A stretch of DNA of 64,000 nt. Origin: Aliivibrio sifiae (GTDB lineage: Bacteria; Pseudomonadota; Gammaproteobacteria; Enterobacterales; Vibrionaceae). Position numbers and translations under genes: made by a program. The notes beneath the pieces are model-generated. The model searched no databases. It was not told the origin of the DNA and saw only the letters and a list, made by a program, of their open reading frames with translations. This document shows positions 1 through 64,000 of the stretch, piece after piece. Position 1 is the stretch's first letter. The number at the start of each line of letters is the position of its first letter. Where the stretch lies: assembly GCF_002954715.1 (NCBI RefSeq), contig NZ_MSCP01000002.1:65010-129009 (forward strand), in the 5' to 3' direction.

Positions 1-2662
1 CACACACAATAGATGCTGATGCTGGATTCTCTGAACGTGCCACGTTTACATGGAACTTATTCATGTTATCCGCGTTACGACGGTTATTCTTCAGTGCAAA
101 TTTTTGAATATCGCCATTTTTCATGCTGACTTCTAATGCACACTCACTTATTGTTAAGTTAGCTGAATCGTCAGGATAAACATAACCATAAGAGCCGTGT
201 AGTGCAGGGAAGATATAGCTATCCAGTTTTCCTTGAGGATCGTAGTAACCCACTAATGTTGTAACAGGAATACCAAATGACGTTGGGCGGATAACTCTGT
301 TTTGCTCATATTCGCCATCTTGAATCCATGTTTGACCATCAGATACAAATACTAAACGGCTACCATAGTTAACAACAATAGTTTCCCCATTAATAGCTAA
401 ATTTGAGTTGTAGCCAGCATCAGAATTAAAGGTAAATATTTTGCCTTTATTTGTTGTCGATGCTGCTGGTACTGACATATCTCGTACCCAATGTCCGTTC
501 CATGTAGACAGATCTACTTTATCAAAATTAGTTAATAACGTAGCGATATAGCTTGCATTAGCGTCCCATGGGTTAACTGATGTCGTTTCTAAATCATCGA
601 TTGAATGTGTGTACTCAACCATGCTCTCTGTTGCTTCATCCCACTTTTTAAAGCCTGTTGATGAGGTTTCATCAAATACAATTTTGCTTTCTAAATTCTT
701 CTGGATAAAGTGCATTGAATACGGCGTGTACAGCGTAAATCGTTGTGCGCCATACATTGCCCAGCCACCCGCCATAGAATCAGAACCAAAGCTGAACATG
801 CCCTTAAATGGTTCAACACATTGACCATCAAGACAGCTTTGACCACCATTGTTTGATGGTGAAAAGTTTGGAATAAATACATCACGTGAAGAATCCCAAC
901 CCCATGTAGAGTTAGTCATGTTGGCTGGTTTATGAATAGACCCTTCAAATCCACCAGGGTAGTGGCCTAAACCGTAATTATGACCCACTTCATGACTAAA
1001 CTCATTACCGATAGAGCTATCAAGTGTCACCATCCCTGCGCCACCAGAACCACCGTGAGTTTGTACGCCATTGTTGTAGTTACCACGAGTGTTATGAGCA
1101 GTTAATTGAGCTGCTACATAAGGATTTTCGCTTTCACCAACACCTACACTTGAGTTAATACCGTAGTTTGCGTTGTTGATACCGATAGAGATTAACTCTT
1201 TACCAATACGTTGACGCATCGTGCCTGAGTGCCAGCCGCCGTCACTTGGGTCAAGATCTGTTAATAGCGTGCCATTTGGCAGCATTACTTCAGTAAAGTG
1301 TACCGGTTCATATTCACTTACCACCATTTTACTGATTGGAGCAGTTTCGAAATATTCGCGCTGTGCCGCTTTGTCGGTTTGGAAATGGAAAGCACCACGA
1401 GGCTCAACAAGCATACCTACATCAATGGTATGAAGCAGTAACTCAGTTGGAGCACCTACTTTAATTTGAGCTAATGTGCCTTTTTTACCTTGGTTTTCAA
1501 ATGACAATTGAAGACCTGTATTAAGCCACTCTTTTGGTAGCTCAGCAGACCAAAAACCATCAGCATAGCCGATTTCATTAAAAATCAAATCGTCTTCTAG
1601 TACCCATGCACCATTAACGTTTTTAAACACGGTAGTTGTGCCGTTAACAATTGTTTTAGAACGTTCAGGATAGTAACTTACGTTTGAGTTATAACCTGCG
1701 CTTGAAGTAAATACGAAGGTTTTGCCATCTAATTTAGGGTTATTTTGCTCAAGTACAATGTCTCGGATCCAATGACCATTCCATGTACTTAGTTTTACTA
1801 CATTGTGATCAGCTAGTGCCGCAGAAATGGCTTCACTTGATACTTCACGCACATTGAATGCAGTAGCGTCATTGTAGCTAAAATCAATATTCGGATTAGT
1901 GATTTCAGGCATAGCCATCACATTTTGAGCCAATGAATCAGGACGTTTCATCTCTAACGTGCCTAATTTTTTACCATTACGGTCCATTGCTGTTAGAGCT
2001 ACTGATGCATATGAAACAAAGGGTTCTGTTGGCTTAAACATAACTTTTGTTGCACGCTGAGCAACAAGATGCATGCGTTTTTCTTGTTCTGTTGCTTTTG
2101 CTGGAATGATATGAGCTTGAGCAAATAGTACGCCACCAGAAAGATCGCCAACTAATGCATTCTCTAGTTGATTGGTGTTGAAGAACATTGTTGGTTTTTC
2201 AATAACAGGAGTACATTCAGAGGTGTCGATTTCGGTCGACATCGTGTTTTCCCAAATGTAATTTCCTTCATTATCTTTAGAACCTCTTGCTGCGGCATAA
2301 AGACCAAATGTACATTTTTCAGCGACATCAAAGGTTTCTGGGTAAATATCAAAACCGCCGTCGTACCAATATTTTTCCCACTTAGTCGGAAGAAAATCGA
2401 ATACCGTTTCAAATTCTGATTCAAAATCCATCAGGCCAAATTTCACATTGCCATCAAAGTTGATTCTTAATCTTTTTCCTTTGTATTCAAGATACTTTTG
2501 GTCGCCATCTTGGGTGACATTTGCTGGGTCACTAGCAAGCGCAGCCAATTCTGCCATTTTACTGATAATGTGAACGCTAGCATCGTTTAGTGGGTGGTTT
2601 GCTGCGTACACGTTAGTTGCTAACGTTGCTCCAATGAACATACCTAAAATTGTCTTTTTCAT
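1..2662 (-). CDS. M66 (StcE/TagA-type) secreted zinc metalloprotease, 3' end outside the window
   Basis: The reading frame is open on the minus strand from an ATG at 2662 to the left edge (about 887 codons), so the C-terminus is missing. Residues 1-20 form a signal peptide ending VYA, followed by ANHPL. It has no lipobox, unlike lipoprotein TagA. The metzincin motif HEVGHNYGLGH lies near residue 557 (plus-strand 962-994). It is followed by STWGWD and FIPNF, as in the M66 enzyme StcE, which cleaves mucin-type glycoproteins. Two copies of a module containing LSTWNGHWxRD and SDAGYNSN or SSAGYNSN flank the catalytic domain, near plus-strand 1720-1830 and 430-530. Family knowledge suggests secretion to the surface or medium and cleavage of O-glycosylated host mucins; the substrate here is inferred. 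The neighbour, across 180 bp, is a LysR gene on the same strand. Confidence 0.9.
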   Translation of the reverse strand, partial: MKKTILGMFIGATLATNVYAANHPLNDASVHIISKMAELAALASDPANVTQDGDQKYLEYKGKRLRINFDGNVKFGLMDFESEFETVFDFLPTKWEKYWYDGGFDIYPETFDVAEKCTFGLYAAARGSKDNEGNYIWENTMSTEIDTSECTPVIEKPTMFFNTNQLENALVGDLSGGVLFAQAHIIPAKATEQEKRMHLVAQRATKVMFKPTEPFVSYASVALTAMDRNGKKLGTLEMKRPDSLAQNVMAMPEITNPNIDFSYNDATAFNVREVSSEAISAALADHNVVKLSTWNGHWIRDIVLEQNNPKLDGKTFVFTSSAGYNSNVSYYPERSKTIVNGTTTVFKNVNGAWVLEDDLIFNEIGYADGFWSAELPKEWLNTGLQLSFENQGKKGTLAQIKVGAPTELLLHTIDVGMLVEPRGAFHFQTDKAAQREYFETAPISKMVVSEYEPVHFTEVMLPNGTLLTDLDPSDGGWHSGTMRQRIGKELISIGINNANYGINSSVGVGESENPYVAAQLTAHNTRGNYNNGVQTHGGSGGAGMVTLDSSIGNEFSHEVGHNYGLGHYPGGFEGSIHKPANMTNSTWGWDSSRDVFIPNFSPSNNGGQSCLDGQCVEPFKGMFSFGSDSMAGGWAMYGAQRFTLYTPYSMHFIQKNLESKIVFDETSSTGFKKWDEATESMVEYTHSIDDLETTSVNPWDANASYIATLLTNFDKVDLSTWNGHWVRDMSVPAASTTNKGKIFTFNSDAGYNSNLAINGETIVVNYGSRLVFVSDGQTWIQDGEYEQNRVIRPTSFGIPVTTLVGYYDPQGKLDSYIFPALHGSYGYVYPDDSANLTISECALEVSMKNGDIQKFALKNNRRNADNMNKFHVNVARSENPASASIVC

Positions 2663-2843
2663 ATAACCTCAATTTTTATTATTATTTGATAAGTCAGCGT
2701 TTTGAATCGCCGTTTATTATTTTTGAGACTTATAAATTAAAAATAAAAATAAGATATTTAAATATTTTGAAAATCAGATATTTATTCCATATTGGAATGT
2801 ATATAAATTGGATATGTTAAAATATTAGGTACTAAAATCGCTA

Positions 2844-3746
2844 TTATTTACCTTTTATTCTTGTTGCGATGAAATCGACAGCAGCTTTTACTTTTGGTGT
2901 TGCATAAGCCAGTTTTTGGTACAGCATATAGACACCAAGCGTGTGATTTTGAGTGATATTTAATGGTTCATTAAAATGCAACTCTATTAATCGGCTATTA
3001 TCAAAATAGGGTTGTAATACCCATCTTGGCATCATAATTATGCCGTGACCTTGGACTGCCTTATCAGCTAACCATTGTCCGTTGTTAGTCGTGAGTAAGC
3101 TAGGCGCTGATACATCTTGCCATTCTCCATTTATCTCACTTAACCAAGGCGTTGGACCATGAGGTGTTTTGAAGAATAAACCCTTATGAGTGGGTAAGTC
3201 TTTTGTGCTTTTAGGTTGCCCATATTGTTCAAGATAAGCAGGTGAGGCGGCAGGAATAAACTGATTATCCATCAGATGAATGGCAACGACTCGCTCATCA
3301 GGCGCAAAGCCGCCACGAATGGCAATATCTACATCATCTCTATCAAGTTTTGATATTTGGTCGTTGAGTTCGACATCCAATACAATGTCTGGATAGAGAA
3401 GTGAAAAATCATCCAAAATTGGAGCAAGAATACGCTCTCCAAAGCCAACCATTGAACTGATTTTTAGTGTCCCTGTCGGTGTGGTTTGATAATCTTTAAC
3501 TGCTTTATCGCATTGTTCTAATTGCTGAATAAGTGTCGTTACTTGTGAATAATACTGTAAACCAACCTCTGTTAACGAGACGGTTCTGGTAGTTCGTTTT
3601 AATAACTGAGCTCCGAGTGAGGCTTCAAGATCTGCTATTCGGCGAGAGATAGAAGAAGCAGGTACATCAAACTTTTTTGCTGCTGCTGAGAAATTTCCAG
3701 CCTCTACCGTTGCTGTAAAATATTTTAATGCTCGTAATTGGTCCAT
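2844..3746 (-). CDS. LysR-family transcriptional regulator
   Basis: This 300-residue protein has the standard LysR length and architecture. The N-terminal winged helix-turn-helix (about residues 1-60, with FSAAAKKFDVPASSISRRIADLE) is followed by a type-2 periplasmic-binding-like effector domain (about 90-295). It belongs to the large group resembling CrgA/DsdC-type regulators. No effector can be read from sequence. It lies downstream of the M66 protease start on the same strand, separated by an AT-rich 180-bp gap, and has no divergent partner close by, because the next plus-strand gene is a tiny ORF about 300 bp away. The target genes are therefore unknown. Confidence 0.9.
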   Translation of the reverse strand: MDQLRALKYFTATVEAGNFSAAAKKFDVPASSISRRIADLEASLGAQLLKRTTRTVSLTEVGLQYYSQVTTLIQQLEQCDKAVKDYQTTPTGTLKISSMVGFGERILAPILDDFSLLYPDIVLDVELNDQISKLDRDDVDIAIRGGFAPDERVVAIHLMDNQFIPAASPAYLEQYGQPKSTKDLPTHKGLFFKTPHGPTPWLSEINGEWQDVSAPSLLTTNNGQWLADKAVQGHGIIMMPRWVLQPYFDNSRLIELHFNEPLNITQNHTLGVYMLYQKLAYATPKVKAAVDFIATRIKGK

Positions 3747-4052
3747 AATTTCATTGTTGCCTTTTTAACAATAGAATTACGTATATTATCTTCTATATTT
3801 AATTAAAAATAGAGGTAGTTCAAAAGATGAAATTTGGCATCGTATCTTTATTTTCATCAACTTTCGTAAAGGTATTATTGTGCGTGGAGCAAAAATCAAT
3901 ACAACTAAATAACAATGTACTAGCAATTTTAGGTGGCTATTTTTACACCGAAATTACAAATATAAAAAACCTTGTAATTTATAGGGTAAAAATCTGGTTT
4001 CATGAAATGAAAGTGGTAGCATGATCAAATATGTTATTAAAGGAATGGAAAA

Positions 4053-4238
4053 ATGGTTACGACGACTCCAACGCATTTTAAAGTTAAAGTGAACACTAGC
4101 AAAGGAAGCTCTTACTGGACACTTAGTGGTTCTACTGCCATTTTAGAAGAAGCTGCCGTATTTTCCATGGATTCGATGCCCGATTTTTTTCGACAATCTC
4201 TAACTCAGAATTTTATTGAATTGATGCCCGTCGAATAA
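4053..4238 (+). CDS. small protein of unknown function (61 aa)
   Basis: A short ORF with a plausible ribosome site (AAAGGA before the ATG at 4053). The product is soluble, with no signal peptide or membrane segment: about 20 polar residues (KVKVNTSKGSSYWTLSG), then a helix-like EEAAVFSMDSMPDFF stretch. I do not recognise the family. It stands alone between the LysR gene and the mepA relic. It may be a real small gene or a chance ORF; the Shine-Dalgarno site and protein-like composition favour a real gene moderately. Confidence 0.4.
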   Translation: MVTTTPTHFKVKVNTSKGSSYWTLSGSTAILEEAAVFSMDSMPDFFRQSLTQNFIELMPVE

Positions 4239-4295
4239 CATTTTACGAGCATAAATTGAATATTCAGTAACCATTATTTTATAGTTACTGGCTAA

Positions 4296-4547
4296 TTAAA
4301 GAGCATTTAGCATCTCAGAACATTGCTTTGGCATAATTGGGGCTGATGCTCTTTTTTTCTGTGGAGTTGGATTTAATCGCCAACTTTTGGTCTCGTGACC
4401 ACAACCATCTCCTTCTGGTGGTTCCGCTTGGTTAATACAATATTTGTCTTCTTGTGGGCAATTAAGACGTACATGCATATGAGCACTGTGTCCCCACCAA
4501 GGACGAACCTTACGTAACCATTCAGTGTTTTCACCATTATTAATAAA
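4296..4547 (-). pseudogene. mepA: C-terminal relic of penicillin-insensitive murein endopeptidase MepA
   Basis: The minus frame from about 4547 to the stop at 4296 encodes about 83 residues. These include WLRKVRPWWGH, HMHVRLNCP and a Cys-rich PPEGDGCGHE segment, which match the last third of MepA (a zinc LAS peptidase cutting D-Ala-mDAP bonds; usual length about 270). The WGH..HMHVRL block carries MepA's C-terminal metal/catalytic His motif. The N-terminal two thirds are absent: the frame meets a TGA at 4548-4550, and the flavin reductase gene stops 5 bp further on. I read it as a truncated, non-functional remnant left by a deletion. An internal ATG at 4478 could in theory express 60 residues, but without a signal peptide. 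Confidence 0.8.
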
Positions 4548-4554
4548 TCATAGT

Positions 4555-5157
4555 TTATGAGCGAGATAATTGGATTCGTTCTCTTGTTAAGCTGTAATCA
4601 GCACCTGACATTCGAGCAATCGCATCCAATTTATCACTATCAATTTTTCCATCATAAACAGCATCATCGGCGACATGCACCGCAATAACATCACCTAAGA
4701 TCAAATGCCCTGATAAGGTTTCATCACCGAGATCAACGATTTGATTTAATCGACATTCAAAGCTGACGATAGCATCAGATACTCGTGGAGGCGTAATAAA
4801 GTCCGAAGGCGCTTTTTTTATTCCTGCGTAATCAAATTCATCAATATTATGCTCAACGCTATGGCAGGTTTTATTCATGACGTCTAACTGAGAGGCACTC
4901 ACAGTGTTGATGACAAATTCACCTTGTTCTCTAATGTTTTTTAATGTGTCTTTGGCTTCTGAATCTTGATTATACATTGGATTAAAGCAAAGAATTGGCG
5001 GGTTTGCACTTGCAACGGTAAAGAAAGAAAACGGAGCTAAGTTTACTTCTCCCTTTAGTGAGATACTTGATACCCATGCAATAGGTCGAGGTAATATCCC
5101 CCCAATTAATAGCTTATAGTTATCTTGCGGTGTTAAGTTTTTCGTTTCAAATCGCAT
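4555..5157 (-). CDS. flavin reductase family protein (FMN-binding split barrel)
   Basis: About 200 residues with the FMN-binding split-barrel signature of the flavin-reductase/DIM6-NTAB family: LPRPIAWVSS near residue 22, NLAPFSFFTVASANPPILCF near 40-60, and a C-terminal region with F-E-C-R-L and LGDVIAVHV. Members reduce FMN/FAD with NAD(P)H or bind FMN in flavoproteins. The start MRFETKNL at 5157 is chosen because AAGGA sits 7 nt upstream; an in-frame ATG at 5190 lacks a site. It is monocistronic, and its 3' end abuts the mepA relic. The physiological partner is not identifiable. Confidence 0.85.
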   Translation of the reverse strand: MRFETKNLTPQDNYKLLIGGILPRPIAWVSSISLKGEVNLAPFSFFTVASANPPILCFNPMYNQDSEAKDTLKNIREQGEFVINTVSASQLDVMNKTCHSVEHNIDEFDYAGIKKAPSDFITPPRVSDAIVSFECRLNQIVDLGDETLSGHLILGDVIAVHVADDAVYDGKIDSDKLDAIARMSGADYSLTRERIQLSRS

Positions 5158-5439
5158 GAGTTTATCCTTAAACAAGAATGGGATTAACAATATAGTAACC
5201 TAAATAAAGACGACATACTCTGGTAGATTGTCTTCTGAACGAACTTTATAAGATAGGTGAATTAAAGAACTGAATAGTTTGTTTTTAGTAGCGCAAGTTG
5301 CTGTGCTTATGAGGGTATTGACGTTAAGGTTATCTAAAGTGATTCAAAGATTAATTGCTCGTGAAGAAGGGGTAGCATCAATGAAACCTGAAGCTCCGAA
5401 TTAGTCTTTAATTATGAATACTGTTTAATTACCCAAAAT

Positions 5440-5463
5440 AAAAAGGGCGAATGTCGCCCTTTT
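5440..5463. terminator. bidirectional rho-independent terminator
   Basis: The hairpin AAAAGGGCG-AATG-CGCCCTTTT has A/T tails on both sides. It lies just downstream of the MarR gene (minus strand), so it most likely ends that transcript. No intact plus-strand gene lies before it. Confidence 0.8.
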
Positions 5464-5484
5464 CTTATGTTTATTTGGTAGAAA

Positions 5485-5910
5485 CTAGTCGTTAAGGTTG
5501 CTTGCCATCTTTTCTGCAACACGGTTAAAAGCCGCTATTTCTTCTTTAGATAAATCCGTCGACATCTTTTCAAACATTGTTTTATCAATCTTTGAAATCT
5601 TTTTCATTATCTCTTTTCCGCTTTCTGTAATGCGAAGGCATTGGCTACGCTTATCTTTAAGATTTGGTTCTTTAATGATGAGTTTTTGCGTAAGTAAACT
5701 GCTTAGAAGACGAGTAACTTGAGCTTTATCGCGATTTAAATAGTTGGCAATATCAACCGCAGTACAATGTGGTTTGTGGTTAATAATTTTGATAACGCGT
5801 ACATGCATAGGCGTGATACCAAGATCTAATTCTTCAATTCGATCATGCAAATTACGTTTTAATGTATGTACTAACGTGAACAAACTATCTAATGATTTTC
5901 TTTCGGACAT
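5485..5910 (-). CDS. MarR-family transcriptional regulator
   Basis: About 141 residues, the normal MarR length, with a central winged helix (ITPMHVRVIKIINHKP, CTAVDIANYLNRDKAQVTRLLSSLL, then the wing with KDKRSQCLRITESG). MarR proteins are dimeric repressors often released by phenolics or oxidants. The start MSERKSLDS at 5910 is preferred because GGTGA precedes it; an upstream in-frame ATG at 5946 would lie inside an operator. Two near-identical palindromes directly upstream (5932-5948 and 5959-5975) suggest autorepression and control of the divergent DUF3861 gene at 6059. Confidence 0.9.
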   Translation of the reverse strand: MSERKSLDSLFTLVHTLKRNLHDRIEELDLGITPMHVRVIKIINHKPHCTAVDIANYLNRDKAQVTRLLSSLLTQKLIIKEPNLKDKRSQCLRITESGKEIMKKISKIDKTMFEKMSTDLSKEEIAAFNRVAEKMASNLND

Positions 5911-5931
5911 ATAAATATCACCATTAAAAGT

Positions 5932-5975
5932 AGTTGACTTTATCAACTAAAAATATATAGTTGATATTATCAACT
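5932..5975. promoter_or_regulatory. tandem MarR-type operators
   Basis: Two 17-bp inverted repeats of the form AGTTGA-N5-TCAACT lie at 5932-5948 and 5959-5975, with centres 27 bp apart. They sit between the MarR start (5910) and the divergent DUF3861 gene (6059). The symmetry and length fit a dimeric MarR operator; binding is inferred. Confidence 0.75.
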
Positions 5976-6058
5976 TAATTGAGCGTTCTTTCAAGGGAAA
6001 GCTTAAATAGGTTAACTGTTAATCATGACACCATTAAGATTATTAGAAGGTATGAACT

Positions 6059-6361
6059 ATGATCCCTAAAATCAGAAAAGATAAATGCTACCGAGTGATA
6101 ATTGAGGAAATAACGCCAGAGCAAGAAACTGCTCAAACATTGGCGTTTGAATTTCAAGATCGTGAAGATTTATTTACTATTGTCGATAAGCTAAAACAAA
6201 AGAGTGGGTTAGAGCCAGAAGTTGCAACAAAGGTGGGTGTAGCATTGCGTTTATTAGGCCCAGTTATGATGGCAAATCGTAAGCATGAATTGTTTTCTGA
6301 TTTTATGCCTCATTTTAAAAGCTTTATGCAAAACCTGAAGAGTAAAGTAAAAGAAAAATAA
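6059..6361 (+). CDS. DUF3861 domain-containing protein
   Basis: A 100-residue protein matching the DUF3861 family: a basic start followed by YRVIIEEITP, then a central FQDREDLFTIVDKLKQ segment and the typical GVALRLLGPVMMANRKHELFSDFMPHFKSFM ending. The function of the family is unknown. It is divergent from the MarR gene with the twin palindromes between them, so MarR control is likely. It converges with the lipoprotein hydrolase gene, whose stop is 3 bp away. Confidence 0.8.
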   Translation: MIPKIRKDKCYRVIIEEITPEQETAQTLAFEFQDREDLFTIVDKLKQKSGLEPEVATKVGVALRLLGPVMMANRKHELFSDFMPHFKSFMQNLKSKVKEK

Positions 6362-6364
6362 ACC

Positions 6365-7534
6365 TTAGCGTGAGTTTACCAATTTATTGATTTCATTATC
6401 TAAATTGTCAAAGTATGGGTTCCATGTCAGCCGAGCATAAGCCTTTCCTTCTTCTTGATAACCCCATGCAGAGAACCACACGTTTTCTCCTTGTTTGCAG
6501 GATCGGGTTTGTTCGTCATTTAAACTATTGGTACAGATCCGTTTTTCTGCTTTTTTCCCATAATAACTATTGTTGGGCGAAAATAGTGGACTCATATGTG
6601 ATGCGGTGCTGATATGTAAAATATCTAACGTCATCGGGTAGGCTTGAGTTCGTTGCTTTATTAGTAAACTTTGTTGATCGCCATACCAAATCAATTGACT
6701 GTTAGGGTTTACAAATTTATCTGCGAAGAATTCTGTGGTCGCTTGTGAATTAATAATGCTATCAGCTTCACTAATGGCGATTAAGGTGGGTACGGTAATT
6801 TCTTTATTGGCGATCGTATTTCTAAATGCAACTGCACTGTCGGAGTATTGAGCCATGCCGTGCATGGATATAGAGCTATATCGTGCAAAATTATTTTCTT
6901 TTTTTGATATACCATCCCAAAATACAGAAACGACTGAACTTAGTTTTTCTAATGTAGGATTCAGTGATTCAAAGCCTGGCGAGACAAAGACAAGACCATC
7001 AATGTCTTCATTATTTAATGTATGAATCGCCGTTAAATTAGCGCCAGTTGAAAACCCACTTAACCACACTTCTTGATAGTCTTTTTTAAGTAGATTGGCG
7101 TAATGGTCAACAATATCTTGCCAGTCTTGATATGTTGTTAAATACATATCTTCAGGCTTACTTCCATGGCCTGGTAACAAAAGAACCTGCACATAGAATC
7201 CTTGATCTGAAAATGTCGTAGCAAGATCACTAAAGCTATATGGAGAATCACCTAGTCCGTGTACTAGTAAGACCGCTTTTTTTGAGTGTTTATCACCACG
7301 CTCAAAGGGCATATTCATCGTTAATTCTTTTTCATGATCATCAGAGATAAAAGCACGATGTTCAGAGAGCCAATCTTTGGTTTCCGCTAAGTACTGATCA
7401 AATGAGGGCTGAAGATAATTGTAATACTGTTCAGATAAATGCAAAGGTTTTGATTGATTGGAAAAAACGGAGCACCCGACAACAGGAAGTAACAGCAAAC
7501 AGAGGGCAGGTAAATACATAATGAATTTACGCAC
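6365..7534 (-). CDS. alpha/beta-hydrolase lipoprotein
   Basis: 389 residues. The N-terminus is a lipoprotein signal (LCLLLLPVVGC, Cys at about residue 21), so the protein should be membrane-anchored on the periplasmic side. The hydrolase core shows the oxyanion segment VLLVHGLGDSPYSF near residue 90, LLLPGHG near 120, the nucleophile elbow GFSTG near 160, and late acid/His candidates (SEADS, ISTASHM). This fits a serine esterase or lysophospholipase-like enzyme; the substrate is unknown. The start is GTG at 7534 with AAGGA 6 nt upstream. Confidence 0.85.
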   Translation of the reverse strand: MRKFIMYLPALCLLLLPVVGCSVFSNQSKPLHLSEQYYNYLQPSFDQYLAETKDWLSEHRAFISDDHEKELTMNMPFERGDKHSKKAVLLVHGLGDSPYSFSDLATTFSDQGFYVQVLLLPGHGSKPEDMYLTTYQDWQDIVDHYANLLKKDYQEVWLSGFSTGANLTAIHTLNNEDIDGLVFVSPGFESLNPTLEKLSSVVSVFWDGISKKENNFARYSSISMHGMAQYSDSAVAFRNTIANKEITVPTLIAISEADSIINSQATTEFFADKFVNPNSQLIWYGDQQSLLIKQRTQAYPMTLDILHISTASHMSPLFSPNNSYYGKKAEKRICTNSLNDEQTRSCKQGENVWFSAWGYQEEGKAYARLTWNPYFDNLDNEINKLVNSR

Positions 7535-7710
7535 GATGATTCCTTAAATTGTGAAGAGTGACGATGAATATTGTTCCGATATCGTGATTAACGGTTAATT
7601 ATGACGCAAAACCTGAAGAGTTAAGTGAAATAAAAGCAGGATATGAAATATTAATTTTATTAATTTCATATCCCAAATAGATGACTTAATGGAGAGATTA
7701 AAGGTGAGGC

Positions 7711-8625
7711 TTATGCGACACCATGACCTTTTGATGCAACCCAAACGCGGTACCATTGCTCAGTATTCATTTGCAATGCAAGTGCATTAACCGCTTCTTT
7801 TACTCTTTCGATTTTACCTGAACCAATAAGCGCAACAGGATTTGATGGGTGCTTTAATACCCAAGCGAAAATCACTTGCTCAATCGAGGTAGCACCTAAC
7901 TCTTCAGCTAGTTCAGTTAATGTATGACGTAAGCGTATTGCTTGCTCGGTTTGTTCACTAAAGATATTACCGCCCGCTAAACATGACCATGCCATTGGTC
8001 TAACACGGTATTGTTGTAGCTTGTCACATACACCGTTTTCTAGAACATCAAAGTTCATTGGGTTAATTTCAACTTGGTTTGTCACCAAAGGCATATCTAA
8101 ACGTGATTGCAGTAAATCAAATTGAGAAGAAGTGAAGTTTGATACACCAAAGTGTTTAACTTTACCGCTTTGTTTTAACTCGGCGAAGGCTTCTGCAACG
8201 TGATCGGCATTCATTAAGAAATCAGGGCGATGCACTAGTAATGTATCTAGCTGCTCTACACCTAAACGTTGTAATGAGTTGTTTGTTGAGTCTAAAATCG
8301 CTTGCTTACTGCTGTCATAATGAGAAACACGTTTTTCGCCATTTCCGGTAGCAATACCATTGATACCAAATTTAGATACTATCTCAATTTGATCACGCAT
8401 TGTTGGATCAAGCTTTAGTGCCTCACCAAATAAGACCTCACAATTGCCAGCACTGTAAATTGCAGCATGGTCAACGGTTGTGATGCCCATTTCTACATGT
8501 GTTTTTAGAAAAGACAGACGCTCTTGTGCGTTCATTTCCCATGACTCTAAACGCCAATAACCTTGAATTAGATTAGAAAATGTAGGGCCTTCTGGTGCCA
8601 TTAGTACTTTTTCAACATGACTCAT
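7711..8625 (-). CDS. ydhF: YdhF-type aldo/keto reductase
   Basis: About 304 residues closely resembling E. coli YdhF along its length: QGYWRLESWEMNA near the start, GITTVDHAAIYSAGNCE with the catalytic Asp and Tyr, VHRPDFLMNADHVA, KVKHFGVSNFT, TNQVEINP, VRPMAWSCLAGG, and the NADPH-binding IGSGKIERVKEAV near the C-terminus. It is a cytosolic NADPH-dependent carbonyl reductase of unknown natural substrate. The ATG at 8625 is taken as start; an in-frame GTG at 8634 is possible. It is divergent from the LysR gene at 8786, a common regulator/target arrangement. Confidence 0.9.
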   Translation of the reverse strand: MSHVEKVLMAPEGPTFSNLIQGYWRLESWEMNAQERLSFLKTHVEMGITTVDHAAIYSAGNCEVLFGEALKLDPTMRDQIEIVSKFGINGIATGNGEKRVSHYDSSKQAILDSTNNSLQRLGVEQLDTLLVHRPDFLMNADHVAEAFAELKQSGKVKHFGVSNFTSSQFDLLQSRLDMPLVTNQVEINPMNFDVLENGVCDKLQQYRVRPMAWSCLAGGNIFSEQTEQAIRLRHTLTELAEELGATSIEQVIFAWVLKHPSNPVALIGSGKIERVKEAVNALALQMNTEQWYRVWVASKGHGVA

Positions 8626-8785
8626 AACAAACACTCATTAATGTGGGTAGGCCTCAATTATAACCACAATAGTGAAGATTGATTAAGTATTCATAAATGA
8701 AATAATTGTTCGTTATAAAAAACAATACAAACATTCTTTTTGTTATAGCATAGAATATGAAGCCCTTTTGATATGGATATAAAAA

Positions 8786-9676
8786 ATGCAGCAACATAAA
8801 AAGATAGAGTGTTTAATGCTATTTGTTGAGATTGCTCAGCAACTTAGTTTTACTAAAGCGGCAAAAAACTTATCAATATCTAAAGGGTATTTATCTGATC
8901 AAATAAAAAAACTAGAAGCGGAATTTCAATGTGCTTTATTGGTGAGAACCACTCGGAGTGTTCGTTTAACGGCGGAAGGTGAAAAGATATTAGAGCAGGG
9001 AAAAAAGATCAAAGCGACCATGCTAGATTTAGATCGAAATGTTTATCAAACGCACAACAGCATTTCAGGAACACTACGCATTACCGCGCCAACCTTATTT
9101 ACAGAGCGATTTTTACTGGATATTTGTTTTGAGTTTAAATGTTTGTATCCAGACATCAATTTTGTGATTGATTCGAGCTATGTGAATTATGACTTGCACC
9201 ATGATGATTTTGATTTGGCATTTCGTGCCACATTACATCCACCTGAAAATATGGTCGCGAAATTATTATTCTCTTATCAGCACTGTTTGTGTGCCTCTCC
9301 TCAATATTTAGAGGAAAATGGTATTCCAAAGACAATTGACGATCTCTCAGCGCAGCAATGTTTGTCTGCTGTAGAAACTCAGCTATGGCCATTAAAATCC
9401 AAAGAGAGTGTTATTTCAGGTTGGTTAACTGTTAATGATCACCATCTTTTAAAACAACAAGCTTTAAATGGAAGGGGGATCATTCGTGTCGCTAACTATT
9501 ATGTGGATCAAGAATTAGAAAATGGAACGCTGCAAAAAGTATTAGAAGATGAATTTGTTCAAGGCCAAAATATCTATTTGTTATACCCACAACTTATTTA
9601 TCCGCCAGAAAAACTATCAACCTTTATTGCTTTTGTTCAAGAGAAGCTGAGGGATAGAAGGTATCAAAACAGATAA
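8786..9676 (+). CDS. LysR-family transcriptional regulator
   Basis: 296 residues: N-terminal winged helix-turn-helix (LSFTKAAKNLSISKGYLSDQIKKLE) and a C-terminal effector domain ending in FIAFVQEKLRDR. It is transcribed away from the ydhF-type reductase with a 160-bp AT-rich gap between them, so that gene is the likely target. Immediately downstream lies a fragment of another LysR effector domain (9688-9780), so LysR genes were probably duplicated or recombined here. Confidence 0.9.
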   Translation: MQQHKKIECLMLFVEIAQQLSFTKAAKNLSISKGYLSDQIKKLEAEFQCALLVRTTRSVRLTAEGEKILEQGKKIKATMLDLDRNVYQTHNSISGTLRITAPTLFTERFLLDICFEFKCLYPDINFVIDSSYVNYDLHHDDFDLAFRATLHPPENMVAKLLFSYQHCLCASPQYLEENGIPKTIDDLSAQQCLSAVETQLWPLKSKESVISGWLTVNDHHLLKQQALNGRGIIRVANYYVDQELENGTLQKVLEDEFVQGQNIYLLYPQLIYPPEKLSTFIAFVQEKLRDRRYQNR

Positions 9677-9687
9677 GTTGCTTAGAA

Positions 9688-9780
9688 GATGGAGTCGTTG
9701 ATATCGTGCAAGAGGGCTTTGAAATTGCCCTTCGTATTGATAAGCCAAAGAACACCGGTTTGATTTTTAATCATAGCTAA
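9688..9780 (+). pseudogene. relic of a LysR effector domain
   Basis: Thirty residues in frame (DGVVDIVQEGFEIALRI, then DKPKNTGLIFNHS and a stop). They match the strand-helix signature VDLVEEGFDLAIRIG found in the middle of LysR substrate-binding domains. There is no start codon, no DNA-binding domain and no C-terminal half. It is a remnant lying 11 bp after the intact LysR gene. Confidence 0.6.
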
Positions 9781-9843
9781 CATTACTTAATGTGATTTTT
9801 AATCATAACTGTGTCATCTTATAGTTAATTCATCAAAGACAAA

Positions 9844-10371
9844 ATGAGTGATACAAAGATGAATGTGATGAATCCTAAGAGAGCAATTATGGGCCTTGAA
9901 ATAGTAGAAGTGTCAGCAGAGCATGACAAAGAATTAAGCCGTGTTATTAAATGCGTAGGCGAAGAATACGGAGCCGTCGGTGAGGGTTTTGGTCCATCGG
10001 ATGCCGAAGTGGATGCGATGAGTTTGTCTTATACTAAAGAAAACCGCAGCCATTATTTGGTCGCGCTATTGGATGGAAAAGTCGTTGGTGGCTGTGGGCT
10101 TGCCCCATTTGGTAATGATCAAAATACCTGTGAATTGAAAAAACTGTTCTTGCTTGAAGAGAGCAGAGGACTCGGCCTTGGAAAGCAACTTGCTACCGCG
10201 TGTTTAGCGTTTGGCAAAGAGCAGGGCTTTACTCAGTGTTATCTTGATACACTTTCTAATATGGTCGCAGCGGTGCGATTGTATGAAAAACTAGGCTTTG
10301 AACATTTACCACAACCTCTTGAAGAGACTCTTCATGGTGCGTGTGATGTTTGGATGCTAAAACAGCTGTAA
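9844..10371 (+). CDS. GNAT-family N-acetyltransferase
   Basis: About 160-175 residues with a GNAT fold: VVGGCGLAPF in the central strands, ELKKLFLLEESRGLGLGKQLA carrying the acetyl-CoA pyrophosphate motif RGLGLGK, and the C-terminal YLDTLSNMVAAVRLYEKLGF. The acceptor is unknown. The first ATG (9844) has only a weak ribosome site; the ATG at 9889 (MGLEIVEVS) follows AAGAGAG at good spacing and may be the true start. It is followed 21 bp later by a LysR gene on the same strand, so the two are probably co-transcribed. Confidence 0.85.
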   Translation: MSDTKMNVMNPKRAIMGLEIVEVSAEHDKELSRVIKCVGEEYGAVGEGFGPSDAEVDAMSLSYTKENRSHYLVALLDGKVVGGCGLAPFGNDQNTCELKKLFLLEESRGLGLGKQLATACLAFGKEQGFTQCYLDTLSNMVAAVRLYEKLGFEHLPQPLEETLHGACDVWMLKQL

Positions 10372-10392
10372 ATAAGAACTCAAGGATGAGGT

Positions 10393-11334
10393 ATGAATAA
10401 CTACAAACTGCTACGCCCGTTATACACATTGCTACAGACGCGAAGTTTGACTGAATCTGCGAGGCGATTAAATGTCACGCAATCAGCAATGAGCAGAACC
10501 TTAACTCAAATAAGATCCGCCTTTGATGATCCTATTTTGATTCGGGAGGGAAACCAGTTTGTAGTGAGTGAAAAAGGTGAGGCATTACTGAAGAAGCTGC
10601 CATCAATATTGCTTACCCTTGATGGCTTATATGAGGTAGAGGTTTTCTCCCCTAAAGAATGCACACGAGAGTTTTCACTGGCTTACACCGCCTTTCTTTC
10701 TGAATCCATTGTTCCAGTTATATGCAAAGAAATAGTGGCTCACGCACCTAATGCGTCGTTATATGCTCAGCTTTGGCAAGAACAACACATACAAGCGCTT
10801 TCTGACAATAAAATTGAGTTAGTTGCCTCCACGTTAGATCATTTTCCTGAGAACATTTATGGAAAAAAACTGATTGATGATGAGTACGTGATCATCATGT
10901 CTGATTCACATCCCTTAGCTAATCAGCCACTAAGTCAACAGGCTTACTTTGAATCAAAACATGTATTGGTTCATGGATTACGAGAGATGAAGCAATACGT
11001 TAGTGAGTTATTTCAGCAGCATAAGAAAAAAAGAAAAGTGCTCGCCAAGACCCCATCATTTACTTCTGCCATAGAACTTGTATGCCAAACCGATGCGCTT
11101 GTAACGGCACCCCTGCATATTGCGGGTCAATTTGCCGATAAGCTACCAATTACAATTCAACCGTTGCCGTTTGAGCTTCCACTTCATAGTTATTATTTAC
11201 TTTGGCACAGTAAATACCAGAATGACTCTGCTCACCGTTGGTTTAGAGAGCAAAGCTTTTCACTGTTACAACAGCATTTAAAAGAGACATATGAAGAGGG
11301 CCATCGTTATTTGCCTATTACTAATGGAGGGTGA
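10393..11334 (+). CDS. LysR-family transcriptional regulator
   Basis: 313 residues with a helix-turn-helix (SLTESARRLNVTQSAMSRTLTQIR, FDDPILIREGN) typical of the NodD/LeuO-like LysR branch and an effector domain with CQTDALVTAPLHIAGQFADKLP. It lies 21 bp after the GNAT gene and converges on the OprB-type porin gene. It resembles, in its last third, the LysR tail fused to a GIY-YIG gene at 32673-32870. Confidence 0.9.
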   Translation: MNNYKLLRPLYTLLQTRSLTESARRLNVTQSAMSRTLTQIRSAFDDPILIREGNQFVVSEKGEALLKKLPSILLTLDGLYEVEVFSPKECTREFSLAYTAFLSESIVPVICKEIVAHAPNASLYAQLWQEQHIQALSDNKIELVASTLDHFPENIYGKKLIDDEYVIIMSDSHPLANQPLSQQAYFESKHVLVHGLREMKQYVSELFQQHKKKRKVLAKTPSFTSAIELVCQTDALVTAPLHIAGQFADKLPITIQPLPFELPLHSYYLLWHSKYQNDSAHRWFREQSFSLLQQHLKETYEEGHRYLPITNGG

Positions 11335-11351
11335 GGACTGCCGTTATCTAA

Positions 11352-12674
11352 TTAGATAATAATACGAGCCCTAATCCCCGCCACCCATGTACTGTCTTCA
11401 TTTGAAAAGGCAGGATCTTTAATATATTGAAGATTAGGCGTGAGTTCGACAAATTCACCCAGTACCATTTTGTAATATAATTCACTGGTTAATTGAGAAT
11501 GACTTGAGTTTGAAATCGTATTAATGCTTTTCATTACATCAGAGAAGTCACTGTTCACTTCACTCCAGTTAAACGCAAACCCTAAGTTATTTTTTGCGTT
11601 TCCTAAGCCAAAATATCCGAGCCCAGCCGTTACTGATTTATTGTAGAGTGCGACATCTCCTTCAGAGAACCCTCCTCGTAAAAATGGCATAATTTGTGGT
11701 GTTGCCATAAAACTGGCTGAAAAATTAATACCTTGGCCGCTTTCTCCATCGACGAGACTATGCTGAGTCCCTGAGTCTAAATGCCAAAATGTTAGATGAA
11801 TATTATCGGTGTAAATTTGCTCTTTCGACGCAGTCCAACCCAGTTCAAACGTAGTAAATAATCGATGGTCATTGAATAAAGTATCAAAGCCTTCTAATGG
11901 GTCGTCAGACTTACCTTTACCATCAGCCACACCTGCAATGGCATACATATTGTCAGTTATCATATGTCCAACAGCGAAGCCAAGAATACCATCATCAGGC
12001 AAGCCAATTGCACCTGCTCCAGTACTGAATGCAAGATTGGTAAACCCATTCCATGGACTTGCCAAAGCATAAACATCGACATAATCCGTGGTATCTAAAT
12101 AACCCACCATAAATGAGGTATTACCGTTATTTAGTTTTTGTTTCCAATATAAATTGGTTAGTCGAGATCCTTGGTCACTGTAAGCTGGACCAATCATTCC
12201 ACCATAACCAATTCCGTTGCCTGCTCCAGTAAAGTTACCTTGGAAAGCAAACTCTTTTGGTGTCATGTCAGAATAGCCATGGCGGTGTTCTACTTTCCAC
12301 ACAACACCTCCGGTATTACCTGTTTCTAGCCCGACTAAACTCCATGATCCATAAAAGCGTGCGACACCAGAAGAGGCTTTATCGTCACCGCCAGTCACAG
12401 GATCTGAAGCACTAAGTCCAAGTACCTGATAATCAAGTCCAAAGGTGAGATTATGTTGTTCCGCTAAGTTTTCACGCCAGCTTTTCTTTTGTCGAGTATT
12501 CTCAGCAAGTGTGTTATCGACAGTATCTGGGCTGCCAAAGTTCGCACTTGCGAATAGAGGTGTCGATAATGTAAGTGCGATACTTGCTCCCAATATACTG
12601 ATAGGCAGTAGATAACATTTACGATTAATTTGAGGAGGAAGATACGATGTTGAGGAAGCAGTATTTTTATTCAT
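11352..12674 (-). CDS. OprB-type carbohydrate-selective outer-membrane porin
   Basis: 440 residues with a long N-terminal region and a signal-like hydrophobic stretch (ILGASIALTLSTPLFA, about residues 28-43). A beta-barrel pattern follows: alternating hydrophobics, Gly/Asp/Asn-rich turns, EHRHGYSD, NLYWKQKLNNG, GYLDTTDYVD and a C-terminal aromatic/Ile strand. This matches OprB-family porins, 16-stranded outer-membrane channels for sugars or other small solutes. The 12-bp motif CATTTTACGCCA lies 62 bp upstream (12736-12747); it also precedes the dipeptidase-like and AraC genes. That suggests this porin imports the ligand or product handled by that regulon. Confidence 0.85.
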   Translation of the reverse strand: MNKNTASSTSYLPPQINRKCYLLPISILGASIALTLSTPLFASANFGSPDTVDNTLAENTRQKKSWRENLAEQHNLTFGLDYQVLGLSASDPVTGGDDKASSGVARFYGSWSLVGLETGNTGGVVWKVEHRHGYSDMTPKEFAFQGNFTGAGNGIGYGGMIGPAYSDQGSRLTNLYWKQKLNNGNTSFMVGYLDTTDYVDVYALASPWNGFTNLAFSTGAGAIGLPDDGILGFAVGHMITDNMYAIAGVADGKGKSDDPLEGFDTLFNDHRLFTTFELGWTASKEQIYTDNIHLTFWHLDSGTQHSLVDGESGQGINFSASFMATPQIMPFLRGGFSEGDVALYNKSVTAGLGYFGLGNAKNNLGFAFNWSEVNSDFSDVMKSINTISNSSHSQLTSELYYKMVLGEFVELTPNLQYIKDPAFSNEDSTWVAGIRARIII

Positions 12675-12735
12675 AGGGCTTTCCTATAAGTGGCATAAAA
12701 AGAATATTATGACGAAGTTTTGATTATTAAATTGT

Positions 12736-12747
12736 CATTTTACGCCA
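12736..12747 (+). promoter_or_regulatory. shared motif CATTTTACGCCA, porin copy
   Basis: One of three copies of CATTTTACG(C/A)CA in the 12.7-18.3 kb region. This one lies 62 bp upstream of the porin start. It is probably an AraC-type half-site, an inference from recurrence and position. Confidence 0.5.
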
Positions 12748-12808
12748 TTTTAAATAACTCTATTTAAGACTTAACTCATTAACTAGAGTGTTTGATAAAG
12801 AGAAAAAT

Positions 12809-12844
12809 ACCGCCTATCAGCCATTAACGACAGCATTAGGCGGT
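12809..12844 (-). terminator. terminator after the first dipeptidase-like gene
   Basis: The stem ACCGCCT/AGGCGGT encloses a 22-nt loop. On the minus strand it is followed by ATTTTT, just downstream of the gene ending at 12870. Confidence 0.65.
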
Positions 12845-12869
12845 TTCGCAATTGTAATTTAGATCTGCA

Positions 12870-14042
12870 TTACCAAGTCTGTTCCCAAACTCGCATTAAG
12901 TTTCCAGAATACATTTTCAGAATGTCATCATTTGAATATCCACGCTTCCAAAGCTCGTCAGTCAGTGCAGGTAAGAACTTAGCAAGTTCGGCTCCGCTGT
13001 CTGCACCACGATCAAATGCATCAATCATATAGCCAAAGTCGTTGTAACTTTGAGGACTGTTTTTAGCGAATGTTTTAACTAATTCTGTACTGAACATATC
13101 ATCAGTAGCAATCCCAACATGATCTATGCCGACTAACTTGATGTAGTATTCAAGCATATCAGCGCCTTGTTCAGGGGTGATGTCGTCAGGGAAGATGCCA
13201 TCTAACATCCATTCAGTAAATGTTGGGCTGACAACACCACCCATCTTCGCAACGCGGATAGCTTGTTCATCCGTAATTAAACGATAACAAGGAGCTAGTG
13301 CATCTTTCTTTATTTTTTCTTTCGGACTGCATTCATATAGCCCTGCAGGACCAGAATGAGAGAATACAGCAGGAACACCTGGATGTTTATCTTCCATGTA
13401 ACTCATGATGTCCATGGTTGTTTGATATGAAGTATGACTCATGTCGACCAAAATACCGTTTTTCACCATTTCATCAATGAGTGAACGTCCCCAATCAGAT
13501 AAGCCGATATCAGTATAATGAAGCGCTTCAATAACGCCTAGACCAGTTCGGTAACGACCGTTATAAACGAGCTGCATGGTATTTACCCCCATGGCTTTAA
13601 CCGTTGCTACTTTATTAAGGTCACCATTTAAAATCGTTGGTGTTTGCGAGTTCCAAATGAAGACATATTTACCGTTTTCTTTTGCTTGCTTAATATCTTC
13701 CACGGTGTACCCAACGGTCATTGTGTTGGGGTGTTTATTGATAACACTTTGCCACTTATTACGTTCGGCTTCGAACTGTTCAAATGTGTAATACGTTGCC
13801 GCTAATGTGGCACTTACCCCGGAGATCCCTGTATCAATAGCTCGTTGAATGTAGTCTTCCATTTGTTTATCTTCTGTCCAACCTGCACCATATGGTGAGG
13901 CAAACATATCCATGACTAACGCGTCTTTTACAAATGCCTGTGCTTTTTTCGAAGCATCCCAGCTTTTACTTTCTTGACTGGCGTAAGCACTGCCTGAGGC
14001 TAATGCGATAGAGATTAATGACACTGATAATTTTTTAAGCAT
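12870..14042 (-). CDS. secreted M19 (renal dipeptidase)-like protein with degenerate metal site
   Basis: 390 residues with a signal peptide (SIALASGSAYA, cleaved about residue 21). The M19 amidohydrolase fold is recognisable from LSDWGRSLIDEMVKNGILVDMSHTS (His203), GVPAVFSHSGPAGL (His229), RLITDEQAIRVAKMGGVVSPTF and IDHVGIATDD. The usual first metal motif DxHxD is replaced by DMFAS (45-49), and the bridging-Glu segment (normally GVEGGHS) reads IWNSQTP (129-135). Three of five zinc ligands therefore appear absent. Family members hydrolyse dipeptides or beta-lactams; this protein may use other chemistry or be non-catalytic. It follows the DUF3299 gene by 11 bp (operon) and has a paralogue at 16909-18144. 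Confidence 0.85.
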   Translation of the reverse strand: MLKKLSVSLISIALASGSAYASQESKSWDASKKAQAFVKDALVMDMFASPYGAGWTEDKQMEDYIQRAIDTGISGVSATLAATYYTFEQFEAERNKWQSVINKHPNTMTVGYTVEDIKQAKENGKYVFIWNSQTPTILNGDLNKVATVKAMGVNTMQLVYNGRYRTGLGVIEALHYTDIGLSDWGRSLIDEMVKNGILVDMSHTSYQTTMDIMSYMEDKHPGVPAVFSHSGPAGLYECSPKEKIKKDALAPCYRLITDEQAIRVAKMGGVVSPTFTEWMLDGIFPDDITPEQGADMLEYYIKLVGIDHVGIATDDMFSTELVKTFAKNSPQSYNDFGYMIDAFDRGADSGAELAKFLPALTDELWKRGYSNDDILKMYSGNLMRVWEQTW

Positions 14043-14053
14043 ATCCTTTACCT

Positions 14054-14695
14054 TTAATTATAGAGCTCTACTGAAGTTGCTAACATTGTGTAAGCTGTAT
14101 CGACTTCTGCGATACCATCTGATAATTGAACGTCTGATTTACTGTTGCCTGCGCTTAATTCTCCTTCGATCCACACTGGCGTATACAGACTAATTAATTC
14201 AATACCTTCTTTTGGAGTGACTAGTACGATTTGATTGGCCGGTGGTGGTGGTGTGTGAACACAAGCACCAGCTGTTGGTACAAGCAAAAATTGTGTTACT
14301 AGCATACCGTCCATTTCTAACGGCACGATGTAGCCAGGCAAGCGGCCTGTTTTACCAATTAAGCTTTTATTGATTGAGTTTTGGGCGGAGTTTCGTTGCT
14401 TTGCGATTTCAAGCCGTTGTTCTATTAGTTTTAGAATATCAATGTTGGAATCACTAAAGCGTTGAATCGCAATCTCATAGTTTGTTTTAAGTTCGGGGTT
14501 ATTTTTATCTTCTATGTAATTCATAATGTTATACAAATCGTATTTTTGCATAGAAGAAAAACGTACAAATGGGTCAATGAAAGATTTAGATTCTTCTGAA
14601 ACTAAATCGCGCCAACTCCATTGTTCAGAAGCATAACTATTCGAGCTCAAAAATAAGCAACAAACTAAAAATAGAAAACGGGAAAGTGAAATCAT
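14054..14695 (-). CDS. DUF3299 secreted protein
   Basis: About 213 residues starting at MISLSRFLF (AAGGA 7 nt upstream of 14695), with a signal peptide ending NSYA. The C-terminal half carries the DUF3299 signature: GRLPGYIVPLEMDGMLVTQFLLVPTAGACVHTPPPPANQIV. The family is periplasmic, of unknown function, and often found near lipoprotein export or metal-related genes. The N-terminal half is helical and charged. It is the first gene of an operon with the dipeptidase-like gene 11 bp downstream. Confidence 0.8.
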   Translation of the reverse strand: MISLSRFLFLVCCLFLSSNSYASEQWSWRDLVSEESKSFIDPFVRFSSMQKYDLYNIMNYIEDKNNPELKTNYEIAIQRFSDSNIDILKLIEQRLEIAKQRNSAQNSINKSLIGKTGRLPGYIVPLEMDGMLVTQFLLVPTAGACVHTPPPPANQIVLVTPKEGIELISLYTPVWIEGELSAGNSKSDVQLSDGIAEVDTAYTMLATSVELYN

Positions 14696-14752
14696 AAAGC
14701 GTTCCTTCGCTATGTTTTGATTCAAGAATACAGATTTAGAGATTATAACGAT

Positions 14753-14765
14753 GTGCAATTTGCAC
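14753..14765. promoter_or_regulatory. perfect palindrome GTGCAA-T-TTGCAC
   Basis: This 13-bp perfect inverted repeat lies 58 bp upstream of the DUF3299 start, in the divergent region shared with the first AraC gene. It could be an operator; nothing identifies the protein. Confidence 0.35.
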
Positions 14766-14859
14766 CATTCAGTTTAATATAACGGATGATAAATGTTTCT
14801 GTATTGTTAATAAGAATGAATCTAACATAGAAATAATTAATATGTAACCTAACAGGTAT

Positions 14860-14871
14860 CATTTTACGACA
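14860..14871 (+). promoter_or_regulatory. shared motif CATTTTACGACA, AraC/DUF3299 copy
   Basis: This copy lies in the divergent promoter region, 40 bp before the first AraC gene and about 165 bp upstream of DUF3299. Eleven of twelve bases match the copies at 12736 and 18226. Confidence 0.5.
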
Positions 14872-14910
14872 CCTTTAATATCAATAATTTAGGTATAAGG
14901 ATTTATCTAT

Positions 14911-15909
14911 ATGCGACATACAATCTCTTTAGTGAAATCCAACCATTTGCATCCTTTTATGGCGGTTTTTTCTACCATTGGTGTGTCGATAGAGCGTTCT
15001 CTTGAATATGTAGGGCTTAACCCAGACAAAGTAATTGAGGGTGAGGTTTTTATTCCAGAATATGCCGCATGGCACTTACTCGATTACGTTAGTCATTCAC
15101 AAGGCATTGATAATTTAGGCAGCTATATTTCAGAACAATATGCATTTGACCGTTATGGGGCATTTGGTGAGCATCTTTTAAGTGCGCCTAGCTTGTATAC
15201 TGCATTACAGCGTCTTATTCATGATTTGCGAGATCATGCTAATTATCAAAACTACTGGCTGCAAGAGAGAGGGGAATATGTAGAGCTATGCAGAATAGGC
15301 ACTCCGGGAATTGATGTTGGTAAGCATCAGATAGAACAACACATTATGGTACTCTTTATTGAATTGGTGAGATCATATTTAGGAGAGACTTGGTCGCCAG
15401 AGTATCTAAATATTCAATCTAGCTCTGAGCGTGGAGTTAAGCTATCTTCAACACTGAGAGCTCTAAACATTACTTATGGGCAAGTTTATGGTGTGCTTCC
15501 AATACATAAGTCACAATTGCTGAAACACACAATGTTTGAAAAACCGGTGACGCCGATAAGTCTTTTACAAAGTAGTCCGTCTCTTGCTATTGACCAGCAA
15601 TTATGGGATCTGATCAGTCAGAATACTTTTCACGGGCATGCCAATTTACAATCCGTGACCCGAGCTATTGGTGTTAACGAGCGGCATCTGCAACGAGAAC
15701 TCGCAAATTTGAACACCTCATTTAGAGATATTTCTAATCTTGCTATTCGTCATAAGGCGATGACGTTACTTAATGAGATCACTCGCCCTATTCAATCTAT
15801 TGCCCAAGAGTTGGGGTACAGCAATCCCAAAAATTTCTCGCGTGCGTTTAAAGTGCTAACAGGACTAAGCCCGAGTGAATACCGAATTTATAATCGAGAC
15901 TCACTATGA
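14911..15909 (+). CDS. AraC-family regulator (arabinose-binding-like N-terminal domain)
   Basis: 332 residues. The N-terminal two thirds match the PF12625-type ligand-binding domain of OruR/ArgR-like AraC regulators (IGVSIERSLEYVGL, RYGAFGEHLLSAPSLYTALQRLI). The C-terminus holds two helix-turn-helices (LQSVTRAIGVNERHLQRELA; PIQSIAQELGYSNPKNFSRAFKVLTGLSPSEYR). It is divergent from DUF3299/dipeptidase, and its stop overlaps the next AraC gene by 4 bp (ATGA). That coupling implies joint expression, perhaps as interacting activators of the flanking dipeptidase-like genes and the porin. Confidence 0.9.
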   Translation: MRHTISLVKSNHLHPFMAVFSTIGVSIERSLEYVGLNPDKVIEGEVFIPEYAAWHLLDYVSHSQGIDNLGSYISEQYAFDRYGAFGEHLLSAPSLYTALQRLIHDLRDHANYQNYWLQERGEYVELCRIGTPGIDVGKHQIEQHIMVLFIELVRSYLGETWSPEYLNIQSSSERGVKLSSTLRALNITYGQVYGVLPIHKSQLLKHTMFEKPVTPISLLQSSPSLAIDQQLWDLISQNTFHGHANLQSVTRAIGVNERHLQRELANLNTSFRDISNLAIRHKAMTLLNEITRPIQSIAQELGYSNPKNFSRAFKVLTGLSPSEYRIYNRDSL

Positions 15910-16877
15910 GTAAAACTATTCCACTTATTCATAAAGCCGCCGCAATAATACAATTAGACATCCTCAAACAATATGTGGAAGATGTTTGGCCAATAATCAA
16001 TGACGCTCAATTGCCTATTTATCTGGAGTCTACTTCTGCGAAATACATCCCTTTTCGAGTGTTTTCGAAACTATTACAGGCAACATCTGAGCAGATGCCA
16101 TCACAAGAATTTACGACTTTTATACAACAGGGAGCTGAGAGGTATTCGATGGTCATTGATACCATTAAACCGCCTACTAAAACAAGGCTGCCCTTACTTG
16201 ATGTATTAGGGGAGGCGCTTCCTATCCATCAAGCGGAATTCTTACATAACCCTCTAAATAAGCAAAACTCACAGCTTTGTCTTGAATTAAAAGTAGAGGA
16301 TATGGAACCCTTTAGCTTAGTCTGTGAGCTTTATACGATTTGTGTTGCTCATTACTACTTAACTCGGAACTGCTCTGATATTAAAGAACCTTCAAAATAT
16401 CATTTGGTATCACAAGAAAAATCCGGTTTAGATAAGCTTCAAATTTCAACTGACACTCCTCAATTTATGGGTCAACCGAACACGGCTCTTTTTTATCATT
16501 CTACAATTAATAAATTAGGGAGTTTACAGCAATCAAATTGGGAGAAAGTGAACCACTCTTTTTCTTCCCAACTTTCTGATGCGCTTGAAAGCTACATCGG
16601 ACGACAAGATTTAAGTTTGGAAGCGTTTAGTGACATCATTGGCATTCCGGTGCGGACTATTCAGCGCCACTTGGCGCAAGATGGTTCTAGCTACAGAAAA
16701 ATAAAAGAATCGTTAAATATAGCATTTGCTAAGCGAGTGATGATTGAAAGAGAGGCATCGATCTCTGATGTTTCTGAGCATTTGGGCTATGCGGATCCTT
16801 CTCAGTTTATTCGCGCCTTTAGAAAAGCAGAAAATCTTACGCCACTTCAATGGTACAAACGTAAACAGCAGTTATGA
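15906..16877 (+). CDS. second AraC-family regulator, translationally coupled
   Basis: 323 residues. The C-terminal double helix-turn-helix is clear (LSLEAFSDIIGIPVRTIQRHLAQDG; ASISDVSEHLGYADPSQFIRAFRKAENLTPLQWYKR). The N-terminal 200 residues are diverged but of AraC ligand-domain size, starting with a QLDILKQYVEDVW-like segment. The ATG overlaps the stop of the previous AraC gene, so the pair arose by tandem duplication or works together. A terminator-like hairpin follows at 16881-16902. Confidence 0.85.
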   Translation: MSKTIPLIHKAAAIIQLDILKQYVEDVWPIINDAQLPIYLESTSAKYIPFRVFSKLLQATSEQMPSQEFTTFIQQGAERYSMVIDTIKPPTKTRLPLLDVLGEALPIHQAEFLHNPLNKQNSQLCLELKVEDMEPFSLVCELYTICVAHYYLTRNCSDIKEPSKYHLVSQEKSGLDKLQISTDTPQFMGQPNTALFYHSTINKLGSLQQSNWEKVNHSFSSQLSDALESYIGRQDLSLEAFSDIIGIPVRTIQRHLAQDGSSYRKIKESLNIAFAKRVMIEREASISDVSEHLGYADPSQFIRAFRKAENLTPLQWYKRKQQL

Positions 16878-16880
16878 AAA

Positions 16881-16902
16881 ATGCCAACGTTAATGTTGGC
16901 AT
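16881..16902. terminator. bidirectional hairpin between AraC2 and the second dipeptidase-like gene
   Basis: ATGCCAAC/GTTGGCAT makes a perfect 8-bp stem with a 6-nt loop and an A-rich flank on the left. It lies between two convergent stops and probably serves both. Confidence 0.65.
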
Positions 16903-16908
16903 CATAAT

Positions 16909-18144
16909 TTAAGCTTTAGGTGTCCAAGTCTGCTGGTAGACTCGCATTAAGTTGCCTGCGAATAGTTTCGCCAAATCTTCATTTGAATAACCCATCTTCC
17001 ATAATTCATCGACAACGCCTGCAATGTGTTTAGACAGTTCAGCACACCCTGTAGCGCCTTTGCTAAAGGCATCAACCATATACCCGTTATCCGCATATTT
17101 ATTGGCATTAGCTATTGCAAATGGAACTACTTTAGCTGTCGTCATCATATCATCAGTTGCAATACCGACATGATCAATACCCACAACTTTTATCGCACCA
17201 TCAATCATCTCTGCGAACTGTTTTGGAGTTATATCTTCAGGCCAAACGCCATCCATCATCCACTCAGTTGCTGTCACTGCTATTACACCACCCATTTTCG
17301 CTACAGTTTCAGCTTGCTCATCAGAGATCAATCGGTAACACGCAGCTAAGCGATAATCTGGATGATCTTTTTGTAGGTTTTTCTCGGCCATTCGTTGCTT
17401 TGTTTCGCTGAGAGTTTCATGTGGCTGACAATTATAAGTCGAAGCAATAGGGGAGTGTGAATAAATGACGGGCACCCCTTTATGATGCTTTTGCATATAG
17501 TCGGTAATATCTTCTGTTGTGTAATGAGAAGTATGAGACAAGTCTACGGTGATGCCATGTTTAACCATTTCATCAATAACGTCTTTACCGAAATCAGTTA
17601 GACCTGATTTATCGCCATTTATCATAGAGATAACTCCCGAACCTGTTAGTTCGGTTTCGTTATATGTCAGTTGCATTGTTTTAATGCCATATTCAGCCAT
17701 TACAGCGACGTTTGAAGCGTCCCCTTCTAAAGGCATCGTTGTTTGGCTTGCCCACATGATGGCGTATTCACCGTTTTTATGCGCTAATTGAAAGTCTTCA
17801 ACGCTACGTACATAACGGATGGGTGTTTTTGCCGCAGAGGATGCTTTGGTCCATTTTGCATGCTCAGATTTAAAGGCAAGCATATTCGGAGTATGGGGTG
17901 CTGCAATGGTTACTGAAGCCCCTGTGACTCCGCGTTCATGTGCTAAATCAATATACTGTGCCACTTCAGAATCAGAAGTAAAACCTACCGCACTAGGAGA
18001 GGCGTAAAAATCTAATACTAGGTTATCTTTCACAAATTCTTTTGCTTCAGGAGATGCGAATTCATACCAATCCTTAGTTTCAATTGATGCTGCGGCTGTA
18101 GTTGAAAGAGAGGCGATAACTGTAGCGAGTAATATTTTTTTCAT
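16909..18144 (-). CDS. second secreted M19 dipeptidase-like protein, degenerate metal site
   Basis: 411 residues, a paralogue of the 12870-14042 product. It has a signal peptide (LLATVIASLSTTAAA). Shared blocks are DFGKDVIDEMVKHGITVDLSHTSHYTT, GVPVIYSHSPIASTYNC, RLISDEQAETVAKMGGVIAVTATEWMMDG and IDHVGIATDDM. As in its paralogue, the DxHxD motif is replaced, here by LDFYASP (44-50), and the bridging Glu region reads IMWASQT. The two His ligands of SHT and SHS remain. An insert with AEKNLQKDHPDYRLAAC is not in the paralogue. The start has AAGG 7 nt upstream. The 12-bp motif lies 82 bp upstream at 18226. Confidence 0.85.
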   Translation of the reverse strand: MKKILLATVIASLSTTAAASIETKDWYEFASPEAKEFVKDNLVLDFYASPSAVGFTSDSEVAQYIDLAHERGVTGASVTIAAPHTPNMLAFKSEHAKWTKASSAAKTPIRYVRSVEDFQLAHKNGEYAIMWASQTTMPLEGDASNVAVMAEYGIKTMQLTYNETELTGSGVISMINGDKSGLTDFGKDVIDEMVKHGITVDLSHTSHYTTEDITDYMQKHHKGVPVIYSHSPIASTYNCQPHETLSETKQRMAEKNLQKDHPDYRLAACYRLISDEQAETVAKMGGVIAVTATEWMMDGVWPEDITPKQFAEMIDGAIKVVGIDHVGIATDDMMTTAKVVPFAIANANKYADNGYMVDAFSKGATGCAELSKHIAGVVDELWKMGYSNEDLAKLFAGNLMRVYQQTWTPKA

Positions 18145-18225
18145 AGCAATACCTTATACATTATTTAACGATTTAACCCGTAGTTGATGTAGAAGATAAT
18201 AAGACAATTAATATAGAAAAATATG

Positions 18226-18237
18226 CATTTTACGCCA
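18226..18237 (+). promoter_or_regulatory. shared motif CATTTTACGCCA, second dipeptidase copy
   Basis: Identical over 12 bases to the porin copy at 12736. It lies 82 bp upstream of the dipeptidase-like start, in the same orientation relative to the gene as the porin copy. Confidence 0.5.
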
Positions 18238-18263
18238 CCAAGCAGAGGTTTCTGTAGTTTTGT

Positions 18264-18395
18264 AATGTTAAGTTTTTCACCAATCATAGGTGTTACCAGT
18301 GATACATTCTGTTCTTCGCTTAATGCTGATACTTGTTCTAGAGGATCTTTCCAATCATGCAGTGCTAGATCAAAAGTACTGTTGTGAATCGGCAT
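18264..18395 (-). pseudogene. C-terminal relic of an MBL-fold metallohydrolase
   Basis: The minus frame reads MPIHNSTFDLALHDW, DPLEQVSALSEEQNVSLVTP and MIGEKLNI. This matches the C-terminal segment of UlaG/RomA-like metallo-beta-lactamase-fold hydrolases, where PxHxxTFxLALHxW carries a metal His. Everything N-terminal is missing: the relic abuts the 5' end of the TetR relic, so one deletion probably removed both gene starts and joined them head to head. Confidence 0.65.
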
Positions 18396-18402
18396 CGAAA
18401 AA

Positions 18403-19007
18403 AGCAGAAGTGAATTAAAGCGTGAAGCGATTCTTACTGCGGAAAAAAAGCATTTCAAGATGATGGAGTGCAAAATACCAGTATGGATAAGCTTGCTGCA
18501 TTGGCTCAGGTATCAAAGCGAACGGTGTATAACCATTTTGAATCTAAAGAAGCCTTAGTGATGGAGCTTTTGTCGGATTTATGGAAAAACTCGATGGGAG
18601 AAATGGAGACTGAATTTCCCCAAGATATCAGTGTTCAACATCAACTTGAACAACTACTATTTGCAGAATTAAATGTGATTGGAGATAAATCGTATTTAGA
18701 TTTAGCGAAGGTTGACTTTGGGCGTTTTTTCTATAAGCCTGAAGCATTGCAGCAACAGATTGAGAAAATATCAGAGCAAGAAACTGCGTTATCTCGTTGG
18801 TTGCAGGTGATGATAGACACACAACAGTTATCAATTAAAGATAAGCATAAAGCGAGTGTTCAATTGCACAGTCTACTTAAAGGAAGTGCATTTTGGCCGC
18901 AGCTTGTCGGCATGCGAAATGAGCTATCAGAGTAAGAAAAACAAGAGCTAGTAGAAGAGACAGCGATGCTGTTTTTGAGCCGTTATAATGTGGGTGTAAA
19001 TCAGTGA
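18403..19007 (+). pseudogene. TetR-family regulator, broken by a frameshift and an in-frame stop
   Basis: The N-terminal reading SELKREAILTAEK runs into an A7 tract at 18443-18449. After it, the TetR sequence continues one frame over as AFQDDGVQNTSMDKLAALA then VSKRTVYNHFESKEAL. The frame stays open to a TAA at 18933-18935, after which typical tail sequence (ELVEETAMLFLSRYNVGVNQ) continues in the same frame to 19007. There are thus two lesions, plus loss of a proper start at the MBL junction. An internal ATG (18483) could give a protein lacking helix 1. The downstream old-yellow-enzyme genes may have been its targets. Confidence 0.8.
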
Positions 19008-19135
19008 GTTTTGTTTTTAGATTAATAATCAAGTTGGCCTAATAAATGTTCGGAAATAACTTTAGCAACTAAATCTCTACTACGTTCTTCCCTAATAGTG
19101 ATAAAATCGCCACACCAGAATAACCGAGAAACTCT

Positions 19136-19474
19136 ATGTTTATCCATCATGTTAACGACATCGACTGGCTGGTGATTACAGCTTTTGAAGAACTGAAAAC
19201 TTTATTTATCGAAGAAGCCGGTGCGATCCCTTTTTGCTTCTCTACCGCCAGCGAATTGAACCTGATTGATCAAGCCAAGCGCTCTTATGGATATTTGCCT
19301 ACATTTAGCGGCGTAATCACCGATACCGGAACTTTTCAAAGCCAGGATAACGAAGAAGATTTGAATCCACAGCTTGCCTGCCTAGTTGAGGGGCGTGGTC
19401 GTATATTTATTTATCACGGCGGCTTTGTGGCTTTTGTGGATGACGAGCAAACCTTTATTACCCGAATTGACTGA
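19136..19474 (+). CDS. conserved-looking hypothetical protein (112 aa)
   Basis: A 112-residue acidic protein without signal peptide or membrane segment (MFIHHVNDIDWLVITAFEEL; FSGVITDTGTFQSQDNEEDLNPQ; GRGRIFIYHGGFVAFVDDEQTF). A TAAAAT-type -10 lies about 30 bp upstream. Base use is slightly richer in GC than the neighbours, which could indicate transfer. I do not recognise the family. It converges on the OYE-like gene with a hairpin between them. Confidence 0.6.
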   Translation: MFIHHVNDIDWLVITAFEELKTLFIEEAGAIPFCFSTASELNLIDQAKRSYGYLPTFSGVITDTGTFQSQDNEEDLNPQLACLVEGRGRIFIYHGGFVAFVDDEQTFITRID

Positions 19475-19500
19475 ATATTCTCTATGAGCCAATAAAAAAT

Positions 19501-19524
19501 AACCCTACTTAAAAAAGCGGGGTT
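19501..19524. terminator. hairpin, copy 1 of a repeated element
   Basis: AACCC...GGGTT arms enclose an A/T-rich loop. The 24-bp sequence is 21/24 identical to 20848-20871. It lies between convergent stops and so probably acts as a terminator. Confidence 0.55.
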
Positions 19525-19550
19525 ACTTGGATTCTGTTATTTTATGGGCT

Positions 19551-20795
19551 TTACGCTCTGCGCTTTTTAAACGCGTGCCAGCCTGCACTTAAAATGGTTT
19601 TAAATACCACACCAAAGGCGCTTAATTGAGGGTCAGCTTCTTTTCCATCAGCAATACGCCACATTTGATGTTCATACCAAACAAGCCCAACCATCGCCAT
19701 TTTATCTAATACAGGTTTGCCCGTTGTTGGTTCGGCTAGTGGCATCCCATGGCTTGGGTCTTCAATTAGTTTATTAGGGAAATCAGGGTCAACTGCCATG
19801 GTTCGTGCAATACCAATAAAGTCAGTTGTAGAGGTATTTAAAGCTTCATTCATTGCAGGAGCAGTACGAAAACCACCGGTAACAACCAAAGGTGTGCTCA
19901 CTAGCTTTCTTACTTTTTCCATGTAATCCATAAAATAGGCCTCACGTTTTACGGTGCTTTCTTTTACAGGTTTATTTTTATCTTTGGCTCCCATCATCGA
20001 TGGACTCTCGTAAGTGCCGCCGGATATTTCGATTAAATCGATGCCGTTATCACTTAGAGTTTGCACAACCTGCATCGACTCATCTTCTGTGAACCCGCCT
20101 TTCATAAAATCGGCACTGTTCAGCTTAATACCCACCGGAAAAGCATCACCAACTTCTTTACGGATAGCGCGATACACTTCGAGAACAAAACGCAGTCGAT
20201 TCTCTAATGAGCCACCCCATTTGTCGTTTCGTTGGTTGTGTCTTGAGGATAAAAATTGACTGATAAGATAACCATGAGCCCCATGAATTTGCACACCAGT
20301 AAAGCCAACTTTTTTTGCTAGTTTGGCACTGGTGGCGAACTTATTAATGATCTCATGGATTTCATTATCAGTGAGTTCTCGTGGGGTATTAAAGCCTTTT
20401 TCTAATCCGCGCTCTAGTGAGATAGCAGAGGGAGCAACAGGGTCTGCACATAAGAATTTAGGAATTTGTTTACCTGGGTGATTAAGCTGCATCCATATGT
20501 GTGAGTCGTTTTGTTTTCCGGCATTCGCCCACTCAGTAAATAACGTAAGATCACTTTGTTCATCTAAAACCACATTCTTAGGCTCACCAAGGGCAGTTCT
20601 ATCCACCATGACATTCCCCGTCATCGATAAACCAATACCGCCTTTAGCCCAACGTTGATAGAGGGTTGCTAAACCAGAAGTGGGGTTATGCTGCTTATCG
20701 CCAAGCTGTTCACTCATTGCTGATTTGAACAAACGATTTTTAATCACTTGGCCATTGGTAAGCGTAAATGGGTTACTGATATTTATCGAATTCAT
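19551..20795 (-). CDS. NADH:flavin oxidoreductase (old yellow enzyme family)
   Basis: 414 residues. The TIM-barrel OYE signatures are HIWMQLNHPGKQ near residue 100, VQIHGAHGYLISQFLS near 172 (substrate-binding His pair), RLRFVLEVYRAIRKEVG, VGIKLNSADF, and the C-terminal FMN-phosphate site with VTGGFRTAP and DFIGIARTMAVDPDFPNKL. It is longer than the E. coli NemA type and lacks an Fe-S domain. It should reduce activated alkenes or nitro compounds with NAD(P)H via FMN. It is the downstream one of two same-strand OYE genes. Confidence 0.85.
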   Translation of the reverse strand: MNSINISNPFTLTNGQVIKNRLFKSAMSEQLGDKQHNPTSGLATLYQRWAKGGIGLSMTGNVMVDRTALGEPKNVVLDEQSDLTLFTEWANAGKQNDSHIWMQLNHPGKQIPKFLCADPVAPSAISLERGLEKGFNTPRELTDNEIHEIINKFATSAKLAKKVGFTGVQIHGAHGYLISQFLSSRHNQRNDKWGGSLENRLRFVLEVYRAIRKEVGDAFPVGIKLNSADFMKGGFTEDESMQVVQTLSDNGIDLIEISGGTYESPSMMGAKDKNKPVKESTVKREAYFMDYMEKVRKLVSTPLVVTGGFRTAPAMNEALNTSTTDFIGIARTMAVDPDFPNKLIEDPSHGMPLAEPTTGKPVLDKMAMVGLVWYEHQMWRIADGKEADPQLSAFGVVFKTILSAGWHAFKKRRA

Positions 20796-20847
20796 ATTTG
20801 CTCTTACTGTGACATTATTGTTATTTAGTATGCCCTAAATAGCGATT

Positions 20848-20871
20848 AACCCCACTTAAATAAGCAGGGTT
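20848..20871. terminator. hairpin, copy 2 of a repeated element
   Basis: AACCC...GGGTT with an inner CTTA/TAAG pairing. It is nearly identical to 19501-19524 and lies between the two OYE genes, downstream of nemA. Confidence 0.55.
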
Positions 20872-20908
20872 ATATGATTTATTTTTTGAACTCTAACTAG
20901 TAAGGCAA

Positions 20909-22006
20909 TTACGCTTGATACTCAGGGTAATCTGTTAAGCCTTGCTCTGCACCGCCAAATAACGTATTTGGATCATGTTGAGCTAGAGGATAACCGTGTT
21001 TAATGCGAGTCGGTAAATCAGGGTTCGCAACAAATAGACGACCAAAGCTGATCATGTTTGCTAAACCGCTTAATAATGCTTGATCTGCTTTTTCGGTATT
21101 GTAGCGACCAGCATAAATAATAGTGCCTTTGAATGCGTCACGAATTGCTTCTTTGAATTCTGTAGGTGTCTCAGGAGCATCATCCCAATCTACTTCAGCA
21201 ATATGCATATAAACCACATTGAGTTTATTTAATAATACAGCAGCAGCGGTGTAGGTTTCAGTTGGAGTCTTATCAATGGTCCCATTTAATGAAGTAAACG
21301 GAGCAAGACGAACACCGACACGATCATGACCAATAGCGTCAGTCATTGCTTTAACCACTTCGCCTAAAAAGCGCAGACGATTTTCGATAGAGCCACCATA
21401 TTCATCGGTACGATTATTGGCTTCAGAATCAATGAACTGATTAATTAAATAGCCATTTGCAGCATGAAGTTCAATGCCATCAAAACCTGCTTCTACTGCA
21501 TTTAGCGCAGCTTGACGATACTCTGCAATAACATCAGCAATGTCTTGTTTTGTCATTTCACGAGGTTCAACCACATCAACAAAGCCCGGAGCGTCAGTGC
21601 CATTATCAATAAACACTTTTACGTTTTCTGCTTTTAAGGCTGACGATGAAATAGGCTGTTGTCCACCAATATTGTCAGGGTGAGTAACACGGCCAACGTG
21701 CCAAAGTTGAGCAAAAATAGCGCCGCCTTGTGCGTGTACAGCGTCAGTGACTTTTTTCCAACCTGCAATTTGTTCTTGAGAGTAGATACCTGGAGTCCAT
21801 GCATAATCTTGGCCCATTTCTGAAATTTGAGTGCCCTCAGCAATGATAAGTCCTGCACTTGCGCGTTGTGCGTAATATTGCGCCATCATGTCGTTTGCAA
21901 TGTTACCTGGTTGGGTAGCACGAGAGCGAGTCATTGGCGGCATAAGAATACGGTTTTTAAGCGTAAGATTACCCAGTTGCATTGGTTGAAATAGTGCATT
22001 TGTCAT
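20909..22006 (-). CDS. nemA: alkene reductase, NemA-type old yellow enzyme
   Basis: 365 residues, the NemA/XenB size. Motifs: LKNRILMPPMTRSRA near the start, SAGLIIAEGTQIS, AQLWHVGRVTHP, GFDGIELHAANGYLINQFID with the His/Asn substrate pair, RVGVRLAPFTS, and a C-terminal FMN site with YAGRYNTEKAD, ISFGRLFVANPDLP. It reduces N-ethylmaleimide, enones and nitrate esters using NADPH. E. coli nemA is controlled by the TetR protein NemR; here the only nearby TetR gene is the relic at 18403-19007. Confidence 0.9.
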   Translation of the reverse strand: MTNALFQPMQLGNLTLKNRILMPPMTRSRATQPGNIANDMMAQYYAQRASAGLIIAEGTQISEMGQDYAWTPGIYSQEQIAGWKKVTDAVHAQGGAIFAQLWHVGRVTHPDNIGGQQPISSSALKAENVKVFIDNGTDAPGFVDVVEPREMTKQDIADVIAEYRQAALNAVEAGFDGIELHAANGYLINQFIDSEANNRTDEYGGSIENRLRFLGEVVKAMTDAIGHDRVGVRLAPFTSLNGTIDKTPTETYTAAAVLLNKLNVVYMHIAEVDWDDAPETPTEFKEAIRDAFKGTIIYAGRYNTEKADQALLSGLANMISFGRLFVANPDLPTRIKHGYPLAQHDPNTLFGGAEQGLTDYPEYQA

Positions 22007-22306
22007 CGGTAAATCCTCTTTGTGCTTATGCGAAGGTTCTTATTATCTAATTAATGGAAGCGATGTGGTGCTTCCCTTTGCCTAACTAACGGTTGTTATT
22101 TTGTATGGGAGTAAGATATACAAAAAAGAGGGGTACATAAAATTATGATTACTTATTATTTTAATAACAAAGTGTAATGATCTATTGTGGGGAGAGCAGA
22201 TATTTGGAATCGAGCCTGAATGTCGATGTGATTAAGATAAGAGCTTTGGGTGCAGCGAGTAAACTAGGCTATTATTCATTACCTTCTAAATTTGATTGAT
22301 GTCCTT

Positions 22307-23218
22307 ATGCCTACCTTTTCTTTTTCACTGATCCCGACAGGGGTTAGATTTATGTTTCTTTCTGCGCTTGGATTTGCGCTCATGTCGGCGTGCGTAAAAT
22401 ACGTGAGTAATTATGGCATTCCAGTCTTTGAAATTGTGGCAGCAAGGGCGCTCGTTTCTTTGATCATTAGCTATGTAGATGTGAAGCGAAAAGGCATTTC
22501 GATATGGGGGAATAATAAACCCTTACTTCTTGCGCGTGGTTCGGTAGGCACGGCTGCGCTTATGTGTGTTTATTATGCAGTGACAACCTTACCCTTAGCT
22601 GAAGCAACCATTTTGCAATACGTTCATCCCATATTTACCGCATTACTTGGTGTACTTTTTCTGAAAGAACACATTCAAAAATCAACCATGATATGTATTG
22701 CTTTTTGTCTTGTTGGCTTGTTTGTTATGGTTCAGCCAAGTATGAACAGTGGCAGTACGAGTGAATTACCGACATTGAGCATTATTATTGCGTTATGTGG
22801 TGCTTTAGGAAGCTCGATTGCTTATGTGATAGTGAGAAAACTCAGTCAAACAGAAGACAGCTCAGTAATTATCTTTTATTTCCCATTAGTGGCGTTACCT
22901 ATCTCAAGCGTACTTATTTGGAATGACTTTGTATGGCCAAGTTTGTTCCTTACGATGATCCTGATTTTAATCGGCATCTTCACGCAAATTGGACAATATG
23001 GTTTGACTAAAGCAATGCAAACCCAAGCGGCAGGTAAAGCCTCTGCTTATTCTTATGTTCAGATTGTCTTTTCTGCGTTATTAGGTGTTTGGGTATTTAA
23101 TGAAATGCCATCAATCTGGACGTATATCGGTGGTGGTTTGATTGTGACCGGTGCGCTAATTAATGTATTTGGTAAGCAGTCTGTTTCTATTCCTAAGAAA
23201 AAGAACTCACTTAACTAA
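22307..23218 (+). CDS. EamA/DMT-family inner-membrane transporter
   Basis: About 303 residues with ten hydrophobic segments in two EamA repeats (the first with YAVTTLPLAEATILQYVHPIFTALLGVLFL, the second with AAGKASAYSYVQIVFSALLGVWVF). These proteins export metabolites or amino acids. The start is taken at the ATG 22307 (MPTFSFS); an upstream in-frame TTG at 22292 is possible, and neither has a strong ribosome site. It is divergent from nemA across a 300-bp gap where I see no convincing regulatory site. Confidence 0.85.
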   Translation: MPTFSFSLIPTGVRFMFLSALGFALMSACVKYVSNYGIPVFEIVAARALVSLIISYVDVKRKGISIWGNNKPLLLARGSVGTAALMCVYYAVTTLPLAEATILQYVHPIFTALLGVLFLKEHIQKSTMICIAFCLVGLFVMVQPSMNSGSTSELPTLSIIIALCGALGSSIAYVIVRKLSQTEDSSVIIFYFPLVALPISSVLIWNDFVWPSLFLTMILILIGIFTQIGQYGLTKAMQTQAAGKASAYSYVQIVFSALLGVWVFNEMPSIWTYIGGGLIVTGALINVFGKQSVSIPKKKNSLN

Positions 23219-23238
23219 ACGGAAGTTATTCGTACTGG

Positions 23239-23333
23239 TCAAATATGAGTTTTTTATCCTTAAAATAATATTTTTATTCATATATGGCGAAATACATAGT
23301 ATCATTATTATGTTATTTGCCAAATATGAATAA
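23239..23333. promoter_or_regulatory. probable HipB operators upstream of hipBST
   Basis: The arms TTATTCATATATGGCGAAATA (23274-23294, split: TTATTCATAT then ATGGCGAAATA) and TATTTGCCAAATATGAATAA (23314-23333) are inverted repeats of each other with one or two mismatches and a 19-nt spacer. A third partial copy, TCAAATATGAG, lies at 23239-23249. Multiple symmetric sites before a HipB gene fit autoregulation. Confidence 0.6.
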
Positions 23334-23384
23334 ACTAATCAGTTTTTTATTCGTATATTCATTTTTGATAAGAGGGTTGCTGTT

Positions 23385-23696
23385 ATGGATACTAATGAAG
23401 CTCAAGTAAAGCTAACTTCGCTATATAATGAAATGCAGGGGCTTATCGATGAGATCACACAATTAAAAACAAACCCAAGCAGTAAACTCCGTCTTGATCA
23501 TCAATATGCAGAGCTAGAAAAAATACTTCTAGAAAAAAGAAAGCAATTGGGCATTTCAATTGAAGATCTTGAACTGCAAACCGATATTTCTTTTTCAACG
23601 ATACAGCGGATCTTAAAAGACCCTCATAATGCCAAGTTATCTAATGTTCTTAGCATTTGTAATGAATTAGGAGTGAAGTTATGGATAGAAAAGTAA
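23385..23696 (+). CDS. hipB: HipB-like antitoxin/regulator of a HipBST system
   Basis: 103 residues. After an N-terminal coiled segment (about 1-45) comes a HTH_3 domain (LEKRKQLGISIEDLELQTDISFSTIQRILKDP) and a short C-terminal helix. HipB proteins bind the operon promoter and assemble with the kinase toxin. The stop overlaps the hipS start by 16 bp, so the genes are coupled. Inverted repeats 50-150 bp upstream are likely operators. Confidence 0.85.
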   Translation: MDTNEAQVKLTSLYNEMQGLIDEITQLKTNPSSKLRLDHQYAELEKILLEKRKQLGISIEDLELQTDISFSTIQRILKDPHNAKLSNVLSICNELGVKLWIEK

Positions 23697-23992
23697 ATGT
23701 CTATCTGTATAAGCAACTCGCAGGGATATTAACTCAAAAAGACAATTGCTTTACTTTTACTTATAGCGAGAGTTATCGAGGAAAACCACTGTCTTTAAGC
23801 TTTCCCCTAAACGAGAAAAGCTTTACAGAAGAGCGCTTACATCCATTTTTTGCAAGCCTAGCCCCTGAAGGTTGGTTAAAAAAACGGTATTCAGAAATTC
23901 AAAAAATAGATGAAAACGATACGTTAGGCATGTTAATACAAAATGGAAATAACCTAATTGGGGCAGTTCGTTTAGAGAGGTTTGAAGAATAA
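23681..23992 (+). CDS. hipS: HipS-like antitoxin (stand-alone HipA N-subdomain 1)
   Basis: 103 residues corresponding to only the N-terminal subdomain of HipA (Couple_hipA): VYLYKQLAGIL, SLSFPLNEKSF, HPFFASLAPEGWLKKRYS, ENDTLGMLIQNGNNLIGAVR. In HipBST systems this separate small protein, not HipB, neutralises the kinase. Trp65 in the PEGWL motif sits where the HipS family has a conserved Trp that approaches the kinase active site (family knowledge). It overlaps hipB by 16 bp and hipT by 1 bp (TAATG). Confidence 0.88.
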   Translation: MDRKVNVYLYKQLAGILTQKDNCFTFTYSESYRGKPLSLSFPLNEKSFTEERLHPFFASLAPEGWLKKRYSEIQKIDENDTLGMLIQNGNNLIGAVRLERFEE

Positions 23993-25029
23993 TGTATCCA
24001 GAAGATAAATGTTTAATCAGCCTGACTCCTTTAACGGATAAGAACCAGTCTCAAGATGAATATACCAAAGCAGGAATTAAATACTTAACGGCTGATCCAA
24101 CAACAATAATGCGCCTACCTTTTACACGTAGCGGATTTATTACGGAGCAACCTAAAAAACAAAAAGGAATGAGTATTTCAGGGTATCAACCCAAGCTATC
24201 ACTTGTTATCAATGAACAACAATTTAAAGTCGTAGAGAACGAAGCGCAGTACATCCTTAAGCCATCACCAGAAGAGTTTCCTCATTTAGCAGAAAATGAG
24301 CACGCCACTATGCTAGTGATGAAAGATTTAGGCTTTGTTATACCGGCGTTTGGGCTCGTTCGATTTAAAAAAGATGAGCAAGGTAATGAAGAGAAGGCGT
24401 TTATCATTAAACGTTTTGATCGCAATGAAAACAAAGAGCCGATCCATCAAGAGCAATTAGATGCGGCAATGAATATTGCGGAAAAGTATGGGAAAATCAA
24501 AGATGATGGCGAGAACTATGTGAGCTATGAGCGGATCTGGGATTTCCTTTCTGAAAACTTAGATAATACGTTACAACTTAAAAAAGATTTTTTTCGCCGA
24601 GTATTTGTTGCTTATCTATTGGGCAATAACGATTTACACCTTAGAAACTTTGGAATACTTCGCCCTGAAGTTGCAGAAGATAGTTTAGCCCCTGTTTATG
24701 ATTATGTATCAGTTGCGCCATATAAAGAATACATCAGTGACCGAATGGCATTACCGTTGCTTAAATTGGAGGAAGGGGGAGAGGTGCAAAGCAATGGCTT
24801 TGAGAAGCACTCGCACTACACTGGCTATGATTTTATTCAGTTTGGTAACGCCATGAATCTAAGCCCAAAAATGACAATTAAACTGATGGATGACGTACTA
24901 AAGCATAAGGATCGTATTTTAAATATATATCGAGAAAGTTTTATATCTAAAGAGCAATATAGTGCAATAGAGAAGTGGATAATTTCGATAGCGTTTTATG
25001 CACAAGATCGGGATGAGTACATCCCTTAA
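23992..25029 (+). CDS. hipT: HipT-like serine/threonine kinase toxin
   Basis: 345 residues, a HipA-like kinase lacking the N-subdomain 1 that is encoded separately as hipS. A Gly-rich loop with the autophosphorylation-type motif SIS (Ser61 and Ser63 in GMSISGYQPKLS), lysine AQYILKP, HipA-specific AENEHATM, a catalytic loop GNNDLHLRNFG (Asp214, Asn219) and metal-binding DYVS (Asp237) are all present, so the kinase should be active. Studied HipT phosphorylates tryptophanyl-tRNA synthetase, halting translation; the target here is inferred. Confidence 0.9.
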   Translation: MYPEDKCLISLTPLTDKNQSQDEYTKAGIKYLTADPTTIMRLPFTRSGFITEQPKKQKGMSISGYQPKLSLVINEQQFKVVENEAQYILKPSPEEFPHLAENEHATMLVMKDLGFVIPAFGLVRFKKDEQGNEEKAFIIKRFDRNENKEPIHQEQLDAAMNIAEKYGKIKDDGENYVSYERIWDFLSENLDNTLQLKKDFFRRVFVAYLLGNNDLHLRNFGILRPEVAEDSLAPVYDYVSVAPYKEYISDRMALPLLKLEEGGEVQSNGFEKHSHYTGYDFIQFGNAMNLSPKMTIKLMDDVLKHKDRILNIYRESFISKEQYSAIEKWIISIAFYAQDRDEYIP

Positions 25030-25251
25030 CTCAACAATACCGTGATCTTGAAAGTGATACCAATTCCATTAATTATCTGATCATTATTCCTGGTTAAATA
25101 ACTCAATAGTTGCGTTAAAAATTATTATTGTAGAATAACTACTTATAAGAATTTTTTCCTTACTCTTAAGTGATTTTCCTGCGTAATAAATAGATCACCT
25201 AATTAGTTACATTGGTATTAATATTTTTATTGTCAGCGAGTAACGCTACCT

Positions 25252-26130
25252 CTAAGAAAAGTAATTTGAAATAAAATCAATGAAAGCACGAATGCGTTGG
25301 GGTTGGTGCTCACTATCTTTATAGACCATATACATAGGTAACTTCACCGTTTTATATTGTTCTAATATTTGCGTTAGTGAGCCCGATTTTAATTCGTGTT
25401 CTACCATCCATTTTGGCATTGCCGCTACGCCTTGCCCTAGTTTTGCCATTTGAACCAGCATCTCTGGGCTGTCACTTCGTACTTGTTCTTTTATCTTAAC
25501 TTTTGTCTCTTTTCCATCATTGAAGCGCCATAGGTTCGATGGTGTCGATAACGAATAAGTTAGGCACTGGTGTTGTGCTAAATCCTCAGCAATTTCGATA
25601 GTAGGATGTTTTTCTAAATAATCAGGAGATGCAAAATAGATGAGTTCATTATCTATTATCCATCTTGCTTTTAGCCCTGAATCTTTGAGATAGGCCGCTC
25701 GAATAGCAATGTCTATATCGCTTTCAACTAAATCAACAAATTTATCCGATACCGATACATCAACAGAAAGCTCTGGATGTAAATTTAGGAATTCATTGAG
25801 TGGCACAGAGAGTTTTTTAACACTGAAAGCACTAGGAACAGACAGCTTTAAAGTGCCAGAGATGGACGTTTGTTCCTGTCGTAATTGAGATTCAACAAGG
25901 TTCATTTCATCAGTAAGTTTCAGCGCTAAATTTAAATATTGTTTACCGCCTGTTGTTAGACTGATAGCGCGAGCGTGACGATGAAATAAAGTAATGCCTA
26001 CTTGTTTTTCAAGCCATGCAATCTTTTTACTGACCGCGCTTTGGGTCGTATTGAGTTCGTTCGCAGCAGCAGTAAATGTGCCTAAGCTAGCGACACGACT
26101 AAAGACTTTTAAACAATCAAACTTATCCAT
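25252..26130 (-). CDS. LysR-family transcriptional regulator
   Basis: About 292 residues: helix-turn-helix (GTFTAAANELNTTQSAVSKKIAWLE) plus effector domain with VDLVESDIDIAIRAAYLKDSGLKAR. The start is set at ATG 26130 because AGGA precedes it at proper spacing; the ATG 6 bp earlier is too close to the same site. It is divergent from the DoxX gene at 26230 (100 bp), the probable target. Confidence 0.9.
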   Translation of the reverse strand: MDKFDCLKVFSRVASLGTFTAAANELNTTQSAVSKKIAWLEKQVGITLFHRHARAISLTTGGKQYLNLALKLTDEMNLVESQLRQEQTSISGTLKLSVPSAFSVKKLSVPLNEFLNLHPELSVDVSVSDKFVDLVESDIDIAIRAAYLKDSGLKARWIIDNELIYFASPDYLEKHPTIEIAEDLAQHQCLTYSLSTPSNLWRFNDGKETKVKIKEQVRSDSPEMLVQMAKLGQGVAAMPKWMVEHELKSGSLTQILEQYKTVKLPMYMVYKDSEHQPQRIRAFIDFISNYFS

Positions 26131-26229
26131 AGTCATTCCTATTTGGAATAGTAATAAGCCTAATATTAGCGTTCTTCTGTCCCAATTGGAATGCTTTAAT
26201 GGCTCTATTGTTTATAGAGGAGTTAAATC

Positions 26230-26592
26230 ATGTTGTTTATTCAAGGGTTATTAATCGCGTTTTTCTTGTTTGCTAGTTCAGTCAAAATGTTTGGTTGGGT
26301 AAAGGCGATATTTGAGCCACAACTTGCCTTCTTTCATCGTTATGGCCTGAACCGTGCGGCAATGTTTGCCGTGGGTGTTATTGAAGCCACAGGTGCTGTT
26401 GTGATGTTAGTGGGAATGTTTACAGCAAACCCAGAATTAAGTGCGATGGGTGCTAGTTTGATCACGCTAACTTCCATTGGGGCGATGTTCTTTCATTTTC
26501 GATTTGATACTTGGAAAGACGCGATTCCATCAATGGTGACGTTAGTGCTGTCTCTTATTATTGCGTTACCTTTATTAGAGAGATTGATTTAA
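26230..26592 (+). CDS. DoxX-family membrane protein
   Basis: 120 residues with four hydrophobic segments and the DoxX-like pattern FASSVKMFGW, FEPQLAFFHRYGL, FAVGVIEATGAVVMLVGMF, ITLTSIGAMFFHFRFDTWKDAIPSMVTLVLSLIIALP. The start follows GAGGAG. These small inner-membrane proteins are linked loosely to redox or thiol stress. It is divergent from a LysR gene and ends in a strong terminator. Confidence 0.85.
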   Translation: MLFIQGLLIAFFLFASSVKMFGWVKAIFEPQLAFFHRYGLNRAAMFAVGVIEATGAVVMLVGMFTANPELSAMGASLITLTSIGAMFFHFRFDTWKDAIPSMVTLVLSLIIALPLLERLI

Positions 26593-26607
26593 TTATTTTT
26601 GAATAAA

Positions 26608-26634
26608 AAATGGTGCGACACTGTCGCACCATTT
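26608..26634. terminator. terminator with 13-bp perfect stem
   Basis: AAATGGTGCGACA and its exact complement are separated by one base, with A-rich and T-rich flanks. It lies between convergent doxX and the acetyltransferase gene. Confidence 0.85.
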
Positions 26635-26682
26635 GAAGGATTTGATAGTAACTACCTGATGATATTCAGTAACCGCTAAGTT

Positions 26683-27318
26683 CTAATTAAACGCATCATA
26701 TGATGTAATGGCTTGTTTTAGTTGCTCAAAATCAGGGCTGCATAAATGCGGTTTGAGAGCATTGAATTTATCAGTAGGCCATTCGTAAACTTTAAAAGAT
26801 AACAGCTCTTCTATCATGGAAGGCTCAAAGCGATATGTCACGTGTTTTGCTGGAGAACCTGCAACCACGCTATATGGCTCAACATCTTTGGTGACGACAC
26901 TATTTGCGGCAATCACGGCACCTTCTCCAATCGTTACTCCGGGCATGATCATTGATCTCATGCCTAACCAAGCGCCATCATGAATGTGAGTATCCCCTTT
27001 GTTCGCATAAGAGTCGTCAATAAAGTCCATAAATGGGTATAAACAAAACCAATCTATTCTGTGGTTATGGTTTCCGCCCATTAAGATAATAACTTCAGCG
27101 GCGATACAGACGTAGTCACCAATATGTAGCTTATCGATTTCCCATCTTGGTTCCCATTGACGGCTGATTTTATCTCCGTGTAAATACCTCACAACAGAGT
27201 CTTCAAAGCCGTTATTCCAGCAATCACTGTAATAGCTATGGGTGCCTTTAATGTGAATGTTTTTGTTGGTTACGACTTCATGAAGTAACTGAAACTTTGA
27301 CCAGTGTTTTTCTTGCAT
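26683..27318 (-). CDS. CatB/Vat-type hexapeptide acetyltransferase
   Basis: 211 residues. The left-handed beta-helix repeats are visible (LHIGDYVCIAAEVIILMGGNHNHRIDW; IHDGAWLGMRSMIMPGVTIGEGAVIAANSVVTKDVEPYSVVAGSPAKHVTYRF). The catalytic His lies in the GGNHNHR loop typical of xenobiotic acetyltransferases (streptogramin Vat and chloramphenicol CatB types). The chromosomal setting and lack of mobile flanks suggest a housekeeping or surface-sugar role rather than acquired resistance. It is monocistronic. Confidence 0.85.
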   Translation of the reverse strand: MQEKHWSKFQLLHEVVTNKNIHIKGTHSYYSDCWNNGFEDSVVRYLHGDKISRQWEPRWEIDKLHIGDYVCIAAEVIILMGGNHNHRIDWFCLYPFMDFIDDSYANKGDTHIHDGAWLGMRSMIMPGVTIGEGAVIAANSVVTKDVEPYSVVAGSPAKHVTYRFEPSMIEELLSFKVYEWPTDKFNALKPHLCSPDFEQLKQAITSYDAFN

Positions 27319-27511
27319 AATAAACCTTTAAACTTATATAAAAATAATGGGGTTAGCATCAATTTAAAATAAGTCAGTGGATTCTAGGCTGTTTCAGTAG
27401 GGGGGTAAGCTTCATGATTATTGTCCTTGCCGTTTGAGGGGATAATAACACATTGAGTTATTTTATAGGCTACTTTTGATATTTAGAAATCTTGAGAAGC
27501 CAAAACAAAAA

Positions 27512-27543
27512 AGGCATTAGCAACTTTGATGTTGCTAATGCCT
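27512..27543. terminator. terminator with 13-bp perfect stem
   Basis: AGGCATTAGCAAC pairs perfectly with GTTGCTAATGCCT across a 6-nt loop. It is preceded by A's on the left, just downstream of the minus-strand Cys-rich gene. Confidence 0.8.
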
Positions 27544-27572
27544 AGAATTTGTCTGTTGAGCGTTATTAACGC

Positions 27573-27947
27573 TTATTCAACGTCGCAATCAGTACAGCAT
27601 TGTAGAGCGATTTCGTGCTCAAATACCGCTACCTCGCTACCATCTTTTAGCAACTCAGCGATTTCATCTGCAACTTCTTTCTCATCGTCTGCTTCAATTT
27701 GACCTTCTAGATCTTCTTCAGAGTAACCGTAGAAATTCAGCAATAAGTAATCACGAGCTTCTGCTTTAGTACAAGTCACGTTTACTGAAAGATCGGCTTC
27801 AACGCCTTCTTGCTCGATAATTGCAGCCGCTTGGGCTACGACATCATCTTTCATTGTTGCTGTTAACCAACCAAGATCAGTGTTTACTTTGGTTTTTTTA
27901 CAGTTAAAACAAGGCAGTTTGTGAAAGTAATATTGAAAGTTAGTCAT
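27573..27947 (-). CDS. small acidic protein with CxxC and CCxxC ends
   Basis: 124 residues. An N-terminal PCFNCKK and a C-terminal QCCTDCDVE could form a zinc ribbon linking both ends. The middle is acidic and helical (EEDLEGQIEADDEKEVADEIAELLKDGSE). No signal peptide. I do not recognise the family. It is monocistronic with its own terminator and marks the left edge of the accessory stretch beginning near 28 kb. Confidence 0.65.
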   Translation of the reverse strand: MTNFQYYFHKLPCFNCKKTKVNTDLGWLTATMKDDVVAQAAAIIEQEGVEADLSVNVTCTKAEARDYLLLNFYGYSEEDLEGQIEADDEKEVADEIAELLKDGSEVAVFEHEIALQCCTDCDVE

Positions 27948-28107
27948 AGGTAATTTCTCTTTGAGTGTTGTATAGCAAGATTATGCGTATTTTGGGGAAA
28001 AATACTATCTTAAATTAGGTTATTGCCCCGAAACTAATTTTCTGCGGACTCAAAGATAAGTAAATGAACCTCTAGGGCCTTAATTCAAAGATACCTATAT
28101 TTTACTG

Positions 28108-28176
28108 TGACACTCTTGTTGTCACTAAAGGATAAATACGCCATAAGTGTGACACTTTCATCCAGAAAAGTGTCAC
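28108..28176. promoter_or_regulatory. two adjacent GTGACA/TGTCAC inverted repeats
   Basis: GTGACA-N7-TGTCAC at 28108-28126 is followed by GTGACACTTT-N8-AAAGTGTCAC at 28149-28176 (10-bp perfect arms). They occupy an otherwise gene-free 400-bp gap (27948-28347) at the left end of the Sir2/cREC/GIY-YIG stretch. They may be operators, a structured RNA or an end of the element. Confidence 0.4.
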
Positions 28177-28347
28177 CCTTAAAAGGGTATCTGTCATGAA
28201 TAGGTTTGAAATCCAACGCAATATCGAGCGAAGATAAAGAGGATTGTTAAACAAGTCATACTTACGCTTGAATATCAATCCCTTGATATCATTGAATAGT
28301 TTATTAATACTGACAAAAAACCAGAGGGGTGATTAAAATATGTTCAG

Positions 28348-28644
28348 TTAATTATGAGTAAATGAAAGTAATGCTATGTTGGCTATACTTAGTGACATCT
28401 TATGCTCCGCCGACGAGGCTCTATGTATCTGAATCATTAGTAGCTTAAAATCTCGCACAGCAACAGCTTCTTCGACCCACAATACTACATCATAGCCAGT
28501 ACTATGCTCATCGTATCTTAAGTCATGATCAATACTGATTTCAGTGACATCGCCTTTCTCCAAAAACACAATAGCATCTTCTGGCCAATAAACTCTGCAC
28601 CAACCATGGAGGGTTTATCTCTTATCATCTAAGTAGACCATCAT
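28348..28644 (-). pseudogene. cREC (cyclic-phosphate-processing receiver-like) gene with in-frame stop
   Basis: The frame from ATG 28644 reads MMVYLDDKR, then TAA (28615-28617), then continues TLHGWCRVYWPEDAIVFLEKG, ISIDHDLRYDEHSTGYDVVLWVEEAV. This is the whole N-terminal half of a cREC domain, paralogous to the intact protein at 31012-31629 (LDD, LDHDL and GTGY..LLW motifs). The start overlaps the Sir2 stop as ATGA, so Sir2 and cREC were a translationally coupled pair. The single stop replaces one codon after LDDKR. The C-terminus (about residue 75 on) is also weakly conserved. I call it a pseudogene; restart at 28569 could give 73 residues. Confidence 0.75.
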
Positions 28645-29363
28645 GTGCATTTACTATTAACTTCCAACTTTCGCCAGTTCTTACATATAACAGGAACTAC
28701 ATTTGTTGCCTTACCTCTCATGAACTTGTAACTAAAAGGAATTTTCCCTTTAATTTCAAGGGAAACAAGAGTTTTCTCAGCCCTAAATGGGGCTTTATTG
28801 AGTAAGCTAGCGGCTGGCTGAACTGATAGAGAGCTTCCAACCCCAAGTACTTTGTAAGCAGACTTAATATGTTCCCTCGCTTCCTCTAAGTGCATCACAG
28901 GTTCGCCAAACCAAACAATATTAGGTCTCAATTGGCTATTTAATTCACAATATTGACCAATCTCAATCCGCTTATCCCAGTCATAAGTAATTGAAGGTTC
29001 AATACTACTTTGTGCGCGGTTTAACTGCCCATGTAGGTGAATAACTTTCGAACTGCCAGCTCTTTCATGCAAGTCATCAACATTCTGAGTAATAATGACC
29101 ACGTCATATACATCCTCTAACTCAGCTAGTGCTATGTGAGCTTTGTTAGGTTGTGCATTTTTTGCGGCAACTTTACGCTGATTGTAAAAGCTCAGCACTA
29201 GCTTAGGGTTACGCTCAAAGGCATCTTTCGTTGCTAGTTCATGAATAGAATAACTTTCCCATAAGCCATCACCATCTCGAAAAGTGCGCAAACCACTTTC
29301 GGCACTTATACCCGCGCCTGTAAACACAACAATCTTTCTCTTTCCTAGATTATTCACCATCAT
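28641..29363 (-). CDS. Sir2-family NAD-dependent deacylase lacking the zinc module
   Basis: About 240 residues from ATG 29363 (GGGAG upstream). NAD-binding and catalytic motifs are intact: VFTGAGISAESGLRTFRDGDGLW, TQNVDDLHERAG, catalytic His in VIHLHGQLN, RPNIVWFGE and GVGSSLSVQPA. The four Cys that bind zinc in CobB-type sirtuins are missing (one Cys in QYCELN), as in a known zinc-less bacterial subgroup. FYNQR provides the YxxR pair associated with desuccinylase/demalonylase activity. The product could deacylate proteins or consume NAD in a conflict system. It is coupled by ATGA to the broken cREC gene and is divergent from the WYL regulator (115-bp shared promoter). Confidence 0.88.
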   Translation of the reverse strand: MMVNNLGKRKIVVFTGAGISAESGLRTFRDGDGLWESYSIHELATKDAFERNPKLVLSFYNQRKVAAKNAQPNKAHIALAELEDVYDVVIITQNVDDLHERAGSSKVIHLHGQLNRAQSSIEPSITYDWDKRIEIGQYCELNSQLRPNIVWFGEPVMHLEEAREHIKSAYKVLGVGSSLSVQPAASLLNKAPFRAEKTLVSLEIKGKIPFSYKFMRGKATNVVPVICKNWRKLEVNSKCT

Positions 29364-29477
29364 TTTCTCCCATGATCTAACTGTTGTGATTAATAGTAAG
29401 ATGATAAGCGACACATCTTGACGCATAGCGTAATATTCTATACAAACAGCAATAACCAATTGATGTATAGGAATATA

Positions 29478-30461
29478 ATGGACAGCGGATTGAGAAAAAT
29501 ATCAGTGCTAGCTAAGTTGTCACGACACAGAAAAATATCAGCTCCTGAAATCCAACAACAACTGATGGATGAAGGTGAATATGTATCACTTAGGACTGTA
29601 CAAAGGGATTTAGTGGAGCTTTCAAGTAAGTTTCCGGTGTGTAGTGACGACAGTAAGCCTATTGGGTGGCATCTAAATAAAAACGCTGAACTCACTTTAC
29701 CTGATTATGATTTAACTACAGCAATCACTTTTTCAATGGTTGATAAATATCTATCTAATTTGCTCCCTCCAGCTATGTGTGACCGCCTGACTCCTTATGT
29801 AAGGACGGCTAATCAGTTTCTAGCCGCTGAAAGTAAAAATCCAGCGAGTCAATGGCCAAAAAAGGTAATAGTTCACTCAAGAGGTCTGCCTTTGCAAACA
29901 AGTACAATTTCAGCTGAGACTATAGAAGCAGTCTATAGCTCTTTGCTATCTGAAATGTGTCTACAGCTTACCTATAAGTCTTTGAAATCAGGAAAAGAAA
30001 CTAACTTTGTTTTTCACCCTCATGGCATTGTCGTGCGCAGTGAGCGTTCATACCTAGTCGGAAAATATGATGGTGATGAAGACATGAAGTCATTGCTGTT
30101 AAGCCGAATTGTAAACGCCGAGAAATCCCAAAGAATTGCAGATATAGACGTGAGCTTTTCTCTTGTAAATTACGTTAACAATGGAGATATGGAAGTAAAA
30201 AGAGGTGAGCGTAAATTAGAAGTAAAGCTATGGATAACAGAAGTTTTAGCAAAGATTTTAGTAGAAACACCGCTATCAAAAGAACAAATTATTAGTCCTG
30301 AAGGGGATGATTTTACAGTGAGCGCATTTGTAGATGACACAGATGAGTTCAGGCATTGGATTTTATCAATGTGTAATCATGCGACCGTGCTATCTCCTAG
30401 ATCTTTACGAGAAGAGATCAAAGATACCTTACTAACCAGTATTTCTTACTATGAGGATTAG
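29478..30461 (+). CDS. WYL-domain transcriptional regulator
   Basis: About 327 residues from ATG 29478 (AGGA 5 nt upstream; an in-frame ATG at 29418 has no site). The N-terminal DeoR-like helix-turn-helix (KISAPEIQQQLMDEGEYVSLRTVQRDLVELS) is followed by a WYL domain (LTYKSLKSGKETNFVFHPHGIVVRSERSYLVGKYDG) and a WCX-like C-terminal extension. WYL regulators commonly control phage-defence operons and sense nucleotides or nucleic acids. Here it faces away from sir2 and is 2 bp upstream of a GIY-YIG gene, so it probably regulates both directions. Confidence 0.9.
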   Translation: MDSGLRKISVLAKLSRHRKISAPEIQQQLMDEGEYVSLRTVQRDLVELSSKFPVCSDDSKPIGWHLNKNAELTLPDYDLTTAITFSMVDKYLSNLLPPAMCDRLTPYVRTANQFLAAESKNPASQWPKKVIVHSRGLPLQTSTISAETIEAVYSSLLSEMCLQLTYKSLKSGKETNFVFHPHGIVVRSERSYLVGKYDGDEDMKSLLLSRIVNAEKSQRIADIDVSFSLVNYVNNGDMEVKRGERKLEVKLWITEVLAKILVETPLSKEQIISPEGDDFTVSAFVDDTDEFRHWILSMCNHATVLSPRSLREEIKDTLLTSISYYED

Positions 30462-30463
30462 AC

Positions 30464-30988
30464 ATGACAACTAACGAGAACTTTGTACACAATACTCCAA
30501 TAATTGATGTTTATTGGGAAGGCCCTTACACCATAGATAATATTGATGAAGCACAGAAAAGTGCTCACTGTTTATATCAAGTTTATGGGCCACACCCAGT
30601 CTATGGAATTAGCACTTTACTCTACATAGGGAAAACCGAAGCACAGACAATTGATAAGCGGATTAAGCAACATTCTTGGATTTCTAACCAAGCGGACGAG
30701 TGCAAAATTTATGTTGCGACATGTGCACTTTTTTCAAACTGGAAAAATTGGGGAGGAGACGAGCGAGAAAGATACGAGAAATTTGAAGAAATCAATGGAA
30801 TAACAATTTCCAACCTCGAAGCACTTCTAATTTACGCTCATCAACCAAGTTACAATAGTCAAAGCCTAAAATCTACAGGCTTTACTAAGAAGGCATTTCG
30901 TATATTTAATTCAGGTTCACGGGTATTACTATTACCTGAAATCAGTACTCAATTTTATGCAGATCCAAATGTGACACATCCAGAGTAA
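30464..30988 (+). CDS. GIY-YIG-like nuclease-fold protein, copy 1
   Basis: 174 residues. The GIY-YIG core can be traced: CLY (36-38) in place of GIY, LLYIG (Tyr54), Arg66 and His70 in DKRIKQH, metal-binding Glu119 in NLEALLIYAHQPSYN and Asn131. All catalytic positions are present, so it may cut nucleic acid. A conserved C-terminal block (FRIFNSGSRVLLLPEISTQFY) is specific to this group. It lies 2 bp after the WYL gene (operon) and is paralogous to the protein at 32139-32672. The role in the locus is inferred. Confidence 0.75.
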   Translation: MTTNENFVHNTPIIDVYWEGPYTIDNIDEAQKSAHCLYQVYGPHPVYGISTLLYIGKTEAQTIDKRIKQHSWISNQADECKIYVATCALFSNWKNWGGDERERYEKFEEINGITISNLEALLIYAHQPSYNSQSLKSTGFTKKAFRIFNSGSRVLLLPEISTQFYADPNVTHPE

Positions 30989-31011
30989 GACGATTTAAGT
31001 GAGCGATTTAG

Positions 31012-31629
31012 TTAGTCGATGATATAGATTTTAATAATACAGTGCGATAGAGGATGTCGCGCTGATAAGTATACTTTCTCAATAAATTTGGGAGATAATG
31101 TTGAGCAGCTAAAAGCATTGGCATCAGTAACGCTAACAATATTACCCGAACGGTTATATGTCGTAATACAATAATCAAACTCGAAATCATCACATCCGCT
31201 AGCAAGTCCCTCTTCAGCTTCGTATAATTCTCGTAAAGGTTTACTTAATTCAAAAACAAGTTTGGAGATACATAACAGTTTTTCATTTAGTTTTTTGACC
31301 TTTGATAATTTAACTCTTTTAAAAGATTTGTTCTTTTTAGCCAAAATTTGGATAGCTTCTATTGCAGCAAGCATTTTAGAGCGAGCTGAGGGGTTTGAGC
31401 TATGTATAGAAATAATACTTGGTGGTTCATAACCATTTATTACAACATGTTCTTCTATCCAAAGTAACACGGTATATCCTGTGCCTATACCTTCATCATC
31501 ACCTAAATCATGATCGAGGCTAAGAGCTGTCACATTGTGTGTTTTCAATATTTCAATGGTTTGCTGTGGTGTATATGTCCTTGTCCAACCGTTTGGTGTT
31601 GTTCGACAATCATCGAGATAAACTTTCAT
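31012..31629 (-). CDS. cREC-domain protein with a C-terminal extension
   Basis: 205 residues. Residues 1-100 are a receiver-like cREC domain: MKVYLDDCRTTPNGWTRTY, ALSLDHDLGDDEGIGTGYTVLLWIEE and ISIHSSNPSARSKMLAAIE. cREC domains were predicted from comparative genomics to process cyclic phosphates in RNA or NAD-derived conflict pathways; activity is unproven. Residues 100-205 form an unknown Lys-rich/helical plus strand-rich extension absent from the paralogue at 28348. The ATG overlaps the preceding gene's stop by 4 bp. It converges with GIY-YIG copy 1 (23 bp between stops). Confidence 0.8.
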   Translation of the reverse strand: MKVYLDDCRTTPNGWTRTYTPQQTIEILKTHNVTALSLDHDLGDDEGIGTGYTVLLWIEEHVVINGYEPPSIISIHSSNPSARSKMLAAIEAIQILAKKNKSFKRVKLSKVKKLNEKLLCISKLVFELSKPLRELYEAEEGLASGCDDFEFDYCITTYNRSGNIVSVTDANAFSCSTLSPKFIEKVYLSARHPLSHCIIKIYIID

Positions 31630-32066
31630 AAGGTCACCACTGAGAACTCAAAATGTATTTGCCGTTGAACATTTGGTAAAACTGAATAAGTTGCTCTTGC
31701 CACAACAGTTAATAGTAACTCCCATGTTGGAAATTGGTTTGATGTGATTTTTGACACAAATGCATTGTCGGATAAATAGACAATTTCTCCCTTAAAGTAC
31801 CTTTGTCCATTATAGTCATAGAGAGGCATAAGTTCCGGTGGTTGAAAGTGCATTAACTCGAACTCAATAAGTTTGCTCACAATGGTAAGCAAACTATCTC
31901 CACAAGAAGCGAATTCAAGCTTTTCAATTAAATGAGATAAAAATAAACATTCAGTTACTGACTCACCATACTTCTCATATAGTCTGGAAATATCTTCACA
32001 GTTGTGGAATATCTGGTGTTGAATTGCAAAATAGTGCATAGCGAAGCGAAAGGTGTTGTTAGGCAT
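31626..32066 (-). CDS. unknown protein encoded with cREC
   Basis: About 146 residues from MPNNTFRF at 32066 (GAGAG 5 nt upstream; an ATG at 32102 is also in frame). It is soluble, helical in the first half (FAMHYFAIQHQIFHNCEDISRLYEKYGESVTECLF) and strand-rich later (YNGQRYFKGEIVYLSDNAFVSKI, IHFEFSVVTL). It has no family I recognise. It overlaps the cREC start by ATGA, so the two products are probably made in fixed ratio and may interact. Confidence 0.75.
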   Translation of the reverse strand: MPNNTFRFAMHYFAIQHQIFHNCEDISRLYEKYGESVTECLFLSHLIEKLEFASCGDSLLTIVSKLIEFELMHFQPPELMPLYDYNGQRYFKGEIVYLSDNAFVSKITSNQFPTWELLLTVVARATYSVLPNVQRQIHFEFSVVTL

Positions 32067-32138
32067 AAAAACTCTCTCTAGTTGGTTGAAGAGAGTATGC
32101 ATTGAGGATGCGACAGGGGCTGTCGTATTAAATGCTAA

Positions 32139-32846
32139 TCAGGATTGTTCAAGATCCAAAGGCAGTGCTTGTTTACTATCAGAATAAAACTGTGTGCTTA
32201 TTTCTGGTAGCAACAATGCTCTTTTTCCCGTATTGAACAGGCGAAATGGTTTTGCCGCAAAAGACGTCGACTTTAATCCCGCACTAGTGTAGCTCGGCTG
32301 GTGTGCATAGATTAATAGTGATTCGATAGCTGACAGCGTAATGCTCTTGAAGTCGTAGCGATCATATCGTTTTCTCTCATCCTTGTTCCAAGCTTTCCAG
32401 CCAGCAAAATTTCCGCAGGAAGCAATGTAAATTTGACAAAGATCAGCTTGGTTTTGAATCCAAGTATGCTCCTCAAGTCGTATGAAAATTTCATCTCTCT
32501 TTGACATACCAATGTAAAGCAAACTATCACAGCCATAGACAGGGTGACTGCCGTAAATTTGATAGAGACAATGTTCCTTAATTTCCTTAAGTTTCTTTAA
32601 CGCATCTGATGAGTATGGACCTTCCCAATAAGCATCAATAATTGGTACTGCTTCGTTTTCTAAATTACACATATTTGCCGGGCTTTGTCGCTCTCGATTA
32701 TGGGTTAGTAAGCGATAGTTAACAGGCTTGGACGTAAATGGACAATCTAGTACCTGTATATCCAGCTTATCGGCAAATGTTGTTGCGATACTCTCGGTCA
32801 CCACCGCAATGCAATTACTAGTAACAACCATAGACATTAGCGACAC
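32139..32846 (-). CDS. GIY-YIG-like protein copy 2, fused in frame to a LysR tail
   Basis: 235 codons from a GTG at 32846. The first 58 residues are the end of a LysR effector domain. From MCNLENEAVPIIDAYWEG (ATG 32672) the rest parallels GIY-YIG copy 1: CLYQIYGSHPVYG, LLYIG, IRLEEH, IESLLIYAHQPSY, FRLFNTGKRALLLPEISTQFY. More than half the residues match by eye. The Asn after QPSY is Thr here, while Tyr, Arg, His and Glu remain. The native start is probably 32672, but it has no good ribosome site, so expression may now depend on the upstream fusion. It is first in a minus-strand operon with the unknown protein and cREC. Confidence 0.75.
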   Translation of the reverse strand: MSLMSMVVTSNCIAVVTESIATTFADKLDIQVLDCPFTSKPVNYRLLTHNRERQSPANMCNLENEAVPIIDAYWEGPYSSDALKKLKEIKEHCLYQIYGSHPVYGCDSLLYIGMSKRDEIFIRLEEHTWIQNQADLCQIYIASCGNFAGWKAWNKDERKRYDRYDFKSITLSAIESLLIYAHQPSYTSAGLKSTSFAAKPFRLFNTGKRALLLPEISTQFYSDSKQALPLDLEQS

Positions 32847-32870
32847 AAGAGACGTACATTCAACCGCTCT
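32673..32870 (-). pseudogene. C-terminal relic of a LysR regulator at the island edge
   Basis: The frame upstream of GIY-YIG copy 2 reads VECTSLVSLMSMVVTSNC, IAVVTESIATTFADKLDI and QVLDCPFTSKPVNYRLLTHN. These match the last effector-domain segment of NodD/LeuO-like LysR proteins (compare the end of the LysR at 10393). The DNA-binding domain and most of the effector domain are absent upstream, and the reading frame closes at about 32892. The relic is cut exactly where the GIY-YIG gene begins. Confidence 0.7.
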
Positions 32871-32880
32871 ATTGTGGGTA

Positions 32881-32912
32881 ATGCCAGTCAGTTAAGTTGA
32901 CTGGCATTTTTT
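32881..32912 (+). terminator. strong plus-strand terminator without an upstream gene
   Basis: ATGCCAGTCA pairs with TGACTGGCAT and is followed by a T7 run on the plus strand. No plus-strand gene ends before it, since only minus-strand genes lie to its left back to 31012. It is probably left from a gene replaced by the island. Confidence 0.75.
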
Positions 32913-32998
32913 TAGTTTGATGAAGCAGAGAGAGGCACTTATTGGTTGATACGAATGGTTAGCGCAAGCAAGTGAGATCATTCGTTTATATTATCGAA

Positions 32999-33880
32999 CT
33001 ATAGTGTTAACTTAGGTTGAATAAAATCAATAAATGCTGAGATACGTTTTGCAACAGATGATGATTTATAGAACACTGCATTAATTTGTTCTCTCCCTGT
33101 ACTTGTCAGCTTCTCACTCTCTAATAGCGTAATTAACCGTCCTTCTTCAATATCTTTCTTAACCATAAAACCCGATAAACAAGCGATACCATTACCAGCT
33201 AAAGTTAGTTGTCGAACGGTTTCTCCATTACTAGATGTCAGTATGGGACTTAACGATTCAAAACCTTTCAAAGGCCAGACATTGAGAATTTTAGGCCCCG
33301 TAAATCCAATTGTGTCATGCTTAACTAAATCACTGCATTTCTTTGGAATCCCCCTATGTGATAAATAATCAGGAGTAGCAACAATATATAATAAACTGCG
33401 TCCAAGTAATCGAGCATGAAGTGTCGAGTCATTGAGAACACCAATTCTAATCGCTAAGTCGGTTTTCTTTTCCAATAGGTCAACAAAACCTTCATTAGAA
33501 GTGAGTTCCAAATCGATATGTGGGTATTCTTGATTAAATGCTTGTATTAGAGGTATGAGCTGATGGAAAACAAATGGACTGGCCGCATCTACTCGTAAGC
33601 GCCCTTTTGGTAACTCGCCGCGAGTGATGATCTCTTCCTCTGCTAGTTGGATCTTAATTAATCCAACTCGTACCGACTCTATAAATTGACGCCCTTCGTC
33701 GGTTAACTCTACTCGCCTAGTTGTTCGGTTAAGAATCGAGACCCCAAGTTGTTTTTCTACCTTACTCACCGCTCTTGATACACGAGCAACTTGAATATCT
33801 AATGCCTCTGCAGCTGCCGTAAATCCGCCACTATCGACTACCGTCAACAATATTTCTAAATCGTCAGACCGAGTTCTCAT
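32999..33880 (-). CDS. LysR-family transcriptional regulator
   Basis: 293 residues: helix-turn-helix (GGFTAAAEALDIQVARVSRAVSKVE) and effector domain (VDLLEKKTDLAIRIGVLNDSTLHARLL, SGFMVKKDIEEGRLITLLE). It is divergent from the MFS exporter gene at 34067 with a 185-bp gap, the classic arrangement for a LysR regulator of an exporter. Confidence 0.9.
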   Translation of the reverse strand: MRTRSDDLEILLTVVDSGGFTAAAEALDIQVARVSRAVSKVEKQLGVSILNRTTRRVELTDEGRQFIESVRVGLIKIQLAEEEIITRGELPKGRLRVDAASPFVFHQLIPLIQAFNQEYPHIDLELTSNEGFVDLLEKKTDLAIRIGVLNDSTLHARLLGRSLLYIVATPDYLSHRGIPKKCSDLVKHDTIGFTGPKILNVWPLKGFESLSPILTSSNGETVRQLTLAGNGIACLSGFMVKKDIEEGRLITLLESEKLTSTGREQINAVFYKSSSVAKRISAFIDFIQPKLTL

Positions 33881-34066
33881 ATCATTCCTTTTTCTGTTTT
33901 TTACTATCTTTTATTGCATATATAACAAATATCTTTTGTTAAAGCCTCTATTTTTCTCAACTATTGTTCCAAGCATAATGCCTTCATTGAAACAGATCGC
34001 GGTATCACAGGTAATCAACTTCACCTCATATCGCTCTATATAATACTAAATATAAGTGAGTAAATT

Positions 34067-35257
34067 ATGCCCTTAGCACTTCTTGCATTGACGCTCAGCG
34101 CCTTTGCTATAGGAACAACAGAATTTGTTATTGTTGGGTTGCTCCCAACAATGGCTACCGACTTAAACGTCTCTTTACCATCCGCAGGGCTTTTAGTTAG
34201 TCTTTACGCCCTTGGTGTTGCCATTGGCGCGCCAGTTTTAACTGCGCTTACGGGTAAATGGAATCGAAAGCACGTATTACTAAGCGTCATGTCTCTTTTT
34301 GTCGCAGGTAATCTACTCGCATGGCAAGCTCCTAGCTATAGCACCTTAATCGCTGCCCGAATTTTGACGGGTTTAGCACATGGTGTGTTCTTCTCTATTG
34401 GTTCGACTATCGCTACAGGTTTAGTTTCTAAAGAAAAGGCGGCCAGTGCCATTGCTATTATGTTTACAGGTTTAACTGTAGCATTAGTCACTGGTGTTCC
34501 ACTTGGTACTTATATCGGTCAAGCTTTTGGTTGGCAGTCAACGTTCCTTATTGTGGCCGTTTTAGGTTTAGTCGCGTTAATTGGTAGTGCTTTCTTAGTA
34601 CCGAATAACCTTAAACAACCTCCAGTGTCAAAACTATCTTCACAACTGAAGGTACTAACACAACCACGATTACTATTGGTCTATGCCATCACGGCATTAG
34701 GCTACGGTGGGACATTTACTGCATTTACGTTCCTTGCCCCTATTTTAGAGCAAGTTTCAGGATTCAACCCTAGCGCTATTAGTTTAATTATGTTGGTGTA
34801 TGGTGTTTCTGTCGCTGTTGGTAACATTTTTGGCGGGAAAATGGCGGATAAAATTGGTCCAATCAAAGCGCTGACTATCATTTTTTCAGGTTTAGCTGCT
34901 ATCTTAGTCGTATTTAATTTTACTGCAGTTCACCCTATTGCAGCAGTGGCGACTATCTTAGTTTGGGGAGCGTTTGCCTTTGGGAATGTTCCAGGGCTGC
35001 AAGTGTATGTCGTAAAACTAGCAGAGAAACATACTCCTGATGCTGTTGATGTAGCTTCTGGATTTAATATTGCTGCTTTTAATGTGGGTATTGCTCTTGG
35101 TTCTTGGGGAGGCGGCTTGATTGTTGCGAAAGCAGGACTTATGCATACGCCATGGGTTGGCGCTATCATTGTTCTTATTGCACTAGCTCTCACTCGTTAT
35201 AGTGGTCGACTAGACCGTCGTAACGAAGAAAAATGCGAAGCGCTTAAATTAGCGTAA
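34067..35257 (+). CDS. MFS exporter (AraJ/YdhP-like DHA1 family)
   Basis: 396 residues, 12 predicted membrane segments. It starts MPLALLALTLSAFAIGTTEFVIVGLLPTMA, the typical DHA1 opening. The GK-W-R-K loop between TM2 and TM3 and a second loop (GGKMADKIGP) are present. Family members export sugars, arabinose analogues or drugs. Control by the divergent LysR gene is likely. Confidence 0.9.
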   Translation: MPLALLALTLSAFAIGTTEFVIVGLLPTMATDLNVSLPSAGLLVSLYALGVAIGAPVLTALTGKWNRKHVLLSVMSLFVAGNLLAWQAPSYSTLIAARILTGLAHGVFFSIGSTIATGLVSKEKAASAIAIMFTGLTVALVTGVPLGTYIGQAFGWQSTFLIVAVLGLVALIGSAFLVPNNLKQPPVSKLSSQLKVLTQPRLLLVYAITALGYGGTFTAFTFLAPILEQVSGFNPSAISLIMLVYGVSVAVGNIFGGKMADKIGPIKALTIIFSGLAAILVVFNFTAVHPIAAVATILVWGAFAFGNVPGLQVYVVKLAEKHTPDAVDVASGFNIAAFNVGIALGSWGGGLIVAKAGLMHTPWVGAIIVLIALALTRYSGRLDRRNEEKCEALKLA

Positions 35258-35354
35258 ACAAAATTTTTTAAATTTGACTATTGTTTGTTGGTAATTTTGC
35301 AAGTGGAGTATGAGGAGGAACTCCATTTTTAGTGGATAACAACTCTAAGCTATT

Positions 35355-35386
35355 TTGGGGCAGTAGCAGGTTAGCTATTACCCCAA
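35355..35386. terminator. hairpin between convergent MFS genes
   Basis: TTGGGG...CCCCAA arms with additional pairing (GTAGC/GCTAT region) and T-rich and A-rich flanks. It lies between the stops at 35257 and 35406. Confidence 0.6.
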
Positions 35387-35405
35387 AGCTTACACAGTGT
35401 GAACC

Positions 35406-36611
35406 CTAAACCTCTCCCGCCACCGCGCATTGGCCTTCAATCATTATCTTCTGTTTCTTCTCTAGTATTTCAAATACAATCAACAACACCGCAGCTATAA
35501 CAGCACCAACAAAGCATAAATACAGTGCGCTGTAGTAGTTGTATAACTCACCCACCACACCCACCATCACGCTTGATACCAACACACTGATATTTAACAT
35601 GTTTGAGAAAAGGGTAGACGCAGTACCTAATCGGTCTTTCATCATATCTTGTAATGCCACCATACCTAGCGTTGCACAAACACCAATAAAGAACCCATTT
35701 AATATTTGAGCAATAAGCATTGAGGTAAAACTCGTACTTGATAGCATAACAAGAAAGAAAAAAGCACCAGAGATAACACCAAGAATTATCACTCTAATTG
35801 TCCCTAATTTTTCAGCCATTTTACCTGCAGCAAGCATTACTGGGATCTCGCAGGCTGCCGCCATACCAAACATCAAGCCTAACCAACTCACATTTACTTG
35901 TAGTTCTTGTGAAAGATATAAAGGCATACTGGTGATGTATAAATTGTTGGCAGAAAAGGCAAATACAATGATAAAGCAGTATAGAACAACCATACGGCCT
36001 AATGGTTTATGTTCTGTACTCACTGCACTTCGTTCTTCTTTACTTACCACATTATCAGGAATGAATTTAGCGACGATCAAGACAGCGACAGATACTGTGA
36101 CTGCTGATACTGCAAACGCGGCACTAAAGCCAAATTGTGCTTTAAGCATAAATGCGGCAGGAGGACCAAATACCCACGCAATAGCAAGCCCTGCTCGCAT
36201 GGTAGCTAAAAAGTTTGTGCTGTTAGCTATGTGTCTATCGCCATATTCTCGGCCTAATGCAAATAATTGACCAAATGAAGCGCCACTTACACTACCAAAC
36301 ACAACTGCAACCGTTACGGCTAACCAATAATCTCGCACTACAACAAAACTAGATACCAATAATAAATAGCTAGTGAGCGATACAATTAGGATGGTTTTGC
36401 GGTTCCAATGGCTGTCTGAGCGTTTGGCAATAAAGTGAGAGACAAACACAGAACTACTTACTGCAAGCGTCATATAAAGACTGAGCATCATTGGTGATGC
36501 GCCAAGTTCTTCGACAATAAATAGGCTCGATAATGGATAAAAAAAGGCGCCGCAAAGCCCAGTAACAAAAGCAGTAAAAATAAACAATAAAGAGGTTTTA
36601 TCTTTGTACAT
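35406..36611 (-). CDS. SET-type sugar efflux transporter (MFS)
   Basis: 401 residues with 12 membrane segments. The opening LLFIFTAFVTGLCGAFFYPLSSLFIVEELGASP and the ANSTNFLATMRAGLAIAWVFGPPAAFML block resemble SetA/SetB sugar efflux transporters, which export lactose or glucosides and relieve sugar-phosphate stress. It is divergent from an AraC-type regulator (180 bp to its probable start), a likely local activator. Confidence 0.8.
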   Translation of the reverse strand: MYKDKTSLLFIFTAFVTGLCGAFFYPLSSLFIVEELGASPMMLSLYMTLAVSSSVFVSHFIAKRSDSHWNRKTILIVSLTSYLLLVSSFVVVRDYWLAVTVAVVFGSVSGASFGQLFALGREYGDRHIANSTNFLATMRAGLAIAWVFGPPAAFMLKAQFGFSAAFAVSAVTVSVAVLIVAKFIPDNVVSKEERSAVSTEHKPLGRMVVLYCFIIVFAFSANNLYITSMPLYLSQELQVNVSWLGLMFGMAAACEIPVMLAAGKMAEKLGTIRVIILGVISGAFFFLVMLSSTSFTSMLIAQILNGFFIGVCATLGMVALQDMMKDRLGTASTLFSNMLNISVLVSSVMVGVVGELYNYYSALYLCFVGAVIAAVLLIVFEILEKKQKIMIEGQCAVAGEV

Positions 36612-36791
36612 AGTGTAATTCCAAAACGAATAAGGAGGATATTTGATTTATGGGTAGTCTACTCAATCATGACTGTGGTGATTGATGTTATTCGAGCTAC
36701 CTCTAATACTATTCATTCATTTTATAAGGTCTCTTTGACAGATAAGACTCATCGCGATAGCCTGACATCTTACCCATATTTAGGAATGGCA

Positions 36792-37682
36792 ATGAAACCA
36801 TTTAAAGAGCATATCCAAGATCAACCCAGTTTTGATTGGTTATTTAGAGAGTTTCATTGCAGTGTGAAAGAGAGTGAGTTTACTTGCTCTTGGCACTATC
36901 ATTCTGAATATGAATTGGTGCTGTACCTTGATCCTGAAGAAGAGTTTCAAGGCAATTATTTTGCTGGAGATTCCATTGGTGAAGTTAATAACAACACGTT
37001 ATTACTTTATGGGCCAGGCTTGCCACATATGGTGGCAGGGCGAAGTATAAAATCAGAGCGTTTGAACAATCACCATACCGTTATCGTGTGGTTTGCTCAT
37101 CATTGGGTAGAGCGTTTACAGGTGGTGTTGCCAGAGGCGAGAAACATTAAGCGATTGTTGGATAACTCCGCGTATGGCCTTTCTTTTAGCTCAGATCTTG
37201 CGAAAAAAGTATCTAGATTGCTTAATGAAATAAAAGGGTTAGAACGCCATTATCAAGCGATAAAAATTATCGAAGTGTTGATCTGTCTTTCTGACGATAT
37301 AGCAGCAAAAAAGTTATCAACTACGCCTTATCGTATTAAGCAAGTATCAGAAGATTCAGAAGTAAACCAACGTATAGAGCGAGCTTCTCGTTATATCGAA
37401 AATTATTATGGTGATGGGATTAAAATTGCCGACTTGTGTAAGAAATTACACATGAGTGAAAGTTCGGCTTATCGAATGTTTGAGAAGCATTATGGGATGA
37501 GTTTTTCTGACCACCTAAAGCAATATCGAATAGGAAAAGCGTGTGAATTGCTAGCGAGTACTAACTTACCAATCACTCTGGTGGCTGAACAAACAGGCTT
37601 TAAAAACATTTCTAATTTCAATCGCCAATTTAAAGAGCTAAAAATCATGACGCCGACAGAGTTTCGACGTCGATTTAATTAG
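36792..37682 (+). CDS. AraC-family regulator with cupin N-terminal domain
   Basis: About 296 residues from ATG 36792 (AGGA 6 nt upstream). An in-frame ATG at 36669 would add 41 residues without a family match. The cupin domain shows CSWHYHSEYELVLYL and LLLYGPGLPHMV. The C-terminal HTHs are IKIADLCKKLHMSESSAYRMFEKHYG and LPITLVAEQTGFKNISNFNRQFKELKIMTPTEFRR. Such regulators bind sugars. It is divergent from the SET-type exporter. Confidence 0.88.
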   Translation: MKPFKEHIQDQPSFDWLFREFHCSVKESEFTCSWHYHSEYELVLYLDPEEEFQGNYFAGDSIGEVNNNTLLLYGPGLPHMVAGRSIKSERLNNHHTVIVWFAHHWVERLQVVLPEARNIKRLLDNSAYGLSFSSDLAKKVSRLLNEIKGLERHYQAIKIIEVLICLSDDIAAKKLSTTPYRIKQVSEDSEVNQRIERASRYIENYYGDGIKIADLCKKLHMSESSAYRMFEKHYGMSFSDHLKQYRIGKACELLASTNLPITLVAEQTGFKNISNFNRQFKELKIMTPTEFRRRFN

Positions 37683-37702
37683 TATTACGATGTCTGTTTA
37701 TC

Positions 37703-38668
37703 TCATCGATCCATGAGTGATTTTGGAAGAGAAAAATTTGAACTAATAGATTCTGTAATTACCGACTTTAACCAACAATGAGGAGCACTGGTTAGCGTTC
37801 TTCTGTGTTCAATTAGGTAAATATTGACCATATATGGCTCAGTATCAAAAGCTTTTATTGCCGTGAAATTTGAATCTAAAATAGAGTCTTTTTCTAATAA
37901 GTGCCCGCCAATAATAAGACGATCTGTCCCTTTAATTGACTCGATTAATGTTGATAGTTGTCCTGATTTAAGGGCGACAGCTCTTTTCTTTCCCTGCTTA
38001 ACTAGTTCTGAATCGAGAGGGTTTAGGTATTCTCCAGTGGAGCGAATGTCTAACGATAAATCTACAAATGAATATTCAAGACAATCATTAATCGTAATGT
38101 TTTCTTTTTGCAGTAAAGGATGGTTTGAAGCGCCATAAATGACAGGGTAAGTATAACCAATCTTTTCTGAGCGATATTCATCACTGACAACGATATCTTG
38201 AATGTGTATAGAGAAATCAACGTGACCTTCTTTCAACAATAAAATAGGATCAATGGCTGAGGGGTATTCTTCAAGTGTCACTTTAGGTGCTATATCATAA
38301 ATGGCTTTGGCCAATGGTGCGGTAAGCAATTTACTCATCAGTGGTGGGGTTGATATACGGAAGGCCTTTTCACATAGCTCAGCAGAAAAAGTAGAGCTAT
38401 TTACCAAGCTATCAATCGAAAAGAGAATTGCATCAAGTTGCACTTCTAATTCCAGAGTTTTAGCGGTCGGCTGCAAGCCATTTGATTCTCGATAAAACAA
38501 TGGGTCATCAAATAAATCTCTTAGGCGCCCTAAGATGCGACTCATTGCTGGCTGAGAAAGAAATAGCTTTTCTGCAGCTCGCGATACACTTCTCTCTTTA
38601 ATTAATACACTAAGAGGCACAAGTAAGTTGAGATCAATCCGAGAAAGTTCTTGTTCCAGTGTTTTCAT
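37703..38668 (-). CDS. LysR-family transcriptional regulator
   Basis: 321 residues of the NodD/LeuO-like branch: IDLNLLVPLSVLIKERSVSRAAEKLFLSQPAMSRILGRLR, FDDPLFYRESNGLQPT. The effector domain has IKGTDRLIIGGHLLEK. It converges with the AraC gene and has the manA gene downstream on the same strand (97 bp). Confidence 0.9.
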   Translation of the reverse strand: MKTLEQELSRIDLNLLVPLSVLIKERSVSRAAEKLFLSQPAMSRILGRLRDLFDDPLFYRESNGLQPTAKTLELEVQLDAILFSIDSLVNSSTFSAELCEKAFRISTPPLMSKLLTAPLAKAIYDIAPKVTLEEYPSAIDPILLLKEGHVDFSIHIQDIVVSDEYRSEKIGYTYPVIYGASNHPLLQKENITINDCLEYSFVDLSLDIRSTGEYLNPLDSELVKQGKKRAVALKSGQLSTLIESIKGTDRLIIGGHLLEKDSILDSNFTAIKAFDTEPYMVNIYLIEHRRTLTSAPHCWLKSVITESISSNFSLPKSLMDR

Positions 38669-38765
38669 ATTACCTCTTAATGGAATTAATCATAAATAAA
38701 GATATTACATTGTAGTATATCAGTTGTTTAATTTTATGACTTTTGTAAATGTCACTTTGAGCTCA

Positions 38766-39971
38766 TTAATTAAAAGCTCTGGCGACACGGCCATTACTGC
38801 TTAGTAGGTAGCTTTCAATATATGCAGGTACAAAAACAGAGTGTCCTTTAGGCAGTGTCATTACATCGCCAGCTTGGTTGCATAGCTCTAAATCACTGTC
38901 TATTGCCATTAATATTTCAGCACCGAGAACCTCAATTGCTGTCTCTTTTGGTGAATGGATAATGCCAAAGTTAAAATCACCAACAGGAATAGGATAGTTA
39001 TCGCATAGCCCTTCTTTTTGGGGAGATAAAATCAAATTTTCAAAGGCAATTGGAATAAAGTTGGTACATTCTACAAGTTCATTTACGTCAATGTGTTTTG
39101 GCGTTAAGCCTGCACGCAGTACATTATCGGAGTTCGCCATTATCTCTAATCCCGTTCCCTTTATGTAAGCATGCGGTGTATTAGCACTTAAATACATGGC
39201 CTCACCTGATTGTAAGGTAATCACATTAAGAAGCAGTGGTGAAAACAGCCCAACGTCATAAGGATATTGGTGGTTTAGATCTATGATTAACGCAAAGGCA
39301 ATTTGATCTTGATGAGCTTGAGCATAGGTTAATAATTGATCTAAAGCGTTGTGTTTTCGCTGCTCACTTAGGGTTAATAAACCGCTGAAAAATGTCTTTA
39401 ACCCCTGAGGTGTAAGTGCATGACTAAAATCATTCACTAGGTCTGCTAATTCAAGAATATTTAGGGCTACAAAAAATCCCATAATCTCATCGTATTTACG
39501 AAACCCATTCATTGCTTGGTAGTCGGTAAGTGCGTAAACCAATTCAGGTTTATGATTCGTGTCTTTATAGTTTCGATGATCGGCGGTAAGCGGGATCTTT
39601 GCTTTTTCTTCTTTCTCAAACCCTTTTTCTGCTTGATTCTTACTTGGGTGAACCTGAATCGATAAAGCTTTATCTGCCGCGAGAATTTTAAATAAAAAAG
39701 ATAAATCTCCAAACTCTTGTGCTATCTCAGAGGACAAATAAGCCGATTTATTGATATTTATTAACTCAGATAAAGGAATTAAGTGTTGATCAAATGTCAC
39801 CATTGAGCAGCCTTTAGGGTGGGTTCCCATCCATACTTCTGCTTGTGGTTGCAATGATTTATTCTCAAAACCAAATAGATCATGAATAGAAGACGTACTT
39901 CCCCATGCATAGTTTTGAATTTTGTTTTCCATTGGGAAGAAAGAATGAAGTGATAAATGGTTTGATGACAT
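38766..39971 (-). CDS. manA: mannose-6-phosphate isomerase, copy linked to uhp
   Basis: 401 residues, type I phosphomannose isomerase, interconverting mannose-6-P and fructose-6-P. Seen are IQNYAWGSTSSIHDLFG, AEVWMGTHPKGCS, the zinc/substrate motif SIQVHPSK, KPELVYALTDYQAMNGFR and YLSANTPHAYIKGTGLEIMANSDNVLRAGLTPKHID. The promoter carries the same CRP plus direct-repeat module as uhpT, so it should be induced with hexose-phosphate uptake. A diverged paralogue lies at 56786-57979. Confidence 0.95.
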   Translation of the reverse strand: MSSNHLSLHSFFPMENKIQNYAWGSTSSIHDLFGFENKSLQPQAEVWMGTHPKGCSMVTFDQHLIPLSELININKSAYLSSEIAQEFGDLSFLFKILAADKALSIQVHPSKNQAEKGFEKEEKAKIPLTADHRNYKDTNHKPELVYALTDYQAMNGFRKYDEIMGFFVALNILELADLVNDFSHALTPQGLKTFFSGLLTLSEQRKHNALDQLLTYAQAHQDQIAFALIIDLNHQYPYDVGLFSPLLLNVITLQSGEAMYLSANTPHAYIKGTGLEIMANSDNVLRAGLTPKHIDVNELVECTNFIPIAFENLILSPQKEGLCDNYPIPVGDFNFGIIHSPKETAIEVLGAEILMAIDSDLELCNQAGDVMTLPKGHSVFVPAYIESYLLSSNGRVARAFN

Positions 39972-40079
39972 GAATTTTTCCGTAGTTAACTCTTCGAATT
40001 GATTCGGAAGAAAATGATTTCAGTGGTGTTGGGTTATTTGAAATACTAGGGAGTAGATAGAAAAATGCATGAGATAGGG

Positions 40080-40146
40080 TCTTAGAATCGTTAAGAAAAA
40101 TTCTTAGAAATGGCACGAAGATATAAAAAGCGTGAAAAGAGTCACA
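40080..40146 (-). promoter_or_regulatory. CRP-like site plus UhpA-type direct repeats upstream of manA
   Basis: TCTTAGAA repeats at 40080-40087 and 40102-40109 (22 bp apart). A CRP-like site CGTGA-N6-TCACA lies at 40131-40146. A TAGTAT -10 candidate (minus strand) lies at 40043-40048. Spacing and sequence are the same as at 48525-48591. The binding proteins are inferred. Confidence 0.75.
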
Positions 40147-40440
40147 CTGAAAAAAACTCATCTGAAAATGAATCTTGTTCGATGGAGATAGTGTGTTGAA
40201 CTTTTAATAGTGAAAGAGGATTTTTAACCAGAGATAGGATCGTAAATATGGAAGCAAGTACAAATTTTTCACATATTATCTTGCGGATTAAGTATTTGCA
40301 CTATGAATGTATATTGCTTATTTAACATTATGTTTTATGTATTGTTTCTGGTTTTTTGTGATGGTTTCATGCGTATTTTCTTCGTAAGAAATTTAATATT
40401 ATGTTGTTGCGTCAAATTTTTAATTGATATAAGTTCTCAT

Positions 40441-40456
40441 TTGGGATCATTCCCAA
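40441..40456. promoter_or_regulatory. palindrome TTGGGA-N4-TCCCAA before the secreted-protein gene
   Basis: Perfect 6-bp arms, ending 21 bp before the ATG at 40478. The position suits an operator or a leader hairpin near the start codon. Confidence 0.35.
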
Positions 40457-40477
40457 TAATATAATGGAGAATATATA

Positions 40478-40888
40478 ATGAAAATTAATAGCGTCATTGG
40501 CCTTTTTGCTCTTTGCTCTTCTGTTTTTGCTAATGCAAATGGAACGATTGTTTTTCCTGGTCAGAATGTGTCATCAGGAGGTGGTTCAGTGGTTTTTCCT
40601 ACAGCACAGCACCCTGTGACTCTTGTTGGTGGCTATAACATTGAAGGTGGGGTATTTAAATCTCGAACTTATGATTGTGGGATTAATATTAGTGATTTAA
40701 ACCTAACAGCAAAATTGGTTTGGGAAGGAGCAACTCCAAAAATAGAGATAGTAGGAGATGATGTATTTATATGTCGCTCATTGGTTAATAGTCCATTTGA
40801 ATTAGATATTAACTCGTTATTAAATAAGTTACCAAATCATGAAATGTATCGCCTTGAAGTCGCTAATCACGTAAATATTAGACGATAG
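40478..40888 (+). CDS. small secreted protein of unknown function
   Basis: 136 residues. Signal peptide 1-20 (VIGLFALCSSVFANA), then a Gly/Ser/Val-rich beta segment (TIVFPGQNVSSGGGSVVFPT). Two Cys (YDCGIN, FICRS) could form a disulfide. It ends with NHVNIRR. I do not recognise it; the strand-rich composition suggests a small periplasmic or extracellular beta protein. It starts a plus-strand trio with the FAD oxidoreductase (84 bp downstream) and membrane protein. Confidence 0.75.
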   Translation: MKINSVIGLFALCSSVFANANGTIVFPGQNVSSGGGSVVFPTAQHPVTLVGGYNIEGGVFKSRTYDCGINISDLNLTAKLVWEGATPKIEIVGDDVFICRSLVNSPFELDINSLLNKLPNHEMYRLEVANHVNIRR

Positions 40889-40972
40889 TTTATAGGGTTC
40901 ATGTCTTCTTAATACGAGATATTTTATGTTTGGCCAGATAGAAATATCTGGCTTCTTTGTTCAAGGTAAATT

Positions 40973-42493
40973 ATGACTAACAGATGCAAAGTAGAAAAAG
41001 GACCACTTAAAATTGCTATTTTTGGTGCGGGTATTTCAGGATTAGCGATAGCACATCAATGTGTTAAACAAGGGTTCGAAGTTGCGATATATGATAAAGA
41101 AATGAGTACGGGAGGAAAGTGCAGAGGTACAGTGATTGATGGAAAGGTTCATGAACTTACTCATCGTCAGTTATTTGCTAAAAACCATCATCTTATTAAT
41201 TTTTTAAAAGAAATCCCCTCGAGTACAGGCAGTTGTTTAGATTCTATATACCCTCAAAATAGAGTGCAATTTCATTGGGGAAAGAAAAACAAAACAATGC
41301 AATTTCAGCGTCTTTATTTTAAAGGAATCGATAAGCTATTAGATGACGCAAAATCGGCGTATTCCATGATGTATTCTCAAGTTTCATTGATTGATATCTT
41401 GTGGTTTAAGAAGCAAATCCAAAGTGACCATAATCCTAGTGAATTGCTTAAAAAAACGGTCAGTGAATTTTTTGAATATCAAACAAGGCCTAGCTTAGCT
41501 GCATTTTTACAGCCAGTTTTATTAGGTTGGATTGGCTGCACAGACGATACACCTGCCTTATCCGTTCTTGATTTATTAAATAATAAAATAGGAGAGTTTC
41601 ACCCTGATGCCCCGCAAGCTTATAGTCTTGGAATTCGAGAACCGATTGGTGATGCCATCATTACCCCTTTAACGCATTACTTACGAGAAAAAGGGGTTCA
41701 GTTTTATTTAGGGCATGAACTCAGAGCTTTACATTCAAATAATAAAAAAACGCGTGTTGATTATGTTGAACTTAAAGATAACGATCCTGTTAAGGCTGAT
41801 TTTTATGTATTGGCATTACCCGCTCATGTTACTCAATCGTTATTAGGAGAAGTGAGTAAGACGTTGGATTATCGTTATGTATTTAGTCATGGCTTTCAAT
41901 TTCATTTTTCTTCTATGCCTGAAATATTAAAAGATAAAACGGTAGGACTTGTTCTTGATTCACCATGGGGATTGAGCTATCACATAACAACGCGTGAAGA
42001 AGGTAATGTCTGTTTATCGGTGACTGCTACCGATTTGGATAAAGCGATGGGTGTGATGTATTTGAAGCCTGTATTCGAGTGTAATGAAGAAGAAGTTAGG
42101 GATGAATTATTAGCGCAATTATTTGATGAGTTGAGTTTACTGGATGACCCAACTTATGAAGGGTTTTATATTGGTTTAGGTGCAAAGATAGTTAATAAAA
42201 ATGAAGCAGAAACTTACTATTCTGATTGGTTTATCGGTCCTCCTATTCGTAATGAGGATGGGGACCGTCGTTATTGGATTGTGCAGCACGCATTAACGCA
42301 ACCCACGTCACAAAGTCAATTTCCCCTTGTTGTTGAGCATTATTCTAACGTTTTTTTAAGCGGTGAATATTTATATGACCCGAAACAAAAATGGCGCGTA
42401 CCTGTGACATTAGAGCGTTGTATCGAAACGGCTAATTTGTGTATGGAGCATTTATCAATAAAGGCTTCATTACTGGCTACGGAGGTTGTGTGA
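40973..42493 (+). CDS. FAD-dependent amine-oxidase/desaturase-like oxidoreductase
   Basis: 506 residues. The Rossmann dinucleotide motif KIAIFGAGISGLAIAHQC with acidic YDKE and the following STGGKCRG mark the phytoene-desaturase/amine-oxidase superfamily. The middle shows LHSNNKKTRVDYVEL and DFYVLALPAHVTQSLL. The C-terminal FAD motif VFLSGEYLYDPKQKWRVPVTLERCIETANL is present. Substrate unknown; the desaturase/hydroxysqualene-dehydroxylase group is the nearest by pattern. Its stop overlaps the GTG of the membrane protein gene, so the two act together. Confidence 0.8.
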   Translation: MTNRCKVEKGPLKIAIFGAGISGLAIAHQCVKQGFEVAIYDKEMSTGGKCRGTVIDGKVHELTHRQLFAKNHHLINFLKEIPSSTGSCLDSIYPQNRVQFHWGKKNKTMQFQRLYFKGIDKLLDDAKSAYSMMYSQVSLIDILWFKKQIQSDHNPSELLKKTVSEFFEYQTRPSLAAFLQPVLLGWIGCTDDTPALSVLDLLNNKIGEFHPDAPQAYSLGIREPIGDAIITPLTHYLREKGVQFYLGHELRALHSNNKKTRVDYVELKDNDPVKADFYVLALPAHVTQSLLGEVSKTLDYRYVFSHGFQFHFSSMPEILKDKTVGLVLDSPWGLSYHITTREEGNVCLSVTATDLDKAMGVMYLKPVFECNEEEVRDELLAQLFDELSLLDDPTYEGFYIGLGAKIVNKNEAETYYSDWFIGPPIRNEDGDRRYWIVQHALTQPTSQSQFPLVVEHYSNVFLSGEYLYDPKQKWRVPVTLERCIETANLCMEHLSIKASLLATEVV

Positions 42494-43281
42494 AAACGAT
42501 TCTTTACTCCCCTTTATCCAACCTCTTGTTTTTGCTTATTTGTCTTATTTATTGCTATGGATTTTATCTTCTCGTTCAAAGCTCTATTTGGATCGCTTTT
42601 GTGTTGACGTTAATACTTCCTACTATTTTTTTGCCTTTGATTCAACCTGTTGATAATTCAAATGAGATTAAACGTATCTTATTACTTGAAACGGGGTTTA
42701 ATCTGTTGTGTTTTTTCGCTGTTAGTCAATGGATTAGCGTTGAGTATATTGATAAAGCGTTAGTGACCTTCTTTATTCTTCAAGCCTCTGGTTTTATGTT
42801 GGTTCAATGGAAAAAACGTGCGTATTTATCCTTGTGTCTTTCTGTATTTTTGGCATTAGCTATTGGGTTTTGGATAAGAGGGAGTGGACAAACTTTATTA
42901 CTAAACGATGGTGAACTTTTGATTTTTGGGAAGAGTGCCCCGTGGCAGTTAATGATCATTTATGGTGCTTGGTTAACTCAATTGTTATTCGTTGAATATC
43001 GCCATGTTTTACCCAAAATGACGTTAGTTATCTGCCATATTGCATCGTTCTCTATTGCTGTTAGTGCTGATGATTTTTTTCATGCTCGGATAATTACCGC
43101 AAGTCATCTTCTGTTTCTTAGCCTTTGTTTTAACTTTAAACTCAGGGAGTGGGGAGGGAAGGATTTTGTCATTGCTGAATCCTTTAGTGGTTATGTAACA
43201 GCGGCACGAGTTCAATGTGGTTTATCGATTGTTCTAGTTTGTGTTGCTGCTATCTCTTTTAGTGGACTTATCATCATGTGA
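42490..43281 (+). CDS. polytopic membrane protein of unknown function
   Basis: 263 residues with about eight hydrophobic segments (for example LLFLLICLIYCYGFYLLV, LSLCLSVFLALAIGFWI, CGLSIVLVCVAAISFSGLIIM). The GTG start at 42490 follows GGAGG and overlaps the oxidoreductase stop (GTGA), so translation is coupled. No family recognised. With its partner it may act on a lipid or other membrane substrate; this is inference from coupling alone. Confidence 0.75.
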   Translation: MKTILYSPLSNLLFLLICLIYCYGFYLLVQSSIWIAFVLTLILPTIFLPLIQPVDNSNEIKRILLLETGFNLLCFFAVSQWISVEYIDKALVTFFILQASGFMLVQWKKRAYLSLCLSVFLALAIGFWIRGSGQTLLLNDGELLIFGKSAPWQLMIIYGAWLTQLLFVEYRHVLPKMTLVICHIASFSIAVSADDFFHARIITASHLLFLSLCFNFKLREWGGKDFVIAESFSGYVTAARVQCGLSIVLVCVAAISFSGLIIM

Positions 43282-43405
43282 TCTAATGAGGTGACCGTTA
43301 TTTCTTTTATCCCCTAGAGTAGATCTTAAATCAATCTTCATTGTGATGACATTAATAGTGAAAATGAAACACGAGATACTAAAGGGGAGAAGTCGGATAT
43401 CTAGC

Positions 43406-44758
43406 TTATAAACGAGGCCTTGTATCCATTGTTTTCTGGGGTGACTGAGCTTGTAAGAAGGGTAAAAGAAGAAGTCCTATTACAGCAGCGCATGTCGAAA
43501 TAGTGACGAAGAAGCCTGTCCAGCCATAGGTTTCTAAAATGAGAGCCAATGGATAACCAGATAATGCCGCCCCCATATAAGCGAATAGACCAACAAAACC
43601 AGTCGCTGCTCCTGCGGAATCTTTGTGCGAGCATTCTGCTGCTGCCATACCAATTAACATTTGAGGTCCAAAGACAAAAAAGCCTATACAGAAAAGCCCA
43701 GCGGCTTGAAAAACAAAGTTAGTCAAAGGCATTAACCACAACGCAGACACCGATAAGAAGATCCCAATTGCAAACAAGATATTCATTGGTCCACGGTTGC
43801 CTGCAAATAACTTGTCAGAACCCCAACCCGCAACGAGCGATCCAATAAACCCACCAATTTCAAATAGGGATAATGCAGCGTTAGCATTGATTAAACTGTA
43901 GTTATGCTCTTCGGTTAAATATAAATTTCCCCAGTCATTGACCGCGGTTCTCACGATATAAACCAACACATAACTAAAAGCGAGTAACCAAATATACTTA
44001 TTACTAAATACATAGGTTTTTAATATTTCTCGATAACTTAGCCCTTGCCCATGATTTTCTTGGGCTAATTCTAAAGGATCATTTCGCCACTTTCCTACGC
44101 TAGGTAATCCCATCGTTGTTGGTTTATCGCGTAAACGCCAACACACAATTAACCCAATAATAATGCCTATGATACCGGGCCAAATAAAGCCCGCTCGCCA
44201 GCTATAGTGCAAAGTAAGATAACCAACCAAAATTGGGATAAGCGCACCACCAATATTATGTGCAGTGTTCCATGTTGCCCAACGAAACCCACGCTCTGAG
44301 CGTGAATACCAAGTGGTTAGAAGTTTGGAACATGAAGGCCATCCCCAGCCTTGAAACCATGCATTCAGCATCCAAAGAGAGATAAAGGCCATTAAAGAGC
44401 TAGAAAAACCAAAAGCGATATTAATTATCCCCGTCGCTATTAAGCCTATACCCATAAAATAGCGTGGGTTTGAGCGATCAGAAATTGTGCCGGAGATAAA
44501 CTTTGAAAGACCATAAGTGATATAGAAAAGGGTGCCAATTAAACCTATATCCCCTTTATCTAAACCTAGATCGGTGATCATTGCAGGCGCGGCATAGTTA
44601 AAGGTTTTACGGGTAAAGTAAAATCCGGCATACCCAACGTACATCCCTAGCATGATATGCAAACGCCAGTAACGATAGCTTTGGTTAACCTTTTCTTCAC
44701 TTAATAGTGCGGTGTTTGAGGTGGTTGAGCGTAAAAATCCAAACATATCTATACTCAC
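43406..44758 (-). CDS. uhpC: UhpC, membrane sensor for external hexose phosphate
   Basis: 450 residues, close to E. coli UhpC along its length: YRYWRLHIMLGMYVGYAGFYFTRK, GLIGTLFYITYGLSKFISG, SDRSNPRYFMGIGLIATGIINI, WNTAHNIGGALIPI, VFGPQMLIGMAAAECSHK. It is an MFS protein that senses external glucose-6-P and activates UhpB. It overlaps uhpB by 4 bp (ATGA) and is last in the uhpABC operon. Confidence 0.95.
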   Translation of the reverse strand: MSIDMFGFLRSTTSNTALLSEEKVNQSYRYWRLHIMLGMYVGYAGFYFTRKTFNYAAPAMITDLGLDKGDIGLIGTLFYITYGLSKFISGTISDRSNPRYFMGIGLIATGIINIAFGFSSSLMAFISLWMLNAWFQGWGWPSCSKLLTTWYSRSERGFRWATWNTAHNIGGALIPILVGYLTLHYSWRAGFIWPGIIGIIIGLIVCWRLRDKPTTMGLPSVGKWRNDPLELAQENHGQGLSYREILKTYVFSNKYIWLLAFSYVLVYIVRTAVNDWGNLYLTEEHNYSLINANAALSLFEIGGFIGSLVAGWGSDKLFAGNRGPMNILFAIGIFLSVSALWLMPLTNFVFQAAGLFCIGFFVFGPQMLIGMAAAECSHKDSAGAATGFVGLFAYMGAALSGYPLALILETYGWTGFFVTISTCAAVIGLLLLPFLQAQSPQKTMDTRPRL

Positions 44759-46251
44759 ACTTTAGGTAACGCAATGCTGATTTTAGTACCAGAAAGCGGG
44801 GTGTTTGAGTTAATTAACATCTTTCCTCCAAGAGCTTGAACACGTTCTTGCATACCGCGAACGCCCATTCCTTTCATTAAATCTTGCACTTTAAAACCAA
44901 TGCCGTTATCAGAAATTAAAAGCGTCACTTGGTTATCAAGCATAAGCGTAATATGGATCTCACTGGCCTCTGCATATTTATAAGCGTTGTTTAATGACTC
45001 TTGGCATAAACGAAAAATGGTGACTTTGAGCGTATCACTTAAACACATGTAATCACCTTGCCAATTTAAGTTTATATCAACGCCATGATCAGAAAATTCC
45101 ATTTCTCGGATAAGTTGTTCTACAGACTCTTTGAGATCGAGATCATCCAACATCTTTGGTCTTAGTTTCGTTAATAATCGTTTAGTGGTGTCATATACAT
45201 TTAAGGAAAGTGTTTCTATCGTATCAGCACAACGAACACTCATCTCGGCGGCATCAATACGTTTTATGATGTTTGCCTGAGTTCGTATTGCGGTAATATT
45301 CTGACCAATTTCATCATGTAATTCACGAGCAATATCACGACGTACTGATTCTTCAGCGGTAATTAATTGGCGAGAGAGGTTTTGATTGCGTGAAAGCTCA
45401 CTGCGTAGTTTATGGTTTAAATCTTTTTGTTTCTGCACCGCTAAACCAAGCAATATGCCTGTAATGGTTTGTGCAGAAAGAGATAATAGTAAGTCGGTAA
45501 TTTCTAATTTAGATACGCCACTATGGGCTGCGATTAATGCGACGCTATTAAAGAGTGTGGCTAATAATGCACCTTGCCAACCGTAACGAACAGCAAGCAA
45601 TATAATAGGGATCGCCATACAAAAAGGAGCAAAGCGTCTTAACTCTTCAGGCAAGCTCGTCTGTATAACAATACTGGCAATAAATAACAGGCTATACAGC
45701 GCAATATGCCGAATTTTAAATTCAACAACGGTATTTATTAAGTAAGAACTTAGTGGCGCCCATTTGTTTTGGAAGAGGTAATTCCAGACTAAATAACACA
45801 TAGGGACTAACATAAGACCACCAGTGATACTGACTAACCACACCATATAAATCGAAGAGACATGGAAACCAACGGCAGAAAGATTAATAAAAGCCATGAT
45901 AATGATAACGCTTGTCATGACTAATAGATGGCGATTTTGATCACCGTAGTAATAGCGTTTGGCCAATAAGGTTACAGGGATACTTAATGCACTGGCAATG
46001 AGGACGGTTAACCACTGAGGCTCATTAAGTAAAAGAGCGAGAGCAATTGTCAGGCCCCACTCTGCAATGTAAATGGCAGGCCAGTATCTTGTTCGTGTGT
46101 GCAGTGTCATCCCTAATCGTAAAGAAAAAGGAAACAACAAAATAGCCAGTTCAGGATCGTTAATGAAATAGTAGGCAATGACCCACAAGCAAAACCATGA
46201 ACAACCAGCCATAAAGATGCCACAAACAGAAGTGGCTAAATAAGTTCGCAT
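44755..46251 (-). CDS. uhpB: UhpB, sensor histidine kinase
   Basis: 498 residues. The N-terminal half is a MASE1-type membrane domain with about eight segments (to about residue 270). The HisKA_3 box ESVRRDIARELHDEIGQNITAIRTQA carries the phosphoacceptor His. The HATPase domain shows LCQESLNNAYKYAEA and LLISDNGIGF, MGMRGMQERV-like VRGMQERVQALGG. It phosphorylates UhpA when UhpC binds hexose phosphate. It overlaps uhpA by 1 bp (TAATG) and uhpC by 4 bp. Confidence 0.95.
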   Translation of the reverse strand: MRTYLATSVCGIFMAGCSWFCLWVIAYYFINDPELAILLFPFSLRLGMTLHTRTRYWPAIYIAEWGLTIALALLLNEPQWLTVLIASALSIPVTLLAKRYYYGDQNRHLLVMTSVIIIMAFINLSAVGFHVSSIYMVWLVSITGGLMLVPMCYLVWNYLFQNKWAPLSSYLINTVVEFKIRHIALYSLLFIASIVIQTSLPEELRRFAPFCMAIPIILLAVRYGWQGALLATLFNSVALIAAHSGVSKLEITDLLLSLSAQTITGILLGLAVQKQKDLNHKLRSELSRNQNLSRQLITAEESVRRDIARELHDEIGQNITAIRTQANIIKRIDAAEMSVRCADTIETLSLNVYDTTKRLLTKLRPKMLDDLDLKESVEQLIREMEFSDHGVDINLNWQGDYMCLSDTLKVTIFRLCQESLNNAYKYAEASEIHITLMLDNQVTLLISDNGIGFKVQDLMKGMGVRGMQERVQALGGKMLINSNTPLSGTKISIALPKV

Positions 46252-46859
46252 TAGTAAGCGTCTTGAGAGAACAGTTTGGCTAACTCAACGTTGTTTTTAA
46301 CGCTCAGTTTATCCATTGCATTCGCACGGTGCACATGGACGGTTTTATGGCTTAGTCCCAATTCTGTTGCGATAGACCTAACATCTAATCCATTAGCAAG
46401 TAATTGACATACTTCGTTTTCTCGACGAGTTAACTGGCTGAGTGATGTGTTTCTTTTGACTGGTGTTGCGAGTTTTATTGCAATGTCAGGAGTAAGATAA
46501 CATCCCCCGTTTGCTCCTGTTCGAACGGCTTGGATTAGCTCATCAGGGCTGCAACGTTTACTTAAATAGCCTTTTGCTCCCAGTTCTAAAGACTTTTCAA
46601 CCATAGCGGGAGAGTCATGCACACTAAGCATAATACTGGCGATGCCAGAGGGAATATCTTCGAGCAGGCTTAAACCACTTTCATCCTGCATTGAAATATC
46701 TAAGATAACGACATCTGGATGACAACTCGGAAGTCCACGGCGAGCCTCTGCTGCAGAGCTGAATTCACCAACCACAGAGATATCAGATTCTAGACTGAGT
46801 AATTGGGCGAAACCAGAACGGACAATGACGTGGTCATCAACAAGTGCAACATTAATCAT
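46251..46859 (-). CDS. uhpA: UhpA, response regulator
   Basis: 202 residues: receiver domain ([18 protein letters not shown], phospho-Asp in [14 protein letters not shown], Lys in [10 protein letters not shown]) and LuxR-type helix-turn-helix ([43 protein letters not shown]). It activates uhpT in E. coli. Here the likely binding sites are the paired TCTTAGAA repeats before uhpT and manA. It is the first gene of uhpABC. Confidence 0.95.
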
Positions 46860-46976
46860 GATATTAACCAGAGTATAGAGTGAGAAACGGAATAAACTCC
46901 AGCGATAGGAGTGATAAGAGAATCAATATTAAGACGGAATAATGATACTTAATTGATAGGATGATTTGTATGATCT

Positions 46977-47004
46977 CGCGCGCTTTACGTGAGTTAAGCG
47001 CGCG
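46977..47004 (-). terminator. GC-rich hairpin downstream of uhpT
   Basis: CGCGCGCTT pairs perfectly with AAGCGCGCG across 10 nt, 9 bp after the uhpT stop. The T run on the minus side is weak, so it may act as an mRNA 3' stabiliser with partial read-through. Confidence 0.6.
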
Positions 47005-47012
47005 AAAATTGA

Positions 47013-48407
47013 TTACGCTTGTTGTGCAGCTAAGTGCAGTTTTTTAGCGTGACGGATCTTTTTCTCTTCAGCGATAGCGACAAAAAGAAGTAAGAAAATA
47101 CAAATTGCAGCGGAGGTATCTAATGCGGCGAATGTGCCTTTCCAACCTGTTAGACCAAAGATAGGGGTACCATCGGCAATCATACCAAGGCCTAGTTTTG
47201 CAAAGCTGTCACCAATTAAGTAAGCGAAGGTGCCTTTAACACCATCAGCAACACTGATCGCTTTTTTAGGAACAAAACCAACAGCAGCAACACCAATCAA
47301 TAATTGAGGACCAAACACTAAGAAACCAAGAATAAAGAGTGAACCAAGGTACATGAATTCGCTCGTCGCATTTTGATAGAACTCAAGAGATACAATGATC
47401 AAACCAAGAGAGACGCAAGCCACTAAAGCACGACGGCCATTAGCGAGGTCGGATAAATAGCCCCACATTAGCGTACCAACAAGTGCTCCAACCTCAAACA
47501 AAGTGAAGCCTGTGATAGCCGTTTCTTTTGATAGGCCAAGCTCTTGGTATGCGTACACGGTTGACCATTGATCGATACCGATACGAACAATGTATAAGAA
47601 AATGTTAGCGAAGCAGAGTAGCCAGATCACTTTATTTTTAAGTACGTACTCAACAAAGATCTCTTTTTTGGTCATTTGACTTTCTTCAGCAGCGGTATCT
47701 TCTTCACTGATTTCTTCATCAAAAAGTTCTTCTACCGTACCTAGGCCGTAAGCTTCTGGAGAGTCATTACCAAAACGCATTCCAATAAAACCAACGATGA
47801 TCGCGATAATAGAAGGGAAAACGAACATACCAATAACGTTGCCGTTAAAAAAGTAGTTAGCACCAAATAGAGCGACACCAGCAGCACCAGCACCACCGAC
47901 ATTATGAGACATGTTCCATAGACCTAAATATGAACCGCGTTTATTACGTGGTGTCCATTTAGTGATGGTGGAATAACTTGATGGCCCACCTGTACTCTGG
48001 AAGAAACCGCTCAAAGCGTAAAAGGCAACCATCATGAATAAACTGGCACTGCCGCCGCCCATGCTGAAACTGAATCCTAGCATCGCTAAACCAGAAAGAA
48101 TAAGCATGAAAGGTAAGAATTGTTTGGTGTTTTTACCATCGGCATAATAGGAAACAACCGTTTTACCAATGCCGTAAGTAATTGAAAATCCAAGGCCAAT
48201 CAAGCCAAGTTCTGTCATCGATAATCCGTAAGTTGAAATCATGTCGTTTTGTGCGACATTGAAGTTCTTACGAATTAAATACATGGTTAGATAACCAATA
48301 AACACGACTAAGTAAGATTGTAGGAAAGGTTTAAACCACATCTTTCTTCTGACTTCTACCGGAAGATCTAGTGTCGGTTTTCTAACCTGCTCTAGGAACT
48401 TTAACAT
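47013..48407 (-). CDS. uhpT: UhpT-type hexose-6-phosphate:phosphate antiporter
   Basis: 464 residues, matching E. coli UhpT length. Seen are [99 protein letters not shown] and [15 protein letters not shown]. It imports glucose-6-P, fructose-6-P and mannose-6-P in exchange for phosphate. ATG 48407 is preferred over an in-frame ATG at 48515, which lies in the promoter module. Confidence 0.95.
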
Positions 48408-48524
48408 TGTGAACTCTCTTATAATGTATGAGGGTATGCATAAGAAGTTAATCCTTATGCGCTCTTTATATATTGGATTGGGTGAAATAGTAGAGAGTGG
48501 AGAGAAGGGCTGCATGAGAGAGGG

Positions 48525-48591
48525 TCTTAGAATGACTAGGAAAAATTCTTAGAAATGAACGGAGCGTATAGAAAGCGTGAAAAGAGTCACA
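48525..48591 (-). promoter_or_regulatory. CRP-like site plus UhpA-type direct repeats upstream of uhpT
   Basis: TCTTAGAA repeats at 48525-48532 and 48547-48554 (22 bp apart). A CRP-like CGTGA-N6-TCACA site lies at 48576-48591. The candidate -10 (TACTAT, minus strand) is at 48487-48492. The order and internal spacings equal those of the manA module at 40080-40146. Confidence 0.78.
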
Positions 48592-48757
48592 TTGTTGGGC
48601 TTTAAAAGAGAGTGAAGCGATTGCTGTGACTTTGCTGGCTAGTTATTAGATGGGAAAGATTACATTTTTAGCGTGAACAGCATCAAATTCAATAATTCAA
48701 AGAACAGCTATCGTTTTTTACGAAGGCATTTTAAAATATTGAATTTGATGATGTGAT

Positions 48758-48910
48758 TCAGGAGCAATAGAGATAAATAATCATACAGATTGATGCTATA
48801 AAAGTGATACTTTCGATGAGCCATTCTTTGTCATCCCAGCCGAGCATTCTAATTTCTGATGGGGTGAAGGTGATTTCTAAGTCTTCAAAATCTTCATTTA
48901 AATCGCACAT
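48758..48910 (-). CDS. 50-residue single-pass membrane protein
   Basis: ATG 48910 follows AGGA at 8 nt. The acidic N-terminus (MCDLNEDFEDLEITFTPSEI) is followed by RMLGWDDKEWLIES and a C-terminal membrane helix (ITFIASICMIIYLYC), so the topology is probably N-in with a short tail. No family recognised. It lies alone between uhpT's promoter and the SnoaL gene. The good ribosome site and bipartite design support a real small gene. Confidence 0.6.
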   Translation of the reverse strand: MCDLNEDFEDLEITFTPSEIRMLGWDDKEWLIESITFIASICMIIYLYCS

Positions 48911-49106
48911 AACACGTCCTCTCAAATAGTCAGTAAAGAGAGGTTATTTGTTTTATTTGTTTAATTAAATTTAATAATTTAAAACTAGAGTTTAGTTTTG
49001 ATTAACTTAGTGGTGATGTTATGGATAAGTTTTAGCCCTAAAAAGGATGAAAAAGAGACTCTTTCATCCTTTAAAGTGTAGGCTATTTATTTGCTAGGTA
49101 TCTTAG

Positions 49107-49970
49107 TTAAAACCCAAATTTACCGTTAGTGTTTTTCCATTCTTTTTCTTCAGAAATTGCTTCAACCGTGTCCCAATGTTCTACGATCTTACCGTTATCT
49201 AGGCGAAATAAGTCATAAAAAGCCACGTGCTTGTTCATGAATATCCCTTCACTGATAGAAAGTACGAAATTACCTTCTCCGAATACTTTATGATTAGTTG
49301 TATATGACATTGGCATATTTGCTTTTGTCAATTCACCTAACGCGATGCCTAAACCACTCAATCCATCTGCAATATTAGGGTTATGCTGTAAGTAAGCATC
49401 GTCTTCGTTATCAATAAATTGATTAATTTTCGCCATGTCGCCATTCATTAAAATGGTGTTTACGAAATCAGCCACAATCGCTTTGTTTTCTTCTGTTTTA
49501 TCTAAATCCGTTATGGTAGTTGTGCCATCTAATTGCGTGCGACCACTTGAGTTTTTAGGGGCAATTTCTTGTAAGTTGTCCCAATGCTCGACGATTTTCC
49601 CCTCTTCAAAGCGGAACACATCAAAGCCCACTTTGGGTCCAAAGAAATTGTATTCAGTTTGAGTTATTACGTAATCTCCATCTTGCAGAGCACGAATCAC
49701 ATTGGCTTTGGCGCTCCCTTTTGGTAATTGCTGTAATACTTCCCCAAAGCCTGCTAAGCCATCTCCAACTGCAAGGTTATGCTGAATGTATTTGTTTGAA
49801 TTAATGTAATTAATAGCCTCTGGATTACCCGTTTCAATACTTGAAATTACCGCTACCGCTTTGTCTTTATTGGTTGGTTGCTTTGGTGTCTCTGTGTTTG
49901 CAGCTGCGGTTAGGCTTAGAATGCTTGTTGCTAATACAGTGTGTTTGATTTTAGTTGTCATGTTTTTCAT
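49107..49970 (-). CDS. secreted tandem SnoaL-like (NTF2-fold) protein
   Basis: 287 residues (or from ATG 49961). Signal-like start (VLATSILSLTAAA). Two SnoaL/NTF2 domains repeat: AINYINSNKYIQHNLAVGDGLAGFGEVL...VFRFEEGKIVEHWDNLQ and INQFIDNEDDAYLQHNPNIADGLSGLG...LFRLDNGKIVEHWDTVE. The family includes polyketide cyclases and many proteins of unknown role. It lies 102 bp downstream of an AraC gene on the same strand, a likely regulator. Confidence 0.85.
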   Translation of the reverse strand: MKNMTTKIKHTVLATSILSLTAAANTETPKQPTNKDKAVAVISSIETGNPEAINYINSNKYIQHNLAVGDGLAGFGEVLQQLPKGSAKANVIRALQDGDYVITQTEYNFFGPKVGFDVFRFEEGKIVEHWDNLQEIAPKNSSGRTQLDGTTTITDLDKTEENKAIVADFVNTILMNGDMAKINQFIDNEDDAYLQHNPNIADGLSGLGIALGELTKANMPMSYTTNHKVFGEGNFVLSISEGIFMNKHVAFYDLFRLDNGKIVEHWDTVEAISEEKEWKNTNGKFGF

Positions 49971-50072
49971 TTTGTTGTCCTCTGTTGGCTTGAGAACAAT
50001 AATAGAGACATTCCAACGAGCTGTGCAGAGTGGATATGGGCTTAAAAATGGTGAATATCGAACCCGATAAAC

Positions 50073-50951
50073 TTACAACTTAGGTGTGGTGTATTTCTTT
50101 TGAAATTGATTAGGGGTAAGGGAAGTCTGCTTTTTAAAGTACTTTACAAAATTGCTGGCGTCCTCAAAGCCAAAATCATAGGCGATTTGTTGAGAAGGGG
50201 CGTTAGTTACTATTAAACGTCGTTTCATTTCAATCAGAGTAAAGGCATCTATCATCTGTTTTGCGGTTAACCCAGTGGCGACTTTGCACACTTGGTTTAA
50301 CGTTTTATACGTGGTGTTAATTTGGTTTGCGTACCAATTGGCATCACGGATGTGCCCAAAGTGTTTTTGCATTAGGGTAAAGAAGCGAGCGAGTTTGAGG
50401 CTTTGTTCTGTCGATAATTTATCGTGACGCATTTCAGGGCGTAAGCGGTGCAGCAACAGCGCCAATGCAGAGAATAAATACATAATAAGCAAGGGGTCTG
50501 AATTGTCTAATTTGATCTCGGTGGTTATCTCATTAATCAACGTTTGGCTGCGCTTATTGTTTACTGCGTCTAGACAAAGCAATGGAGTGTGTTGTTGGTT
50601 AAGGTGCGTTGGGGTGTAATTTGGCAAACGCATATTGGTATGGACGTTATCAAGAAAGGCTTGGGTAAATAGCAACACTTTGCCTTTTGGTTTTGATGAC
50701 AAATCAAACGCATGAACTTGCTCACGCTGCACAAATATCATCGAACCGGCACGGAAAGGGTATTCTTGAAAATCCACCATGTGAGTACCTTCACCTTCCT
50801 CAATATAAAGGAACATGAAAAAAGACACGCGGTGCGGAGCTTCCGGATCATGAGACAGGGAGGTTCTTTCATACAAAGAAGACAGTTCGATGATCTCTAA
50901 TTCAGCATTATTGCTTTTGTCGTGATTAAAACCAACATTAGGGATATTCAT
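50073..50951 (-). CDS. AraC-family transcriptional regulator
   Basis: 292 residues: cupin-like N-terminus (VSFFMFLYIEEGEGTHMVDFQEYPFRAGSMIFVQREQVHAF) and C-terminal HTH pair (DANWYANQINTTYKTLNQVCKVATG; APSQQIAYDFGFEDASNFVKYFKKQTSLTPNQFQ). The target is probably the SnoaL gene downstream. It ends 15 bp upstream-side from mngR's stop; the two are same-strand neighbours and may be co-transcribed from the mngR promoter. Confidence 0.88.
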   Translation of the reverse strand: MNIPNVGFNHDKSNNAELEIIELSSLYERTSLSHDPEAPHRVSFFMFLYIEEGEGTHMVDFQEYPFRAGSMIFVQREQVHAFDLSSKPKGKVLLFTQAFLDNVHTNMRLPNYTPTHLNQQHTPLLCLDAVNNKRSQTLINEITTEIKLDNSDPLLIMYLFSALALLLHRLRPEMRHDKLSTEQSLKLARFFTLMQKHFGHIRDANWYANQINTTYKTLNQVCKVATGLTAKQMIDAFTLIEMKRRLIVTNAPSQQIAYDFGFEDASNFVKYFKKQTSLTPNQFQKKYTTPKL

Positions 50952-50966
50952 AACTGTCCTTTTTTA

Positions 50967-51680
50967 TTAGTGACGTTTTGCAACCAAGGTAAATTTATAA
51001 TCTCTTGGTGAGATAAAGTTACGGCTGTATTCAAAGACGATGTCACCCTTTAAATAGCCTCGACTGCGTTTTTCAATAATAGGCACGCCTTCTTCTGTAT
51101 TCAGATAATCGGCAATGTCTTTGGTTGGCAGAATTGGCACTAGTTCTTGCTCGCTGCGATCAATTGTTAACCCTTTGGTATTCTCAATAAAATCGTATTT
51201 AGACTGTTGCATGACTTGATAAGACAGATCCGGGAAGAGAGCAACTGGTAACCACGTTTCTTCGACAGCAATCGGGTTGTTATCAATATAACGCACACGT
51301 TTTACGTAAAACATGTGTTCGTTCTCTGCAATATCTAAATGCTCTGCCATTACGAGTGATGCTTTTTGAATCTCAAACGCCAATACATCGCTGTGAGTTG
51401 CTACATCTAAATGTGCCCACTTCTCTTGAAAGTTCGATTGTTGGTAAATATCGTAATTTACTTTGTTCTCTTTTACGTAAGTACCACTGCCTTGCACACT
51501 TTCGAGTTCATCATTTTCTATTAATAGTTTTAATGCTTGACGGATAGTCACTCGGCTAACAGAAAATAGTTCTCGTAATTGCGCTTCACTTGGAAGTGCT
51601 TCACCGACTTTATATTCACCTTGGCTTATCTTCTCTCGGATAGCATCAGCAATTTGACGATACATTGGGAGTCTTGCCAT
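50967..51680 (-). CDS. mngR: MngR-type GntR/HutC regulator
   Basis: 237 residues. The GntR helix-turn-helix (ADAIREKISQGEYKVGEALPSEAQLRELFSVSRVTIRQALKLLIENDELESVQGSGTYV, positions 10-70) is followed by a UTRA ligand domain (FYVKRVRYIDNNPIAVEETWLPVALFPDL, EYSRNFISPRDYKF). It is divergent from mngA-mngB, as in E. coli, where MngR represses them until mannosylglycerate is present. The shared region holds the paired palindrome arms at 51786-51854. Confidence 0.9.
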   Translation of the reverse strand: MARLPMYRQIADAIREKISQGEYKVGEALPSEAQLRELFSVSRVTIRQALKLLIENDELESVQGSGTYVKENKVNYDIYQQSNFQEKWAHLDVATHSDVLAFEIQKASLVMAEHLDIAENEHMFYVKRVRYIDNNPIAVEETWLPVALFPDLSYQVMQQSKYDFIENTKGLTIDRSEQELVPILPTKDIADYLNTEEGVPIIEKRSRGYLKGDIVFEYSRNFISPRDYKFTLVAKRH

Positions 51681-51785
51681 TAAAACCTCGTAATTTTACT
51701 GTAAAAATTGTCTACACTAACTTGTATCATACGAATAAAAGGTAATAAGACAAGAATTAATGCCATTTGTATTTGATTTATAGGT

Positions 51786-51854
51786 AATACCTTTTTAATA
51801 CAAATTGTGATGGTTGTGATAATTGTCACAGATAAGTTGTATTAAAAAGGTATT
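51786..51854. promoter_or_regulatory. mngR/mngA operator with embedded CRP site
   Basis: AATACCTTTTTAATACAA (51786-51803) and its exact complement TTGTATTAAAAAGGTATT (51837-51854) form 18-nt perfect arms. Between them lies TGTGA-TAATTG-TCACA (51815-51830), a consensus CRP site. The design suggests two MngR sites flanking CRP. Family-based inference. Confidence 0.8.
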
Positions 51855-51906
51855 ATTGTTTCCGTTACAAAATACAAACACTCATTCGTGACATGGGACA
51901 AAGGTT

Positions 51907-53865
51907 ATGAAACTGACTACTCTTACAAATAAGTCGCTCATTAATCTGCAAACTACATTTAATAGCAGAGAAGAAGCGATTTATGCACTTGCTGACCAAT
52001 TAGAGCAACAAGGCAAGTTACATAATAAAGATGAATATTTAGAGGCTGTATTTGCTCGTGAAGTAGAAGGACCAACCGCGTTAGGTGAAGGGTTAGCAGT
52101 ACCTCATGGAAAAACTGATGCGGTAAAAGAAGCCGCATTTGCCGTCGCAACCTTAACGCGAGATCTAAAGTGGAAAGGCGTTGATGAAGATGAGGACGAA
52201 GACGTAAACCTTATTTTCTTAATTGCGATTCCTAATGCAGAAGCGGGTTCTACTCACATGCATTTACTGACGGAATTAACGACAACCTTAGTGGATGATG
52301 ACGTTCGTGAAGCCGTATTAAATGCGACCACAGCAGAAGAGATTTTTGCTCTGTTTGATGGGCATAAAGAAAAAGAAATTGAATCATACAACTTAGATAC
52401 AAATGCACCGACAATTGTATGCGTAACCGCGTGCCCAGCAGGTATTGCACACACGTATATGGCTGCGGAATACCTTGAAAAAGCAGGGAAGAAGCTTGGT
52501 TATAACGTCCATGTTGAAAAACAAGGCGCAAATGGTATTGAAGATCGTATTACTGCCGAGCAATTGAATAAAGCCGTCGCGTGTGTTTTTGCAGCGGAAG
52601 TTGCGATTAAAGACGTTGAGCGATTCAAGGGTATTCCACGAGTTGAAATACCAGTTGCAGAGCCTATTCGTCATGCCGAACGCATTCTTAATGACGCGAT
52701 AGAAGAAAGTAAAAAAGGGCGTTCTGCCGATTTTGTGGAAGCAACAGACGACAAGCCTAAAAAATTACCACTGAAAACAGAATTAAAACAAGCCTTATTA
52801 AGTGGTATTTCGTTTGCCGTACCATTGATCATCGCTGGCGGTACAGTGCTTGCGGTTGCCGTTCTTATTGCTCAAATTTTTGACTTACAAGAGCTGTACG
52901 CGACGGATGGTTCATGGTTATGGATGTACCGTAAATTAGGTGGTGGCTTGCTTGGCACGCTAATGGTTCCAGTGTTGGCAGCGTATACGGCTTATTCTCT
53001 TGCAGATAAACCGGCGTTAGGTCCGGGTTTTGCTGCGGGTCTTGCGGCTAACTTGATTGGTGCGGGTTTCCTTGGTGGTGTTGTTGGTGGCTTATTAGCT
53101 GGCTATGTGATGCGTTGGGTGAAAGAAAATATTCGCCTAGCCCCTGCATTCAACGGTTTCCTTACGTTTTATCTTTATCCTGTGATCGGTACTTTGGTCG
53201 TTGGTAGTTTAATGTTATTCGTTATTGGTAAGCCTGTTGCGTTTTTAAACCAAGGTTTAACGGATTGGCTAAATGGTTTGTCAGGTACTAATGCCATCTT
53301 ACTTGGTGCAGTGTTAGGGTGTTTCGTTTCATTCGATTTAGGTGGTCCTGTTAATAAAGCCGCTTATGCCTTCTGTTTAGGTGCAATGGCGAATGGTGTT
53401 TATGGCCCTTACGCCATCTTCGGTTCAGTAAAAATGGTGTCAGCCTTTACGGTAACGGCGTCAACCATGATAGCGCCTCGTTTGTTCAAAGATTTTGAAA
53501 TTGAAACGGGTAAATCAACATGGCTACTTGGCCTTGCGGGTATTACTGAAGGTGCGATTCCAATGGCGATTGAAGATCCTATTCGTGTTATCGGTTCATT
53601 CCTTGTGGGTTCTATTGTAACTGGTGCAATGGTTGGTGCCGCAGGTGTTGGTTTATCTACACCGGGTGCAGGCATCTTCTCGCTCTTCCTATTACAAGAT
53701 GGTGGCTTAGGCTCATTCACAGCGGCAGCAGTTTGGCTCGGCGCAGCTCTAATTGGTACGGTGATTTCAACATCAATTCTTATTATGTGGAGAGGCCACG
53801 CAGTAAAGAAGGGAAAGCTTGAATTGCAAAAGTCTGAAAAAGTAACAGCAGCAACTCAGAACTAA
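51907..53865 (+). CDS. mngA: PTS EIIABC for 2-O-alpha-mannosyl-D-glycerate
   Basis: 652 residues (E. coli MngA is 658). Domain order: fructose-type IIA (1-150, His67 in GLAVPHGKT), IIB (165-265, phospho-Cys176 in TACPAGIAHTYMAAEYL), IIC (295-640, membrane). IIC shows GISFAVPLIIAGG, FDLGGPVNKAAYAF and GITEGAIPMAIEDP. It imports and phosphorylates mannosylglycerate, producing the 6-phosphate in the cytosol. It precedes mngB by 185 bp containing a hairpin, and is divergent from mngR. Confidence 0.93.
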   Translation: MKLTTLTNKSLINLQTTFNSREEAIYALADQLEQQGKLHNKDEYLEAVFAREVEGPTALGEGLAVPHGKTDAVKEAAFAVATLTRDLKWKGVDEDEDEDVNLIFLIAIPNAEAGSTHMHLLTELTTTLVDDDVREAVLNATTAEEIFALFDGHKEKEIESYNLDTNAPTIVCVTACPAGIAHTYMAAEYLEKAGKKLGYNVHVEKQGANGIEDRITAEQLNKAVACVFAAEVAIKDVERFKGIPRVEIPVAEPIRHAERILNDAIEESKKGRSADFVEATDDKPKKLPLKTELKQALLSGISFAVPLIIAGGTVLAVAVLIAQIFDLQELYATDGSWLWMYRKLGGGLLGTLMVPVLAAYTAYSLADKPALGPGFAAGLAANLIGAGFLGGVVGGLLAGYVMRWVKENIRLAPAFNGFLTFYLYPVIGTLVVGSLMLFVIGKPVAFLNQGLTDWLNGLSGTNAILLGAVLGCFVSFDLGGPVNKAAYAFCLGAMANGVYGPYAIFGSVKMVSAFTVTASTMIAPRLFKDFEIETGKSTWLLGLAGITEGAIPMAIEDPIRVIGSFLVGSIVTGAMVGAAGVGLSTPGAGIFSLFLLQDGGLGSFTAAAVWLGAALIGTVISTSILIMWRGHAVKKGKLELQKSEKVTAATQN

Positions 53866-53878
53866 CGATAAAACGATT

Positions 53879-53916
53879 GGAGTATCGGGTTTCCCCCTAA
53901 AGTTTCTCGATACTCC
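53879..53916 (+). terminator. intercistronic hairpin between mngA and mngB
   Basis: GGAGTATCG pairs with CGATACTCC over a 20-nt loop, 13 bp after the mngA stop. There is no T run, so processing or 3' protection is as likely as termination. Confidence 0.45.
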
Positions 53917-54049
53917 TCTCATCTAAACTTCCGACGTTATCGATACATCACGGGGTTTTAAATGAGAGAGGCTCCACACTCGATTTATTTAAACGACATT
54001 AATTTCATTATTGCGGCTGTAAAGCGGCGAGAAAATCAGGTAAAAAATT

Positions 54050-56689
54050 ATGACTACTACATCACGCGTTCATATTACTCCACACATGCACTGGGATCGT
54101 GAATGGTATTTCACAACAGAAGAGTCTCGCATTCTTCTTCTTAATAACATGGAAGAAATCATGACCCGTCTGGAAACGGATCCAGACTACAAATATTACG
54201 TATTAGATGGTCAAACCGCGTTATTAGAAGATTACTTTGCGATTAAACCAGAACACAAAGAACGAGTGAAAGCGCTGGTTCAAGCCGATAAACTGATTGT
54301 TGGCCCTTGGTATTCTCAAACGGATACGATGCAAGTATCAGGCGAATCGATTGTTCGTAATATGATGTATGGTCTACGAGATTGTTTAGAATTAGGCAAC
54401 CCAATGAAGATTGGTTACCTGCCTGATTCATTTTCAATGAGCTCTCAACTGCCAATGATTTATAACGGTTTTGGCATCAATCGCACCATGTTTTGGCGTG
54501 GTTGTTCCGAGCGTCATGGCACGAATAAAACCGAATTTTTATGGCAGTCAAACGATGGCAGTGAAGTAACGGCACAAGTATTGCCATTGGGCTACGCGAT
54601 TGGTAAGTACTTACCTGAAGATGAAGAAGCACTACGCAGCCGACTAGATACTTATTTTAAAGTATTAGAAACGGCATCAGTAACCAAAGATATTTTATTG
54701 CCAAATGGTCACGACCAAATGCCAATTCAAAACAATATTTTTGAAGTGATGGACACATTGCGTTCGGCTTACCCTGATCGTGAATTTATGATGAGCCGCT
54801 TTGAAGATGTGTTTGAAAAAATCGAAGGCATGCGTGATCAACTTGATACCATTAAAGGCGAGTTTAATGATGGCAAGTACATGCGTGTTCACCGCAGTAT
54901 TTCATCAACACGTATGGACATTAAACTTATTCATGCTGAAGTCGAGAATAAGATCGTCAATATTCTTGAGCCATTAGCGTCTATTGCATGGACATTAGGG
55001 TTTGAATATCACCACGGTTTGATCGAGAAAATGTGGAAAGAAAGCATGAAAAACCATGCGCATGACTCGATTGGCTGTTGTTGTTCAGACAAGGTTCACG
55101 CTGAGATTTTAAACCGCTACATTCTTGCTGATGACATGGCGACTAACCTGATTAATTTCTACAAACGTAAAATTGTTGATCACATGCCTGCTCGTGAAGG
55201 TTGTGACAAATTGGCGTTCTTCAACTTATCGCCTTACGTTCGTGAAGAAGTGATTAACACAACAATTACTATTCGTGCTCAAGAGTTTTCTATTTTTGAT
55301 GATGAAGGCAATCAAGTTGAGTACTTCATTCAAGACCAACGCGAGATTGACCCTGGTAAAATTGACCGTCAAATTGTGCATTACGGTAACTACGACCCAT
55401 TTATTGAATACGACATTCAAATTAATCAAATGGTACCAGCAATGGGCTTTACGACCCTTCATATTCAGGCAAATGAAGAAGGGCGTGTAAAAGTTGCAGC
55501 GCAAAAAGATTACCTTATGGAAAATGAGTTCTATCGCATTGATGTGAACAGCAACGGCACATTAAATATTTTCGATAAAGAAACAAAAGAGACGTTTGAG
55601 CAAGTATTGCGTTTAGAGGATGGCTCTGATGATGGTGATGAATACGATTATTCACCTTCTCGTGAAGAATGGTTGATTCACTCTGATGAGTTTACCGCAG
55701 AAAAAAGCATTAAACATGAAGGTTATCAGTCAGTTGCTTCAATCAAGTTACGTATGCAAGTGCCTACTAACTTAGAAGCGCGTGAATCACGTTCAAACCA
55801 AGATGCATTCGTGGATATGGATTGCCAAGTGGTATTGAAGCAAGGTTCTCGTCGTATTGAAGTACGTATGGAGATGGATAACCAAGCGGATGATCACCGA
55901 GTTCGAGTGTTAATTCCAACGAAATTTGTTACCGACACCGTTGTTGCAGATAATCAATTTGGGGTTATTACTCGCCCAACGAATGATCCTGCGATGGAAG
56001 TATGGGAAGAAGAAAAGTGGAAAGAAGCACCAATCCCTATTTATCAGCTAATGAATTTTGCAGCGCTTGAAAATGGCACCTCAGGCATGGCCGTAATGAC
56101 AAATGGTCTGCGTGAGTTTGAAGTGATTGCTTCACATAGTGAGCAGCGTGACACGTTAGCATTGACGTTATTTAGAGGGGTTGGCGTGTTAGGTAAAGAG
56201 AATTTACTTACTCGTCCAGGTCGTCCATCGGGTATTAAGATCCCAACACCAGATTCTCAAACACGTGGAAAAATAGTGTGTGAATTTGCATTGTTTGGTT
56301 TTGCTGGCAATCACATTGATGCAAATGTAATGGCCGAAGCGCGTGATAACGTGACACCAATTCAGTGTTATAACAAGATCCCATACAACGCAATGAAGCT
56401 TAATGTTGGTGAACAAAATCTGCCATTAACGTTCAGCTTATTAGAGAAAGAGAAAAAAGGCACGGTATTAAGTGTACTGAAAAAAGCAGAAGATTCTGAT
56501 GCATTAATTTTGAGAGTCTACAACCCTGCGGAAGTGGGTGAAGTAGAAGACGGCGTGAGCTTTACTCAAAATGTAATGATGTGGTCTGAAGTTCAAATGG
56601 ATGAGAAAGCATTAGCAACAGAAACTCAAGTTGAGCGTTTTGGAGTGGTAGCCCCCTGCCAAGCAAAATCCTTTAAGGTGACTTTCTAG
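54050..56689 (+). CDS. mngB: alpha-mannosidase (GH38) acting on 6-phospho-mannosylglycerate
   Basis: 879 residues (E. coli MngB 877). The GH38 zinc motif [10 protein letters not shown] (His14, Asp16), nucleophile Asp126 in [14 protein letters not shown], and [14 protein letters not shown] with a further zinc His are present. The product splits phosphorylated mannosylglycerate into mannose-6-P and glycerate. manA lies 96 bp downstream to convert mannose-6-P to fructose-6-P, completing the pathway. Confidence 0.94.
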
Positions 56690-56785
56690 TTCTTATTCAT
56701 AATGTATTTGCCTTCTCTCTTTTTATTGTTTTGCAGAGAAGGCCAATAGATTTCTAACACTTGTGACTGGTTTTTAGGTAGTACG

Positions 56786-57979
56786 ATGCAAGCAAATTTA
56801 TTTAAGTTAGACAATGTGATTCAAAATTATGCATGGGGTAGTCAGACATCTATTCAACAATTGTTTGGCATAGAAAATAAAGCAGGTGAACCTCAAGCAG
56901 AAATTTGGATGGGAGCACATCCAAAAGGTTGTTCAAAAGTGGAAGCAACAGGTGAGTTGCTGTCAGATCTAATAAAAAAATACCCGATTGAAACATTAGG
57001 TCGTTATACGCATCAACGTTTTGGTGATTTACCTTATTTATTTAAAGTATTAGCCGCAGATAAGCCATTATCGGTGCAAGTTCATCCAAAGTTGAGCGAT
57101 GCAAAGTTAGGTTTTGAGAAAGAAAACCAACAAGGTATTGAGCTGGGTGCATTTAACCGTAATTACAAAGATGCGAATCATAAACCAGAGTTGGTATACG
57201 CACTGACGTTTTATAGAGCAATGAATGGTTTTCGTCCTATTGCTGAAATGGTCTCTATTTTTGAACAAGCCAATGTCTCGATATTATCTGAGGCAGTCGC
57301 TCAATTAAAAGGCTCGCCAACAAGCAGTGGCTTACAAGCTTTCTTTACTACGGTAATGAGTTTGACAGGTAAAGACAAAACCGAAGCATTAGCGCAGCTG
57401 ATTGAAGGCTCTGATATTAAAGCCAAAACCAAAGTAGCGCGCGAGGCGTTCGGTATGGTTGTGGAATTTAGTGAAGAATTTTCTGACGATATAGGGCTGT
57501 TTTCGCCATTAATGTTGAATGTGATTGAACTAGAGCCGGGTGAAGCGATGTTTTTACATGCAGCAACGCCCCATGCTTATGTCCAAGGCACAGGTTTAGA
57601 GATCATGGCGAACTCTGACAATGTATTAAGAGCTGGGTTAACGCCGAAACACATGGACATTGAAGAGCTGATTTCTCATACCGAGTTCCACTCTATTTCA
57701 TTTGATGACATTCGTTTACTCCCGATAAAAAAAGATTGTAAACAGAGTTACCCGATCCCTGTTGATGATTTTGGTTTTGAAATTATCGAAGTGGTTGAAG
57801 AGAGTGCTGAACAATATGTTCGTGGTGCTGAAATTCTCTTTTGTATTGAAGGGGAAGTGATTATTGAAAGTGACGATTCGGTGATTACACTACACGCGGG
57901 ACAATCGGTCTTTGTGTGTAATAACGCAGATGTTTATAGCTGTAAAGGGAAAGGCACACTAGCTCGAGCTTATAATTAG
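56786..57979 (+). CDS. manA: mannose-6-phosphate isomerase, copy linked to mng
   Basis: 397 residues: IQNYAWGSQTSIQQLFG, AEIWMGAHPKGCS, SVQVHPKLSD, KPELVYALTFYRAMNGFRPI, FLHAATPHAYVQGTGLEIMANSDNVLRAGLTPKHMD. It is the last gene of mngA-mngB-manA. By eye it is about half identical to the uhp-linked copy at 38766, so the duplication is old and each copy serves a different mannose-6-P source. A terminator follows. Confidence 0.95.
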   Translation: MQANLFKLDNVIQNYAWGSQTSIQQLFGIENKAGEPQAEIWMGAHPKGCSKVEATGELLSDLIKKYPIETLGRYTHQRFGDLPYLFKVLAADKPLSVQVHPKLSDAKLGFEKENQQGIELGAFNRNYKDANHKPELVYALTFYRAMNGFRPIAEMVSIFEQANVSILSEAVAQLKGSPTSSGLQAFFTTVMSLTGKDKTEALAQLIEGSDIKAKTKVAREAFGMVVEFSEEFSDDIGLFSPLMLNVIELEPGEAMFLHAATPHAYVQGTGLEIMANSDNVLRAGLTPKHMDIEELISHTEFHSISFDDIRLLPIKKDCKQSYPIPVDDFGFEIIEVVEESAEQYVRGAEILFCIEGEVIIESDDSVITLHAGQSVFVCNNADVYSCKGKGTLARAYN

Positions 57980-58016
57980 TTACCTACTACGTATTTAACT
58001 TACTAATTTTAATGTA

Positions 58017-58045
58017 AAAAGCCTCTAATTATAGAGGTTTTTTTA
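58017..58045 (+). terminator. rho-independent terminator of the mng operon
   Basis: CCTCTA-ATTA-TAGAGG extended by A's and T7. It lies 38 bp after the manA stop and just before the convergent TetR stop, so it may work both ways. Confidence 0.85.
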
Positions 58046-58054
58046 TGCGTATTT

Positions 58055-58774
58055 TTATTCCTGCTCTAACGGGCACTGAACATCAACCAATAATTCACTA
58101 AGGTGAGTTGGACAAAGCATCTCTTCTTTTGTAATCGCAAACTTTGAAGCCATGATTTGGTTAAATAAATTCCAGTGCTGTAATAACAGTTTTTCATGGT
58201 TATCTGCAAATTGTGGCCAGGTTTCAGACATCATTGGCGTTAAGCTTGATGCGCCATGAGAAAAAATCAACATTTGCCATTTGGTTTCCCAAATATCGAG
58301 TTTCCCATCTGGATTGGCTTGGTTGTATTCTTCAAAGAGATCTTTAAATATGGCTTCAAATTCACACTTGGTTTTTAAGAAATACTCAAGTAATGCATTG
58401 TCATCTTGGCGGATCGCATCAGCAATCATTTTGATCGGCTGTGGATTCATCAGCGTAAATGCAGACAGTTTAGTGATGAACAGGTAAATGCGATAACTGG
58501 GAGATTTATCTTCTGGAAGTGAGGCAATAATCGCGTGAAGATAGCTTTGCATGTGAGCATCGCAAGCATCACTTATTTCTTTCCAAATCATATCCTTACT
58601 ACCAAAGTGATGACGAATAAGACTATGGGAAACGCCCGCTTTCTCACTGATATTACGCAGTGATACACGCTCGTAACCTAGCTCGCCAAACATCGTTGCC
58701 GCAACCATTAAGATTTGACATTTTGTTTGTTCAGCAGCTTCGGTACTTCTTTTTCCCTGCTTTTTCTCTGTCAT
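58055..58774 (-). CDS. TetR-family repressor of the RND operon
   Basis: 239 residues: TetR helix-turn-helix (RVSLRNISEKAGVSHSLIRHHFGSKDMIWKEI, about 38-70) and a ligand domain with ASSLTPMMSETWPQF. It is divergent from the adaptor/RND genes with a 240-bp gap carrying two TACTGCAC(A/G)GGTGT repeats next to the adaptor start. This is a typical pump-repressor arrangement. Confidence 0.88.
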   Translation of the reverse strand: MTEKKQGKRSTEAAEQTKCQILMVAATMFGELGYERVSLRNISEKAGVSHSLIRHHFGSKDMIWKEISDACDAHMQSYLHAIIASLPEDKSPSYRIYLFITKLSAFTLMNPQPIKMIADAIRQDDNALLEYFLKTKCEFEAIFKDLFEEYNQANPDGKLDIWETKWQMLIFSHGASSLTPMMSETWPQFADNHEKLLLQHWNLFNQIMASKFAITKEEMLCPTHLSELLVDVQCPLEQE

Positions 58775-58929
58775 TATTCGCCCTTAGTTTTTTGCTATGA
58801 ATTACCAATATATACGCATTAATTGTTGCTAATGGAACTGGTTTCTGAACAGCCTAGTACGTATTTATGGCCTAAGCATACCAAGTTCAGCGCCTAACGC
58901 GTACTTAAAAATGCACTTTTAAATTATTT

Positions 58930-58995
58930 TACTGCACAGGTGTAAAATATATTGATCTACTTCAAATTAAAACTATACTGCACGGGTGTGTAGTA
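58930..58995. promoter_or_regulatory. direct repeats TACTGCACNGGTGT before the RND operon
   Basis: Copies at 58930-58943 and 58976-58989 (46 bp apart, 13/14 identical). The second extends to a 20-bp partial palindrome ending GTAGTA. They lie 22-90 bp upstream of the adaptor start and are likely TetR operators. Confidence 0.6.
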
Positions 58996-59017
58996 AATAA
59001 TATGAGTGGAGATACTT

Positions 59018-60091
59018 GTGCGAAAACAAAATATAAAGCGCACATTCCTAGGAGCTGTAATGGCACTAAGTCTGTCAGGAATGCTTACTGGTTGTGAAAA
59101 GGCCGTATCGGAAACAACGGACCAAACAATTAAACCGGTAAAATTATTATCAGTAAAAGATTTAGCAATGGCGGATTCTGACGCGTTTCTTGCGCGTATT
59201 GATGCTACGTATCGAGCACAATTGTCATTCCAAGTGGGTGGTGAAGTCTCTGATATTAAAGTGAAAATGGGGCAAGCGGTAACTAAAGGTGAGTTATTGG
59301 CGTCATTAGATCCAAACGATTTACAACTGGCATTGGATGCAGCGAAAGCGCAATTTTCATTAGCAAAAACCCAATGGAGTCGCGCTAAGAGTTTGTATAG
59401 TAAGAAGCTTATTAGTACCAATGATTACGATCAGCGTGAGACACAATATCAAGCAGCGCTGGCAAATTACGAACAAGCAAAAACGGATTTAAGTTATACC
59501 GAAATTCACGCGCCTTTCTCGGGCATTACTTCGTATACCTACGTAAAACCGCATCAAATTGTGGGTGAAAAACAAGAGATCTTAAACCTGATTGATAACT
59601 CAACATTGGATGTGTCGGTAACCTTACCTATTAGTTATGTGGATTCTGTATCTATTCCAGCTCTAACCAGTAGTGATATGTGGGTGACGATGGATAATGA
59701 ACCTAACAATCAAATTAAAGGTAGATTTAAAGAGATCTCAACACAGCCTAATTTAGACACGAACAGTTATGAAGCCATTGTGACTATGGCCCTGCCAGAA
59801 GGGCGTAATTTATTAACAGGCATGACTGGACAGGTTCATATTCCAAAACAGAAAAGCTCTGATTATTTGCAACTTCCCCAAAGTGCGTGGGTAAATAAAA
59901 ATACCAACCAAGGGCAAGTGTGGTTAATGGATTACGAAACAAATACCGTCACTAAAGCGACGTTACCTTTAAACGAGCAAGGGCTAGTGATATCAGGTTT
60001 AAATGCAAACGACTATGTTGTGATTGCTGGTGTTGATAGCCTTGTTGAAGGTCAAACAGTAAAAGCATGGCAACGTGAGGAAGGTATTTAA
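59018..60091 (+). CDS. RND periplasmic adaptor (MFP), lipoprotein, first copy
   Basis: About 357 residues from GTG 59018 (GGAG 6 nt upstream; an upstream in-frame GTG at 59006 is less well placed). Lipobox SGMLTGC anchors it in the inner membrane. The lipoyl half-motifs AQLSFQVGGEVSDIKVKMGQAVTKGELLASLDP and DLSYTEIHAPFSGITSYTYVKPHQIV flank a coiled-coil hairpin (LALDAAKAQFSLAKTQWSRAKSLYSKK). It overlaps the second adaptor by 1 bp (TAATG). Confidence 0.92.
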   Translation: MRKQNIKRTFLGAVMALSLSGMLTGCEKAVSETTDQTIKPVKLLSVKDLAMADSDAFLARIDATYRAQLSFQVGGEVSDIKVKMGQAVTKGELLASLDPNDLQLALDAAKAQFSLAKTQWSRAKSLYSKKLISTNDYDQRETQYQAALANYEQAKTDLSYTEIHAPFSGITSYTYVKPHQIVGEKQEILNLIDNSTLDVSVTLPISYVDSVSIPALTSSDMWVTMDNEPNNQIKGRFKEISTQPNLDTNSYEAIVTMALPEGRNLLTGMTGQVHIPKQKSSDYLQLPQSAWVNKNTNQGQVWLMDYETNTVTKATLPLNEQGLVISGLNANDYVVIAGVDSLVEGQTVKAWQREEGI

Positions 60092-61152
60092 TGAAGCGTT
60101 CATTATATTCATTATTGGTTCTGTCTCTCTTTATGCTAACGGGTTGCCAAGAAGAAAAGGTAACAGAAACCAGTGAGCCTCTTTATATTTCAGGCTTTAC
60201 AGTTGGCACGCCTGTGACTCAACAATTTCGCTCTTTTAAAGGCCAAGTTGTTCCTGCTGAGCAAACGCCTATTGCATTCCGAGTTACGGGTGAAATCCAA
60301 GAAGTACTAGTTAAAGCCGGAGATGTGGTTAAACAAGGCCAACTCATTGCAAAACTAGAAGACAGCAAGGTAAAACAAGCAGTTAACGATGCTAAGTCGC
60401 AGTATTCGCTAGCGTCAAAACAGTATCAACGCGGTAAAGAATTGAACCGTCGCGCTATGATTTCAAAAGCAGAGCTTGATGAGTTATTTGCGAATAGAGA
60501 ATTGGCACAAGCGACGTATCGTTCAGCAAAAAACCAATTAATTTATACTTATCTTGTTGCGCCATTTAACGGCAAAGTGCTTGATGTCTATAAAGAGCAG
60601 TTTGAGCGAGCAGCCGCTGGTGAGTCAATTTTGAGTTTGTATCAAAATGATAAAGTGTATGTGCGTATTGATCTTTCAGATAACGTGTTGGCCATGATAA
60701 ATCCTGAAACGAATCGAGACTCTTATCATCCGGTGACTACATTTGTTGGCTTATCTGACTCCTATTCAATGGAGTATTTGGAGCACACCAGTGAGCCAAA
60801 TGCTCAAACCCAAACTTATGAAATGTACTTAACCATGCCTCAACCGAGCACCGAGATTTTACCGGGTACCAGTGCCACAGTGAATGTAGATATGGTAGAA
60901 GCAGGGATCTCATCAATAGATGGCTACCATGTACCAGTAACGGCATTGCAAGCAGGGCAAGAAGCTGGTCTGTTTTATGTCTGGATCATACGTGATGGGC
61001 AAGCCGTTAAAGTGCCAGTAACCATTCGTCAAATTAACGGTGAAGGGGCAATTGTGGCTTCTGGTATTACTCAAGGTGATGTTCTTGCCAACTCAAGCTT
61101 ACGAAAATTACGTGAAGGCAAAAAAGTAACATTAGTGGAGAATAAACAATAA
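60091..61152 (+). CDS. RND periplasmic adaptor (MFP), lipoprotein, second copy
   Basis: 353 residues. Lipobox LFMLTGC; lipoyl motif AFRVTGEIQEVLVKAGDVVKQGQLIAKLED, coiled coil (KQAVNDAKSQYSLASKQYQRGKEL) and TYLVAPFNGKVLDVYKEQFERA. Two consecutive adaptors before one RND gene are as in vibrio VexIJK/VmeGHI systems. The adaptors may form a hetero-oligomer linking the pump to TolC. It overlaps the RND start by 1 bp. Confidence 0.92.
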   Translation: MKRSLYSLLVLSLFMLTGCQEEKVTETSEPLYISGFTVGTPVTQQFRSFKGQVVPAEQTPIAFRVTGEIQEVLVKAGDVVKQGQLIAKLEDSKVKQAVNDAKSQYSLASKQYQRGKELNRRAMISKAELDELFANRELAQATYRSAKNQLIYTYLVAPFNGKVLDVYKEQFERAAAGESILSLYQNDKVYVRIDLSDNVLAMINPETNRDSYHPVTTFVGLSDSYSMEYLEHTSEPNAQTQTYEMYLTMPQPSTEILPGTSATVNVDMVEAGISSIDGYHVPVTALQAGQEAGLFYVWIIRDGQAVKVPVTIRQINGEGAIVASGITQGDVLANSSLRKLREGKKVTLVENKQ

Positions 61153-64000
61153 TGAACATTGCTGAATATTCGATAAAAAACAAAGTCATTAGCTGGCTAT
61201 TCATTGTTATTCTAACTATTGGTGGTATCACCTCATTCTTAGATTTAGGTCGCTTAGAAGATCCTGCCTTTACGATTAAAGATGCGATGATTATTTCTAC
61301 TTATCCGGGGGCAACCTCAAAAGAAGTAGAAGAAGAGCTAACGTATCCGTTAGAAAAAGCGATCCGTAAATTACCTTACATCGATAAAATCACATCGACG
61401 TCCTCTAATGGAATGTCACAGATCATGGTGAGTATGAAGATGGATTACGGTCCAGATGAATTGCCACAGATCTGGGATGAAATGCGTCGTAAAATTAATG
61501 ATTTGAAACCAACTTTGCCTCAAGGGGTTCAATCTTTACAGATCATTGATGATTTTGGTGACGTGTTTGGCGTAATGATGATGCTGACGGGTGACGATTA
61601 TAACTATGTTGAACTAAAACGTTATGCCGACACATTAACGCGTGAATTAGAACTGATTGATGGCGTAGGTAAAGTGTCTATCGCGGGCGATCAACAAGAA
61701 ATGCTGTTTGTTGAGATCTCACTCGATCGCTTAGCGGCACTGAACCTAGACATGAACACCGTGGCTGGCCTATTAAACCAACAAAATAACGTGGTTCAGG
61801 CGGGTGAAGTATTGGTTAATGGTGAGAGCTTAACTATTCGTCCAAGCGGCACATTAACTACAATTGAATCGTTAGAAGACTTGATTATTCATGGTCGTGA
61901 TACGGGCAATTTGATCCGCTTGAAAGACGTAGCAACTATCAGCCGTGGTACGCAAGAGAAACCGAGCAATGTGATCCGATTTAACGGTAAAGATGCATTA
62001 AATATCGGTTTGTCGTTCGCATCTGGCGTAAACGTGGTTGAAGTTGGTCAACGTGTTCAAGAAGAATTAACCTATTTAGAATCCATTAAGCCAGCTGGAT
62101 TAGAATTGAGCTATTTCTATAACCAAGCACAAGAAGTTGATACGTCAGTTCGTGATTTTATTATCAGTTTAGGTGAAGCGGTTGCGATTGTTATCGTCGT
62201 TCTATTGTTTGCAATGGGTATGCGAAGTGGTTTGATTATTGGTGTTGTATTACTACTGACCGTATTCGGCACCTTTATTCTAATGAGTTACAACAACATT
62301 GATCTTCACCGTATCTCATTGGGTGCATTAATTATTGCGCTAGGGATGTTAGTAGACAATGCCATTGTAGTGGTTGAGGGGATTTTAGTTGGTCTTAAAA
62401 AAGGTCGCACTAAAGTTCAAGCAGCAGCAGATATTGTAAAACAAACGCAATGGCCTTTATTGGGTGCAACCGTGATTGCCATTGCGGCATTTGCTCCGAT
62501 TGGTCTGTCTGAAGATGCCACTGGCGAGTTCATGGGCGATTTGTATTGGGTGCTGTGTTATTCGCTATTTTTAAGTTGGGTAACAGCAATTACAATTACG
62601 CCATTCTTAGCTAATTTATTACTGAAAGAAGAAGATAAAAATATTGGAGAAGAAGAGGAAGCATATAAAGGATTCTTATTCACGGTGTTTGGTTCTTCAC
62701 TGAAGTTTGCTCTGCGCTTTCGTTGGTTAACCGTAGCGTCATTGGTTGGTCTACTTGTGGTTGCGGTGATTGCTTTTGGTAATGTGAAGCAGCAATTCTT
62801 TCCCGCATCAAACACGCCAATGTTTTATGTAGATATGTGGATGCCAGAAGGTACAGATATTCGTGAAACTATTCTGCAAGCAGAGGCCGTCGAAAGCTAT
62901 ATCAATAAAGAAAGTAATATTGAGTTTGTGTCAGCCTCTATTGGCCAAGGTATGCAGCGTTTTGCTCTGACGTATCAGCCAGAAAAAAGCTACGAAGCCT
63001 ATGCGCAATTCCAGATCCGTTCAACTGATCGTGAATCGATGTTCAGCTTGTTAGAAAGCCTGACTAACTCATTAGATAAAACGTTTGATAAGCCGACATT
63101 CCAATTCAAAATGATGGAATTTGGTCCATCGCCAGCTTCTAAAATAGAAGTGCGCATCTCGGGGCCTGATCCACAAATACTGCGTGAGCTAGCAACGAAT
63201 GTTGAAGATATATTATTAACCGACTCTGGTGCACGTAATATTCGACACGATTGGCGTGAACGAACAAAAGAGCTCACACCTGAATTTAACGAATCAAAAG
63301 CACGTCGTTTAGGGATTTCAAAAGAAGATTTATCCAACACATTGCAAATGGCATTCGGTGGTTCAACGCTAGGTATGCTACGTGATGGTACACATACATT
63401 GCCGATTGTAACTCGTTTACCTGAATCAGAGCGTGTGGACTTTGAATCACTACAAAATGTGAAGATCTGGAGTCCGTCACTGCAAACCTATATTCCAGTT
63501 GATCAAGTGATCGATGGTGTAAACTTGGATTGGAGTGAGCCTCTTATTCAGCGCCGTGACAGAAAACGCACTATTACGGTCATGGCTGATCATGACTTAT
63601 TAAGTAACGACACACCTGCAAGTTTATTCGCGCGAATTCACCCGAAAGTAATGGAAATGCCATTGCCAGAAGGGTATGAGATCACATGGGGTGGCGAATA
63701 TGAATCATCAAAAGATGCACAAGAGTCTTTATTTGGTTCGCTGCCGATGGGCTACTTGTTCATGTTTATCATTACAATGTTGCTGTTTAACTCCTTTAAA
63801 AAGCCGCTAGTGATTTGGTTTACAGTTCCGCTTTCTATTATTGGTGTTTCGTTTGGTTTATTGAGTACTAATATGCCGTTTAGCTTTACCGCGTTCTTAG
63901 GCTTATTAAGCTTGAGCGGTATGATTTTGAAAAATGGCATTGTATTGCTTGATCAAATCAACCTTGAATTAGCATCAGGAAAAGACCCATACATAGCGAT
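61152..64000 (+). CDS. RND efflux pump inner-membrane subunit, 3' end outside the window
   Basis: The frame is open from ATG 61152 to the right edge (about 949 codons of an expected roughly 1020-1050). Seen are MNIAEYSIKNKVISWLFIVILTIGG (TM1), LEDPAFTIKDAMIISTYPGATSKEVEEELTYPLEKAIR, TM4 with LIIALGMLVDNAIVVVEGI (proton-relay Asp), and a later TM segment SFGLLSLSGMILKNGIVLLDQI-like region near 63890. AcrB/MexF-like transporters export drugs, bile salts or dyes with TolC. No outer-membrane gene is seen in the window. Confidence 0.93.
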   Translation, partial: MNIAEYSIKNKVISWLFIVILTIGGITSFLDLGRLEDPAFTIKDAMIISTYPGATSKEVEEELTYPLEKAIRKLPYIDKITSTSSNGMSQIMVSMKMDYGPDELPQIWDEMRRKINDLKPTLPQGVQSLQIIDDFGDVFGVMMMLTGDDYNYVELKRYADTLTRELELIDGVGKVSIAGDQQEMLFVEISLDRLAALNLDMNTVAGLLNQQNNVVQAGEVLVNGESLTIRPSGTLTTIESLEDLIIHGRDTGNLIRLKDVATISRGTQEKPSNVIRFNGKDALNIGLSFASGVNVVEVGQRVQEELTYLESIKPAGLELSYFYNQAQEVDTSVRDFIISLGEAVAIVIVVLLFAMGMRSGLIIGVVLLLTVFGTFILMSYNNIDLHRISLGALIIALGMLVDNAIVVVEGILVGLKKGRTKVQAAADIVKQTQWPLLGATVIAIAAFAPIGLSEDATGEFMGDLYWVLCYSLFLSWVTAITITPFLANLLLKEEDKNIGEEEEAYKGFLFTVFGSSLKFALRFRWLTVASLVGLLVVAVIAFGNVKQQFFPASNTPMFYVDMWMPEGTDIRETILQAEAVESYINKESNIEFVSASIGQGMQRFALTYQPEKSYEAYAQFQIRSTDRESMFSLLESLTNSLDKTFDKPTFQFKMMEFGPSPASKIEVRISGPDPQILRELATNVEDILLTDSGARNIRHDWRERTKELTPEFNESKARRLGISKEDLSNTLQMAFGGSTLGMLRDGTHTLPIVTRLPESERVDFESLQNVKIWSPSLQTYIPVDQVIDGVNLDWSEPLIQRRDRKRTITVMADHDLLSNDTPASLFARIHPKVMEMPLPEGYEITWGGEYESSKDAQESLFGSLPMGYLFMFIITMLLFNSFKKPLVIWFTVPLSIIGVSFGLLSTNMPFSFTAFLGLLSLSGMILKNGIVLLDQINLELASGKDPYIA

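Follow-up and report, generated by a model that had tools for sequence, protein, structure and literature searches.

Gene content of the inserted block

The window (the whole 64,000-nucleotide stretch of Aliivibrio sifiae DNA analysed here) contains a sirtuin gene with a linked cREC gene, a divergent gene for a WYL regulator followed by a GIY-YIG-like gene (GIYa), and a converging operon of a second GIY-YIG-like gene (GIYb), X146 and another cREC gene (Table 1). An earlier, sequence-only reading had placed these genes correctly, and had taken them to be an insertion with relic edges. This was borne out by the breaks in same-genus homology on both sides of the block and by the LysR tail at one edge, where 32668–32861 corresponds to the 3′ end of a 313–314-aa LysR gene found in four same-genus genomes. 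The terminator that it had noted at the edge was also seen, as a terminator-like hairpin at 32880–32908. Every same-genus genome compared carries different cargo at this site, including restriction, Fic and PDC-S06 genes in three of the five genomes scanned, and these comparisons identify the block as an insertion at a variable chromosomal site. An integron origin of the locus was rejected because there was no repeat array between 20000 and 40000. Rfam, searched at the gathering threshold, gave no matches within the window.

Table 1. Features of the inserted block and its LysR-side edge.
Feature	Position	Strand	Remarks
Inserted block, ≈4.35 kb	28321–32667		Same-genus homology stops near 28320 and starts again at 32668
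cREC lineage A, broken	28363–28644	−	One in-frame TAA, altered acidic motif
Accessory CobB/SIRT5-like sirtuin	28641–29363	−	PF02146, E 4.4e-39
Predicted WYL operator in the sirtuin–WYL intergenic region	29408–29424		GCGACACATCTTGACGC; counterpart upstream of WYL at 10/10 loci
WYL-WCX regulator, BrxR/CapW-like architecture	29478–30461	+	PF13280, E 1.3e-9; PF25583, E 6.6e-12
GIYa, GIY-YIG-like	30464–30988	+	Sub-threshold PF01541, E 0.002; motif residues conserved in 8 members
cREC lineage B, open	31012–31629	−	PF20274, E 4.8e-25
X146, 146-aa protein of no assigned role	31626–32066	−	ATG at 32066
Second predicted operator, ≈44 bp before X146	32110–32126		GCGACAGGGGCTGTCGT; position kept in four relatives
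GIYb, second GIY-YIG-like protein	32139–32672	−	57% identity to GIYa over residues 11–169
Relic LysR 3′ end	32673–32861	−	In frame with GIYb; outside the system

The sirtuin is a stand-alone protein of 240 aa, and its closest solved relatives in the PDB are CobB- and SIRT5-type deacylases. In a profile search of 329 Vibrionaceae genomes, this accessory subfamily scored 389–470 bits in nine, while the next match reached 216.5 bits. The sirtuin had been described as coupled to a cREC gene, which held for the sirtuin itself, but the cREC partner proved to be broken. A leftover open reading frame (28348–28569) matches PF20274 with an E-value of 7.8e-9. The sirtuin-linked cREC is intact in L137 and L022, whereas the window, G029 and L010 have broken copies; altogether, 6 of 13 cREC copies are broken.

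The second cREC (lineage B) has a C-terminal extension of ≈100 aa that is missing from a 101-aa relative in G029. Phage records with cREC relatives numbered 17, and covered half of the query at most. X146, encoded in the same operon, had no match in Pfam, NCBIfam or PADLOC, and its best PHROG match was weak (E 0.046). Its profile found strong matches in six of 286 Vibrionaceae genomes, every one of them a WYL genome, a count that leaves out a marginal match with one stop in G086 (E 2.7e-4). Among 369 genomes of the class, only its own genome was found; there were no relatives on plasmids, and none in viral contigs by single-sequence search.

The two GIY genes had been labelled GIY-YIG-like and GIY-YIG. 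The motif residues (Tyr, YIG, Arg, Glu and Asn) are indeed present in order, with Thr in place of Asn in GIYb, but a family-level match was not obtained. The Pfam score of 18.8 bits fell below the cutoff of 22.6, only two of the eight aligned members had a Pfam match, the PDB gave none, and a profile comparison with GIY-YIG proteins of the same genome was in register with a low score. The label is therefore used at the level of the motif. The convergent arrangement of GIYb, the 146-aa gene and the second cREC was as first described, but the start of GIYb had to be moved to 32672, the upstream part of its reading frame being the LysR tail fused in frame. Six plasmid records matched GIYb, five of them through the LysR tail only. 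Across 394 genomes of the order, the GIY profile found its own genome, G256 and a weak, decayed match in G103. Three solo GIY genes occur apart from the rest of the system, and a solo GIY (L015) lies near an integron integrase.

The WYL regulator and its predicted operator

GIYa begins 2 bp downstream of the WYL gene, as had been noted. In the WYL protein, the two domains listed in Table 1 scored above cutoff, and a helix-turn-helix gave matches below cutoff only. An eight-row WYL profile matched PafC and PafBC in the PDB, with no solved BrxR or CapW among the matches at E-values up to 1.

Upstream of the WYL gene, all 10 loci have an inverted repeat, RCGWCA-N5-TGWCGY, which also precedes six of the eight X146 operons. 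Where the sirtuin is placed separately, in L010 and L011, it has its own copy in front, and through a copy in G029 another X146–cREC operon, separate from the first, came to light. Genome-wide there is no enrichment of the repeat, which has 67 sites in 11 genomes compared to 68 when the motif is reversed as a control. When one mismatch was allowed, the window had three sites against 0.89 expected, and 5 of 100 shuffles reached three. The third of these, at 31044–31060, falls within the lineage B cREC gene and was taken as chance. Four other exact sites in G000 had no neighbouring gene of the system. At one exact site in that genome (L190), there is a short open reading frame with weak similarity to WYL. 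Plasmids of Marinobacter, Vibrio and Rhodoferax likewise have the repeat, in the vicinity of restriction-type or RNA-end-type genes that are linked to WYL.

Recurrence and the exchangeable slot

The WYL subfamily and the accessory sirtuin were counted by independent profile searches of the same 329 Vibrionaceae genomes. The former was found in 10, and all nine sirtuin genomes were among these, with the genes adjoining; the sequence-only reading would have been refuted by genes that never co-occur, and they evidently do. Both the co-occurrence and the position of the operator exceed chance. Across three genera, the locus turns up at several different places in the chromosome. The reading frames of the WYL gene and the first slot gene are open at all 10 loci, and that of the sirtuin at all nine. 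Other parts may be missing: G090 and G047 have neither cREC nor X146, and G039 has no sirtuin. The G047 locus is adjoined by Gabija GajA/GajB. L022 comes from another family; there, a single 1919-nt unit of a repeat array (an integron-type cassette) contains GIY, sirtuin and cREC, with neither WYL nor the inverted repeat. The dN/dS ratio was 0.10–0.36 across 16 comparisons, the mark of purifying selection on the system genes. When 14 system proteins were compared by tblastn with the best 80 of 99 viral sirtuin loci and two viral GIY loci, there were only GIY matches, in a search that a divergent cREC would escape.

At all 10 loci, the gene next to WYL encodes a small nuclease-like protein, GIY-YIG-like at five, PD-(D/E)XK-like at four and of a third type at one. 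The E, PD and ExK motifs are invariant in five aligned PD-(D/E)XK-like proteins, three of them from this slot, and library matches of the slot proteins are weak. Based on motifs and sub-threshold matches, the nuclease assignments are putative. The GIY-YIG-like gene is one of the alternatives that can fill an exchangeable slot rather than a constant component.

Proposed function

Taken together, the block looks like a small mobile gene set for an undescribed defence against viruses or other invading DNA, in which a nuclease-like protein of variable type is combined with a sirtuin and with cREC, a putative cyclic-phosphate enzyme. We consider it probable that it constitutes one WYL-controlled conflict system with three modules and an exchangeable nuclease slot; its anti-phage activity, ligand and chemistry are what we infer. 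The first module would consist of the BrxR/CapW-like WYL protein, which is predicted to recognise the repeat and repress its own operon, and a small nuclease, GIY-YIG-like in the window and PD-(D/E)XK-like elsewhere. The sirtuin and cREC would form the second module and X146 and cREC the third, each sharing the WYL operator or bearing its own copy. The defence-type genes next to the G047 locus and at the window's site speak for this reading; the lack of genome-wide enrichment of the repeat, the loci with missing parts, the broken cREC copies, the solo GIY genes and the motif-level nuclease labels speak against it. Upon invasion by a phage or plasmid, a nucleic-acid or nucleotide ligand might bind WYL and lift the repression, and the nuclease would then attack invading or cellular nucleic acid. 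The sirtuin and cREC may act on an NAD/ADP-ribose or cyclic-phosphate product, more probably by removing than by making it, a step that could tune or end the response. The earlier reading had pointed to NAD or cyclic-nucleotide signalling and to sirtuins as NAD-consuming effectors; for this locus both are hypothetical, and the solved structures nearest to its sirtuin are those of deacylases.

The same genes could instead serve a response to RNA damage, in which WYL would detect the cyclic ends of cleaved RNA, the sirtuin and cREC would heal or recycle these ends, and the nuclease would trim damaged RNA. A role in RNA repair has been predicted for sirtuins with cREC (PMC9503650, section 3.7.3). 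A related WYL gene is carried by two Marinobacter plasmids, on which the repeat precedes a metallophosphoesterase that matches polynucleotide kinase-phosphatase below cutoff, and RtcB is found near a related WYL gene in Methylomonas, at a locus where the repeat was not found. However, no RNA ligase, 2H, Nudix or polynucleotide kinase was found among the seven window proteins searched, or recognised by inspection of the 10 WYL loci, and cREC is the most frequently broken part. PD-(D/E)XK-like proteins, as found in the slot, are mostly DNA nucleases, which also speaks against this explanation, and we regard it as unlikely.

Mobility, patchiness and partial breakage might also be expected of a mobile cluster that is selfish or addictive, or of a decaying passenger, with no role in defence; GIYb, which lost its own WYL and became fused to the LysR tail, fits such a history. 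Low dN/dS and the open WYL, first slot and sirtuin genes argue against it, no antitoxin-like gene was recognised, and we find it distinctly improbable. A chance accumulation of unrelated genes at a hotspot is suggested by the differing cargo at the site among same-genus genomes and by the one broken cREC. This is strongly disfavoured, to the point of being very hard to credit, because of the co-occurrence of WYL and sirtuin and the repeat copies at each module; the recurrence at several sites in three genera and the cassette common to GIY, sirtuin and cREC count against it as well.

Beyond the WYL-controlled system that we favour, it is possible, if somewhat short of probable, that the block represents an undescribed immune regulon organised as a toolkit, with one WYL repressor and operator code, the exchangeable nuclease slot, and detachable, operator-bearing sirtuin–cREC and X146–cREC modules, the plasmid copies of the repeat in Marinobacter, Vibrio and Rhodoferax reflecting a shared regulatory code. 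If so, newly arrived defence modules could join a WYL-controlled immune programme through that code. The common control of defence modules is little understood, and here cREC, a CobB-like sirtuin and a nuclease-like gene lie under one predicted operator, so that repression, ligand and enzyme activity are separately testable. The repeat also provides a search key, as it already did in G029. As of 2022, cREC was described in a passage of PMC9503650 as experimentally uncharacterised.

Comparison with known systems

The sequence-only reading knew of no named system with this gene set, and PADLOC 2.0.0 likewise returned no match to system-defining genes for the seven window proteins. The WYL protein matched general WYL models and Cas3c, and at E-values up to 1 GIYa weakly matched PDC-S14 (E 0.042). 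Defence-associated sirtuins occur in DSR, SIR2-HerA and Thoeris; at E-values up to 1, the window sirtuin had one PADLOC match, a weak one to PDC-S65 (E 0.0044), and none to models of these systems. Literature searches found no published account of the window's gene architecture. The components and the sirtuin–cREC–WYL theme are already published.

PD-T4-3 is presented in the relevant passage of PMC12409345 as a single-gene GIY-YIG anti-phage system. Our locus likewise has GIY-YIG-like proteins, the anti-phage use being on the PD-T4-3 side, but neither GIYa nor GIYb matched PD-T4-3 in PADLOC, a library that may lack such a model. Chromosomal integrons carry defence cassettes, according to the part of PMC12409362 that deals with them; the cassette-like GIY–sirtuin–cREC unit of L022 and the solo GIY of L015 resemble these, whereas the window locus has no surrounding repeat array. 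The phage neighbourhoods for which PMC9503650 proposes RNA repair likewise couple a sirtuin to cREC, but our locus is chromosomal, has WYL and a putative nuclease, and has no recognised tRNA ligase, 2H, Nudix or HAD partner. The text of PMC7824862 on NAD-centred conflict systems links cREC to NAD processing and WYL domains, as here, but its passages on them do not name the window's gene set.

BrxR/CapW WYL proteins regulate BREX, CBASS and other defence systems, as set out in the pertinent parts of PMC9122601, PMC9122589 and PMC9122588. As described there, an HTH-WYL-WCX regulator lies directly upstream of a cargo operon, and the inverted repeat with a 5-bp spacer resembles those reported for two BrxR proteins. 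In contrast to those descriptions, the regulator here is combined with a single small putative nuclease as cargo and with sirtuin–cREC and X146–cREC modules, and copies of the repeat are also found at the separate modules.

Gene content of the window locus

The sequence-only reading had described a compact locus with a sirtuin coupled to a cREC gene (cREC A), a WYL regulator, two GIY-YIG-like genes (GIYa and GIYb), and a 146-aa protein (X146) followed by a second cREC (cREC B). All were present as described, but two needed correction: an in-frame TAA breaks cREC A, whose acidic motif is altered, and the upstream part of the GIYb reading frame consists of the tail of LysR, joined in frame. The GIY-YIG label holds at the motif level only. 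Residues occur in GIY-YIG order in eight aligned members, but the window protein scored 18.8 bits against a Pfam cutoff of 22.6, profile comparison was weak, and no PDB match was found for the GIY protein.

The sirtuin retains the GAGIS, TQNVD and HxHG-type residues, and its best PDB matches are deacylases. Sirtuins usually contain zinc-ribbon cysteines; these are not conserved in the accessory sirtuin, since a five-row alignment contained no invariant cysteine. cREC B has a C-terminal extension of ≈100 residues that is absent from a 101-aa relative in genome G029. Elsewhere in the window, a three-gene HTH_3/HipA set is HipBST-like.

Coordinates of features in the window and in fetched DNA records (L numbers)
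Feature	Record	Position
HTH_3, separate HipA N-terminal domain gene, HipA_C gene	window	23385–25029
Variable chromosomal site	window (counterparts L168–L177)	≈27948–35400
cREC A	window	28363–28644
Predicted operator 1, between sirtuin and WYL	window	29408–29424
cREC B, C-terminal extension	window	31330–31012
Predicted operator 2, ≈44 bp before X146	window	32110–32126
GIYb start	window	32672
GajA/GajB and HNH-type gene	L013 (G047)	10177–16346
T6SS effector, BTH_I2691 family	L151 (G039)	12471–14924
Solo viral GIY relatives	L133; L134	5989–6507; 5986–6486
Repeat before second WYL	L193 (G608)	2721–2737
Repeats, Marinobacter plasmids	L181; L203	4940–4956, 6458–6474; 3690, 5208
Repeat, Vibrio echinoideorum plasmid	L184	6247
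Repeats, Rhodoferax plasmid	L205	1193, 1249

Recurrence and architecture

Two independent profile searches, for the WYL subfamily and for the accessory sirtuin, were run on the same 329 Vibrionaceae genomes. WYL was found in ten, always with at least 497 bits, and nothing further appeared at E ≤ 1e-80. The sirtuin was found in nine, with at least 389 bits; the next match reached 216.5 bits, and a second sirtuin of the window genome, on a different contig, 206 bits. A lack of co-occurrence elsewhere had been named as refuting the sequence-only reading; all nine sirtuin genomes were among the ten with WYL (hypergeometric value 9e-17, which ignores shared ancestry). The one WYL genome lacking the sirtuin, G039, has WYL, a nuclease and X146 at its site, and G029 carries sirtuin and cREC in addition at the same site.

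Strong X146 matches were found in six of 286 sampled Vibrionaceae, all six of them WYL genomes; X146 also occurs in G660, presumably not drawn in that sample. Among 369 genomes of the class, the X146 profile detected only the window genome's own copy. GIYa matched in six of 247 Vibrionaceae, its own genome included, and in three of these (G123, G149 and G220) GIY stands alone in the fetched stretch (for G123, a contig of 3.4 kb).

Arrangement of the ten WYL loci (double slash, division between sirtuin and WYL sides)
Genome	Arrangement
Window	broken cREC-sirtuin // WYL-GIYa; GIYb, X146-cREC
G090, G047	sirtuin // WYL-GIY
G675 (L010)	WYL-GIY, X146-cREC fragment, sirtuin-cREC (frameshifted)-86 aa
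G660 (L011)	139 aa + sirtuin // WYL-GIY, X146-86 aa-cREC
G029	truncated cREC-sirtuin // WYL-PD-(D/E)XK-like, X146-cREC; convergent second PD-(D/E)XK-like gene
G039	WYL-PD-(D/E)XK-like, X146-cREC fragment; convergent second PD-(D/E)XK-like gene
G655	150 aa + sirtuin // WYL-PD-(D/E)XK-like, transposase genes, X146-like-cREC
G109	sirtuin // WYL-PD-(D/E)XK-like-X146-cREC (frameshifted)
G608	DUF4116 protein-sirtuin-cREC-87 aa // WYL-192-aa protein

The slot directly 3′ of WYL holds GIY in five loci, a PD-(D/E)XK-like protein in four and a third type in one, a 192-aa protein with no library match in which a nuclease-like motif was read by eye. The PD-(D/E)XK-like label is based on E, PD and ExK residues invariant in five aligned proteins; one of the five gave weak library matches (PDDEXK_9, E 0.031; CARF_PDDEXK, E 0.0059), and no PDB match was found. 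Flanking genes place the loci at several sites in the chromosomes of three genera; G029 and G039 have a common site, as do G090 and G047, and G660 and G109 have the same right-hand neighbor. A T6SS effector gene lies to the right of the G039 locus.

Insertion site

The site was compared in ten same-genus genomes carrying the left-hand 124-aa gene. Homology stops near 28320 and resumes at 32668, within the 3′ end of LysR. The LysR tail had been read as an edge relic, and it indeed matches the 3′ end of a 313–314-aa gene in G049, G010, G019 and G061, the 5′ part being absent from the window. In the proposed comparison of related strains, the 124-aa gene of G024 directly precedes the right-hand transporter gene. 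The remaining genomes have different cargo at this variable site. A PADLOC scan of ten proteins from five of the ten loci gave matches at three. G019 has a type II methyltransferase with a restriction enzyme, G029 has PDC-S06, and G049 has Fic PDC-S04 together with Drt1a immediately to the left of the 124-aa gene.

Selection and gene decay

dN/dS was 0.10–0.36 in 16 comparisons, and open reading frames were kept for WYL and the first slot gene in all ten loci and for the sirtuin in all nine. Thirteen cREC copies comprised six intact (window B, L011, both G029 B copies, L137 and the G256 cassette, L022), one without the usual start codon (G655) and six broken or fragmentary (window A, G029 A, both L010 copies, G109 and G039). 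Two lineages stay with their partners, A with the sirtuin and B with X146. Because cREC is often lost beside intact nuclease genes, these data suggest that it may be dispensable or sometimes costly, as a signal-clearing enzyme might be.

Predicted operator

All ten loci have an inverted repeat, RCGWCA-N5-TGWCGY, upstream of WYL. X146 has its own copy in six of eight cases, namely the window, L010, L011, L136, L151 and a second X146-cREC operon of G029, where a further copy lies 8.7 kb away. X146 lacks one in G655 and in G109, where it lies 3′ of the nuclease gene inside the WYL operon. A separate copy precedes the sirtuin in L010 and L011. The repeat is not enriched genome-wide (67 sites versus 68 for the reversed control in 11 genomes), and with one mismatch allowed the window has three sites, a number reached in 5 of 100 shuffles. 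The signal is the position at these promoters, not genome-wide frequency. G608 also has a copy ≈90 bp ahead of a second WYL regulator, a distant one with 24% identity to that of L010.

Relatives on plasmids and in integrons

More distant WYL genes were present in 17 plasmid records, and the repeat was found in four of the eight regions viewed. Both Marinobacter plasmids have one copy ahead of WYL and another ahead of a metallophosphoesterase gene, whose match to polynucleotide kinase-phosphatase is below cutoff. On the Rhodoferax plasmid, two copies precede an operon of ATP-binding protein, WYL, phospholipase-D-like protein and helicase. On the Vibrio echinoideorum plasmid, it precedes not WYL but a hypothetical gene, after which comes an AbaSI-family nuclease. 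It was not found in the viewed regions from Methylomonas, Halomonas, Marinomonas and Pantoea.

In G256, from another family of the same order, a single 1919-nt unit of an attC-like repeat array is filled by GIY and sirtuin, which share a strand, and by cREC on the opposite strand; WYL and the inverted repeat are absent from this cassette locus. The solo GIY of G149 is flanked by an integron integrase (TIGR02249, 387.5 bits) on one side and a repeat array on the other. Solo relatives in two viral contigs are ≈51–55% identical to the G149 cassette protein.

Function and comparison with known systems

The data show that the genes form a linked set that recurs, accompanied by copies of a single repeat. 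By analogy with BrxR/CapW, WYL would act as a repressor relieved by a ligand; the domains suggest that the nuclease may carry out the attack, and that NAD/ADP-ribose or cyclic phosphates may be the substrates of sirtuin and cREC. The regulator type, the mobility and the neighbors make defence the likeliest purpose; among these neighbors are GajA/GajB, which with an HNH-type gene adjoin the G047 locus.

In the parts of the literature covered (titles, abstracts and selected passages), no description of the architecture was recognized. The same sources describe the BrxR/CapW regulators, with reported BrxR sites sharing the 5-bp spacer of the repeat (PMC9122601, PMC9122589, PMC9122588), the prediction for cREC and its links to WYL and sirtuins (PMC7824862, PMC9503650), phage sirtuin-cREC neighborhoods (PMC9503650) and integron defence cassettes (PMC12409362).
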